Shown: piece after piece, positions 1 to 41,661 of the stretch
How positions within the stretch are numbered: the first letter of the stretch is position 1
How the letters are laid out: each line of letters begins with the position of its first letter
IMG/VR virus record: IMGVR_UViG_3300042691_003266
Span: 1-41,661 of that record
Length of the DNA: 41,661 bases
Reading direction: 5' to 3' (one strand)
DNA from: a virus
Program-made: the position numbers and the translations under genes
Notes under the pieces: model-generated
Database searches by the model: none
Told to the model about the DNA's origin: nothing
What the model saw: only the letters and a program-made list of their open reading frames with translations

Positions 1-65
1 TTTAAAATACTGTCAGATCTAAACATCGTAAAACTTGAAACATACTAAACACGGAGTATTATATT

Positions 66-326
66 ATGGCTAAGACGAACAACACTTCAAACGGTGAACG
101 TCCTAACGTAAACCGTCAGCTTCTAAACTCTATTCGTAGAGAAAGAACCGGCGCAGACGATATGCTGAATAAGCAAAAGGCATGGCTCAGCGGATCAAAT
201 CCGTGGCTGACCATCGAGAACCCAAACAAAGAGCAGACGAACAAGAAGTTCATTCGTGTTCGCATGAACGATATGAACGGCGGACCTGCTAAGGAACGTT
301 ACAAAAAACTCTATGTGATGCAGTAA
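66..326 (+). CDS. Hypothetical protein, 86 aa
   Basis: Function not recognised. The product is short, hydrophilic and basic (many Lys, Arg and Asn), with no signal peptide, membrane segment or cysteine pair. A GGAG ribosome-binding site at 53-56 lies 9 nt before the ATG, which supports this start. It is the first complete gene of a plus-strand run: its stop codon is followed after 10 nt by the DUF2693-like gene, whose ribosome-binding site overlaps the end of this gene. Asn-rich basic proteins of this size are common in T4-like early regions; a nucleic-acid-binding role is possible, but nothing specific supports it. Confidence 0.75.
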   Translation: MAKTNNTSNGERPNVNRQLLNSIRRERTGADDMLNKQKAWLSGSNPWLTIENPNKEQTNKKFIRVRMNDMNGGPAKERYKKLYVMQ

Positions 327-336
327 GGATTTGATC

Positions 337-597
337 ATGGATTGGGATAAAGACGATATTATTCGTAAGCTGAACGAAACGATCTGTAAGATCATCTTTA
401 CAAAAGCAAACGGTGATACTCGAGTGATGCACTGTACACTATCAGAAGAGTTTCTACCAGCTCAAGTAGATCTTGAAGAAGCAATTCAAAAGAAAATCCC
501 AAACAATGACGTGCTCGCAGTCTGGGACGTCGAAGCAAACGGATGGCGTTCTTTCCGTTGGGACTCTCTTAAAGAGTTCAGCACAGTAGACAAATAA
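337..597 (+). CDS. SH3 beta-barrel-like protein (DUF2693-type), 86 aa
   Basis: Small protein resembling the DUF2693 family found in many T4-like phages, often described as having an SH3 beta-barrel fold. Recognisable pieces are the central 'FTKANGDTRVMHCTL' segment and the C-terminal 'VWDVEANGWRSFRWDS' segment. The role is unknown. An in-frame TTG lies 6 nt upstream, but the ATG at 337 is preferred because AAGGAT at 325-330 sits at proper spacing from it. The stop overlaps the start of the glycosyltransferase by one base (TAATG), so the two are probably translationally coupled. Confidence 0.75.
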   Translation: MDWDKDDIIRKLNETICKIIFTKANGDTRVMHCTLSEEFLPAQVDLEEAIQKKIPNNDVLAVWDVEANGWRSFRWDSLKEFSTVDK

Positions 598-1550
598 TGA
601 GCTGCATTTACAAAGGAAATGTTGTAGATACAAACCTCTCTCGCAATGCTCGTGGAGGCACTGAGATGATGCGAGAGAGGCTGCTCAATAATGTTCCTCA
701 AGAACTTCTACAAAATTTTGCAATTCACTTCTCGCGCCCTCGAGAGATGCACCGCGATGTAAAGAATATATTCTACTGCCACGATCTTGTTATGGACCCG
801 GAGAATAAGATTCTTAAGGATGGTGGTTGGCGTAAGTTTGATCACTTCGTCTTCGTTTCATATTGGCAGAGAGATCAGTATGTGTCGGCGTATGGTATTC
901 CGTACTCGAGATGCACCGTAATTCCAAATGCCATCGAACTCGAGTATACGCCGATCCAAAAGAGAACGGATCAGATACGTTTCATCTATCATACGACTCC
1001 GCACCGTGGATTGGAACTTGTGTATCCAATCTTTGATGCGCTATCGAAACAGTTTGATAACATTCACCTAGATGTATACTCATCGTTTAAGATCTATGGT
1101 TGGGAACAGAGAGACAAGCCATACGAACAACTCTTTGAGAAGTTAAAGGCTCATCCAAAGATCACATATCATGGATCCAAGAGCAATGACGAAGTTCTTG
1201 CTGCTCTAAAGGAGTCGCACATCTTTCTCTATCCTTCGATCTGGCAAGAGACATCTTGTATTGCAATGATAGAAGCCATTCGTTCTGGCGTCCTAGTAAT
1301 TCATCCTTCGTATGCGGCCTTACCAGAAACTTCATCGAGTGCTACACTCATGTACGAATATACAGAGGATGTTCATGAACACGCAAACATCGCGTTCATT
1401 GTGACAAAGAACCTTCTGGAAGCTCAAAGAAACAATGAGAACTTTTTAAACATAATCACGTCTTCAGATCGGCATGCGTTGCCGAGGAATGGTATAAATA
1501 AGTTTAAGAGTTCTTGGATTAATCTATTAAGGCGTTTAGATAATGGCTGA
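597..1550 (+). CDS. Glycosyltransferase, GT4-like (GT-B fold), 317 aa
   Basis: Probably transfers a sugar from a nucleotide-sugar donor. The N-terminal half has a glycine loop (GGTE at residues 20-23) and a Rossmann-type pattern. The C-terminal half has the segment 'YPSIWQETSCIAMIEA' (about 212-227) with the E-x7-E arrangement (E218, E226) typical of GT4 retaining enzymes, followed by 'IRSGVLVI'. It is shorter than most bacterial GT4 enzymes (350-400 aa) but looks intact. The acceptor cannot be told from sequence; phage DNA base, virion protein and host surface glycan are all possible. It overlaps the previous gene by 1 nt and the next by 8 nt. A perfect late-promoter motif lies inside its 3' end at 1493-1500. 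Confidence 0.85.
   Translation: MSCIYKGNVVDTNLSRNARGGTEMMRERLLNNVPQELLQNFAIHFSRPREMHRDVKNIFYCHDLVMDPENKILKDGGWRKFDHFVFVSYWQRDQYVSAYGIPYSRCTVIPNAIELEYTPIQKRTDQIRFIYHTTPHRGLELVYPIFDALSKQFDNIHLDVYSSFKIYGWEQRDKPYEQLFEKLKAHPKITYHGSKSNDEVLAALKESHIFLYPSIWQETSCIAMIEAIRSGVLVIHPSYAALPETSSSATLMYEYTEDVHEHANIAFIVTKNLLEAQRNNENFLNIITSSDRHALPRNGINKFKSSWINLLRRLDNG
1493..1500 (+). promoter_or_regulatory. Candidate T4-type late promoter (TATAAATA), plus strand
   Basis: Exact TATAAATA inside the 3' end of the glycosyltransferase gene, 42 nt before the ATG at 1543. This distance matches that of the minus-strand late promoters in front of gp22 and gp23 (38-39 nt). If active, it would give late transcription of the gene at 1543 and possibly RNase H. 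The motif lies within a coding sequence, so chance occurrence cannot be excluded. Confidence 0.45.
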
Positions 1551-1884
1551 AATCATAAAGTTTCCTAAAATGAAGCTCGACGCACCACCGCAGTCTCTGG
1601 AAGAGCTTTCAGAAAAGCTAACTGAATACAGGACTAGCTTTTCTAACGACGTCGCCGAGAGTCTTTGGAACCTTGTTCTAGTAGAGATGGTTCGTTCCGG
1701 TTGTAGATTTGAAGAAGACACGGAAAAGTTCTATCCATCAATCATTCTTCTTTTAGAATCGATTCGTTCACTTCATCTTATGGCAAGTGGTATTCACCAC
1801 CCGCTGCAAGACTTTGCAGAAGAATTTATAGAAAGTGAAGAAATCGATAAAGAAATGATTGACATTGGTGAATTACTAGAGTAA
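1543..1884 (+). CDS. Hypothetical acidic protein, 113 aa
   Basis: Function not recognised. The N-terminus 'MAEIIKFPKMKL' is followed by a mostly alpha-helical, Glu-rich body with an acidic tail (many Glu/Asp in the last 25 residues). There is no signal peptide or membrane span. The start overlaps the end of the glycosyltransferase gene by 8 nt. A candidate late promoter lies 42 nt upstream inside that gene, which would set it apart from its neighbours in timing. A 41-nt gap containing a sigma70-like promoter separates it from RNase H. Confidence 0.75.
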   Translation: MAEIIKFPKMKLDAPPQSLEELSEKLTEYRTSFSNDVAESLWNLVLVEMVRSGCRFEEDTEKFYPSIILLLESIRSLHLMASGIHHPLQDFAEEFIESEEIDKEMIDIGELLE

Positions 1885-1887
1885 TAT
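1859..1887 (+). promoter_or_regulatory. Sigma70-type promoter upstream of RNase H
   Basis: TTGACA at 1859-1864, 17-nt spacer, TAATAT at 1882-1887 (4 of 6 to the -10 consensus). The expected transcription start is about 30 nt before the RNase H ATG at 1926. It overlaps the 3' end of the preceding gene. Confidence 0.5.
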
Positions 1888-1925
1888 CTAATCTGTAAGA
1901 TCCAAATATAAGAGAAACATATAAC

Positions 1926-2786
1926 ATGCCAATTTTGATTGACTTTAACCAAGTGATGCTAGCATCTCTATTTGCTGGTATCGGCAACCATCACAACATT
2001 GACGTAGACGAGAATCTGCTTCGTCACATGTTCCTAAACTCATTGCGCTATAACCGAAAAAAGTTTCACCAAGAGTTTGGTGAGATCGTAATCTGCGCTG
2101 ACGGTAAGAATTCTTGGCGCCGCGAAATCTTTCCTTACTACAAGGCTGCGCGTCGCAAGTCCCGTGAAGAGTCTGAACTCGACTGGAACGAACTGTTTCG
2201 TATCATCAATACGATCCGCACCGAGATCAAAGATCACTTTCCCTACAAAGTAATTCATATCGACCATTGTGAAGCCGATGATATCATCGGAGCCGTCGTA
2301 CATGAGTTTGGGACGGAACTAAATATCGGTAACGATCAATTCCTTATTCTTTCAGGTGATAAGGACTACATCCAACTTCATAAGTATGCGAATGTAAAGC
2401 AATACGATCCTGTTCGCAAGAAGTGGGTTCAAAACTCAGATCCCGATAAATACCTCATGGAACATATTCTAAAGGGTGATGGCGGAGACGGTGTGCCAAA
2501 CATTCTCTCTCCTGATAACTGTCTTGCTATTGGTGAACGCCAAAAGATGATGACTGCAAAGCGCCTTGCTGATCTCTCAAAGGGTCCGCAGAGTATGGAT
2601 GAAGCGACTCTTAGAAACTATCATCGCAATAAGATGATGATTGATCTAGGAGAAATCCCTGAGAACTACAAGACTAAAATTCTAGAAGAATACAACAAAG
2701 AAAAAGACATCGGCAGATCGCAACTGTTTAACTATTTTGTCGAAAAGAAACTCAAAAACCTCATCACTGACCTACAGGATTTTTAA
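1926..2786 (+). CDS. rnh: RNase H / 5'-3' exonuclease (T4 Rnh family), 286 aa
   Basis: FEN-1-type 5' nuclease that in T4 removes RNA primers from lagging-strand fragments. The metal-binding acidic residues are in the expected order: D6, D59 (ICADG), E116/D118/D119 (CEADDIIG), D145/D147 (LSGDKDYIQL) and D185/D188 (GDGGDGVPN, the helix-hairpin-helix entry). Length is close to T4 RNase H (305 aa). The start is the ATG after a weak ribosome-binding site; the stop overlaps the next start by one base (TAATG). It acts in the cytoplasm at the replication fork with phage polymerase and gp32, which lie outside this window. Confidence 0.95.
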   Translation: MPILIDFNQVMLASLFAGIGNHHNIDVDENLLRHMFLNSLRYNRKKFHQEFGEIVICADGKNSWRREIFPYYKAARRKSREESELDWNELFRIINTIRTEIKDHFPYKVIHIDHCEADDIIGAVVHEFGTELNIGNDQFLILSGDKDYIQLHKYANVKQYDPVRKKWVQNSDPDKYLMEHILKGDGGDGVPNILSPDNCLAIGERQKMMTAKRLADLSKGPQSMDEATLRNYHRNKMMIDLGEIPENYKTKILEEYNKEKDIGRSQLFNYFVEKKLKNLITDLQDF

Positions 2787-3223
2787 TGATACTCTCACTA
2801 TCTGAAATCGTAAACAAAGCAGCCGAGCTTAAAACGGTTCAAGAAAAGATTGACTGGCTGCGAAAGAATGACTCTCAGCCACTCAGAACAGTTCTTAAGT
2901 TCACTTACGATAAGAGCGTAAAGTTTCTTATTCCAGATACTCCGCCACCGTGGAAAAAGAATAGCTACATTGGTGTAGAGGGTATGCTCCTAAAAGAAGC
3001 TCGTCGTCTTCGTATCTTCGTAGAAGGTGGTGGTTATGATAACCTCAACCAAGTAAAGAGAGAGAACCTCTTCATTAGTCTACTTGAGGATGTCGACAAT
3101 AATGATGCTGAGCTGCTCTGCAAGATGATCGCTCAAAAACCACTCGCGGGTCTTACTCGCAATGTAATCGTTCAAGCGTTCCCAGGTCTTATCGAAGGAG
3201 TAAAAGAGGAACAAAATGGCTAA
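2786..3223 (+). CDS. Conserved hypothetical phage protein (DUF6433-like), 145 aa
   Basis: No catalytic motif seen. The pattern 'KIDWLRKNDSQPLRTVLKFTYD' followed by 'PPPWKK' resembles a family present in many T4-like phages of marine bacteria, recalled as DUF6433; that name is from memory and uncertain. The protein is soluble and mainly helical. It is translationally coupled to RNase H (1-nt overlap) and overlaps the following 51-aa gene by 8 nt, so it probably belongs with replication or nucleotide functions. The role is unknown. Confidence 0.75.
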   Translation: MILSLSEIVNKAAELKTVQEKIDWLRKNDSQPLRTVLKFTYDKSVKFLIPDTPPPWKKNSYIGVEGMLLKEARRLRIFVEGGGYDNLNQVKRENLFISLLEDVDNNDAELLCKMIAQKPLAGLTRNVIVQAFPGLIEGVKEEQNG

Positions 3224-3371
3224 GTCGTTTAAGAAATTTCGTGAAGAATGGGATGATGAGTGGGAAGATGACGTTAGTGACAAAGATCGAAAACTTCAGA
3301 GTAGACGTGACCAGCGTCGCAAGAAATCAGCTGAAAAATTATCCAGATTCGACGAAAAGGTTGACGATTAA
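3216..3371 (+). CDS. Small highly charged protein, 51 aa
   Basis: Short gene starting MAKSFKKFREEW. It has an acidic centre (WDDEWEDDVSDKD) and a strongly basic stretch (SRRDQRRKKSAEK). A good ribosome-binding site (AAGAGGA, 3203-3209) precedes the ATG, and the start overlaps the previous stop by 8 nt. The HAD gene follows after 4 nt. A longer reading of the HAD frame would cover this stretch, but its extra N-terminus does not resemble HAD proteins, so this small gene is preferred. Charge-segregated small proteins like this are common in T4-like phages; function unknown. Confidence 0.65.
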   Translation: MAKSFKKFREEWDDEWEDDVSDKDRKLQSRRDQRRKKSAEKLSRFDEKVDD

Positions 3372-3375
3372 TAAT

Positions 3376-3966
3376 ATGGAAAAAGTGATCCTCGCAGACG
3401 TTGACGGCTGCATGCTTTTGTGGAAGAGCGCGTTTATGAATTGGATGTCTCGCCATGGATATGAACGAAAGAATAAAGACGACTCTGACATCTATGAGAT
3501 AGAAGATCTATACGGTATCTCCAAAGAAAGATCTGACGAGATGGTGGATTTCTTTAACGAGAGTATTCATATGGGTCAGCTTCCTCCTCTACGAGACGCC
3601 ATTAAGTATGTTCGTAAACTCCACGAAGAACACGGCTTTGTATTCCACTGCATTACCGCAGTTGGCACTCATCCGCTCGTTCATAAACTTCGCCAAGAGA
3701 ACCTAAACAGAGTCTTCGGCGATAGTGTAGTAGAACGTCTAGTATGCACAGCATCCAGCAAGGATAAAGAACCGATCCTTCGTGAGTACAAAGACTCTGG
3801 TCTTTTCTGGATCGAGGACAAAGTATCGAACGCAATCATGGGAGCTGAACTTGGTCTTAAGCCGATCGTGATTAACCATGACTACAATCTTAAGTACGAA
3901 GGCGATTTTATTCGAGTAAATAAGTGGAAAGAAATATACGATATCGTCGTAGATCAAGCACTTTGA
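3376..3966 (+). CDS. HAD-superfamily phosphatase, 5'(3')-nucleotidase-like, 196 aa
   Basis: Predicted phosphohydrolase, perhaps a nucleotidase that feeds the nucleotide pool. HAD motif I is 'ILADVDGCML' with D8 and D10. Motif II is the 'CITAVG' strand end, and motifs III/IV fit 'KDKEPIL' and 'FWIEDKVSNAIMGAELG' (Glu-Asp pair). Length (about 195 aa) fits the C-type 5'-nucleotidase group seen in T4-like phages. I chose the ATG at 3376 because motif I should sit close to the N-terminus and because the upstream region encodes the 51-aa gene in another frame. The substrate cannot be assigned. A terminator-like hairpin lies downstream. Confidence 0.8.
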   Translation: MEKVILADVDGCMLLWKSAFMNWMSRHGYERKNKDDSDIYEIEDLYGISKERSDEMVDFFNESIHMGQLPPLRDAIKYVRKLHEEHGFVFHCITAVGTHPLVHKLRQENLNRVFGDSVVERLVCTASSKDKEPILREYKDSGLFWIEDKVSNAIMGAELGLKPIVINHDYNLKYEGDFIRVNKWKEIYDIVVDQAL

Positions 3967-3969
3967 TCT

Positions 3970-3977
3970 AATAAATA
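3970..3977 (+). promoter_or_regulatory. Possible variant late promoter (AATAAATA)
   Basis: AATAAATA just after the HAD gene stop, one base off the late consensus. The same variant stands in front of gp19. A terminator hairpin at 4002-4032 lies between it and the next gene, which makes a promoter role doubtful. Confidence 0.2.
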
Positions 3978-4001
3978 ACAGTAAGCAGATCATATTATGA
4001 C

Positions 4002-4032
4002 TTGGCGGTCTGCACGAAAGGCCGCCAATTTT
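4002..4032 (+). terminator. Intrinsic terminator or attenuator hairpin after the HAD gene
   Basis: A 10-bp stem TTGGCGGTCT / AGGCCGCCAA (one G-U pair), loop GCACGAA, followed by TTTTGTT. This is a classical rho-independent terminator on the plus strand. Only about 19 nt separate it from the next ATG, so it may modulate rather than simply end transcription. Confidence 0.8.
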
Positions 4033-4051
4033 GTTATTCACAGGAGCATAG

Positions 4052-4285
4052 ATGCCGGTATACAGTTTTAGAGACACTGATACGCACGAAGAATTTGAAG
4101 CTACCATGCGATACTCTGAGCTGGAAGAGTATCTAAAAACCAACTCTCATATCAAACAAATATTTACTAGATTCCCGGGAACAGTTGACTCGGTTCGCAT
4201 CGGCATACGCAAGCCAGATGATAATTTTCGCGATGTGTTGAAAAAAGCAAAAGTTCATAAACATAACACAATTAATGACTTCTAG
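4052..4285 (+). CDS. FmdB-like small protein lacking zinc-ribbon cysteines, 77 aa
   Basis: The N-terminus 'MPVYSFRDTDTHEEFEATM' resembles the start of FmdB-type zinc-ribbon proteins (MPxYxYxC...FE), but all zinc-binding cysteines are absent. Related short proteins occur in many T4-like phages with no known function. A clear ribosome-binding site (AGGAG) lies 7-11 nt before the ATG. The C-terminus is basic (KKAKVHKHN). The gene sits between a terminator hairpin and PhoH. The stop codon TAG at 4283-4285 is itself part of a 7-bp hairpin that runs into the PhoH leader. Confidence 0.7.
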   Translation: MPVYSFRDTDTHEEFEATMRYSELEEYLKTNSHIKQIFTRFPGTVDSVRIGIRKPDDNFRDVLKKAKVHKHNTINDF

Positions 4286-4327
4286 GAGAAAAGCTAGTCA
4301 TCTCCTAAAGAGTCGTTTTAAAGGAGG
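4283..4327 (+). promoter_or_regulatory. Mutually exclusive hairpins in the PhoH leader
   Basis: TAGGAGA at 4283-4289 can pair with TCTCCTA at 4301-4307. The same CTCCT (4302-4306) can alternatively pair with AGGAG at 4322-4326, which is the PhoH ribosome-binding site. The first arm includes the stop codon of the upstream gene. This layout could link PhoH translation to ribosomes finishing the upstream gene. The pairing is seen in the sequence; the function is inferred. Confidence 0.35.
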
Positions 4328-4331
4328 CTTC

Positions 4332-5081
4332 ATGACAGTACAGCGTCGCCTATCGCGTAAAGAGAAGAGAAGAGTTGAAAGAGATTTCGACTACGTGACT
4401 AATATTCTTAGCCAAAAGTTCTCTATGAAATCAGTTAAACCTATAACTAAGACACAAGAGAACCTCTTTGAGAGTTATCGTCAAGGTTATAATATTGCAG
4501 CTATTGGAACAGCAGGCACAGGTAAGACCATGTGTGCGTTGTATCTAGCTCTTACTGATGTGATCCAACTAGAGCAGTACGAAAGAGTTATAGTAATTCG
4601 ATCTGCTGTCCAGACACGCGATCAGGGATTTATGCCAGGTAGCCTAAAAGAAAAGATTGCTTACTACGAAGCGCCATATATAGACATTGTGAACGATCTA
4701 TTTGAGCGTAAAGATGCGTATCAGATCCTTAAACAGAGAGGCTCTATCGAGTTCATGAGCTCTTCTTTCGTTCGTGGTCTTACGTTTGATAACGCAGTGA
4801 TTATTGTTGACGAATGCCAAAGCATGACGTACCACGAGCTTGACTCTATTATTACGCGTGTCGGAGAGTCTTCAAAGATCATATTCTGTGGCGATATGAA
4901 GCAGGACGATCTTAAGGGTTCGAAGAATCGTAACGATATCTCTGGTCTCAGAGACTTCGTCAAGGTGTTGGAAAAAATTCGTTCTTTCAACGTAGTTGAG
5001 TTTGGCATACAGGACATCGTTCGTTCCGGTCTCGTCAAAGAATATATAATAGCAAAAGAACAAGAGTTAGAACTGGTGTAA
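4332..5081 (+). CDS. phoH: PhoH-like ATPase, 249 aa
   Basis: P-loop ATPase of the PhoH family, common in T4-like phages of marine and soil bacteria. Walker A is GTAGTGKT (residues 59-66), Walker B is VIIVDE (156-161), and 'IIFCGDMKQDD' follows as the sensor region. Length is normal for the phage family. The start at 4332 is set by a strong ribosome-binding site AAGGAGG 4 nt upstream; an in-frame ATG 57 nt earlier lacks one and lies inside the previous gene. The role is not settled: RNA-related helicase/nuclease activity and phosphate-stress roles have been proposed for the family. The stop overlaps the next start (TAATG). Confidence 0.93.
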   Translation: MTVQRRLSRKEKRRVERDFDYVTNILSQKFSMKSVKPITKTQENLFESYRQGYNIAAIGTAGTGKTMCALYLALTDVIQLEQYERVIVIRSAVQTRDQGFMPGSLKEKIAYYEAPYIDIVNDLFERKDAYQILKQRGSIEFMSSSFVRGLTFDNAVIIVDECQSMTYHELDSIITRVGESSKIIFCGDMKQDDLKGSKNRNDISGLRDFVKVLEKIRSFNVVEFGIQDIVRSGLVKEYIIAKEQELELV

Positions 5082-5620
5082 TGGCAGTTACATTTTCATA
5101 TACTGTTTCAAATAAAGTAAATTTTGAAGAAGTGGGTTTGGGAACACCAAACCCACTAACAACTTTGGAACCTATATATGGAAATATAAATTGGTCGTTT
5201 AGACTCAATTTCACGGGTGCGGAAAATATTACTGGAAATCCTATAACGATCACGAACGTTTCTACTTCTGCACCGTCATATGTAAACTCTTCGTATTTGT
5301 CATCGGCAGTAACACTTTCAAAAAAACCTAATGAATTAGTCTTTACTGGAGAGCAGTATAGGTTCATTCGGTTTGAAACACAAGAAGCTTTCACATACGA
5401 AGATCTAAATAACTTACCAAGCGGTCTGAGCGTTGTAGGCTGGGATACTCCTACGCAAGAACAGATTACAGCAACATACGTATTCACGATTACTTATAAC
5501 ATTCCTCTGTCCGGTTTAATAGGTCAAACACAAACATACACTCTTGCTCAAGATCTCTATTGGGATTTTGAGCCAGGGTGGATAAAATTACAGCAACAAG
5601 TATCAAACAGTAGCAGTTAA
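5081..5620 (+). CDS. Probable virion/tail protein of unknown function, 179 aa
   Basis: Not recognised by family. The protein is beta-rich and dense in Thr, Ser, Asn and aromatic residues, with few charged residues. This resembles phage structural or baseplate proteins rather than enzymes. Composition is more AT-rich than the genes around it. It overlaps PhoH by one base and is followed after 2 nt by the PAAR tip protein, so a role in the central spike or tail tip is plausible but inferred only from this position. Confidence 0.65.
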   Translation: MAVTFSYTVSNKVNFEEVGLGTPNPLTTLEPIYGNINWSFRLNFTGAENITGNPITITNVSTSAPSYVNSSYLSSAVTLSKKPNELVFTGEQYRFIRFETQEAFTYEDLNNLPSGLSVVGWDTPTQEQITATYVFTITYNIPLSGLIGQTQTYTLAQDLYWDFEPGWIKLQQQVSNSSS

Positions 5621-5622
5621 AC

Positions 5623-5931
5623 ATGCCAGCATGCGCAGTAGCAGAATTAATTGATAAGATAGCAACAGGACACCCGTGTACTGGGACTGCTCCTATACAA
5701 GGAACAAAGCAGAGTAAAGTTACTATAGGCGGTAAGTTAGTTGCCGTGGACGGTGATACTGTACAAGTTCACACAGTTAAAGCTGGAAACGCGTGCGTTC
5801 CTCACAGCGTTACAGTGTCAGCCACAACATCCAAAGTTTTTATTGGCGGATTTGCAGTCTGCAGGATCGGTGACCCAGCTGACGGCGCCGGTATTATTAC
5901 AGGTTCATCGAAGGTTATGATAGGCGGATAA
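5623..5931 (+). CDS. PAAR-repeat tail spike tip protein, 102 aa
   Basis: Forms the sharp tip on the central membrane-piercing spike, the role of gp5.4 in T4. Signs of the family are the short length, the start 'MPACAV' with an early Cys, a His-containing 'GHPCTG', the repeated 'KVTIGG'/'KVFIGG'/'KVMIGG' beta-turns, and Cys/His residues for the metal site (CVPH; CRIGD). It lies alone with the 179-aa gene in the plus-strand cluster, away from the minus-strand tail genes. No clear ribosome-binding site is seen, so it may be coupled to its upstream neighbour. Confidence 0.9.
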   Translation: MPACAVAELIDKIATGHPCTGTAPIQGTKQSKVTIGGKLVAVDGDTVQVHTVKAGNACVPHSVTVSATTSKVFIGGFAVCRIGDPADGAGIITGSSKVMIGG

Positions 5932-5937
5932 TATATT

Positions 5938-6609
5938 ATGTTTCATCATGTGGACCACGGCGTGGTTCTTCCAGTTATTACTAGAAAGACTACAGAGACC
6001 GGAAGGAAGTACTATACTCCTGAAGGCAATGCTTATCCATCCATCACGACAGTTCTATCCGTCATGGACAAAGGCGGTCTTCTCGAATGGCGTAAAAGAG
6101 TTGGCGAAGAAGAAGCAAATCGCATATCGGTTCAAGCGGCGACTCGTGGTACTGCAGTACACAAGTTAGCCGAAGACTATCTAAATAACGAACCGGATTG
6201 GCAGAAGGGTCATATGCCTTCGAACCTCTTCTCGTTTGCTCAGATCAAAAAGATACTGGACGAGAGAGTCAACAACGTATGGTTCCAAGAGTCCTTTCTG
6301 TATAGCGATCATCTAAAATGTGCTGGGCAGGTTGACTGCATTGCCGAGTTTGATGGCGAACTCTCGATCATAGACTTTAAGACATCGAGAAAACCAAAAA
6401 ACGCTGAGTGGATCACCAACTACTTCATTCAGGCTTCGTTCTATGCTGCTGCATTCTTTGAGAGAACTGGTATTCCTATCAAGCAAGGCGTCATCGTCAT
6501 CATGGTCGACGGAGACGAACCTCAGGTGTTTAAGATTAACACGTATGACTACCTAACACATTTCCTTTCAGTTCGAAAAAAGTACAAACAAATTCACGAA
6601 AACGGTTGA
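5938..6609 (+). CDS. PD-(D/E)XK exonuclease, RecB/Cas4-like, 223 aa
   Basis: Predicted metal-dependent DNA exonuclease. The nuclease core has 'RGTAVHKLAED' (70-80, His75), E118, 'GQVD' (130-133, D133), 'IIDFKTS' (144-150, D146 and K148) and a downstream Q-x3-Y helix (Q165, Y169), the order found in RecB-family nucleases. There is no iron-sulfur cysteine cluster, unlike Cas4. Related proteins are common in T4-like cyanophages. It probably acts in host DNA breakdown or recombination. The stop codon overlaps the -35 box of the next promoter, marking the end of this transcription block. Confidence 0.88.
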   Translation: MFHHVDHGVVLPVITRKTTETGRKYYTPEGNAYPSITTVLSVMDKGGLLEWRKRVGEEEANRISVQAATRGTAVHKLAEDYLNNEPDWQKGHMPSNLFSFAQIKKILDERVNNVWFQESFLYSDHLKCAGQVDCIAEFDGELSIIDFKTSRKPKNAEWITNYFIQASFYAAAFFERTGIPIKQGVIVIMVDGDEPQVFKINTYDYLTHFLSVRKKYKQIHENG

Positions 6610-6634
6610 CATTCGTTTAGAATCAGTGTATTCT
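6606..6634 (+). promoter_or_regulatory. Host-type early promoter P1 with inverted-repeat operator
   Basis: TTGACA (6606-6611), 17-nt spacer, TATTCT (6629-6634). A perfect inverted repeat TTAGAAT-N6-ATTCTAA (6617-6636) covers the spacer and the -10 box. The spacer segment TTCGTTTAGAATCAGT is identical in the promoters at 7031 and 9328. Confidence 0.85.
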
Positions 6635-6663
6635 AATAATGTAAGGAACGAAAGGAACCGTCC

Positions 6664-7023
6664 ATGAAATTCTCCAAGTTTGACCGCAGCAATCTGAAAG
6701 CCCTCCGCACTGAAATGGAGGCTCTCCTCGCAAAGTACGGCGTTGACTCCAACCTTGATATTACAGTCGGAGACATGAAGTTTTCAGAAGCTGAAGTTGA
6801 GATCAAAGTCAAAGCGAAAGTTAAGGGTGCTAAGACTTTCACGAACGTGATCCTTGAGAGCCGTGTTGCTGCTCTCGGCTTGAAGATGAAAAACAAGTAT
6901 GGCGACGAGCTTGTTGACTACAACACTCGCGCTCCGAAGATGCCGTTCATCTACCTCAACGTCGCTGACGGCAAGCGTTACAAGTGCACCGAGCAAATGG
7001 CAAAAATGCGCTTCGCAGCTTAA
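6664..7023 (+). CDS. Conserved phage protein of unknown function, 119 aa
   Basis: Basic, lysine-rich protein starting MKFSKFDRSNLKALR, a beginning shared by hypothetical proteins in many unrelated tailed phages. Function is unknown. The body alternates short helices and strands, and the C-terminus 'DGKRYKCTEQMAKMRF' has a single Cys. It is the first gene after early promoter P1, with a ribosome-binding site AAGGAA at 6651-6656. Codons end in C or G more often than in neighbouring genes, suggesting adaptation for high early expression. Confidence 0.8.
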   Translation: MKFSKFDRSNLKALRTEMEALLAKYGVDSNLDITVGDMKFSEAEVEIKVKAKVKGAKTFTNVILESRVAALGLKMKNKYGDELVDYNTRAPKMPFIYLNVADGKRYKCTEQMAKMRFAA

Positions 7024-7030
7024 TCTTTAG

Positions 7031-7059
7031 TTGACATTCGTTTAGAATCAGTATAAACT
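7031..7059 (+). promoter_or_regulatory. Host-type early promoter P2
   Basis: TTGACA (7031-7036), 17-nt spacer, TAAACT (7054-7059). The first 16 nt of the spacer match P1 and P3 exactly, but the right arm of the inverted repeat is lost. P2 thus keeps the promoter core and lacks the intact operator-like palindrome. TATAAA at 7052-7057 is an alternative -10. Confidence 0.75.
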
Positions 7060-7084
7060 GTTTATATCAACGAAAGGATCCACT

Positions 7085-7315
7085 ATGTACGTCGCTGAAC
7101 TTGACATCTCCGCTGAAGCTTCTCAGAAATCAGTACGTGAATTCGCATCATCACATGGTTGCACTGCTAAACTGATTACCAAGAATGGCCCTGCCGGCGG
7201 AAATCCTCTCTATCAATTCTCTTCCGATAGTAAAGATTCCCTCGAGGAACTCGTCTCTCAAGTTCTTGGCGACATTGACCAAGAACATATGTCTGCCACG
7301 ATCTGGGAGATCTAA
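7085..7315 (+). CDS. Hypothetical protein, 76 aa
   Basis: Not recognised. It is a small soluble alpha/beta protein with a 'DISAEASQKSVREFASSHGC' start, acidic overall. It is the first gene after promoter P2, with a ribosome-binding site AAAGGA at 7073-7078. Two nt separate it from the next gene, so 7085-7742 looks like one early operon of small proteins. Such genes often encode host-takeover factors, but no direct evidence is visible. Confidence 0.7.
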   Translation: MYVAELDISAEASQKSVREFASSHGCTAKLITKNGPAGGNPLYQFSSDSKDSLEELVSQVLGDIDQEHMSATIWEI

Positions 7316-7317
7316 AA

Positions 7318-7551
7318 ATGTGGATGGTTGAAGCTCGAACATTTGGTGAAGACGCCCAGTTCTTTCGCTATGGGCCGGTCTCTGAAAAAGTGTCTCGCAA
7401 GATTCATAGCGATCTGACTGACTCTGGAGAGTGGGCAGTAGTTCGCTCTTGGAGCATTGAAGAAGAACTCAAGCAGAAAGAGTCTGATGCTCGCATTCTT
7501 GCTTGGGCGAAAGAAATTGAAGATGGCATTGGAGAAGGACAGCCTCTATGA
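7318..7551 (+). CDS. Hypothetical protein, 77 aa
   Basis: Not recognised. The N-terminal half is beta-like (MWMVEARTFGEDAQFFRYGP); the C-terminal half is helical and charged (IEEELKQKESDARILAWAKEIED), a possible short coiled coil. A second ATG two codons in could also serve as the start. GGGAGAT near 7305-7311 serves as ribosome-binding site. Its stop overlaps the ATG of the lipoprotein gene (ATGA), showing tight coupling in the P2 operon. Confidence 0.7.
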   Translation: MWMVEARTFGEDAQFFRYGPVSEKVSRKIHSDLTDSGEWAVVRSWSIEEELKQKESDARILAWAKEIEDGIGEGQPL

Positions 7552-7742
7552 AATATCTCGTTATCCTTGTAGCTCTTTCAGCTTGTGCTACTGTTGACAG
7601 CGAGCTTCAAGCTCATCTCGAAGCAGAAGCCGATTTTGCTCGTCATCAGTATCATACTCAGCAAGCTCACGAAAAGCAGTACGATCCTGAATATGTAGAT
7701 GACTGCTACTATTACGAGGAACTCGTCTGCGAGTTCGAGTAA
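7548..7742 (+). CDS. Small predicted lipoprotein, 64 aa
   Basis: The N-terminus has a short type II signal peptide: MKY, a hydrophobic stretch LVILVALS, and a lipobox ending at Cys13 (L-S-A-C). The mature part is only about 52 residues, acidic and His/Tyr-rich, with two more cysteines near the C-terminus that could form a disulfide. It would be anchored in the inner or outer membrane. Phage lipoproteins can block superinfection or act in lysis (Rz1-like), but this one is not proline-rich, so an Rz1 role is not supported. It sits in an early operon, which fits a surface-exclusion role better than lysis; this is inference. Confidence 0.7.
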   Translation: MKYLVILVALSACATVDSELQAHLEAEADFARHQYHTQQAHEKQYDPEYVDDCYYYEELVCEFE

Positions 7743-7745
7743 GAC

Positions 7746-7946
7746 ATGAACTATATTCAGTCTAAATCTATCAACACGGTTGATCATCAGTTCGTTGGAT
7801 CTACTTGGCAGTTTCGCGGCTGTCAAGTAGAAATGCACGACGCAGGTTTTTCATGCACGTGCAAGAAAAGGTTGACATATAAGTGCAACCATATTATATC
7901 TGTAGAATTAGGTATTCTAGGTGTAGGACAAACATATCGCAAATGA
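7746..7946 (+). CDS. SWIM-type zinc finger protein, 66 aa
   Basis: The central motif C37-x-C39-x7-C47-x-H49 (segment 'FSCTCKKRLTYKCNHI') matches the SWIM zinc finger signature CxC...CxH. SWIM modules bind DNA or proteins. Here the protein is little more than the finger, so it may be an adaptor or a phage regulator. It lies 3 nt after the lipoprotein gene, and its stop overlaps the next start (ATGA). The zinc finger is well supported; the role is not. Confidence 0.7.
   Translation: MNYIQSKSINTVDHQFVGSTWQFRGCQVEMHDAGFSCTCKKRLTYKCNHIISVELGILGVGQTYRK
7872..7900 (+). promoter_or_regulatory. Possible sigma70 promoter inside the SWIM gene
   Basis: TTGACA (7872-7877), 17-nt spacer, TATATC (7895-7900), preceded by GG as in the other early promoters (GGTTGACAT). 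It would start transcription just before the gene at 7943. It lies in coding sequence, so confidence is low. Confidence 0.35.
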
Positions 7947-8500
7947 ATCTATTCGTTCTTAATAAAGACCCAGTAAAAGCTGCGCAACTGCAATGCGATA
8001 AGCATGTGGTTAAAATGATTGTGGAATCTGCTCAGATGCTTTCCACTGCCCATAGAATGCTCGATGGCACTCTAGAGAGGAGAGCCTCAAAGTCAGGTAA
8101 GACCACCGTTAAATACTGGACAATGCCAGACGAGCGCGAAAACATCTTCTACAAAGCGGTGCATATGAACCATCCTTGTACCGTATGGACTACGAAGTCA
8201 AACAACAACTATACGTGGCATTGGGTACACTTCGCTGCTCTCTGTGACGAGTATAAATATCGTTATGGTAAAGTTCACGGCACCGATAAACTCCTAAGAG
8301 AAGCGCTCTACAGTCTTCCAAAAAACATTCCTATCGGTTATCTAACACAGCAGCCACTCGCTATGAAGGCTAACCCAGAGTGTATGGATCCAAACGACGT
8401 AGTGGGATCTTATCGTAAGTTTTATCAGACAAAGCAACATCGTTTTAAGATGGTGTGGACAAAACGCGATATCCCAGAATGGTTTGAGGTAACTACTTAA
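7943..8500 (+). CDS. Conserved phage protein of unknown function, 185 aa
   Basis: The start 'MNLFVLNKDPVKAAQ' followed by 'CDKHVVKMIVESAQML' and the central 'NHPCTVWTTKSNNNYTWHW' mark a family widespread in tailed phages, with conserved His and Trp residues. I know of no proven function. The ATG at 7943 overlaps the SWIM gene stop (ATGA); an earlier in-frame ATG at 7883 lies inside that gene and would add residues foreign to the family. The conserved His/Trp/Cys pattern looks like a ligand- or metal-binding site, but this is inference. The stop overlaps the next start by one base. Confidence 0.8.
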   Translation: MNLFVLNKDPVKAAQLQCDKHVVKMIVESAQMLSTAHRMLDGTLERRASKSGKTTVKYWTMPDERENIFYKAVHMNHPCTVWTTKSNNNYTWHWVHFAALCDEYKYRYGKVHGTDKLLREALYSLPKNIPIGYLTQQPLAMKANPECMDPNDVVGSYRKFYQTKQHRFKMVWTKRDIPEWFEVTT

Positions 8501-9039
8501 TGGAAACATTTTTACACGACTTTAGAGATGGAAACGGCCCTGTTCCATCTCATCATCATAAGAACGGCGGAGGCATAGTTGCGAATACCGCGACGGTGTC
8601 AGACGATAGTATAGTAGATCCTCAAGCAGAAGTTGGCGGAAATGCTATGGTTATGAATGGTTCTAAGATACTCAATCGCGTAAGAGTTTACGGAAATGCG
8701 TACATATCTGATGGCGTTACTCTTGAGGATGACGTTGAAGTATATGGAAAGGCTGAAGTAAGGTATGGAATCGTCATCTTTGAAAAGGCGAAGGTTTCGG
8801 TTCCTCCAAAGGTCGTTCTAGGCTTCGATCATAAGGTGATTATTACCGACGAACATATCACTATGGGCTGTCACATGTTTGATAAGGAACAGTGGAAGCG
8901 AGCAGCACCGATCATTCGTGTAAATGGGTATCCTACTAAGACTGCGAATCGTATTCACGAGATAGTTAGCAGTATTGCAGAAGTTCACTTTAATCTCTTC
9001 ATAGAAGAAAGCGAAGATCATGAAGTACGCAATCGCTGA
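8500..9039 (+). CDS. Left-handed beta-helix (hexapeptide-like repeat) protein, 179 aa
   Basis: After an N-terminal motif 'FRDGNGPVPSHHHKNGGG' shared by many phage proteins come repeated six-residue turns (about 25-105) such as 'NTATVSDDS', 'GGNAMVMNG', 'YGNAYISDG' and 'YGKAEVRYG', typical of a left-handed parallel beta-helix. The C-terminal 75 residues are a separate alpha/beta part with His, Cys and Trp. Acyltransferases use this fold, but no catalytic histidine in the usual place is evident, so a binding or structural role is as likely. It overlaps its neighbours by 1 and 20 nt. Confidence 0.75.
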   Translation: METFLHDFRDGNGPVPSHHHKNGGGIVANTATVSDDSIVDPQAEVGGNAMVMNGSKILNRVRVYGNAYISDGVTLEDDVEVYGKAEVRYGIVIFEKAKVSVPPKVVLGFDHKVIITDEHITMGCHMFDKEQWKRAAPIIRVNGYPTKTANRIHEIVSSIAEVHFNLFIEESEDHEVRNR

Positions 9040-9319
9040 AGAAGAACTTGGCTTCTTTCTTGGTGCCTTTCAGAAGTTTGGCATCTTTGCCAAGAATGAT
9101 GTTCTTGGTCTTTCGAAAGCGATTGCTTTTGATACGAAAGAGGAAGCAAACGACTACATAGACGAATACTTAGGAAGAGATCGCGGTGATTGGAATATAG
9201 TTCCAGTAGAGACGAAGGGCGAATATATAGACGCTATCTATCTCATTAAGAATGGATACCATCGGTATACACATAAGATGATGGACGCGCTCCCAATGAC
9301 TTCTACACTTATTCACTAA
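9020..9319 (+). CDS. Hypothetical protein, 99 aa
   Basis: Not recognised. A compact alpha/beta protein with aromatic-rich N-terminus (LGFFLGAFQKFGIF) and 'AIAFDTKEEANDYIDEYLG', a pattern like small phage proteins of about 100 aa that adopt ferredoxin-like folds. The start at 9020 lies 20 nt inside the previous gene, with a GAAGAT ribosome-binding region. It is the last gene before promoter P3, so it ends the block. Confidence 0.7.
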   Translation: MKYAIAEEELGFFLGAFQKFGIFAKNDVLGLSKAIAFDTKEEANDYIDEYLGRDRGDWNIVPVETKGEYIDAIYLIKNGYHRYTHKMMDALPMTSTLIH

Positions 9320-9327
9320 GATAATGG

Positions 9328-9356
9328 TTGACATTCGTTTAGAATCAGTGTATTCT
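9328..9356 (+). promoter_or_regulatory. Host-type early promoter P3 with inverted-repeat operator
   Basis: TTGACA (9328-9333), 17-nt spacer, TATTCT (9351-9356). The perfect inverted repeat TTAGAAT-N6-ATTCTAA spans 9339-9358. The element is the same as P1 from GG before the -35 to the end of the palindrome. It drives the DUF932 gene. Confidence 0.85.
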
Positions 9357-9393
9357 AACAATATAGGAAACGAAAACTGAAAAGGTCTACAGA

Positions 9394-10350
9394 ATGGCTC
9401 ATATGATTGAAATGATCGACGGCGTTGCTCAGATGGCTTACCGCTCGTCGAAAGGTAAACCGTGGCATGGCCTCGGTACTCCGGTTGGCGACGATATGAC
9501 TCCCTCCGAAATGATGAATGCTGCCGGTCTCAACTGGAACGTTCAGAAGGTTGACTCCTTTATCGAGTTCAACGGCAATCGCATTCCGACCGGGCAGCAG
9601 TCGCTGATCCGCGAAACCGATGGCAAGATCTTGACTCAAGTCGGTCCTGGTTGGAACCCTGTGCAGAACTCCGAAGCTTTTGAGTTCTTTGCTGACTTCG
9701 TCTCCAAAGGCGATATGGTAATGGATACTGCTGGTTCGCTTCGCGACGGTCGTATCATCTGGGCTCTCGCAGACGTTCGCGACGGTTTCACTCTGTTCGG
9801 TGGTGATGAGGTTAAAGGTTACCTCCTCTTCTCCAACCCTCATCAGTACGGCAAGTCGATCGACGTTCGCTTCGTTCTTGAGCGCGTCGTCTGCAACAAC
9901 ACTCTTACTGTCGCGCTTGCTGAAAGCGGCCAGGCTGCTGTTCGCGTGAACCACCGTTCCGTCTTCGACGCCAACCGCGTTAAAGAACTGCTCGGTCTGT
10001 CTCACCGTAAGGTTGAAACCTTTAAATCGGCTGCAGAACTTCTTGGTTCGAAGCAGTACGGTCAGAAAGACCTCGAGAAGTACTTCGGTCAGATCTTCGG
10101 TGAGTCCACCAAAGAAGGCAAACTTCTGTCGCCGACCGCCGAACGCGCTCTCGAAGTTGTCGAAAGCCAGCCCGGTGCAGAGTTCAAAAAGGGTTCGTTC
10201 TGGCAGATGTTCAACGCAGTTACCTACATGACTGACCACGAACTCGGTCGTTCCAACGACACTCGCCTTTCGTCGGCTTGGTTCGGCGTTAACGCAAAGC
10301 GAAAGGTTGATGCTCTCAATCTCGCAGTTGAGATGGCAGAGGCAGCGTAA
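9394..10350 (+). CDS. DUF932 / phage-plasmid-like protein, 318 aa
   Basis: Matches the DUF932 (TIGR03299-type) family found on phages and plasmids: N-terminal 'KPWHGLGTPV', central 'DVRFVLERVVCNNTL' and 'VRVNHR', with normal length. Function is unproven; it is often among early genes. The reading frame uses many C- and G-ending codons, unlike AT-leaning neighbours, suggesting selection for strong expression or a separate origin. It is transcribed alone from P3 and closed by a perfect hairpin terminator that overlaps its own stop codon. Confidence 0.9.
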   Translation: MAHMIEMIDGVAQMAYRSSKGKPWHGLGTPVGDDMTPSEMMNAAGLNWNVQKVDSFIEFNGNRIPTGQQSLIRETDGKILTQVGPGWNPVQNSEAFEFFADFVSKGDMVMDTAGSLRDGRIIWALADVRDGFTLFGGDEVKGYLLFSNPHQYGKSIDVRFVLERVVCNNTLTVALAESGQAAVRVNHRSVFDANRVKELLGLSHRKVETFKSAAELLGSKQYGQKDLEKYFGQIFGESTKEGKLLSPTAERALEVVESQPGAEFKKGSFWQMFNAVTYMTDHELGRSNDTRLSSAWFGVNAKRKVDALNLAVEMAEAA

Positions 10351-10363
10351 GCTGCCTCTCTTT
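10338..10363 (+). terminator. Intrinsic terminator overlapping the DUF932 stop codon
   Basis: A perfect 9-bp stem AGAGGCAGC / GCTGCCTCT closes a GTAA loop, followed by CTTT. The stop TAA sits in the loop. The U-run is short, so read-through is likely. Confidence 0.7.
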
Positions 10364-10390
10364 ACACAATATATAATAGGTGGATCTGTA

Positions 10391-10546
10391 ATGGGAAAAC
10401 ACATCAAAACCCAGTTGGACTATGATATGATCGAGCAGTTCGCAAAAGAAATCTTGCGACTCGATCCTAGCAACGCAGTCTTGGAAAAATATTTGAAGAT
10501 GAGCAATTTTGAAGGAGCTGAGCTGCGAAAATGTTTAAAGGTCTAG
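10391..10546 (+). CDS. Hypothetical small protein, 51 aa
   Basis: Not recognised. A mostly helical protein (MGKHIKTQLDYDMIEQFAK...) with one Cys near the C-terminus. The ATG at 10391 is chosen because AGGTGG at 10379-10384 precedes it, and because upstream in-frame ATGs fall inside the DUF932 gene. Its 3' end overlaps the next small gene by 16 nt, so the two are likely coupled. Confidence 0.6.
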   Translation: MGKHIKTQLDYDMIEQFAKEILRLDPSNAVLEKYLKMSNFEGAELRKCLKV

Positions 10547-10617
10547 GACTTTCACTTTTTATCGTAATGATTTTGATTGTAGGTGTACCGCTTGGTATGA
10601 GCCTATACTTACTTTAA
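10531..10617 (+). CDS. Single-span membrane microprotein, 28 aa
   Basis: MFKGLGLSL followed by a continuous hydrophobic segment (FIVMILIVGVPLGM) and a short 'SLYLL' tail: one transmembrane helix with a Lys at the N-terminal side. AAGGAG at 10512-10517 may serve as ribosome-binding site, somewhat far from the ATG (13 nt). It overlaps the previous gene by 16 nt. T4-like phages encode many such peptides; a role in membrane or exclusion functions is possible but unproven. Confidence 0.5.
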   Translation: MFKGLGLSLFIVMILIVGVPLGMSLYLL

Positions 10618-10638
10618 CATAACACAGGAGAATATACT

Positions 10639-10884
10639 ATGAATGACGCATATAACGTAACCGCAGAAGAACTTCGTCAGTTCATCGAGCGCTACGAACG
10701 CCTCGAAGAAGAAAAGAAAGACGTGACTAGTTCTCAGAAAGAAGTCATGGCAGAAGCTAAGGGTCGTGGATACGACACCAAGGTAATGAAGAAGATTATT
10801 GCTATTCGTAAGCGCAAGGCCGATGCAATCGCCGAAGAAGAAGCTGTTCTTGAGATGTACAAGTCCGCGTTGGGCATGGCTTAA
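10639..10884 (+). CDS. GapR-like DNA-binding protein (DUF2312), 81 aa
   Basis: Homologue of GapR, the alphaproteobacterial nucleoid-associated protein that clamps overtwisted, AT-rich DNA ahead of polymerases. The whole length matches the family: helical 'LRQFIERYERLEEEKKDV', then 'EAKGRGYDTKVMKKIIAIRKRK', and the C-terminal dimer helix 'EEEAVLEMYKSALGM'. The basic pair KK/RKRK forms the DNA-contact face in known GapR. A strong ribosome-binding site (AGGAG) precedes the ATG; the stop overlaps the methyltransferase start. A phage copy could manage supercoiling on phage DNA or compete with host GapR. Confidence 0.9.
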   Translation: MNDAYNVTAEELRQFIERYERLEEEKKDVTSSQKEVMAEAKGRGYDTKVMKKIIAIRKRKADAIAEEEAVLEMYKSALGMA

Positions 10885-11519
10885 TGAGCAAGGAACAAAG
10901 CAAACGAGCTATTGAAAAGATCTATCCCGACTTCGATAGCCGATACGGAGTATGGGGATGGTGTTCGCTAGATAAAGCAGGATGTATTATCGACTGCATT
11001 GATGATATCTTTACACGAGTTAATGATCCAATTTGCGTAGAGATCGGCGTCTATGGCGGAAAGAGTGTCATTCCAGTAGCTCTAGAGCTTAAGCGAATGA
11101 ACTCTGGAAAGGTCTACGCGATCGATCCCTGGGATAACGGAGAAGCTACAAAGGGATATGATGGCGAGCATTACGAGTTCTGGACTAAGGTTAACATGCC
11201 TTGGATCTATGAAGTCTTTACTACTTTGATCGAAGAAAACGGTTGTTCTGAATATGTAGAGATCATTCGAAAGGCTAGCGATGATGCGCCTGTGATCTAT
11301 GATATCGACTTCCTGTACATCGATGGTCAACATACGGTACAAGCAATTCGTGACGTAGAAAAGTACGCGCGCCAAGTTAAACTCGGTGGTTACTGTATCG
11401 CTGACGATATTAACTGGGGAGATGTTTCTCTAGTTCCTGATGCTCTAAAAGCTATTGGCTTTGAAGAGCAGCGTTGGATCGACGGCGCGATCATCTTTAA
11501 GCGTACTTCTATTAAATAA
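10884..11519 (+). CDS. Class I SAM-dependent methyltransferase (Methyltransf_24-like), 211 aa
   Basis: Rossmann-fold methyltransferase. Motif I is 'CVEIGVYGGKS' (51-61); the acidic end of strand 2 is 'VYAIDPW' (77-83); 'FLYIDGQHT' (143-151) is the strand-4 motif typical of the Methyltransf_24 group, with D147 and H150. 'GGYCIADDINW' follows. The family often methylates sugars or small molecules. It is coupled to GapR by a 1-nt overlap and is the last plus-strand gene before the two-way terminator. The substrate is unknown; a link to the distant glycan cassette is possible. Confidence 0.85.
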   Translation: MSKEQSKRAIEKIYPDFDSRYGVWGWCSLDKAGCIIDCIDDIFTRVNDPICVEIGVYGGKSVIPVALELKRMNSGKVYAIDPWDNGEATKGYDGEHYEFWTKVNMPWIYEVFTTLIEENGCSEYVEIIRKASDDAPVIYDIDFLYIDGQHTVQAIRDVEKYARQVKLGGYCIADDINWGDVSLVPDALKAIGFEEQRWIDGAIIFKRTSIK

Positions 11520-11544
11520 AAAGGGTGGATCCGAAGATCCACCC
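11514..11544 (-). terminator. Intrinsic terminator of the late (gp23) transcript
   Basis: Read on the minus strand: GGGTGGATC, UUCG tetraloop, GATCCACCC, then TTTTTATTT. A 9-bp perfect stem with the extra-stable UUCG loop, placed 41 nt after the gp23 stop codon. Confidence 0.9.
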
Positions 11545-11554
11545 AAGCTTTAGA

Positions 11555-11582
11555 AGGGGCCGGTTGTTTCCGGCCTCTTTTA
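11555..11582 (+). terminator. Intrinsic terminator of the plus-strand early block
   Basis: AGGGGCCGG / CCGGCCTCT stem (one G-U pair), loop TTGTTT, followed by TTTTA run. It ends plus-strand transcription before the gp23 gene. With the hairpin at 11523-11544 it forms a back-to-back barrier. Confidence 0.85.
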
Positions 11583-11584
11583 TA

Positions 11585-12895
11585 TTAGAATAGGTTAGAT
11601 ACTCTAACGCGTCTGTAGTAGACGTTGCTGTTTGCAGTAAGAGCACCTTCGCTACGGGTTGGGCCGAAAGCGAATGGGTTAGCAACCATGCCGTAGCGGG
11701 TTTTGAAGCCGATCTTTGGCTGGAAGCTGTCTTCACCAACAGCGCGGTACATCTGTAGTGGAACGTATGGGCAGTAGAAGATACCTGCGTCGAAAGCAGA
11801 TGCACCCTTGTAACCTACGACCATGTAGTTTGCACCAGCGTATGGATCTACATAAACTCTGTAGCGACCGTTTAGAACACCGGCGAAGGTGTTTCCGGTA
11901 TCGTCTACGTTAAGAGCGTTGCTGTTGAGAGCTGGTGTATAATCGAGGACACCTGCCATCTGAAGAGCGGAAGCTACGTCAGAAGAACAGACCACGATGT
12001 TACCCTTGCCTCTACGAGTAGCTTTTGCAATTGCATTAGCTTCAAGTTCGATCTGGAACATAAGTCCCTTGAACTTCTCAACTGACCAACGGCCGTTTGA
12101 GTCAACGTCAAGGTCGAATACGCCAGCAGCAGCAGTGTTTGCAGCACCGGTTACAGCAGAGGTATAGATTGTGCGAACAACTTCACGGTTGATTTCTGCG
12201 AGGATTTCAGACTGAAGAATGTTAGCAAGTTCGGACTCTGCGTCAAGACCATGAACAGCACGAAGGTCTTGTGCAAGTTCAGTGGTGTATTCTGCTTTTA
12301 GCGCGCGGCTCTTTGCAGATACGGTAACTTTTTCGATAGCAAGAGCCATCTGTGCGAAGTTGGTTCCGTTTCCGTCGCCAAGAGCTTCAGCAGCTGCAGT
12401 GGTCATACCAGTACCGGTGTTTGCGGTAGCAGCGCCACCGGTTGTACCAGCCATTGTGCCTGTACCGGAGAAGTCGGAGTCAGCTTCGCCGTAGAAAGCT
12501 TCTACTGCGGTGTTACCTGACATTGCGTTGTAGTTAGAACGCATTGCGAAGATAAGACCAGTTGGGCCGGTCATTGGCTGAACACCAGCAATGTCGTATG
12601 CCATTAGGTTTGGCATGGAACGACGAACTAGGCTGATGAGGATTGGGTCGTAACCAGCTTGTGGTGTAGCTGCGCTTGAACCAAAACCGCCGGTTCCGGC
12701 GAAGTTGGTTGGAGCTTCTTGAAGGAGCGAAGTCATGTTGATTGACTGGTCGCCGGACTCAAGAAGTGCCTTTTCTGTGTTTTCGAGTAGAGTAGCAGTT
12801 ACTGCTTTTCTGTGCTCGTCTTTGATTGGCGAGAATGAAGAGTGCTCAAGAAGAGGACCCCACTTTTCGACTAAAGTTCTATTAGATTGACTCAT
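11585..12895 (-). CDS. 23: Major capsid protein gp23, 436 aa
   Basis: HK97-fold major head protein of T4-like phages. Family marks include the N-terminal 'LVEKWGPLLEH', 'YDPILISLVRRSMPNLMAYDIAGVQPMTGPTGLIFAMR' region, 'GIFYCPYVPLQMYRAVGEDSFQPKIGFKTRYGM' and the C-terminal 'FAFGPTRSEG...NVYYRRVRV'. It is shorter than T4 gp23 (521 aa), similar to gp23 of cyanophage-type relatives. A gp21 protease site fits L58-Q-E60|A61, leaving an N-terminal propeptide of 60 residues. The ATG has an AGGAGA ribosome-binding site, and a perfect late promoter lies 38 nt upstream. Last gene of the late unit, closed by a UUCG terminator. Confidence 0.98.
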   Translation of the reverse strand: MSQSNRTLVEKWGPLLEHSSFSPIKDEHRKAVTATLLENTEKALLESGDQSINMTSLLQEAPTNFAGTGGFGSSAATPQAGYDPILISLVRRSMPNLMAYDIAGVQPMTGPTGLIFAMRSNYNAMSGNTAVEAFYGEADSDFSGTGTMAGTTGGAATANTGTGMTTAAAEALGDGNGTNFAQMALAIEKVTVSAKSRALKAEYTTELAQDLRAVHGLDAESELANILQSEILAEINREVVRTIYTSAVTGAANTAAAGVFDLDVDSNGRWSVEKFKGLMFQIELEANAIAKATRRGKGNIVVCSSDVASALQMAGVLDYTPALNSNALNVDDTGNTFAGVLNGRYRVYVDPYAGANYMVVGYKGASAFDAGIFYCPYVPLQMYRAVGEDSFQPKIGFKTRYGMVANPFAFGPTRSEGALTANSNVYYRRVRVSNLF

Positions 12896-12933
12896 TTGCT
12901 GTCTCTCCTTTGGCTGTTGTTATTTTCTGGTTT

Positions 12934-12941
12934 TATTTATA
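12934..12941 (-). promoter_or_regulatory. Late promoter TATAAATA of gp23
   Basis: Exact T4-type late promoter on the minus strand, 38 nt before the gp23 ATG, in the short gap between gp22 and gp23. In T4 this motif is read by RNA polymerase with gp55 and the sliding clamp. Confidence 0.88.
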
Positions 12942-12953
12942 ATTTTGTTTTTT

Positions 12954-13898
12954 TCACTTAACAGTTTTCTTGTTTAGTGCTTCAACGATGGCATTGACGG
13001 TTGAATACGAAGATGCTGGCTTTTTAACTGCCACTTCTTCAGTAAGAACTTCTTCTGCTTCTTCGTTGATCACTTGAGATTTCTTAGTCTTAAAGAAAGA
13101 TTCCTTAAGAGTTTCAAGATCTGACTTATAGCCATCGACGTTATCAGCGTCAAGCTTTTCTGATAGAACTCTTAGTCTTTCTTTCTGAGAAACGGTGAGT
13201 CCTTCTGAAACTTCTTCAAAAACTTTATCAGCCTTAAGAGCAACAATAGTCTTCTTAAGCTCGATGTTTTCGTTGATCACTTCGTTTGCCTGATCCGCTA
13301 GAGAAGCGTTGTGCTCTTCTAGGCCAGCAACTACATCTAGAGTCTCATCGTCGATATCGATGTTGTGCTCAGTGAATAGTTCTTTAAGTCCACTCATTAG
13401 GGACTCAGCCATCTCAACTTTGATACCAGCTTCGATAGCAACTTCGTTCTCTTTCATCCACTCTTCTACTACATAGTCGAGGTATGAGTCTAGATTCTCT
13501 ACGATTTCATCCATAGCTTCGCTAACGGATTCTGTAAGCTTTTGTTCGAATTCTTCTTCAAGAGCTGCGGTTGCTTCGTTTATACGAATCTGAGCTGCTT
13601 CATTTACAGCTGCTTCGAATACGAGCGTTACCTTTGATCTGAATTCTTCTGAAAGATCGATACCTTCGAACATGCTAGAAATTGATTCTTCAATAGAAAC
13701 AACTTCTTCTTCGATTACTTCTTCTTCAGTTTCTTCTGACTCGGAAACTGGAGGCTTTGCAACAGAACCTGCCTTTGGATCGACAGCTTTCTTTACGTCT
13801 CCTCTACGTGCCTTAACTTCTCCACCTTCTGGTGTAACAGCATCAGGAACCGTAGAGACACCGTCATCGCTTACAAATTTTTCTTCTAACTTTGACAT
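12954..13898 (-). CDS. 22: Prohead core scaffold protein gp22, 314 aa
   Basis: Internal scaffold around which gp23 assembles; later cut to peptides by gp21. The protein is very rich in Glu, Lys and Ala with long coiled-coil helices (about residues 70-290), as expected for gp22 (269 aa in T4). Candidate gp21 sites of (L/I)xE type occur near the C-terminus (INE, LTE). I place the start at the ATG at 13898 (MSKLEEKF), which has AGGAGA just upstream. A longer frame beginning at 13937 would start inside the late promoter, so it cannot be used by that transcript. Confidence 0.93.
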   Translation of the reverse strand: MSKLEEKFVSDDGVSTVPDAVTPEGGEVKARRGDVKKAVDPKAGSVAKPPVSESEETEEEVIEEEVVSIEESISSMFEGIDLSEEFRSKVTLVFEAAVNEAAQIRINEATAALEEEFEQKLTESVSEAMDEIVENLDSYLDYVVEEWMKENEVAIEAGIKVEMAESLMSGLKELFTEHNIDIDDETLDVVAGLEEHNASLADQANEVINENIELKKTIVALKADKVFEEVSEGLTVSQKERLRVLSEKLDADNVDGYKSDLETLKESFFKTKKSQVINEEAEEVLTEEVAVKKPASSYSTVNAIVEALNKKTVK

Positions 13899-13936
13899 AT
13901 TTACTCTCCTTTTAATGGATTCGTGTTTCATATCCA

Positions 13937-13944
13937 TATTTATA
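13937..13944 (-). promoter_or_regulatory. Late promoter TATAAATA of gp22
   Basis: Exact late motif on the minus strand, 38 nt before the gp22 ATG at 13898, the same spacing as at gp23. It also fixes the choice of gp22 start. Confidence 0.88.
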
Positions 13945-13948
13945 AAAC

Positions 13949-14623
13949 TTATTTCTTCAGAGAACGAACGAAGTTTTCAAAGAGACGAGCAGCAAACGCT
14001 TCGTCAATCTTTCTTTCAGTTCTCTTATACGTTTTCTTCACTTCCTTCACGGCCTCTTCGATCATCTGCTGGGCTCTCCAAGTTCCGGAAACTATGTCGT
14101 AGAAATACTCTGTATTTTCCATGATTCCGTTAACAAAACAGTTTGGACCCGAAGGATCCGTAACGATATCTACAGTAGCAAGATGGAAGTCGTTCTGAAC
14201 TTCCATGATACCTTCTTTAGTTGGTTTAACAGAACCAAGACCACGAGTAGATACACCAACCTTTACACCTTCATCGATAAAAGTTTTTACGATGTTACCC
14301 ATTGGTGTGCTAAGTATCTTTGCTTTACCAACGAAGTTCGATCCGTCACGCTTCATATCTGTGATGAGGTGAGAGACACGATCACCGTTTATCTGCGGTC
14401 CGTCTGGGTGTCCAAGTTCGCCAAGAGCTCTCTTTGTCTTGATGAACTGATCCTCATATCTCATCATTTCTTTTTCAAGAATTGTTGAAGGGTATATGCG
14501 TCCGTTGCGATTCTTGATATCGCCCTGCATGAAGATACCTTCGATGAAGTACTGCTTTGGCTCGTTCTCGTTTGCCTCAGTGACAACTTGAACTTCTTCG
14601 ATTGTTTCTGTAATCAGTTTCAT
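13949..14623 (-). CDS. 21: Prohead protease gp21, 224 aa
   Basis: Serine protease that matures the head by cutting gp22, gp23 and core proteins after (L/I)xE. Length matches T4 gp21 (212 aa). The likely catalytic residues are His72 in 'GELGHP' and Ser125 in 'GVSTRGLG', followed by 'VDIVTDPS' as in the herpesvirus-like phage protease fold. The N-terminus has 'FIEGIFMQGDIKNRNGRIYP', a strong family mark. The C-terminal tail is charged and helical, probably binding the core. It has its own late promoter 18 nt upstream, giving a very short leader. Confidence 0.96.
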   Translation of the reverse strand: MKLITETIEEVQVVTEANENEPKQYFIEGIFMQGDIKNRNGRIYPSTILEKEMMRYEDQFIKTKRALGELGHPDGPQINGDRVSHLITDMKRDGSNFVGKAKILSTPMGNIVKTFIDEGVKVGVSTRGLGSVKPTKEGIMEVQNDFHLATVDIVTDPSGPNCFVNGIMENTEYFYDIVSGTWRAQQMIEEAVKEVKKTYKRTERKIDEAFAARLFENFVRSLKK

Positions 14624-14641
14624 ATCTAATCTCCTTTATTT

Positions 14642-14649
14642 TATTTATA
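14642..14649 (-). promoter_or_regulatory. Late promoter TATAAATA of gp21
   Basis: Exact late motif on the minus strand, only 18 nt before the gp21 ATG. The leader would contain little more than the ribosome-binding site. Confidence 0.85.
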
Positions 14650-14652
14650 ATT

Positions 14653-14892
14653 TTAATTCTTATATGAAACTGGAGTGCATTTAATGGTGGTCGATCCTGC
14701 AATCGTATCTGTAGAAAGTTTTTCTAGAATTTCTATCGTCCCTTGCGGCATCGTGAACGTTGCTGTTGGATTCGTCGCACTAGTAACTGTGATGACTGAA
14801 TTTGCAGCCGCATAGATACGAACTAGTTTTGAGTCGTATACGGTGTTTGCAGATGTGAATGATAGTTCAGTGTTTAAAGCTTTAAGTATCAT
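14653..14892 (-). CDS. Small beta-rich virion-associated protein, 79 aa
   Basis: Not recognised. A Thr/Ser/Ala-rich beta protein with few charges (segments 'VRIYAAANSVITVTS', 'TATFTMPQGTIEILEK'). It occupies the place of T4 genes 67/68 but does not resemble acidic gp67. Composition suggests a head decoration or other structural protein. The start overlaps the stop of the 771-aa gene by 4 nt (ATGA), so it is co-expressed with it late in infection. Confidence 0.7.
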   Translation of the reverse strand: MILKALNTELSFTSANTVYDSKLVRIYAAANSVITVTSATNPTATFTMPQGTIEILEKLSTDTIAGSTTIKCTPVSYKN

Positions 14893-17204
14893 AGTGCTTC
14901 CCTCGCAAAGCTAAGGATTTCGTTAAATCCAGTCTTATCTTTCATTGCGACTTCTTCCATTTTTTTACGATTTGCGGAAGAAAGATCCTTAAGCATTTGA
15001 TTTAGAAGATCGGCGTCTTCCTTCTTAAGTATTACAGATGATCCGTCCTTAAGTTTTACGATACCTTGGTTGAATACTTCTGTAAGTTCTACAGACTCTC
15101 GGATCTTTTCTTCACCGTCTGCATCGCGATCTACGTTTGAGATCGGAACGTTTCTCGTTCTGCTCTTTCCTTGTGAGTCCGTATAAGAAATAGTCTTTTT
15201 AAGAGCAGTATGTGTTACTTCGTTAAGACCAGCCTTTGCTGAGCGATAGCCCATAGGATCTGTCTTTAAACGACGATCTCTTTCTTTTTTCATTTCGTCT
15301 TTAGTGTAGCTACCATGTGGTACGCCACTATTCATATGCCACTTAAGACGCCCGTGAGACATTTTTGTTATATCTTCTTCGAGTTCAACTTCTTCCATCT
15401 TGTTTGCGGATCTGTTTAGGCCAGTTACACGGTTCTGTCCTTGCTTATAGTCTTTAGAAGTTAGAGTGCCTTTATCTAGCTTCTCTCTTTTCTTCTTAAG
15501 ATCTAAAGCAGCCGCAGCGTGATAGTCGCGAAGTTTGTCTTGCGAAATCTCATCAATCTGCTCGACTTCTTCTCCATACATGTCGTCATAGTATCCGCTT
15601 CCGCCAGATCTAGATGTCATTCTCATCTCGCCACGAGCATAAGAGTATAGAGACATCATTGTCTGATAAGCATTTGATAGCTTGTTTTGATACCACTCTT
15701 CTGGGTCTATCCCCATATCGAGGTAGTCCATGATCTCTTCCGCTGCGTAGCAAATGAACTCAAGTTGGCTCATCATCATCGGAATTTCTTCGTATGCGTC
15801 TTCTGCCATGTTTGCTTTATCAGCGAGACGACCAGAAGCGCCAGATATACCCATCATACGGTTCTTGATCTTACGCTTTACATCTGGACTTGACTTCTTC
15901 ATCGATGAAGATGCCTGAGCAGCAGCAACAGCAGCATTACCTGCCATATTACCAGCAGCTTTCTTGATGTAGCTATGTAGAGTGTTTGGAGAAAGCTCGT
16001 CGAGTTGTTCGACTTCTTCTTTAGCAACGAGTTTATCAGTTGCCTTTTTAATACCGCGCATTCTGTCCATAGCTTTGCTAAAATTCTTTGGTTGATCTGG
16101 GTTATTATATTCTCCAGACTTTCTAGCCTGATCCATAGCGCTTATATTAGCTTTCTTGATATATGAACCAAGAGTCTTCTTACTAATTTCATCCAGCTCT
16201 ACACTCTCGGTAGCGCGAACCTTTGGTTCACCAGCAACCCCAGGGTATGCTTTTTTGCCAGCAAGATTTACACCAGGTCTACGCTTCATGACTTCCTTAG
16301 TGCTTAATTCGCCTGTGTTGGTTTTGTCAGCAACTTTACGAATATATCTACGAGCAAGGTCGCGAGAGATCTCATCGAGTTCTTCGGCTTCTTCTTTTAC
16401 AAAACCGTTGTTTATTTCTGCAGATGGAACCTTACGAGCTTTTAAGAATTTTGTAATCTTATCTTTATCACCCATAAGAATCATTTCTGTGGCACCGCCG
16501 TGCTGCTTAAAATTAATCTTAAGACCTGCATTTAACGCACCTGAGGCGGCGTTTTTCTTATAATTGCCATCGATATCCATAGAGAAGGTTGCTTCGTCGA
16601 GTTCAACTTCTTCTTTACGAATAGCTTTGCCAATCGCTTTACGACGATTGTGAAGATACTTATCTGATTTATCCTTATCACCGTCGTTATCAATGTCACC
16701 ATCTTCTTTGCCGACCGGATCCATTGCTTCCTTCTTCATGGAACCCTTACCAGCGAATGTGCTAGCAGCATCCTTCGACATCGTGACTGGATACTTCTTG
16801 CCACCAAAGGCAAAGTGCTTTGCACCTGACTTGTGAGCGTTTGCAGCAGCGGTGTGGAACGCATTCTTTTCAGTTGCAAGGATTTCTTCAGGAATTACAA
16901 ACACTGCTTCGTTAACAGATTTAGAAGGCTTATTTCCCTTCTTATACTTTACATGGCTGTCCTCGGTATCGTGCTCACCACCTTCAGCGGTAGGAACATC
17001 AAAGCTACCTTCGTAGACAGTCTCATCTTCGCCCTTATCGTAGTCTGCTCTGCGCTTAGGCGCCTTTTTTGTATTTCCAGTAAACGCGTGATCAGGGGCA
17101 ACAGGATGATCTACCTTATCAATGATATGTTTATCTTTGAAATCTTTCTCGTCACCGGCCTTTGGCTGCGCGACCTCTGATATTATCTGACGTAGAGTCT
17201 TCAT
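14889..17204 (-). CDS. Repeat-rich internal head/core protein, possible gp21-processed polyprotein, 771 aa
   Basis: A highly charged, Lys/Glu-rich protein in the position of the T4 core genes 67/68. It holds repeated units, each opening with an acidic motif and a helix: ELDEIS (275-280), VELDEIS (335-341), EQLDELS (399-405), EQIDEIS (548-554), most followed by a 'SYIKKA'-like helix. More (L/I)xE sites occur at 202-204, 608-610, 660-662 and 707-709. All match the gp21 consensus, so the protease could cut it into pieces of roughly 40-150 residues. An EF-hand-like loop (DGDIDNDGDKDKSD, 168-181) suggests Ca2+ binding. It overlaps gp20 by 4 nt and has its own late promoter. Core role and cleavage are inferred. 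Confidence 0.75.
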   Translation of the reverse strand: MKTLRQIISEVAQPKAGDEKDFKDKHIIDKVDHPVAPDHAFTGNTKKAPKRRADYDKGEDETVYEGSFDVPTAEGGEHDTEDSHVKYKKGNKPSKSVNEAVFVIPEEILATEKNAFHTAAANAHKSGAKHFAFGGKKYPVTMSKDAASTFAGKGSMKKEAMDPVGKEDGDIDNDGDKDKSDKYLHNRRKAIGKAIRKEEVELDEATFSMDIDGNYKKNAASGALNAGLKINFKQHGGATEMILMGDKDKITKFLKARKVPSAEINNGFVKEEAEELDEISRDLARRYIRKVADKTNTGELSTKEVMKRRPGVNLAGKKAYPGVAGEPKVRATESVELDEISKKTLGSYIKKANISAMDQARKSGEYNNPDQPKNFSKAMDRMRGIKKATDKLVAKEEVEQLDELSPNTLHSYIKKAAGNMAGNAAVAAAQASSSMKKSSPDVKRKIKNRMMGISGASGRLADKANMAEDAYEEIPMMMSQLEFICYAAEEIMDYLDMGIDPEEWYQNKLSNAYQTMMSLYSYARGEMRMTSRSGGSGYYDDMYGEEVEQIDEISQDKLRDYHAAAALDLKKKREKLDKGTLTSKDYKQGQNRVTGLNRSANKMEEVELEEDITKMSHGRLKWHMNSGVPHGSYTKDEMKKERDRRLKTDPMGYRSAKAGLNEVTHTALKKTISYTDSQGKSRTRNVPISNVDRDADGEEKIRESVELTEVFNQGIVKLKDGSSVILKKEDADLLNQMLKDLSSANRKKMEEVAMKDKTGFNEILSFAREAL

Positions 17205-18865
17205 TTGTTGAGCCCTCTTTTGAATGGTTTTATTCTGTTATTTATAACTTTTAATGATTCTTCTGCCTCTAGATCGTCCTGTGGAGGCTGCTGTTGATCT
17301 GCAGGAGGCTGTTGATCTTGGTCAGGTGGTTGATCGCCAGGCATTTCTATATCGTATAGACCAGCTGCTTTCTCTTTATCCATCTGTTTCTGCATCTCTC
17401 TCATTTCGTCGTCAGTCATGAACAGAACATTCTTAACGACCCACTCACGAGAGTAATACTTACCGATCTGCTCTTCTATATCCTTTAGCATATTGACTTT
17501 TTCACGAAGAATTTCAGTCTGCTTGAGTTCCTCAAAGTAGTTGTCCTTCATAAAGTCATAGCGGATCTTATCTTTAACTTCAGCCCATTCTTCAGGATCT
17601 AGGATACCTTTAAGTATGAGTTGCTTTTCTAGAAGAAGATCAAATAGACCAGAGAAACGAGCTCTTAGACGGCGAATGAATTTGCCAAACTTGAGTTCGT
17701 CACGTGTAGTTTCTGAGACTCTTCCAAAGCTATACATAGTTTCTGGTTCTAGACGAGATATCGGAACCTTTAGAGACTTATACAGTTTTCTTTGGAAGTA
17801 CTGAAGGTTTTCATCTTGGCTAAGAGCCTGTGCGCTTCCTCCCGCAAGAATATCAACTTCAGTTGATCTCTCGCCACCTCTACGAGGAAACCAAAAGTCT
17901 TCAGTCATAGTCATAAACTTGCGACCGTCTGTAATGTCGCCGCTATCAGAGTCATACTGAAGTTTATTCTTATGACGAGTCATCATATCGTGTAGGTACT
18001 GCTCGGCCTTTGCTTTAGGAAGTTGTCCTACGTCGATATAGAATATTCTTCTTTCTGGAGCACGGGTGATCGTATAGATAACCGTAGCATCTTCTAGCAT
18101 ACGAAGTTGGTTTAACGGTTTGATCGCAGGATGAAGATACGATAGGACCAATGAGTTCGTTTCATTCATTAGTCCTGACGTTACTCTAGCAACGGAATCC
18201 TTCGCAATGCGATAGCCTTGTACCGTTTGCCCAGAATGAATGTTGTTTGAAACTGACTTCGAACCAAAGCCAGCATCTGAATAGAGATAGTACTCTTTCT
18301 TAATCTTTTTAAGAGGAATACCTGAATGTGGATCTTTCGCCTTCTCGTCCATTTCTTTTACGAGACGAAGTTTGCGAGGATCGATGTATCGTATTTCTTT
18401 AATACCGTCTTTAATGTTTTCATTATCGATAATGATATGATAGTTAAGACGACCGTCTACGTAGAACTTCTGAAAGATATCGTACCCATAGTTCGAAAAG
18501 TCAAGAAGACGAAGTACTTCTTCAAACTCTTCGACGATTCGATCCTTTACTTTATCAGGAAGTTCAGTGTCGTCTAGAACTACCTCTACAGCGTTTTCGT
18601 GCGTATCAATATTGATCGCCTCGTTAACTACCTCATCAACTGCCTGACCTATCTCTGGCTGCATCATCATTCCACGATACTTGGTGACGAGTTCGCCTTC
18701 TGTTTTGGCGTCGCCTTCCATGTTGATGGCGATACCATAGGATCCTCCTAAAGAGTTTCCTATGGTGATCGCACCTTCGTCGTTATTAGGTTCTACAAAG
18801 GAGACAGCTTTTTCTTCTTCGGCACCGCCGATGTCTCTCTTTATCTCAAAGCCAAAGATACGCAA
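17201..18865 (-). CDS. 20: Portal vertex protein gp20, 554 aa
   Basis: Dodecameric portal through which DNA is packaged and to which the neck attaches. Length is near T4 gp20 (524 aa). Family regions include 'GQAVDEVVNEAI', 'FYVDGRLNYHIII', 'IRYIDPRKLRLV', 'TRAPERRIFYIDVG', 'DFWFPRRGGERSTEVDILAGG' and 'LYKSLKVPISRL'. The start is an unusual TTG at 18865 (MRIFGFEI), matching the usual gp20 N-terminus and preceded by AGGATG at good spacing; an upstream ATG is followed at once by a stop. The C-terminus is Gln/Pro-rich (about 515-540). It follows gp19 after 16 nt. Confidence 0.97.
   Translation of the reverse strand: MRIFGFEIKRDIGGAEEEKAVSFVEPNNDEGAITIGNSLGGSYGIAINMEGDAKTEGELVTKYRGMMMQPEIGQAVDEVVNEAINIDTHENAVEVVLDDTELPDKVKDRIVEEFEEVLRLLDFSNYGYDIFQKFYVDGRLNYHIIIDNENIKDGIKEIRYIDPRKLRLVKEMDEKAKDPHSGIPLKKIKKEYYLYSDAGFGSKSVSNNIHSGQTVQGYRIAKDSVARVTSGLMNETNSLVLSYLHPAIKPLNQLRMLEDATVIYTITRAPERRIFYIDVGQLPKAKAEQYLHDMMTRHKNKLQYDSDSGDITDGRKFMTMTEDFWFPRRGGERSTEVDILAGGSAQALSQDENLQYFQRKLYKSLKVPISRLEPETMYSFGRVSETTRDELKFGKFIRRLRARFSGLFDLLLEKQLILKGILDPEEWAEVKDKIRYDFMKDNYFEELKQTEILREKVNMLKDIEEQIGKYYSREWVVKNVLFMTDDEMREMQKQMDKEKAAGLYDIEMPGDQPPDQDQQPPADQQQPPQDDLEAEESLKVINNRIKPFKRGLNK
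17239..17246 (-). promoter_or_regulatory. Late promoter TATAAATA of the 771-aa core gene
   Basis: Exact late motif on the minus strand, 34 nt before the ATG at 17204. It lies inside the 3' end of gp20, so the core gene can be raised independently of the portal. Confidence 0.8.
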
Positions 18866-18881
18866 ATTTTACATCCTATAA

Positions 18882-19415
18882 TTAAGTAGTTGAAATGCCA
18901 GTAGCGCCCTCAACTCTCCACATGTCGTACTGGAAAGTAACATCAAAGTTTTCAATCTGGTCGGTTGATTCCCACGCCATTGGTATCGCTCCGATGGCAA
19001 TAGGATATATTCCTTCGAACACGTATGTACGAAGAGGTCTACCATCTTTGCTGTACTGTGTTATGATCGCGTTTGACTTATATGTCTGCGGAAGAGCTCT
19101 CGAATTTGAGTCGTGAGAGTTAATCGCGTTCGACCAAGCTTCCATTGCATTGCGAATAAGGAAGTCTTCGTCGTTAATGATGGATACTGTCCAGTCTGCG
19201 AATGTTCTGTCACCTGCATACTTTATGAAACGGCCAAAGTATGGTATCTGATACGATCCTACGTTAGATTCAGGAAGAGCAGCTGCTCTTACCATGAAAG
19301 GAACTTTAAAGTCAGCGATAGCATTGATTGGGTTTGTAATTTGGACTTGGAAGAGCGATGGTCTCGCTCCTCCTCCTACTAGTTGTGATTTGAATTCGTT
19401 TATATTGAAGGCCAT
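18882..19415 (-). CDS. 19: Tail tube protein gp19, 177 aa
   Basis: Forms the inner tail tube. Length (T4: 163 aa) and landmarks such as 'MAFNINEFKSQLVGGGARPSLFQVQI', 'ALPESNVGSYQIPYFGRFIKYAGDRTF', 'WTVSIINDEDFLIRNAMEAW' and 'YPIAIGAIPMAWESTDQIENFDVTF' mark the family. It lies directly after the sheath gene. A near-consensus late promoter overlaps the gp18 stop codon. Confidence 0.97.
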   Translation of the reverse strand: MAFNINEFKSQLVGGGARPSLFQVQITNPINAIADFKVPFMVRAAALPESNVGSYQIPYFGRFIKYAGDRTFADWTVSIINDEDFLIRNAMEAWSNAINSHDSNSRALPQTYKSNAIITQYSKDGRPLRTYVFEGIYPIAIGAIPMAWESTDQIENFDVTFQYDMWRVEGATGISTT

Positions 19416-19434
19416 GTTTATACTCCTTTTTCTT

Positions 19435-19442
19435 TATTTATT
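19435..19442 (-). promoter_or_regulatory. Variant late promoter AATAAATA of gp19
   Basis: One-base variant of TATAAATA on the minus strand, 19 nt before the gp19 ATG and overlapping the gp18 stop. Position and spacing match the gp21 promoter, so it is probably functional but weaker. Confidence 0.6.
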
Positions 19443-21300
19443 AGAGTGGCTGACCAACGATTTCATCGAATTCTACACCAGTTCTAGTTGCAACAAATGT
19501 AAGCTCGATAACGTTGATTGAACGCGCTGGCTTAATGAAGATGTTGCCTCTAAAGATGTTACGGTCGATTACGTCTGGTGTATTTACTGTAGCATCAGAG
19601 ACGACTCTAAAGTCTATGATACCTCTTCTTCCTTGAATGTCACGAAGGAATGGCTCGACCAAGTTTTTAAACTGAGTCTGAGTGAATTCGTCGTTGAAGT
19701 CAAAGAGGAACGAAGCAGCCACAGTTGCGATTGCTTTCTCAACGGTGATAAAGAGTCTACGAACGTTGATGCGAGTGAATGCGCTTCCTGTTGCAGTTCC
19801 AAGAGCAGTCTTATCACCGAATAGAAGAACACCTTGGCCAACCTGAGAAATAACTGGATTGATGTCGTTTCCGTATAGCTGATCTCTCTGTGCTTTATTT
19901 GGATTGAACGCAAGCTTTACAACATTCTTGATAACACCACGTTTGTATCCTGCTGGAGATTCCCAAGATTCTATACGTGCTGAAAGACCTGCGATGTCAC
20001 CGTTAAGCGGAACCCAGCGGTATGTATCGTTATACTTGTCGTAACGATACTTATATCCAGTATCAATCACAAGATAGGATGACGATGTGCAGCTATTTCT
20101 AAATGTAATAGCGTTATTCATCTTATCCGTTGGATTGGCAGGAGTTACGACGTTGGCATAGGTTGGAGATGCATACACGACACAGTCTTTACGTGACTCT
20201 GCTATGTTCTGCGTTAGATAGTTTGCAAGGTTAGAACTTGTTGACTTACCTGTTATAAGTGCGGAGATATCAACTTCATTAGGATCCTTGTAAAGATCAT
20301 AACCTTGGCTAATTCTTCCAAGAGAAATTGCTGCTTCTCCATCGCCGTCATTACCGCCAGCGAATTCTTCATATATTGGAGATGCAAACGTTCCTGTGAG
20401 CGCAGCGGATGGGATGTTATCACCTAGTGCAGCATCGGTCCCAATTGCTTTGATATATGCGGAACGGTTTGCCAATATGTCAACGTAGTAGTTTGTAGTT
20501 CCGTCTGGAAGTTTTGCGGATGGAGAAATTGATACGTTCTCGTATAGTTCAAGAATAGATCCTACGGTACCGCTAAACCCGCCTAGCCTATCAACAACTG
20601 CGATATGAACAAGAGTGTTGTTTGCAGGTGCCGCGCTTACTTGATTAGAATATCCCCATCTTCTTTCAAAGCTAAGTTCTTCCATATCAGTTTCAGCTAG
20701 AGTATATCTGTTTTCAAAACTTATATCGTAAGTAAATGGAGCGCTATTCGCGGCGTTGTCCACATAGTTAGACACGACGAGATCTTGATAACCTATCGTA
20801 GGATTACCAACACGAATGATGTCATTTATTTGTGGAGCTGTCGTAATTGCAAGATTGAGTGATAGATTTAATGAGTTCGAATTAAACGCAAATGTACCAG
20901 TTGCGTCGCCAACTTCTGCAAGCACGTCAGAAAAAGAAGCTGATGAAGTAATAGCAACTTCAATGCTGTTACCAATTTCGCCGGCGTGTTTCGCGGAGAA
21001 GTAAGTATCAGTTGCTGTGGCCGCTGACACCGAAGATACGCGAGTCACATAGAGCGCGTTCGAATATGATAGGAAGTCAGCTGCGGCAAAAAATGTTTCG
21101 TGGTTCTGCCACGTTGTGTTTGCGAAAGGTTTTCCAAAACGAGCAGCAAGCTCGTCTTCTGATGTAACTAAGATGCGTTCGTTAGTTGGACCCCAGCGAA
21201 ATACACCAGCGATTGCGGCAGGAGGAGTCGCAACTGCTGGAATTACTGCGGTGGCGTCCACTTCTCTAACTATGACAGATGGACTTACAGAAAAAACCAT
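19441..21300 (-). CDS. 18: Tail sheath protein gp18, 619 aa
   Basis: Contractile sheath subunit. The N-terminus 'SPSVIVREVDATAVIPAV' and 'AGVFRWGPTNERILVTSEDELAARFG' are typical of phage sheath proteins. The C-terminal conserved domain has 'RINVRRLFITVEKAIATVAASFLFDFND' and 'FKNLVEPFLRDIQGRRGI'. Length is close to T4 gp18 (659 aa). It begins a sub-block (18-19-20) with a perfect late promoter 46 nt upstream and a good ribosome-binding site (AGGAG). Confidence 0.98.
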   Translation of the reverse strand: MVFSVSPSVIVREVDATAVIPAVATPPAAIAGVFRWGPTNERILVTSEDELAARFGKPFANTTWQNHETFFAAADFLSYSNALYVTRVSSVSAATATDTYFSAKHAGEIGNSIEVAITSSASFSDVLAEVGDATGTFAFNSNSLNLSLNLAITTAPQINDIIRVGNPTIGYQDLVVSNYVDNAANSAPFTYDISFENRYTLAETDMEELSFERRWGYSNQVSAAPANNTLVHIAVVDRLGGFSGTVGSILELYENVSISPSAKLPDGTTNYYVDILANRSAYIKAIGTDAALGDNIPSAALTGTFASPIYEEFAGGNDGDGEAAISLGRISQGYDLYKDPNEVDISALITGKSTSSNLANYLTQNIAESRKDCVVYASPTYANVVTPANPTDKMNNAITFRNSCTSSSYLVIDTGYKYRYDKYNDTYRWVPLNGDIAGLSARIESWESPAGYKRGVIKNVVKLAFNPNKAQRDQLYGNDINPVISQVGQGVLLFGDKTALGTATGSAFTRINVRRLFITVEKAIATVAASFLFDFNDEFTQTQFKNLVEPFLRDIQGRRGIIDFRVVSDATVNTPDVIDRNIFRGNIFIKPARSINVIELTFVATRTGVEFDEIVGQPL

Positions 21301-21346
21301 ATTTTTCTCCTTTGTGTGATTAGATGTTTCAATCAGGTTCTTAGTC

Positions 21347-21354
21347 TATTTATA
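21347..21354 (-). promoter_or_regulatory. Late promoter TATAAATA of gp18
   Basis: Exact late motif on the minus strand in the 65-nt gap between gp17 and gp18, 46 nt before the gp18 ATG. Fits the high demand for sheath subunits. Confidence 0.87.
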
Positions 21355-21365
21355 AAAACAATGAT

Positions 21366-22964
21366 TTACATCCAACTCTTCACTGGGTTCCACTGAGAAG
21401 TTTGCAGTTCATCACCGATGTCAATAAAGCCGAACGGAAGAAGATCGTCGTTGAGTTGTTCTTCTGTCTTATCTCTCAGCTTACTCAGTGTATTTATATC
21501 TGTGACTTCTTTAAAGTATCCCTGACTCGTTAACCATGCAAAAAGAACAAGGTTCATAACCAAGTCGTCGTGAGCCCCAGGTTCTGCTTCGTATGAGTTG
21601 CGTTTCTTAGAGAAACGCGACAACTCTTGTATTGTCTCGAAATCGCTAATGAGTAACTGATCCTGCTCAATTAAAAGTTTAAGCATAGAACACCCAACCG
21701 ATTTTACAGATTTTGTAGTTCTAATTCCGGTGTCGGTTACTTTTCCAAAGCCGTTAGAAATTCTCTTTCCTTCACGGCCATTATTCTCTGTGTATAACAT
21801 ATTTTCATAACCAAAATCCATGACAAGAGTGTCAGATACCTGAGCGCCAATGTCATTAATCTCAGTAAGACATAGAGCACCGTTATATGCGGTTCCAACT
21901 CTATATATGACGGCAGCAAAGTCAACCGGAGAGACATAGTTGTCTCTAAAGGTGCACACCTGTTTATAAGGCATGGATGTTACGTCTATCACGTTAAACG
22001 TTGAGTAGTCAAGACCCTTACCACGCGATACGTCGACCGTCATTATGTATATGTGATTTCCAATCGGTTTTTCGTATTGATAAAGACCTTCGTTTGCATA
22101 TAGTGGTATTGAGTATGCAAGATCCTTTAGTTTTGCACCAGATATAAGAGTACCCGAAGAACCGAGGAACTGACAGCAATATTCTTGATTGAACTTCTCT
22201 TCGTCGTGATCCAACGACTCGATAGTTTCTTGTCTCCACTTTTCGTCTCTGCCAGGAACGTCATACCACATAACTTTAACATATTCGTAACCGTTAGTTC
22301 CTTCCTCGGCTCCCTTACAAGTTTTCCAGAAGTGGTTTAATCCATTTGGCGTAGACGTCATTAGAAGCTTTGTAGACTCGCCTGACGAGATAGTAGGATA
22401 GACCGACGCGAAGAACTCGTCGTATCCTTCAATGAACGCGACTTCGTCTAGATAGAGGAAGTTCACAGACTTACCACGAATAGCAGACGAAGATGTAGTG
22501 CCAGCAAGAACGTTACATCCGTTCTCTAGAGCGATGTTACCTTTGTTCCATTCTTCGATACCTTGTTGAAGCCACTTAGGTAGAGCTTCATATGCAAGTT
22601 TAATACGTGCAAGAACTTCTCTCGCGGCGTCACCTTTATTTGCGAGAATTGCAACAGTCTTAAACTCGTTAAAGAGAATATAGTGAAGGATCACAGCCAC
22701 AGCAGTTGTCGTTTTACCAGACTGGCGAGCGGTTAGAACAGCGAGTCGACGGTTGTTCGTTATCTTCTCAACAATCTCTTTCTGATACTCGTACATCTCA
22801 AGAGGTATGAGACCTCTATCGACGTGAACGATCTTAATATACTTCTTTGCGAAATAAACTGGATCCTCTGCGCATTTCATATATTCCTTAATGAGATCTG
22901 CGGTCCACTCAATAGGTTCGCCAGTTTTCTTTAAGTGTATATTACCAAGATAGCCGTCACTCAT
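21366..22964 (-). CDS. 17: Terminase large subunit gp17, 532 aa
   Basis: Packaging motor with ATPase and nuclease domains. ATPase: Walker A 'TARQSGKTT' (78-86), Walker B 'FLYLDEVAF' (169-177, D173/E174), coupling motif 'MTSTPNGLNHFW' (202-213). RNase H-like nuclease: D311 in 'TVDVSRGKGLDYS', E368 in 'CLTEIND', D466/D467 in 'GAHDDLVM'. All key residues are present. It is shorter than T4 gp17 (610 aa) but normal for the distant T4-like group. The ATG overlaps the gp16 stop, the usual small-large terminase coupling. Confidence 0.98.
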   Translation of the reverse strand: MSDGYLGNIHLKKTGEPIEWTADLIKEYMKCAEDPVYFAKKYIKIVHVDRGLIPLEMYEYQKEIVEKITNNRRLAVLTARQSGKTTTAVAVILHYILFNEFKTVAILANKGDAAREVLARIKLAYEALPKWLQQGIEEWNKGNIALENGCNVLAGTTSSSAIRGKSVNFLYLDEVAFIEGYDEFFASVYPTISSGESTKLLMTSTPNGLNHFWKTCKGAEEGTNGYEYVKVMWYDVPGRDEKWRQETIESLDHDEEKFNQEYCCQFLGSSGTLISGAKLKDLAYSIPLYANEGLYQYEKPIGNHIYIMTVDVSRGKGLDYSTFNVIDVTSMPYKQVCTFRDNYVSPVDFAAVIYRVGTAYNGALCLTEINDIGAQVSDTLVMDFGYENMLYTENNGREGKRISNGFGKVTDTGIRTTKSVKSVGCSMLKLLIEQDQLLISDFETIQELSRFSKKRNSYEAEPGAHDDLVMNLVLFAWLTSQGYFKEVTDINTLSKLRDKTEEQLNDDLLPFGFIDIGDELQTSQWNPVKSWM

Positions 22965-23401
22965 TAGTCACCCTTTAACATTTTAAGAAGATCAGCAGTC
23001 GAGAGTATCAGATTATTGTTCGTGACGTTAGTCTGGGCGGCTTCTTTAGGACCCATCTTTTCTTCTTTAGCATACTTCTTTTTCGTAGACATTTCTACGA
23101 AGTCTTTGTTTGCATCGAGCAGAGTCTTCATAAGAGTGGATGCAACTTCAAATGCACGAGGAGACTCAGACTGTTTTGCAAGAGATATCATTTCCTTAAG
23201 AGCATCGTCTCCCTGCTCTATGATGTTCTTGATATTGCCTCTTGCTTGCTCTATGTCCTTTATAGTTTCGTCGTCTTCGATGTTATTATCATAGACGACT
23301 GGAATTATTTCTTTAGCTTCAATAACCGCAGGAAGTTCATCACGTTTTGCTTCTTCGATTGGTCTAAGGCCTAGAACTTCAGATATCTTATCATTACTCA
23401 T
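22964..23401 (-). CDS. 16: Terminase small subunit gp16, 145 aa
   Basis: Regulates packaging by gp17. Helical, charged protein with a central coiled-coil region 'IKDIEQARGNIKNIIEQGDDALKEMISLAKQSESPRAFEVASTLM' type pattern (about residues 48-95), as in gp16 oligomers; T4 gp16 is 164 aa. The C-terminus 'STADLLKMLKG' matches relatives. It lies directly between gp15 and gp17 with a 1-nt overlap to gp17. Confidence 0.93.
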   Translation of the reverse strand: MSNDKISEVLGLRPIEEAKRDELPAVIEAKEIIPVVYDNNIEDDETIKDIEQARGNIKNIIEQGDDALKEMISLAKQSESPRAFEVASTLMKTLLDANKDFVEMSTKKKYAKEEKMGPKEAAQTNVTNNNLILSTADLLKMLKGD

Positions 23402-23402
23402 T

Positions 23403-24215
23403 TTAATCTTCCGGGCTGCTCGTTATAATTCTAATGACGCCCCAGTCGTCATCATATTCAATTTCTTCGTATGAAATGGATAGATCTGGATCCGTAGTCG
23501 GAGCGCCGTTTGCAGTAAGGCCTGGATAAACATTTACGCCTTCTACTGGATCTTTTGACGAGTCTAATGTTGCCCATATGTCCGTATCAACAAACTTGAT
23601 GATCTTCTTTTCTCTTTCTGGTCCAAAGTACCAACCTTTAAGAGTAAAGTTTAGAGTCCACAGAACAGATCTTCTTTCTTCAAAACTACCTTCGTATAAG
23701 TCTTCGTTAGTGATGCCATTTAATACGATAGGAATGTCAATTGGATCTAGGTTATCAATTAACTTCACGGTAGCAGTCCATTCTGGTTTAAAGAACGGAA
23801 TGATCTGTTCGACGATCTTAGTCGCGTCTTCAGAATACTTAGTCATTATGTATAGAGAAAAATCTAAGTTGTATGGTGTGGCAGTCCACACATATGATTT
23901 TTGACTATCAGTCTCTCCAAGGTTCTTTTGGATCCTTTGCTTTGAAGGTATCTTTCTCTGCCCATCATACGTCATATTTGTAATCTCGAAAGACATACGA
24001 GGTAGAGAGATGGAAGTTTTACGATTTAGACTTGCATCCTGAGTAATTCTAGCAAGGAACTTTTGGAATGGTCCGTATGCAATAGGTACAATCATACGTT
24101 GCGCTTCTGCACCCTGTAGATCGTCTCTGGTGATAGAGATCTTATTGAATAGGGTACCAAATAGCGCAACGTATTTTCTTGTCGTTGCATTATAGAAGTG
24201 ATTTACAAATGCCAT
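23403..24215 (-). CDS. 15: Tail sheath stabiliser / completion protein gp15, 270 aa
   Basis: Caps the tail after sheath assembly and joins it to the neck. Size equals T4 gp15 (272 aa). Landmarks: 'NHFYNATTRKYVALFGTLFNKI', 'VPIAYGPFQKFLARITQD', 'LPRMSFEITNMTYDGQRK', and 'WTATPYNLDFSLYIMTKYSEDATKIVEQIIPFF'. The ATG is preceded by AAGGAAAG. It follows the inserted fibre-like gene after 14 nt and lies 1 nt ahead of gp16. Confidence 0.97.
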   Translation of the reverse strand: MAFVNHFYNATTRKYVALFGTLFNKISITRDDLQGAEAQRMIVPIAYGPFQKFLARITQDASLNRKTSISLPRMSFEITNMTYDGQRKIPSKQRIQKNLGETDSQKSYVWTATPYNLDFSLYIMTKYSEDATKIVEQIIPFFKPEWTATVKLIDNLDPIDIPIVLNGITNEDLYEGSFEERRSVLWTLNFTLKGWYFGPEREKKIIKFVDTDIWATLDSSKDPVEGVNVYPGLTANGAPTTDPDLSISYEEIEYDDDWGVIRIITSSPED

Positions 24216-24229
24216 CTACTTTCCTTTAG

Positions 24230-25753
24230 TTACCAAGTATCATTGCTCCAAGATACTCTCTTCCAGATGTCAGGCGATCCATTAGTATAATTGGCAGTGC
24301 AGTAATATATGTACGAAGAGTTAAACGCGAGAGTTCCTGCTTTATCACCCGCCACACCTTTACTCGTGCCAGGAACCTGCCCAACGCGAATATCACCCCC
24401 ATCTGGGAAGGTTAAAACACCATCAGACCCAAACTCCCAAATAAAGCTATTCGCTGCCACAATAGTGCTCGGATTCAAACCGGAAACAACTCCAAAGTAG
24501 CTGTTCTCTCCGCCAAGAAATAGATCTGCTTGACTATTGTCTTGAGTGCCACCTGCTCGTATGTGAATATGGTTTGGAGAAGTTGGATCAATAATTATGT
24601 ACTGATCCACAGAAGCAGACGAGTCCGGGCGTAGCTCGATTGTAGAATAACCAAGCCCATCACCTGAGCTGTTTGCAACAAATAGTATTGAAGAGTCCGT
24701 AACAGAATTTATTCCTGATCCTATGTACAAGTTATTCCACGCGTTTGTAGTAGATCCTAAGTTAAACTCAGAGTCTTCGGCTGGAATGAGATCTTCGAGA
24801 TCTACCAAGTCTGCTGGGGTTATAGCATATACTCCAGTCCATGCTGTAGTCTGTATGGTATTGTCAGGGAATGTTAATGTTCCGTCAGCGCCAAAGCTCC
24901 ACGTTTCGGCACTCGCATCAGAGTTTGTAACAACGTCAATAGAATCAGAAGCGCTTTTGTTCTTTATACTAAAAGTCCCATCGCCAGTAACATCAACAAA
25001 TTTTGAGCTTATTCCTATATTCTCAGTCGTAGATATGTTAATATCCAGTTCAACCGCATTTAATCTAATTTCTCCTTGATCATAATCTATTGCTATGTTC
25101 GAAGAAAAGTACATGTCAAAATTAATTTCATTTACAACAACAGGGCTTTCCACTGGAACTCGCTGCAGTGTATTAAAAGTTATATTGTTACCGTTTATAG
25201 TATAGTTGCCTAGTACTATTGGATCACCACCATTAATACGAAAGCTAATATCAGTAGCGTAATCAAATTGCGCGCTATTAATAAAACTGATTATAGCAGG
25301 TGAATTTGTAACAACGAGATAGCCAAGTTCGCTTATTGTTACCCACTGAGCTGAAGCCCATTGGTTTGATAAAAACGGCTGATCTTGCATGTTACTCAAA
25401 GCAGTTGCAATAAATGCACCATCATTAGGTATTAAATTTACTGACACTCTTTCTTTATCGTCGTTGTCGTGAGTGTGAATAAGCAAGTCAACGCCATCTT
25501 GTGCTGAAATGGCGTTGTCTGTGAAAACAACGTCTCCGATATCTGCCAACAACGATGACGAATCCGCAAGATCAGCTATATCATCTGGTATGTTTGGTTT
25601 ATTCGTAAGATCGTTATAGCTCCCAGAAAAACTTGAAGAACCTCTGTTATACAACTCAGTAAAGTTCGCGTTAACTTTAGTAAAAGCTGTTCTTAGGGGA
25701 TCGCCGGATCTATCATTTGCGACGGTACCGATATTGATGGTTTGCTTTGCCAT
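24230..25753 (-). CDS. Fibre-like virion structural protein inserted between gp14 and gp15, 507 aa
   Basis: Beta-rich structural protein. The N-terminal 40 residues (INIGTVANDRSGDPLR...VNANFTELY) are a module shared by many T4-like phage appendage proteins and may be the attachment end. The middle is low-charge beta structure with repeated 'FGADGTLTFPD' / 'FGSDGVLTFPD' units (about 295 and 450). The last 60 residues, Gly/Tyr/Trp-rich, look like a tip. Absent from this place in T4, it probably forms a neck fibre ('whisker-like') or a head appendage, judged only from its position between neck and tail-completion genes. A ribosome-binding site GAGGAAG precedes the ATG. Confidence 0.75.
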   Translation of the reverse strand: MAKQTINIGTVANDRSGDPLRTAFTKVNANFTELYNRGSSSFSGSYNDLTNKPNIPDDIADLADSSSLLADIGDVVFTDNAISAQDGVDLLIHTHDNDDKERVSVNLIPNDGAFIATALSNMQDQPFLSNQWASAQWVTISELGYLVVTNSPAIISFINSAQFDYATDISFRINGGDPIVLGNYTINGNNITFNTLQRVPVESPVVVNEINFDMYFSSNIAIDYDQGEIRLNAVELDINISTTENIGISSKFVDVTGDGTFSIKNKSASDSIDVVTNSDASAETWSFGADGTLTFPDNTIQTTAWTGVYAITPADLVDLEDLIPAEDSEFNLGSTTNAWNNLYIGSGINSVTDSSILFVANSSGDGLGYSTIELRPDSSASVDQYIIIDPTSPNHIHIRAGGTQDNSQADLFLGGENSYFGVVSGLNPSTIVAANSFIWEFGSDGVLTFPDGGDIRVGQVPGTSKGVAGDKAGTLAFNSSYIYYCTANYTNGSPDIWKRVSWSNDTW

Positions 25754-25762
25754 GTCTTCCTC

Positions 25763-26509
25763 TTATATGGTATCTGCTGTTACAACGGTAGAGTCAGCAG
25801 TGATTTCGTTACTATCGGCGGTTACAGCATAATTAGTTGGTCTTGTGATAATCTCACTAAACGGATCTATCTCAGTGAAGTCAATAATATCATCGCCTTC
25901 TTCTTCAAAGAATACGTTCTTTGCGATTGGATCTTTTTCTAGTAGTTTATTAAGATTGTTAACTTCAAGATCTTCAGTGTTTAAAACATCGAAGTGTGTA
26001 TCTATATCTTCAATTCCGGTGTCGAATCTTTCGTTCGAGTATTCAAACAGTTCACACTTAAGATCAAATACTTGAAGAGCTCCGCTCTGATAGAAAACGC
26101 TTTCGTGCTCAACATGAGAGATCTCAAAGAATTTATTATTGAGAGGAAGATATATAAGGTCGCCTTCCTTCGGTCTTATGAGAGTAGTATTCAATCTAGT
26201 TGCGTATCTTTCAAAAGTTCTCACCGCAACAGTAAAAGTAACTTGGTCACGAATCTGAAGACCAAACTTACTAAGAAAGTCACCATCTCCCTGAAAACCG
26301 TCCACGCTCTTTACGTATACTTCCATTAAGTAAGCCGCATTAAAGATTGAAAGATCGTCTTCATTGAGTATCTGGTCGGTCGCTTCTAACTTTCGAGTAA
26401 CATAGTAAGTATCAACACCGTAGATCTGTATTGCTTCAATGACTAAGTCGTCAATGAGTTGCTGCTCATTGAAGTATCCATAGTTTTGAAAAAAGACGTT
26501 AGTCGCCAT
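25763..26509 (-). CDS. 14: Neck protein gp14, 248 aa
   Basis: Head-completion/neck protein. Length matches T4 gp14 (256 aa). The start 'NVFFQNYGYFNEQQLIDDLVIEAIQIYGVDTYYVTRK' and 'EGDLIYLPLNNKFFEISHVEHESVFYQSGALQVFDLKCELFEYS' regions mark the family. The C-terminus has a repeat-like 'TADSNEITADSTVVTADT' tail. It follows gp13 after 3 nt and shares its late promoter. Confidence 0.96.
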   Translation of the reverse strand: MATNVFFQNYGYFNEQQLIDDLVIEAIQIYGVDTYYVTRKLEATDQILNEDDLSIFNAAYLMEVYVKSVDGFQGDGDFLSKFGLQIRDQVTFTVAVRTFERYATRLNTTLIRPKEGDLIYLPLNNKFFEISHVEHESVFYQSGALQVFDLKCELFEYSNERFDTGIEDIDTHFDVLNTEDLEVNNLNKLLEKDPIAKNVFFEEEGDDIIDFTEIDPFSEIITRPTNYAVTADSNEITADSTVVTADTI

Positions 26510-26512
26510 TTA

Positions 26513-27256
26513 TCATCCAACGAAATTGTAAACGAGTGGTTGAAGTGAAGTCTTCGCATTTTCTTCCATCTCTTTGCGGTCTGCTTTTGCTTCCGATAGG
26601 ATCTGTTCGCCGTTGAACTGAACACCTCCGATAAGTTGCATGTTTGTAAACTTAGTTAGGTTTACACCCCACTGCTCGCGTATTAAGATAGACGCATAGT
26701 TCTGAAGAAAGCGATCGCTCCATACGTCGGAGTATGTGTTGCCATCAATAATGTCATATCCCTCTATAATGATAAACGACCCAGGATTCAATATGGCCTT
26801 ATTTACATCTACATATAAACGGTTTACATGGCGATTGTATCTTATGAGAGGGCGGCCTACAAGTATTTCTTGCAGGAACTGTAGGTGAGATAGAGCCATG
26901 TAGTAATGCTGAATGTTGTACCCAGTAATGTCTTCTAGGTTGTTCAAAACGAATTGGTATTGAACGTTGAAGAAGCCGGTACCGGTCGAGATAGAAGAGC
27001 TAAGATCAAAGATACGAGTGATACCGAGAATGTTTTGTGGTACTTCGATATATCCCTGATCTATCTCTTGTTGTGTTAGAGCATGCTTAAGATATATCAT
27101 CTGGCTACCATCATAGTGGTAGTCTCTCCAGAATGCTATTGCCTCGTCAATACGATCTTCTATCTGTTCATCAGAAACGTTGATCTGAATGACTGGCGCA
27201 CCGATCTTTCTAAGAACATAATCTTTGAATTCGCTTCTTGTTGAAGGACGTGCCAT
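26513..27256 (-). CDS. 13: Neck protein gp13, 247 aa
   Basis: Forms the ring that binds the portal and closes the filled head. Marks are the N-terminal 'SEFKDYVLRKIGAPVIQINVSDEQIEDRIDEAIAFWRDYHYDG' region and 'YDIIDGNTYSDVWSDRFLQNYASILIREQWGVNLTKF'. It is shorter than T4 gp13 (309 aa), as in other distant T4-like phages. A perfect late promoter lies 24 nt upstream and AGGGTGA serves as ribosome-binding site. It opens the continuous 13-to-23 morphogenesis run. Confidence 0.96.
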   Translation of the reverse strand: MARPSTRSEFKDYVLRKIGAPVIQINVSDEQIEDRIDEAIAFWRDYHYDGSQMIYLKHALTQQEIDQGYIEVPQNILGITRIFDLSSSISTGTGFFNVQYQFVLNNLEDITGYNIQHYYMALSHLQFLQEILVGRPLIRYNRHVNRLYVDVNKAILNPGSFIIIEGYDIIDGNTYSDVWSDRFLQNYASILIREQWGVNLTKFTNMQLIGGVQFNGEQILSEAKADRKEMEENAKTSLQPLVYNFVG

Positions 27257-27280
27257 GTTTGATCACCCTACTTTTTGATC

Positions 27281-27288
27281 TATTTATA
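27281..27288 (-). promoter_or_regulatory. Late promoter TATAAATA of gp13
   Basis: Exact late motif on the minus strand, 24 nt before the gp13 ATG, in the longest gene-free gap of the window (27257-27376). The rest of that gap holds an oppositely oriented sigma70-type promoter and nothing else that I can identify. Confidence 0.87.
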
Positions 27289-27314
27289 AAAGAAGATGAA
27301 CCACATTTTTTTGG

Positions 27315-27342
27315 TTGACATATGTGAAATAGCTGATATAAT
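27315..27342 (+). promoter_or_regulatory. Consensus sigma70 promoter pointing against the glycan cassette
   Basis: TTGACA (27315-27320), 16-nt spacer, TATAAT (27337-27342): perfect -35 and -10 boxes on the plus strand. Preceded by GG and followed by T, giving GGTTGACAT as in P1 and P3. No plus-strand gene with a ribosome-binding site follows, so the transcript would be antisense to the nucleotidyltransferase-cupin gene. Confidence 0.7.
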
Positions 27343-27376
27343 TAGATTTAACATCTATCAAGCCGGTAGTATATAC

Positions 27377-28123
27377 TTACTCGATGCGCTCGATATCTTC
27401 TTCGTAGCAGTTCTGTCCATACTGGATCTCAACAATCTTTAGTTCTTCAGAAGAATCGTTAATGAGTTGGTGCCAGTCAGAAACATATATGTTTACAAAG
27501 TCGCCTTTCTTTAAAGGCGACAACACTCCGTTTAGTTTGATAGCACCGGTACCATTTGTAACGTACCATAGTTCGTTTCTAAAACTATGTCTCTGAAGAC
27601 TGAGAGACTTTCCTGGCTCGACTATGAGTTCTTTTACTTTTGTAGAAGGACCGTCCGAGTGTAGGACTCGATAGTATCCCCACTTTCTTTCCGTCTTAGG
27701 TGTCTTCCACTCAGTAAGGATCTTACTGCTAGAATTCATCTTATGAGTTCCACCGACTCCAAACACAAACGATAGTCGGCTGTCTACGATACTCATTTCC
27801 GGAATATTGCTATCGGTTCTATCACCACCGTTCGCAAAAATGATTTCATCGTGTGGATACTTTCCTAGACACAGCTTAATCGCTTCGGACGCCCCGCCGT
27901 CACTATCGTCAAATATCATGACACTATCGACCATATGAAGGCTCTCAACGATCGCAACTCTTTCTGATAGACTCATGAATGGCTGACCCTTTTTACGAGT
28001 CAGCCATTCGTCACTATTTACTCCAACTATTAGAATATCTCCGAGTTCTTTTGCTTCATTAAAGTATGCAATATGACCGCTATGAAGGGGATCGAAACCA
28101 CCAGTTACAAGTACTATCTTCAT
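27377..28123 (-). CDS. Nucleotidyltransferase-cupin fusion, 248 aa
   Basis: N-terminal half (1-140) is a cytidylyltransferase-like domain: 'TGGFDPLHSGH' (7-17, HxGH) and the 'MSLSERVAIVESL' segment in place of the usual ISTSER motif. C-terminal half (about 150-245) is a cupin resembling the sugar-isomerase part of mannose-6-phosphate isomerase/GMP proteins ('PGKSLSLQRHSFRNELWYVTNGTGAI...GDFVNI...WHQLIN'). Together they suggest activation of a sugar phosphate to a CDP- or similar sugar and its isomerisation. AAGGA precedes the ATG. It is the last gene of the cassette. The exact sugar is unknown. Confidence 0.85.
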   Translation of the reverse strand: MKIVLVTGGFDPLHSGHIAYFNEAKELGDILIVGVNSDEWLTRKKGQPFMSLSERVAIVESLHMVDSVMIFDDSDGGASEAIKLCLGKYPHDEIIFANGGDRTDSNIPEMSIVDSRLSFVFGVGGTHKMNSSSKILTEWKTPKTERKWGYYRVLHSDGPSTKVKELIVEPGKSLSLQRHSFRNELWYVTNGTGAIKLNGVLSPLKKGDFVNIYVSDWHQLINDSSEELKIVEIQYGQNCYEEDIERIE

Positions 28124-28124
28124 T

Positions 28125-28856
28125 CTACATTCCTTTCAAATTTGCATATACCATAAACTGACCCTTATATGGGTTATTAATTCTCCACCACTCTTCATAG
28201 GCACGCAAAAAGTTGTTATCGAAAATTTGTTCTGTTACGTCTTTTCCATCTCTTTCATATACACGCAGATGTTCTGTTCCTCTTAAATCTAACAGGTAGT
28301 TATCTCTAAATTCTATAAAGTTCTCTATAGAATTTGGAACTCCGACTATGTGATATTCACCAGCTATGTTCTTAACTATTTTTTTGATCATAGAAGAATT
28401 TTCTTTAGTGAAGATAAAAGCTTCCCCGCCTTCGCAATCAAATTTTAAGAAATCTATCGTCTCTATGTTATAATCTTTTATTAACGTATCGAACCGAATA
28501 GTTGAAAACATACTGCCGGCGTGATGATAGATATAATCTGACCCCGGTTTGATTATGTTGTAGTCGGTATCTACTCCAGATATACCTTTATTTATCAGTG
28601 TACACGAAAATATTTCTAGATTTTTTTCCAGCGTTTTGAATACAATGTTTGATGGTTCTAAACAAAATGCGTGTTTAGGTTTAATATCCTTTAGAGAATA
28701 TATGAAAGAACCAACGTTTGCACCAATATCTACAACGACATCGATTTCTTTTATCTTATATAATAGTTCGTATGTTCTATCGATAAAATTTTCTTTAGTA
28801 AATAAGTTTGCATATTCTTTATCTGTTGGACCCCAATCAAAGTTTTCGTAATTCAT
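28125..28856 (-). CDS. FkbM-family methyltransferase A, 243 aa
   Basis: SAM-dependent O-methyltransferase of the FkbM group. Motif I 'VVDIGANVGSF' (41-51), 'CLEPSN' (65-70), and the FkbM signature 'IDFLKFDCEGGEAFIF' with the DxEGxE pattern. Such enzymes methylate sugars and natural products. The C-terminal 45 residues are variable. It sits between the GT17-oxygenase and nucleotidyltransferase genes with gaps of 2 and 1 nt. A second FkbM enzyme lies two genes upstream in the same unit; the two are clearly related but diverged. Confidence 0.88.
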   Translation of the reverse strand: MNYENFDWGPTDKEYANLFTKENFIDRTYELLYKIKEIDVVVDIGANVGSFIYSLKDIKPKHAFCLEPSNIVFKTLEKNLEIFSCTLINKGISGVDTDYNIIKPGSDYIYHHAGSMFSTIRFDTLIKDYNIETIDFLKFDCEGGEAFIFTKENSSMIKKIVKNIAGEYHIVGVPNSIENFIEFRDNYLLDLRGTEHLRVYERDGKDVTEQIFDNNFLRAYEEWWRINNPYKGQFMVYANLKGM

Positions 28857-28858
28857 CT

Positions 28859-30442
28859 TTACTCCGCGTCAAAAAAGAACATTTGCCACAAGCGAGAATT
28901 CTCGTTGTTATATCCGAAGTATCCGGATGCTGCGTGAATCATACCTGCGTCAAATATGACGAGTCTGTTATAGACATTTCCAACTACGTCGACCGGTTCA
29001 TATGGAGTTTTATCGAGAGTAGTGTGCCCAGAGAAGGTGCTCATGATCTCTGGATGAGAATTGTGACGAATACGTGTTGCCTTATGCGCGTACATTGAAG
29101 TACCAGTCTCGAATGGCGCGTCGGGTGTTAGGAATAACATACCAGCATATTTCTGATCGTCGCAGTGATAAACAAGAGCATCTCCTGCATAACATGTCTG
29201 GAACCTGCCATTCATACCATGTTGTTCCCATTTTGTAATCTTCATTCCCATGATCTTTTCAAATTCTTCCTTCAGGCCTGGGAATAGAAACTGTTTAAAA
29301 GTTCTATTTCCCATATATCCTTTTCCGAAGCCACCCTTATCGAATTCACGAGTTAGAGCATACTGTCTTACTTCATCTGGGTTATGATAGAAATCGTCTA
29401 CGATCCATACTCTCTTTTTATACGGGCTTATTAGAGAAGAAGGATTTATAACAGCCCTTTCAAATACATCTAAACTATCTTCTTTGACATCTGGCAGAAA
29501 GTAGTTCTTTAAGTACTCGCTCTCAAGAATTTCTTTTGGTAGCCCACTAATAGAGTACTTCTTTAAGACGTGATTTTTATTTCCAGAAGGCGGAGTAGAT
29601 CCTTCTTTCATTTCGTTCTCTGTTAAGAATGTCACGTATGTCTCGTCACGGTATGACTTTATCTCTTTAATGCTGTCTGTTTCATTTCCTCCTAACCACT
29701 CGAATGAGTCGTTATAATGGGCCCATACTTGAGACTTCAGGGCTCGCTTTTCAGGCCCACCCATCCAAGAGAAGTGCCATCCAAGATCCTGAATAGCAGC
29801 ACCGTTTTCCGTAATATAATGAATTGGAAACGGGTTATTTACATTTGAACGTATCTGCGCTGGTGTAGCCCTTTTAAGTTGAGCTTTCGTAGCAAGAAAC
29901 ATTGCGCCGGACCATTGAACCGGTGTGTTACTATCTCTGTGATAAAGACGAAGATCTGCTCTTCCTTCGAGATAAACGAGTGGAACCTTAATGATTATCT
30001 CTTGGTTTTCTCGGCAGACACGTGATAGATACGGAATTCCATCCGGCCGAATGATTTCATCAGCATCGCCGTGAATAAAGACAGTATCATCATCAAACGT
30101 GTCGAGGACTTTTAGGAGCGCGTCTTTCTGAAGGCGCTCACGAGCTCTTGCTCTTTGCGATTCAATCTTATCACGATTTCCATACGTGTTTTGAATATCA
30201 ATAGGAAGGATCTCCAACTTGTCGTCGTCCGGTATATCGTGTGCTATATAGATGATCTTATTTGGATCCATCTCAAGTCTGCCTGCGATCTCAGGAAACT
30301 GTCTTTCAACTTTATGACCAGCGTGAGTTTTATTTGACTCTGATATAACAAAATAATCTACATGATCCTTAAGTACTTCATATCTCAGCTTAAGTGTTTC
30401 TTCTCCGTATGGAGCAAAGAAAGGAAAGAAATCGACTATCAT
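28859..30442 (-). CDS. GT17-like glycosyltransferase fused to 2OG-Fe(II) oxygenase-like domain, 527 aa
   Basis: Residues 1-260 resemble family GT17 glycosyltransferases (start 'MIVDFFPFFAPYGEETLKLRYEVLKDHVDYFVISESNKTH'-type pattern) with the metal-binding 'HGDADE' (DxD at 126-128) and 'GWHFSWMGG' (221-229). Residues 345-527 resemble the DUF6445/2OG-Fe(II) oxygenase fold: H426-x-D428 ('YHCDDQ'), H503 ('MIHAASG') and R517 give the iron and 2-oxoglutarate set. I start at ATG 30442, since the longer frame begins with TTG and the AGAGG ribosome-binding site fits this ATG. It may add and oxidise a sugar, or hydroxylate the acceptor. Activity is inferred. Confidence 0.82.
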   Translation of the reverse strand: MIVDFFPFFAPYGEETLKLRYEVLKDHVDYFVISESNKTHAGHKVERQFPEIAGRLEMDPNKIIYIAHDIPDDDKLEILPIDIQNTYGNRDKIESQRARARERLQKDALLKVLDTFDDDTVFIHGDADEIIRPDGIPYLSRVCRENQEIIIKVPLVYLEGRADLRLYHRDSNTPVQWSGAMFLATKAQLKRATPAQIRSNVNNPFPIHYITENGAAIQDLGWHFSWMGGPEKRALKSQVWAHYNDSFEWLGGNETDSIKEIKSYRDETYVTFLTENEMKEGSTPPSGNKNHVLKKYSISGLPKEILESEYLKNYFLPDVKEDSLDVFERAVINPSSLISPYKKRVWIVDDFYHNPDEVRQYALTREFDKGGFGKGYMGNRTFKQFLFPGLKEEFEKIMGMKITKWEQHGMNGRFQTCYAGDALVYHCDDQKYAGMLFLTPDAPFETGTSMYAHKATRIRHNSHPEIMSTFSGHTTLDKTPYEPVDVVGNVYNRLVIFDAGMIHAASGYFGYNNENSRLWQMFFFDAE

Positions 30443-30464
30443 ATTATTTGTACCTCTCAAATTA

Positions 30465-31181
30465 TTATAATGACTTGTTGCAGATGTAGATCATCCAACA
30501 GCTTCCCCAACCGAGAGGCCACTTTGAATTCAAATATGCATCGTCATACATTTTCTGTTGTGAATCTTCCTGAAGATATTTTATCTTACTTGCATCAAAT
30601 TTTGATAAGAAGTTGTCTCTAAATTTTTTGAATAAAACTGGCGCATCTTCAAAGCAATCAAGATGCACTTCGACCGCAATGTGTTTAACATTATTTTTTA
30701 TGAATTCAAGATTTTCTTCTGACAAGATATCATATTCGGCTCCTTCGGCATCTATCTTAAGATAGTCTATATGCGTGATATCATATTCCTTTATGATATC
30801 TTTAAACGAACGAATAGGAACGGCCTTATCATATCCTTCGCCAAAAACATTTCTAGTATACATTGGGTCATTCCCTATAACGCAGTTAATAGGAACCAAT
30901 GGAGATTCTTTTTTATTTATGATATGTGGTGACGCATTGTGTATTACTGTTTTTATGAGTTTAGAATTTCCCTCGATAGAATACACCTTTTTGGCGCCGT
31001 TGTCCAGAGCATGACATGTGAACATTCCGTTACATGCACCTATGTCCACTACGATGTCGTTTGGTTGAACTTTATACCACCAATCGTAATCATTTCTTAT
31101 AAAGAATTCGTGATATAGCGTTGCTACAGTTTCTATAGAATCTATACCATCAAATGATATGTTGTCATTTAGACTATTCAT
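30465..31181 (-). CDS. FkbM-family methyltransferase B, 238 aa
   Basis: Second FkbM enzyme of the cassette. Motif I 'VVDIGACNGMF' (44-54), 'VYSIEGN' (66-72), and 'HIDYLKIDAEGAEYDIL' with the family DAEGAE signature. It is close in length to FkbM A but differs through most of the sequence, so it is not a recent duplication. The ATG overlaps the upstream stop by one base. It probably methylates a sugar hydroxyl on the same glycan at another position; that is inference. Confidence 0.88.
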   Translation of the reverse strand: MNSLNDNISFDGIDSIETVATLYHEFFIRNDYDWWYKVQPNDIVVDIGACNGMFTCHALDNGAKKVYSIEGNSKLIKTVIHNASPHIINKKESPLVPINCVIGNDPMYTRNVFGEGYDKAVPIRSFKDIIKEYDITHIDYLKIDAEGAEYDILSEENLEFIKNNVKHIAVEVHLDCFEDAPVLFKKFRDNFLSKFDASKIKYLQEDSQQKMYDDAYLNSKWPLGWGSCWMIYICNKSL

Positions 31182-32200
31182 TACGAAATTCTTTCTAGCA
31201 CTGTGAGACCATTGTTGTTTGTAAGAAACATCTTAAATCTCCAATTTTGATTTTCAATAAGAAACTCTATAATCGCAGGAAGGAGCCCTTGTGTAAGTTG
31301 TTTGTTGTCTCCACCTTCATTTTTTAGACCATATGTGTTCGTATCATGAAATGCGATGTACTTTCTTACTTTGTTAGCATGAAGAGATAGTTCTTTCTTT
31401 AGTTGTTCATATTCGTGCCATGTGTCTATAAACAAAAGATCTGTCTCCTCAATCTCGACATTAAGAACATCCGCTTCAATGAACTTTGTGTCTTTTCCAG
31501 CGGAACTAGCATTATTCATGAGTTCAACTACTTTTTGATCTGTAACGATGTCATAAGAAATTAGTTTTGCGTTAGCTCTCAAGAATGCCCTAGTACTAAC
31601 TCCAAACCTTACACCCATCTCTGTTATATGATTGCATTCTTTGGCGAGTTCGTATAGAACCGGCAAGTGTTCATGAATGTCACTAGGAGTCGTAGCAGCC
31701 GCTGCAAACTCTTTCTCTATCATGTGTTTGAAATCTTTTTGTGGTTGGTCTTCGGAGTATCTAATAGTACCAATCGAAGGAATGTACTTCTTCATTATAT
31801 CGTTCAAATTTATCATATCATATATCTCGCTCTTAGTGGTTTCTTCTTTTAGTCGAAGAAAGACTGGGTGCATTTCCTCAAATGCTTGATCTTCTCCAAT
31901 ATATTTATAAGTTAGCAGCATAAGATAAAACGCGTCTATTCTTGACGTATCTATTGACATAGCATGCTTTAAAATCTTATCTACGATTGCGAAGCTGTCA
32001 CCGTGCTCTATTAGAGACTTTGCGGCTGACACTAAAGAATTATAGACCAACTCGTTGTCGTCAGTTCTATCCGCAGCTCTTAAAAAGTATCCGCAGGCGG
32101 CAGAGTACTGTTTAAGTACTTCATACTCCTTTCCAAGATCGTAGTTGAACTGCGCGTTTTCTGGATCACTTACATAAGATTTAATCTTTTCTACAAGCAT
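31181..32200 (-). CDS. TPR-like domain plus SAM methyltransferase, 339 aa
   Basis: Residues 1-110 form helical repeats of TPR type ('AQFNYDLGKEYEVLKQYSAACGYFLRAADR' region). Residues about 170-339 form a class I methyltransferase related to the cephalosporin-hydroxylase/Methyltransf_24 group: 'HITEMGVRFGVSTRAFL' (motif I), 'LISYDIV', 'TDLLFIDTWHEYEQLKKEL' and 'YIAFHDTNTYG'. The N-terminal repeat is like that of the next gene upstream, suggesting the two proteins bind one another or a common partner. It overlaps FkbM B by one base. An exact TATAAATA inside the gene (31902-31909) is probably chance. Confidence 0.82.
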   Translation of the reverse strand: MLVEKIKSYVSDPENAQFNYDLGKEYEVLKQYSAACGYFLRAADRTDDNELVYNSLVSAAKSLIEHGDSFAIVDKILKHAMSIDTSRIDAFYLMLLTYKYIGEDQAFEEMHPVFLRLKEETTKSEIYDMINLNDIMKKYIPSIGTIRYSEDQPQKDFKHMIEKEFAAAATTPSDIHEHLPVLYELAKECNHITEMGVRFGVSTRAFLRANAKLISYDIVTDQKVVELMNNASSAGKDTKFIEADVLNVEIEETDLLFIDTWHEYEQLKKELSLHANKVRKYIAFHDTNTYGLKNEGGDNKQLTQGLLPAIIEFLIENQNWRFKMFLTNNNGLTVLERIS

Positions 32201-32201
32201 A

Positions 32202-33803
32202 TCAACCTCTCAAAACAAAATCGTCAAATACATTTTTTGGTATTCTTAGTATATATGATGTGTTATCCTCGTACCCATACGATATAAGCACATCGTTCTT
32301 ATGATAAGCAATACCTGAAACAAACTCAATAGATCCACTCATCATTGTAAAGTCACGAGTGGAACATACTATATTCCAGTCTCTGTCCCAAACTATAATT
32401 CTCTGAAAGTATCTTCTTCCGCTATCGTTGTTATTATACATGCATTCGTGAGTAATGCCAATGTAGTAGTCTTCGTTCCAAGGTATGATATGCGAACCAC
32501 CTCTTAGATCACGAGGGAACCGATACTTTTTAGACTCCTCAAGATGTACGGTGTTAGTCTTTAGAGTTTTAGTATCGAATGAAACTATCTGAGTTGGGTT
32601 GGTCCACTTCACCCATTGGAACGGCTTGTCTAGAATAGGCATCCAGTTCTTTTCACAGTAGGTGTCGTCGTTTCCCGGCGCTGGAATTGAAAACCGTTCT
32701 ACCTCAACCACGCCGTTCTTGGTTATCTCAATCTGTGAAAGATCCATCCTACCCTTACCTTCGAGTATATGATCCCTTCTTACTCCGCAGAGATACTTTT
32801 TACCTTCCCATTCTATGAGTCTTCCATCTTCCAACCCAATGTAGAACCAGTTAGGATCCTCATTAAGTTTCATATCAATTCTGTCCGCAGATATAACATT
32901 AAGACGATCGTCAAGTCTACATACAACGTTTTCGGACCTGATGTTAATATCACTATCAGGATAAAGATATTTTAAAGGCCCATCTTTATCTGGAAACTTA
33001 TTACTATAATAAAGAGTATAGTTAGTTTCTCTGAGATTTACAAAGACTCTTTCTTGACTGTCAACAAATACAGACGCGTTTGTTGTCGCCATTCCTTTTG
33101 ATACAGAGTGAGGTACAACAATAGGATGGATCGATCCGCCATTTGCTAATGCGTACTTTGCTAGACTAGATTGGTAAACATCTTTTAACGGAGTTTCGTT
33201 ATGATAGTATTGAGACCTATGATTTTCTTTTTTGATCATCATTAGATTTTTCATAGCAGCTTTCTGATGATGTCTAGGGGCATCACTGCTGTTTATAATA
33301 GAAAGAAGTATCTCTCTAGATTCCTCTATGAACCCGCTATGAAAACCAGCATGAGCTTTCTGAAGTAAGAGAGAATACTTTCCATCATATGTGGTTTTTC
33401 TTCTCAACGATTTTAAACTATCTAAGTCTGGAATGCTTAGCGCGGTAGACACGAGTGAATAGGCAGTAAACCACCTCTCGTCATTCGTTTCGCTGCTCTC
33501 AATGAACTTGCTTAGAATTAAATATGCTTCTGGACGCGTTGGCATATGAGATATCGCAAAGTTTAGAAGGCCCTTTGTTGAATATTTCCGTCTTCCCAAA
33601 GATTGCATGCATGTTGCTAATCTTATTAGACTCTCATAAGATTTATTTCTATCATCGAATCTTTCTGCCGAGCGTAAGTAATAAGACCCTGCCGATGAGT
33701 ACTGACCTAAATCCTCATAGTACGAACCGATCATAAAACTAACTTCTGGGTCACTAGGATTAAGAGCGAACATCGTGATCAACTGTTTTATTTCTTCCGT
33801 CAT
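32202..33803 (-). CDS. TPR-like domain plus GH130-like beta-propeller protein, 533 aa
   Basis: Residues 1-195 are helical repeats ('DPEVSFMIGSYYEDLGQYSSAGSYYLRSAERFDD' region), like the neighbouring TPR-methyltransferase. Residues 215-533 are a five-bladed-propeller-like domain related to GH130/COG2152 glycosidases: 'IGLEDGRLIEW', 'CGVRRD', 'YCEKNWMP', 'DLRGGSHII' and 'SGSIEFVSGIAYH'. It is a paralogue of the next protein upstream. In one landmark motif (EDGRL versus EDARL) it departs from its partner. Sugar phosphorolysis, hydrolysis or transfer could be the activity. I start at ATG 33803, which has AAGG 6 nt upstream and follows the previous stop by one base. Confidence 0.78.
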   Translation of the reverse strand: MTEEIKQLITMFALNPSDPEVSFMIGSYYEDLGQYSSAGSYYLRSAERFDDRNKSYESLIRLATCMQSLGRRKYSTKGLLNFAISHMPTRPEAYLILSKFIESSETNDERWFTAYSLVSTALSIPDLDSLKSLRRKTTYDGKYSLLLQKAHAGFHSGFIEESREILLSIINSSDAPRHHQKAAMKNLMMIKKENHRSQYYHNETPLKDVYQSSLAKYALANGGSIHPIVVPHSVSKGMATTNASVFVDSQERVFVNLRETNYTLYYSNKFPDKDGPLKYLYPDSDINIRSENVVCRLDDRLNVISADRIDMKLNEDPNWFYIGLEDGRLIEWEGKKYLCGVRRDHILEGKGRMDLSQIEITKNGVVEVERFSIPAPGNDDTYCEKNWMPILDKPFQWVKWTNPTQIVSFDTKTLKTNTVHLEESKKYRFPRDLRGGSHIIPWNEDYYIGITHECMYNNNDSGRRYFQRIIVWDRDWNIVCSTRDFTMMSGSIEFVSGIAYHKNDVLISYGYEDNTSYILRIPKNVFDDFVLRG

Positions 33804-33804
33804 A

Positions 33805-34869
33805 TCAAACCTTCGCATTATTTACAAATTTTTCAATAGTCGCATACGGCACTTCGAGTAGATAAGCGGCGTTATCTTGAAACCCAAACGTAATAAGTAT
33901 TCGTCCTTTATAATGGCACATTCCGCATGTAAATTCGGTATGACCACCCATGATAGTAAAGTCGTCAGAGAACTTCACAATGTTCCAATTCTTATCCCAT
34001 ACGATAAAGCGATGGCGATACACTCCGTCCTTTACCTTCTTTTCTCCCTTAAAAAGATCAACCTCGTGAGTTAACGCAATATAGTAATCACCAAAAGAAA
34101 TGACTTGTGAACCGCCTCTAGGTTCAGTCAATCCCTTTGGATTTCTATTAAACATTCGAGTGTCGCCTAAAAACACGGTTTCTGCCTTGGCTTTTTCTAT
34201 ATCAGCAAGAACTACTTCTGTCGGGTTACACCACTTAATGTACGTATAATCTTGATCTAGAACCGGCATCCAGTTCTTTTCACAATAAGATGTATCTTCG
34301 CCAGGAGCACCGATACGCGTGCGAGATACTTCTATTACTTCATTATCGAGAACCTCTATCTCTGATAATTCCATTCTTCCTTGGCCTGTCGTATTCGTAT
34401 CCCTACGAACTCCAGTCATGTAGAGTTTTTCGTTCCATTCAACAAGTCTTGCATCCTCAAGACCAACGAATTCCCATATCGGTTCTTTATCAAGTTTTGA
34501 AGTGTCTACGTGGTTTACTCGAGTGATGTTATAATTTCCATCCAACTCACAATAAAAATTCTCTGTGCGCAACTTCATATCATCTTCTGGGTGAAGATAT
34601 GTAAGAGGTCCCCATGGATGGATAAACTTCTTTTTCTCAGAATGATAAAAGAAATAGTTAGTGCATCTTACATTAACTATTAGTTTTCCTTTATGAACAA
34701 GAATTGACGGGTTCATAAGCCCGGTGCCGCCGGTGAGCTTTGATGGAACGATCAGTGGATGAATACTTCCACCATCTGTTAACGCTTGTTGTGCTAGAGT
34801 TGTAGAAGTTTCGTATCTATACGTTTGTTCTACTTGATGCGCGTCTTTGACGTGTTCAAAAAATGACAT
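33805..34869 (-). CDS. GH130-like beta-propeller protein, 354 aa
   Basis: Single-domain paralogue of the preceding entry: 'GGSIHPLIVPSKLTGGTGLMNPSI', 'FVGLEDARLVEW', 'TGVRRDTNTTGQGRMELSEIEV', 'YCEKNWMPV', 'TEPRGGSQVI' and 'GGHTEFTCGMCHYKGRILITFGFQDNAAYLLEV'. The layout matches the five-bladed propeller of GH130/COG2152 enzymes (mannoside phosphorylases and relatives), but acidic catalytic residues cannot be set with confidence. It is the first gene of the cassette. A sigma70-like element and a late-promoter variant lie upstream. Confidence 0.78.
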   Translation of the reverse strand: MSFFEHVKDAHQVEQTYRYETSTTLAQQALTDGGSIHPLIVPSKLTGGTGLMNPSILVHKGKLIVNVRCTNYFFYHSEKKKFIHPWGPLTYLHPEDDMKLRTENFYCELDGNYNITRVNHVDTSKLDKEPIWEFVGLEDARLVEWNEKLYMTGVRRDTNTTGQGRMELSEIEVLDNEVIEVSRTRIGAPGEDTSYCEKNWMPVLDQDYTYIKWCNPTEVVLADIEKAKAETVFLGDTRMFNRNPKGLTEPRGGSQVISFGDYYIALTHEVDLFKGEKKVKDGVYRHRFIVWDKNWNIVKFSDDFTIMGGHTEFTCGMCHYKGRILITFGFQDNAAYLLEVPYATIEKFVNNAKV

Positions 34870-34884
34870 GATGTAATCAAATTC

Positions 34885-34912
34885 CTCATAATATGAATGT
34901 AAGTTCTGTCAA
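34885..34912 (-). promoter_or_regulatory. Possible sigma70-type promoter of the glycan cassette
   Basis: On the minus strand: TTGACA (34912-34907), 16-nt spacer, TATGAG (34890-34885, 4 of 6). It lies in the 74-nt gap before the first cassette gene; the start site would fall close to the ATG, giving a very short leader. Confidence 0.4.
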
Positions 34913-34919
34913 CTACATT

Positions 34920-34927
34920 TATTTATC
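34920..34927 (-). promoter_or_regulatory. Variant late promoter GATAAATA of the glycan cassette
   Basis: One base off TATAAATA on the minus strand, 51 nt before the ATG at 34869. If used, it puts the glycan cassette under late control with the fibres and neck genes. Confidence 0.45.
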
Positions 34928-34943
34928 AATGAAATCGGTACTA

Positions 34944-35309
34944 TTAAATCCAACTACCGATAGCAAATACAATCACGCTCGTAGCAGTAGTGTTCGCGCG
35001 AGAAATATACACGTTTACGGCCGTTGTAGTAGCACCAGATGAAGACCAACCAGTAACTGTGGTTCCTGGAACAGTAGAGTTAACAGAAACATGAACATAT
35101 GGTGCTGCAGCAAATGCTATCGGAAAAGTCCATGCCCCTAGTGTCGGTGTGTTTGACGCGGACGGAGTTATTGAAAAGGTATGCCAGCACATCTGAGTTC
35201 CGCCAGCAAGACGCACGTAAAAACCATTAGCGTTGTTTCCAGTCTCTACTTCTACCGCCGGACCCGGCGGCAAATAAGCTGAAATCAAATCTGTTGCTAA
35301 GACTACCAT
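34944..35309 (-). CDS. Tail fibre tip-like protein, 121 aa
   Basis: Beta-rich protein whose 'GFYVRLAGGTQMCWHTFSITP...LGAWTFPIAFAAAPYVHVSVN' pattern matches the C-terminal tip domain of many phage tail fibres (gp53-like C-terminal domain), where Gly-Thr, Trp and 'FP.AF...P' positions are conserved. Here the domain is a separate gene with a short N-terminal leader, so it may assemble onto the 969-aa protein encoded 11 nt upstream in the transcript. A role in receptor binding is likely by family. The C-terminus ends in an aromatic 'GSWI', common for trimeric tips. Confidence 0.8.
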   Translation of the reverse strand: MVVLATDLISAYLPPGPAVEVETGNNANGFYVRLAGGTQMCWHTFSITPSASNTPTLGAWTFPIAFAAAPYVHVSVNSTVPGTTVTGWSSSGATTTAVNVYISRANTTATSVIVFAIGSWI

Positions 35310-35320
35310 ATTTTAATCCC

Positions 35321-38230
35321 TTATGCTTGAGCTTCTGACCAACGAAGAAGAACGTGACCCGTGCCAGTACCAGCGGTTAAACGAATATTAATCGCAAGAA
35401 TGTCAGAGCCGTCTGGATATTGGAAATCTCCTCCTAGTGGAGCACCAGTCAATTCCTTCAGTTCCGTAAGTTCTAGTCTATCGTTCACTGCGCCAGATGC
35501 GGTAGAAGGAGCAGCAAACGCAAACACCTGTTCACCTGGTACCGCAACGGTGCCCGCACTATAAGTCACAGAAGTCGCAACCTGCGCGAGACTTGGCTGG
35601 CCACCCGCAGATTCTACGTTTAATGGAAGCCACGTCGCTGAAGAGAAATTCTTAGGATTCAACACGCCTTCAACAATACAAGCACCAGGGTTTGTACCAC
35701 CTGAAACAGATACACCGACTGCTTGTAGAAGAAGCTGAGAACGATTCAATAGATCTCTTACTCCAAGACCACCAACCTGACTGTTTGAAACGGATGGAGC
35801 AAGACGAATGAGGAACGCTGTTTGGTTCGCGGTTGTAAGACTCAAACCGACTCTCTGATAGTTAAAGATGTATCCACGGTCCTTAGTAAATCCACCGTCC
35901 ATGATTAACGCAGAACCCCAGTGACTTAGAGTTGGAGAACACGTATTACTTATTAGAATTACACCAGTGCCGGCCGTATGGCTTGCAGCAGCCGCAGCAG
36001 TAAATCCAGTCGAAGTACCTGCTTGCCACTGAGTGAGTGTTGCTGCACGAGTCGCACCGGTAAAGTTACCAGCTCCACTTGCCGCTGACTTACCTGTGTA
36101 ACTGATAATTTCGTTATCTATGTACAATGTTCCTGCTGTTGGAAAGTGTTCCAGTGCTGCAACTGGAATTGTTGTAACTGAGCTGTCGATCGTAGAAGTT
36201 AGAGATGTTACTGGAGTATCGTTTTCGATAGAATAGCGAACCGGGAGGTTACCAGATCTCATATAAGCTTCATCATTCACGTTGTTATTTTTGATACGAT
36301 GCACGAAAACCCAGTTACCATCACTACCACGAACCATAAAATCAACAAAGCCAGCGCCGTACCACGAATACTGTAGACCGACCATGTGCATCTTACTTAG
36401 GTTAATATTAAACCCGCTTGGCCCGGTTCCGTCAATTGTATCAATGTTGAACTGCGACTGCCTAATTCTTGTTTCTTGAATTAAGTTACCCTTTACACCA
36501 GAAGCATTGATACCTCTATAATCAGGAGACACAAATATAGAAGTATCACTCACTACTTGTATAACATGGTGAGTCATACCGCGGATAACGATTCTATCGC
36601 CTGCTTTTAATTGCTGAGTAAATCTTGTATTTACGCCAGTCACCGCATTTGAGTTTTGCGTAACAGATAGAGTTCCACTTAATTGTGCAGTAGAATTTCT
36701 TTTTACTACAGATAAAATACTACCATCATATTCCCAGAATAATCCATTTTGTTCGTCAAACAACCCAGCTCTTACAGCTGCGCCATCCCATGTTATTACA
36801 TACACCTTTGGCGTGATATTTAACACTGCAGTAGTTGCACCGAGTACACTGGTCGCTAATACTGTAAACTGATAGTCGCTTACGATAGATGCTACTGTAT
36901 ATGTGCCATTATACCCAGAAGTTGTCGATCCTGCTATTTCTATAACTGCGCCGATCTGTAAACCATGATCAATGTCATCAGTTGTAACAGTAATCGTAGA
37001 ACCGACGGTGGTTCCGGAAGCAGTTATACTCCGAATATCATAGTTTGGTCTAAATAACGTTCCAGTCGACCAAAGAAAACCTTTACCTGATTGATAACGA
37101 AAATATCTTTTACTCTGACGAGCAACTGTTGCGCCATATGTTGGAGTTTTAGTTGAAAGAATAACTCCGCCGTCCTGTGGTCTGTGAACAATCGTAGAAT
37201 TTGTAAACGCATATAAAGTAACGGTCGCTGGAGACACAACAACAGCGCCACCTCGTGCAGTATATGTTAATGATGTTAAACTAGGAACACTCGTAACAAC
37301 AAACGGCCCAGAAGCAAGCGCAGCCTGAGTACCAGATGCAACGATAGAGTGGATAGCAGTACCAGGAATTAATCCGTGTGGGTTGGTAAAGTTTAAAGTA
37401 ATTACTGACGGGTTAGCACCATTGCTCGTTGCTGATGCTACTGGTATCGAAGCGCCTGAATAGATTGCTCCACGCTTTAGTGTGGTAGCATCTGTTAGTA
37501 ATGATTGTCCATTGGTTCCAACTACACCCCTTGCAAAATATGTTAGCGTGCTAGTGTTAGGTACACCCACTGTGTTAACAATAAATGTTCCGTCAGCTCT
37601 ACTAAATCCTGCAATTCCAGAGTTTAGAGCTGAAATATTAATCGCTTGTCCCGCAGCGATACCGTGCGCGACAGACGTAGTGACTGTAATTAAACTATTT
37701 GTTGAAGCACCATCTGTAGTAATAGCAGTTACAACTAAGTCAACACCCGGTAATTCATAAGCGGATGGATAGCCGCGAACAGTTCCATAACCTGCCCATT
37801 TTGTCGGCTGTAGACCATATTCAAAGTCAGCATCGATGAGTGATTCGGGATTTGATACGCGCATTCTTTCGATAGCATCAGTACCAAAACTCCAAGGTCT
37901 TATAGTAGAGGCAGCGTTTTCGTTACCGTAAACAAAAATTTGAAGAGAATCACTAGCACTCTGACCAGTAGTGCTTACTCCCAATGTTATCGTTGTGAAC
38001 CCATCTTCTCGCTGTGTGATAGTAGGAAAGTTAGTTGCGTCGTTTGCGGCAGTAAACGTTGCTGTAGTACCACCGTATGTAGAGTTACCAAATGTGTACA
38101 GGATAATATTATCTGTAACGTTAGTAATTAGCAGAAGCTGATCTAAAGTATATCTTCCAGGTATTTTTATTGTGCCAACGTTAGCACCGCCAGGAGAAAA
38201 AACGTAATCTCTTATAATCTTCTTACCCAT
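35321..38230 (-). CDS. Large beta-rich virion structural protein, 969 aa
   Basis: Resembles the large structural/adsorption proteins of distant T4-like phages. The N-terminal 130 residues ('MGKKIIRDYVFSPGGANVGTIKI...', 'TIRPWSFGTDAIERMRVSNPESL') are typical of that group. Three tandem modules (about 180-235, 275-328, 400-455) share the pattern 'TTxxxHGLxxGxxIxI...NGTFxVxxV..FTYxxxG'. Later parts contain 'SQFNIDTIDGTGPSGFNINLSKMHMVGLQYSWYGAGFVDFMVRG' -type conserved sequence. It ends with 'GTGHVLLRWSEAQA'. Very few Cys and low charge fit an extracellular fibre or baseplate plate. It lies between a fibre tip gene and a fibre domain gene. Confidence 0.82.
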   Translation of the reverse strand: MGKKIIRDYVFSPGGANVGTIKIPGRYTLDQLLLITNVTDNIILYTFGNSTYGGTTATFTAANDATNFPTITQREDGFTTITLGVSTTGQSASDSLQIFVYGNENAASTIRPWSFGTDAIERMRVSNPESLIDADFEYGLQPTKWAGYGTVRGYPSAYELPGVDLVVTAITTDGASTNSLITVTTSVAHGIAAGQAINISALNSGIAGFSRADGTFIVNTVGVPNTSTLTYFARGVVGTNGQSLLTDATTLKRGAIYSGASIPVASATSNGANPSVITLNFTNPHGLIPGTAIHSIVASGTQAALASGPFVVTSVPSLTSLTYTARGGAVVVSPATVTLYAFTNSTIVHRPQDGGVILSTKTPTYGATVARQSKRYFRYQSGKGFLWSTGTLFRPNYDIRSITASGTTVGSTITVTTDDIDHGLQIGAVIEIAGSTTSGYNGTYTVASIVSDYQFTVLATSVLGATTAVLNITPKVYVITWDGAAVRAGLFDEQNGLFWEYDGSILSVVKRNSTAQLSGTLSVTQNSNAVTGVNTRFTQQLKAGDRIVIRGMTHHVIQVVSDTSIFVSPDYRGINASGVKGNLIQETRIRQSQFNIDTIDGTGPSGFNINLSKMHMVGLQYSWYGAGFVDFMVRGSDGNWVFVHRIKNNNVNDEAYMRSGNLPVRYSIENDTPVTSLTSTIDSSVTTIPVAALEHFPTAGTLYIDNEIISYTGKSAASGAGNFTGATRAATLTQWQAGTSTGFTAAAAASHTAGTGVILISNTCSPTLSHWGSALIMDGGFTKDRGYIFNYQRVGLSLTTANQTAFLIRLAPSVSNSQVGGLGVRDLLNRSQLLLQAVGVSVSGGTNPGACIVEGVLNPKNFSSATWLPLNVESAGGQPSLAQVATSVTYSAGTVAVPGEQVFAFAAPSTASGAVNDRLELTELKELTGAPLGGDFQYPDGSDILAINIRLTAGTGTGHVLLRWSEAQA

Positions 38231-38240
38231 AATTTTTCCT

Positions 38241-38627
38241 TTAGAATCCTAATGCTATAGCGAAAGCTGCAGCTTCATCGCTAGAGCCTCTCGCACCAAT
38301 ATTTGAAATAAATTGCCATGTAGTGCCGTCATAAACAAACTCTACGGTTGTTTGTGGTATGTTAACAGACAGTGTATCATTTATGCCTTCGATAGTCGCG
38401 CCGTTAAAGTTAACTAGCAAGTTATTTATTAGCCAACTTCCACCGTCGGTAATCTGCACGGCATGCCCAGGAGAAGGTGAAAATGGCATAGTCACCGTAA
38501 AGGACCCGGCCGACGTATCAGCAATGAGTTTATCACCATTCAGCGCCGTGTAGTTACTTGTTATTTTTACCCAGGATTTAACAACACCAACGTTAGGAGA
38601 AATAGCATTTTTTAGTGATATTGGCAT
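38241..38627 (-). CDS. Small fibre-domain protein, 128 aa
   Basis: About 90 residues (19-112) form a beta-sandwich-like domain that is clearly paralogous to a domain in the collagen-like fibre encoded next door: both read 'SW(V/I)...NYTA..GD(K/R)(L/I)...T(S/A)G.(F/S)T(V/I)T(M/L)P', '.IEGI.D', and 'VEF(V/A)YDGTTW'. Here the domain stands alone and ends in 'AAAFAIALGF'. It probably sits at the fibre or caps it. Its stop is 11 nt from the 969-aa gene, and its start overlaps the collagen-like gene stop by one base. Confidence 0.75.
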   Translation of the reverse strand: MPISLKNAISPNVGVVKSWVKITSNYTALNGDKLIADTSAGSFTVTMPFSPSPGHAVQITDGGSWLINNLLVNFNGATIEGINDTLSVNIPQTTVEFVYDGTTWQFISNIGARGSSDEAAAFAIALGF

Positions 38628-41600
38628 TAGTTATCTCTCTTTATGTTTTCTACGTCAGCTTTTAGTTTCTTAACTGCTTCAATCAAGATTGCAATAAGTG
38701 GAGTATATGTAACTGTCTTTAAACCACTTCCGTTTGTTTTTACAAGCTCTGGCATGATCTTTTCTAGTTCTTGCGCAATCACACCGTAGCTCTTTGTCTT
38801 GTTATCTTTCCAATCGAAACTATACGTATTTATTTGTTCTAGAATATCAAAGCTGTTATCGATAGACTTAAAGTTTTCTTTAAATGTTACGTCTGAAAGT
38901 GAGTTAAAGTTAGTTGCCGACAGATCTCCGGTCGAAGGATTGAAATATAGTCTAGTCGTAGAAACTTCTGCGAGTTGATTTGAACCAGCGGCTGTTACAA
39001 ACACCGGGAAAACTGTATCGTCATCTGATACGTCAACCGCGTTGATCGTAGTAGATGGGCCGGTAGGACCTTGTATACCCTGTGAGCCGGTTGTACCTTG
39101 CGCTCCTTGAAGACCAATCGCAGTAAATATTTCCCAAGTTGTACCGTCATAAGCAAACTCTACAGAAAAGCCTTTAACGTCCATTGTAATATCATCAGCT
39201 ATGCCTTCGATAGTGCTTCCGTTTCTTGCGACCGTTAGATTTATAGCTGACCAATCGTTAGCGTCAGCGATTACAACGAACGCTCCTGTGGCGGGTGTAG
39301 CTGGGAGTGTAATTGTAAATGTTCCGCCGGCCGTGTTCGTGAGTATTCTATCACCAGAAACCGCAGTGTAATTGGTAGTTCTTAAGATCCAACTAGTAGA
39401 TCCACCTGAAATACCTTGTGCACCAGTCCCAGACGTTCCTTGAGTTCCGGTAGTTCCTTGAATACCTTGCGATCCAGTCGTACCTTGAAGACCTTGCGAT
39501 CCAGTAGCACCTTGCGTTCCTGTTGTTCCTTGGGTACCGGTTGTTCCTTGCGTTCCTGTAGTTCCCTGAGTTCCAGTCGTGCCTTGTGTACCGGTAGTAC
39601 CCTGAGTTCCAGTAATTCCTTGAATACCTTGCGATCCAGTAGTTCCTTGGGTACCGGTTGTTCCTTGTGTACCGATTGTTCCTTGAGTTCCGGTAGTTCC
39701 TTGAATACCTTGCGATCCAGTAGTTCCTTGGGTACCGGTTGTTCCTTGGGTACCGGTTGTTCCTTGTGTACCAGTTGTACCTTGTGTACCAGTTGTACCT
39801 TGTGTACCAGTTGCCCCCTGAGTTCCCTGCTCACCCTGAAGACCCTGAGTTCCTTGTGTACCTTGAAGACCCTGAGTTCCCTGTGTTCCCTGAAGACCCT
39901 GAGTTCCCTGCTCACCCTGAAGACCCTGAGTTCCCTGCTCACCTTGAAGACCCTGAGTTCCCTGTGTTCCCTGAAGACCTTGAGATCCTGTAGTTCCCTG
40001 AGTTCCTGTAGTTCCCTGAGTTCCAGTCGTACCTTGTGTTCCTGTAGTTCCCTGTGTTCCCTGAAGACCTTGAGATCCTGTAGTTCCCTGTGTTCCCTGA
40101 AGACCTTGAGATCCAGTTGTACCTTGCGCACCGGTAGTACCTTGAATACCAGTTGTACCTTGTGTTCCCTGCTCACCCTGAAGTCCTTGAGTTCCTTGAG
40201 ATCCAGTCGTACCTTGAGATCCAGTTGTACCTTGCGTTCCCTGAATACCTTGAGATCCTGTAGTTCCCTGAGTTCCAGTAGTACCTTGAGATCCAGTAGT
40301 ACCTTGAGTTCCTTGAATACCTTGTTCACCCTGAGTTCCTTGTGATCCCTGAAGACCTTGAGATCCAGTAGTTCCTTGAACTCCGGTAGTACCTTGAATA
40401 CCTTGTGTTCCAGTAGTACCTTGGGTACCAATCGTTCCCTGAATACCTTGAGTTCCGGTAGTACCCTGAGTTCCAGTTGTACCTTGAGTTCCCTGAAGAC
40501 CTTGAGTTCCGGTAGTACCCTGAGTTCCTTGGAGGCCTTGAGATCCAGTAGTACCTTGAGATCCAGTAGTACCTTGAGTTCCTTGAATACCTTGTTCACC
40601 CTGAGTTCCTTGTGATCCCTGAAGACCTTGAGATCCAGTAGTTCCTTGAACTCCCTGAGTTCCTGTTGTTCCTTGTGATCCAGTCGTGCCTTGAGTTCCC
40701 TGAAGACCTTGAGCACCGTCTAATCCGTCTACAGCAGCCGTACCTTGAGATCCTTGAAGACCTTGCGATCCGGTTGTACCCTGAGCTCCCTGTAAATTAG
40801 TTGGATCTCCAACCCACGTACCGCTTGAGTTTATTACAGGTCCTATACTTTGTATTGTAACTCCACTTACTATAATATTCGCATCTGGATTAATAGAAAA
40901 CTCAACACCATTGAGTTCTAATCCAGCGCCTGCTTTGTAAATCTGTGAAGAGCTTATCTGTGAGAAGTTTATGCCAGTGCTTCCAAATGTAATGACTCCT
41001 TCTGTGGTCAGTACATAGAGTTCGCCGGCTCCGGTGTTACCTTCTAGGACGTAAAACGCGTCGCCTCTACCTATACTTCCAGAATCGCTTGGGCTGTAAG
41101 AATCTGTATCGGTTGAACGAGTAAGAACCCAATCAGTATTTGCAGAACCAGTATCTGTGACTGTATACACGCCGTTATGAGCCGTGTTAGCTTGTTGATA
41201 TAAAAGAACACGGTTGTCAGTACTTAGCGTAATTCCATCTATAATAAGACCTAGCTGAGTTCCGCCATTCGTTAATGTAGCGCCAACTCCTGATATTCCG
41301 TTATCATAAATAGCATTAAGAGAGATTGGTGACTCTACTCTAACTGGGTCGTGATAATGTATAGCCGCAGATACTAGTGTATCTACATACTGTTTTGTGA
41401 CGGCTTGTAGATTACCAGATGGATCTTGTGCAAGAGTTAAGAAACCACCGGTCATCGTGGTGCTAACATCGGATCTTACGAATTGAAGACTATCCAATCC
41501 GTCTAGAGTTGCAGCATCTCCTGCGGTAGATCCTTGTATACCTTGTATACCAAAATTACCTTGAAGACCTTGATCTCCCTGCAGACCCTGAGTTCCCTGC

Positions 41601-41661
41601 TCACCCTGAAGTCCTTGTGTACCTTGCTCACCCTGAAGTCCTTGTGTACCTTGCTCACCCT
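38627..41661 (-). CDS. Collagen-like tail fibre with C-terminal peptidase S74 chaperone (5' end outside window)
   Basis: The frame stays open to the right edge of the window, so the N-terminus is missing; about 1010 codons are visible. Order from the N-terminal side: a collagen block (GLQGEQGTQ-type), a fibre domain starting 'TLDGLDSLQFVRSDV', a long Gly-X-Y block (about 150 triplets, GTQ/GTT/GLQ, no Pro or Lys), a beta domain shared with the neighbouring 128-aa protein, a short third collagen bit, then the S74 domain ('SLSDVTFKENFKSIDNSFDIL...YGVIAQELEKIMPELV'). S74 domains trimerise fibres and cut themselves off before the Ser-Asp; the Ser and Lys are present. A TTG at 41497 is internal and is not the start. 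Confidence 0.9.
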   Translation of the reverse strand, partial: GEQGTQGLQGEQGTQGLQGEQGTQGLQGDQGLQGNFGIQGIQGSTAGDAATLDGLDSLQFVRSDVSTTMTGGFLTLAQDPSGNLQAVTKQYVDTLVSAAIHYHDPVRVESPISLNAIYDNGISGVGATLTNGGTQLGLIIDGITLSTDNRVLLYQQANTAHNGVYTVTDTGSANTDWVLTRSTDTDSYSPSDSGSIGRGDAFYVLEGNTGAGELYVLTTEGVITFGSTGINFSQISSSQIYKAGAGLELNGVEFSINPDANIIVSGVTIQSIGPVINSSGTWVGDPTNLQGAQGTTGSQGLQGSQGTAAVDGLDGAQGLQGTQGTTGSQGTTGTQGVQGTTGSQGLQGSQGTQGEQGIQGTQGTTGSQGTTGSQGLQGTQGTTGTQGLQGTQGTTGTQGTTGTQGIQGTIGTQGTTGTQGIQGTTGVQGTTGSQGLQGSQGTQGEQGIQGTQGTTGSQGTTGTQGTTGSQGIQGTQGTTGSQGTTGSQGTQGLQGEQGTQGTTGIQGTTGAQGTTGSQGLQGTQGTTGSQGLQGTQGTTGTQGTTGTQGTTGTQGTTGSQGLQGTQGTQGLQGEQGTQGLQGEQGTQGLQGTQGTQGLQGTQGTQGLQGEQGTQGATGTQGTTGTQGTTGTQGTTGTQGTTGTQGTTGSQGIQGTTGTQGTIGTQGTTGTQGTTGSQGIQGITGTQGTTGTQGTTGTQGTTGTQGTTGTQGTTGTQGATGSQGLQGTTGSQGIQGTTGTQGTSGTGAQGISGGSTSWILRTTNYTAVSGDRILTNTAGGTFTITLPATPATGAFVVIADANDWSAINLTVARNGSTIEGIADDITMDVKGFSVEFAYDGTTWEIFTAIGLQGAQGTTGSQGIQGPTGPSTTINAVDVSDDDTVFPVFVTAAGSNQLAEVSTTRLYFNPSTGDLSATNFNSLSDVTFKENFKSIDNSFDILEQINTYSFDWKDNKTKSYGVIAQELEKIMPELVKTNGSGLKTVTYTPLIAILIEAVKKLKADVENIKRDN
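39402..40795 (-). repeat. Collagen-coding tandem repeat block B
   Basis: Low-complexity DNA built of 9-bp units coding Gly-X-Y triplets, mostly GTQ, GTT, GLQ and GIQ, with longer repeats of 18-45 bp nearly identical between copies. A single interruption (TAAVDGLDGAQ) lies at about 40710-40745. Other reading frames, on both strands, remain open through the block as a side effect of the repeat. Confidence 0.9.
41531..41661 (-). repeat. Collagen-coding tandem repeat block A (truncated by the window)
   Basis: The same Gly-X-Y type repeats, here with more GEQ and GLQ triplets, in frame with the fibre gene and running off the right edge. It shows that collagen sequence flanks both sides of the fibre domain at about 40800-41530. 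Confidence 0.85.

Follow-up and report, generated by a model that had tools for sequence, protein, structure and literature searches.

A recurrent glycan-type gene cassette between the fibre and neck genes of T4-like phages bears marks of late protein modification

Introduction

Sugar genes of aquatic T4-like phages are usually classed as modifiers of host lipopolysaccharide (LPS) or as metabolic cargo. In pelagimyophages and cyanomyophages, a variable host recognition cluster of fibre and sugar genes lies between the fibre genes and gp14/gp13, and the study that describes it interprets the sugar enzymes, GT8 and others, as modifiers of the LPS O-chain (PMC7029224).

Enzymes that modify collagen-like proteins offer a second point of comparison. 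Human LH3 (PLOD3) and mimivirus L230 each join an N-terminal GT-A glycosyltransferase to a C-terminal 2OG-Fe(II) oxygenase in one chain, and the mimivirus also has a collagen-like virion protein. BclA, the collagen-like glycoprotein of the Bacillus exosporium (cited in PMC9614988), has a Thr-rich stalk with O-methylated sugars; as a bacterial spore protein served by other enzymes, it is an analogy only. Virion glycosylation is found in mycobacteriophages, for which we know of no oxygenase or propeller. In Che8 and its relatives, phage-encoded glycosyltransferases decorate virion proteins, there with capsid glycans and by other enzymes than those reported here (Freeman et al. 2023, as cited in PMC11256854). 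Both the position of the present locus and virion glycosylation by phages are already known.

Results

The window, that is, the whole stretch of DNA analyzed here, is a piece of viral DNA 41,661 bases long. Seven consecutive minus-strand open reading frames (ORFs) at 27377-34869 form the cassette (Table 1). In the ORF coordinates, neighboring genes overlap by at most 14 nt or stand at most 4 nt apart, which bears out the close packing reported in the preliminary description. The placement between fibre and neck genes given there also holds, with a gp53-like tip, phrog_5838 and a collagen-like fibre on one side and gp13 and gp14 on the other; beyond gp13/gp14 on the 3' side lie terminase, sheath and T4-type tail and head genes. 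The cassette thus sits in the variable stretch, bounded by fibre genes and gp14/gp13, that defines the host recognition cluster. The portal of the window is 52-53% identical to those of Stenotrophomonas phage DLP6 and Sinorhizobium phages and 48-49% identical to those of cyanophages, so that a cyanophage identity is unsupported. An Rfam search gave 0 matches. The earlier domain calls all stood after annotation with Pfam, PHROGs and NCBIfam and, for the propeller, AlphaFold2 (AF2) modeling.

Table 1 Features of the cassette and its flanks in the window
Feature	Position	Strand	Evidence
Collagen-like tail fibre, candidate acceptor	38627..41497	-	145 uninterrupted Gly-X-Y triplets
Virion structural protein phrog_5838, candidate acceptor	35321..38230	-	PHROGs match
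gp53-like fibre tip, immediately upstream of PROP, candidate acceptor	34944..35309	-	phrog_2712, 6e-18
Late-promoter core ATAAATA (NATAAATA-type), 51 nt upstream of PROP start codon	34920..34926	-	Motif from PMC2984593
PROP, first cassette gene, 354-aa five-bladed beta-propeller, GH130/GT108 fold	33805..34869	-	AF2 model, VIA, weak Pfam GH130
TPR-PROP, N-terminal TPR-like region and second propeller	32202..33818	-	Alignment, profile architecture
TPR-MT24, TPR-like region and SAM methyltransferase	31181..32200	-	PF13578 23.8 bits, slightly below cut-off
FkbM-family methyltransferase B	30465..31181	-	PF05050 7e-13; TIGR01444 above cut-off
GT17-like glycosyltransferase (N) and 2OG-Fe(II) oxygenase (C, DUF6445/phrog_1644)	28859..30460	-	PF04724, PF20043 above cut-offs
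FkbM-family methyltransferase A	28125..28856	-	PF05050 1e-7; TIGR01444 above cut-off
Nucleotidyltransferase (HldE-C/TagD-like, HSGH motif) and PMI/ManC-type cupin	27377..28123	-	PF01467 7e-15, PF01050 3e-19, phrog_7878
gp13 late promoter TATAAATA, 25 nt upstream of gp13 start	27281..27288	-	Motif from PMC2984593
gp13-like neck protein (Ad2), 3' flank	26513..27256	-	Homology call
gp14-like neck protein (Hc2), 3' flank	25763..26509	-	Homology call

PROP was modeled with AF2 from a 42-row alignment (pLDDT 85.7, pTM 0.89), and the predicted model has the five-bladed beta-propeller of GH130 and GT108. VIA-align matches it to the GH130 mannoside phosphorylase 5ay9 (Z 24.1, rmsd 3.3 over 283 residues), the mannoside synthase Uhgb_MS (Z 21.6) and the GT108 Leishmania mannosyltransferase-phosphorylases MPT-2/MPT-4 (6q4x/6q50; Z ~18). 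The preliminary label "GH130-like" thus stands at the level of fold and fails at the level of Pfam, where PROP scores 19.8 bits against a gathering cut-off of 26; 20 of the 42 family members touch Pfam GH130 at E <0.1. A PF04041 search of the window at 1e-3 gave no match, and among PDB sequences neither phmmer nor profile searches with PROP gave a relevant one. With hhalign, PROP and two GH130 proteins showed no significant full-length alignment, the sole pairing being a C-terminal stretch with D332 opposite a GH130 "D". Unlike GH130 and GT108, the PROP family is nearly virus-only and sits within an anabolic-looking operon.

The catalytic acid of GH130 is proposed to be the Asp of the motif GG[CV]EDPR (BT3780 Asp142, BF0772 Asp131, UhgbMP Asp104; PMC4599007). 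Based on the Pfam region and motif reading, VGLEDARL of PROP pairs with this motif (BT3780 E141-D142), so that the catalytic Glu-Asp is shared. E138-D139 is invariant in both 42 and 45 aligned sequences, as is D332 among the aligned PROP sequences, and the second propeller, in TPR-PROP, retains the conserved residues (row 45 of the 45-row alignment). In a motif alignment made by eye, the hydrolase base glutamates E227 and E268 of BT3780 have no equivalent in PROP and the invariant R251 is located near one of their positions, which favors phosphorylase/transferase chemistry; PROP is a putative mannosyl- (or other glycosyl-) transferase/phosphorylase. Among its nearest viral structures are proteins of giant viruses, and some of these are fused to fucosyl-, pyruvyl- or LicD-type transferases, suggesting that PROP-type propellers serve synthesis rather than degradation. 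Alternatively, the propellers could be glycosidases in or near the virion that trim host glycans at entry or release, with the other genes as unrelated cargo. Beta-mannosidases do occur among GH130 members (PMC4599007) and the propeller gene adjoins the fibre genes, but the missing base glutamates with R251 in their vicinity, the giant-virus transferase fusions and the steady pairing and fusion of PROP with methyltransferases, TPR and GT17 make this quite improbable.

The GT17-oxygenase ORF starts at a TTG in the program-made list; translation more likely begins at the ATG at 30442, which has AGAGG ahead of it, and the gap to the preceding gene would then be 22 nt. The DxD of the GT17-like domain and the HxD...H...R of the oxygenase are conserved, and the order of the two domains in a single chain is that of LH3 and L230. 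Foldseek ranks 1 to 7 for its AF2 model (pLDDT 87.8) are all human LH3, over 601-618 columns, with COLGALT1 at rank 15. The TM-score against LH3 is 0.24 (rmsd ~16 Å), indicating that the two have domain type and order in common and are not superposable as wholes. In the model, the nearest structures to the oxygenase half are protein hydroxylases (OGFOD1, PHD2 and P4H, VIA Z 12.6-14.5, with OGFOD1 at 14.5), with a few small-molecule oxygenases also in the rows. OGFOD1, PHD2 and P4H act on proteins. L230 is a precedent for a glycosyltransferase and hydroxylase acting on a collagen-like virion protein (PMC9614988). The cassette differs from LH3 and L230 in its GT domain, which is GT17-like rather than GT25-like, in its DUF6445 oxygenase with OGFOD1/PHD2 as nearest folds, and in the addition of propellers and methyltransferases. 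At the other end of the cassette, the motifs of the nucleotidyltransferase-cupin are conserved and its gene lies immediately upstream of gp13 in many relatives; it may supply nucleotide sugar.

PROP is encoded by at least 599 IMG/VR stretches and by 2 of 50,697 phage records, both of Synechococcus phages (DSL-LC02 and S-SCSM2R). It was also found in five genome contigs, at least one with phage structural genes: gp13/terminase-like phage genes are present in L246, and L245 has genes that resemble fibre genes. These hits look like phage DNA, and a bacterial origin of PROP was rejected. Clustering at 90% identity reduced 242 loci to 87 PROP groups. In each of the 84 testable clusters, at least one of the next five genes downstream of PROP encodes a TPR protein, in 66 of them the very next gene, and many TPR proteins have an FkbM- or MT24-like methyltransferase at the C-terminus. 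Around this PROP and TPR core, the FkbM, MT24, GT17, oxygenase (OXY) and nucleotidyltransferase-cupin genes are variably present, and the other genes within cassettes are mainly GT2 (17/43) and GT25 (6/43). The domains occur in more than 20 fusion arrangements, among them PROP-FkbM (7 distinct), PROP-OXY, PROP-GT17, TPR-PROP, TPR-OXY (10), TPR-FkbM, TPR-MT24, GT17-OXY (17) and GT17-FkbM-OXY. Such variable presence and many fusion combinations indicate that the domains act as one system, and TPR domains fused to differing chemistries suggest a common protein acceptor or scaffold. Counted in reverse from GT17/OXY, PROP is present in 61 of 66 loci of at least 9 kb.

Among 14 records picked by portal similarity, 13 contain PROP, meaning that the module is near core in the clade of the window. 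The TPR-PROP fusion recurs in the cousins L032 and L266, and FkbM A and FkbM B are both missing from the closest cousins (L032, L266, L267 and L287; 88% portal identity). Since the GC of these two genes (0.32 and 0.35, respectively) is also the lowest in the cassette, both appear to have been gained recently, which would alter the final glycan. A literature search for FkbM/TPR/fibre phage cassettes found no match. The PROP and TPR core, the fusion network and an LH3-like architecture in phages appear to be undescribed in the literature searched, and the core, the fusions and the late promoter considered below are not described in the available text on the host recognition cluster (PMC7029224). 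The preliminary statement that the cassette matches no known glycan system therefore needs narrowing: its locus is that known cluster and its glycosyltransferase-oxygenase fusion resembles LH3 and L230, while for the recurrent PROP and TPR module no description turned up in the papers searched.

In T4-like phages, late promoters read TATAAATA or NATAAATA (PMC2984593). The core ATAAATA precedes not only PROP but also gp13, gp18, gp19, gp21, gp23 and a 771-aa ORF. Seven of the 14 minus-strand sites lie no more than 80 nt ahead of a start versus 6% expected, an excess that AT-rich gaps inflate somewhat. The core occurs in the 100 nt upstream of PROP in 21 of 80 relatives, compared to 7% in shuffles, and together with the site ahead of PROP in the window this supports the late placement, previously proposed from position. 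The promoter is not PROP-specific, being found at 26% of PROP genes and 33% of other spaced genes; rather, the motif counts say that PROP would behave like a late gene. Judging from the promoter core alone, the phage-encoded glycosyltransferases would be expressed with the virion genes, as in virion-decorating systems. Compared with a cousin, four cassette genes have dN/dS values of 0.04-0.09, similar to those of gp13-gp20, and silent sites are saturated in a fifth (gt17ox). By this measure, the cassette genes are under purifying selection as virion genes are.

One possible target other than protein or surface glycan is phage DNA or a small molecule. T4-like phages do have glycosyltransferases that act on hydroxymethylcytosine, but the cassette lacks a base-modifying enzyme, its placement is late and fibre-linked, and its oxygenase resembles protein hydroxylases. 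We regard such a target as very improbable.

For the acceptor, the fibre genes were considered. A collagen-like gene immediately precedes PROP in 15 of 80 clusters, versus a collagen-like share of 2.3% among other genes, and a collagen-like gene adjoins PROP in the cousins L266, L267 and L287. Tail-fibre PHROGs predominate among the PROP-upstream genes but not among the controls, with individual ones matching as many as 17 of the 75 upstream genes, compared to at most 2 to 3 of 72 controls. The collagen run of the window is rich in Thr and Gln, with no Lys or Pro among its 290 X/Y positions. The acceptor Lys in Gly-X-Y repeats that would be expected for an LH3/L230-type enzyme is therefore absent, and classical hydroxylysine/hydroxyproline chemistry is impossible there. 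PROP also occurs on contigs without a collagen run (5/29, plus G052, G055 and G056), which may be incomplete, suggesting that collagen is not the sole acceptor. Collagen as an obligate acceptor was rejected on these contigs and on the presence of PROP near only 27 of 75 collagen-first loci, many from one clade. An enrichment of Thr in PROP-adjacent collagens, with p 8e-5 at first, fell to an uncorrected p of 0.015-0.04 without relatives and was set aside as support. In the isolate DSL-LC02, the cassette and fibres are on opposite strands. The collagen-like fibre is a plausible, unproven substrate.

The lack of Lys and Pro, the collagen-free contigs, the weak Thr enrichment and the opposite strands in DSL-LC02 leave modification of the host O-chain as the main rival. 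Here the enzymes would change LPS O-chain or capsule sugars and block superinfection or the rebinding of released virions. Exported polysaccharide is often methylated by FkbM enzymes, and GT2/GT25 and HldE-like genes are typical of LPS synthesis. The locus is also the variable host recognition cluster, whose glycosyltransferases are read as O-chain modifiers (PMC7029224). However, neither membrane segments nor signals are present in any of the seven cassette proteins (Kyte-Doolittle mean over 19 residues at most 1.11), and the cluster has neither the integral-membrane transferase or flippase of gtr-type systems nor a lipid-carrier enzyme. The fusion of TPR and protein-hydroxylase-like domains to sugar enzymes points instead to a protein acceptor, and a late promoter with fibre adjacency is late for exclusion. 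We hold host-surface modification to be possible but doubtful.

Discussion

On balance, we lean toward a late protein-modification module, most likely acting on fibres. The preliminary description had proposed that the phage decorates its own virion or alters the host surface; decoration is favored by the neighboring fibre genes, by the TPR domains and those resembling protein hydroxylases, and by the lack of membrane segments, with host-surface change retained as a rival. In the mechanism we propose, the nucleotidyltransferase-cupin would help to make an activated sugar, and the GT17-like GT-A domain with its fused 2OG oxygenase would hydroxylate and/or glycosylate the protein substrate. The two GH130/GT108-type propellers may add a sugar, or transfer it from a sugar phosphate or nucleotide sugar, probably as a beta-linked, mannose-type residue. 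FkbM and MT24 enzymes would then O-methylate the glycan, while the TPR-like domains could keep the enzymes on one acceptor or on each other. The acceptor would most likely be a tail-fibre/adhesin protein co-produced from the adjoining genes, the first candidate being the Thr-rich collagen-like fibre. Methylated sugars would then be present on the fibres of the mature virion and could alter stability, adsorption or particle recognition.

A bolder proposal, which we consider unlikely as it stands, is that a widespread, nearly phage-only system hydroxylates, glycosylates and O-methylates collagen-like and other tail fibres, as a prokaryotic-virus counterpart of animal collagen modification that uses different enzymes and Thr-rich repeats. 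Its components would be the GH130/GT108-like propeller and TPR-methyltransferase core and the LH3-like glycosyltransferase-hydroxylase.

The module is real, functional, widespread, glycan-type and late, and it is probably directed at protein and probably meant for fibres. One recurrent module on hundreds of environmental contigs bears the marks of late protein modification, and this would assign a role to the DUF6445/"minor coat protein" oxygenase as well as to propellers of a family that giant viruses share. The two cultured Synechococcus phages that carry PROP provide a testable system. If fibres are decorated, the receptor-binding proteins of many environmental phages would be glycoproteins, and the prediction of host range from sequence would be affected.

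Promoters and flanking genes

The gap between gp13 and the last cassette gene, which encodes a nucleotidyltransferase with a cupin domain (nt-cupin), contains, on the plus strand, a sigma70 promoter of the extended type whose sequence is perfect (TTGACA-16-TATAAT, plus the TG); it adjoins the late gp13 promoter and is directed antisense, into the late nt-cupin gene. Its product is possibly an early antisense RNA, for which Rfam gave no match, or a 48-aa ORF. A late-promoter core also lies 35 nt 5' of a 771-aa ORF flanked by gp21 and gp20; this ORF had no match in Pfam, and its PHROGs matches were only to families of unknown function.

Features of the window other than the cassette genes
Feature	Position	Strand	Remark
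Glycosyltransferase, GT4-type	597-1550	+	apart from cassette, in plus-strand part
Methyltransferase, MT24/CmcI-like	10884-11519	+	stand-alone; adjoins major head gene, opposite strand
771-aa ORF	14889-17204	-	
Late gp13 promoter	27281-27288	-	
Possible 48-aa ORF	27296-27442		
Sigma70 promoter	27315-27342	+	

Related loci

One contig in a Rhodobacteraceae bin (L246) carries phage gp13, terminase and sheath genes together with the gene for the propeller protein (PROP), and is phage DNA inside a bacterial bin. In five other loci (L130, L132, L133, L135, and L136), small genes of roughly 90, 83, 124, and 208 aa, lined up in a common series, precede the pair of PROP and its TPR-like partner, with no recognizable fibre adjoining the pair; this differing neighbourhood may be a clue to another acceptor. 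Among the window's closest relatives, four (L266, L267, L287, and L032) have a collagen-like fibre adjoining the cassette and lack both FkbM methyltransferase genes, providing natural pairs for probing the role of methylation.
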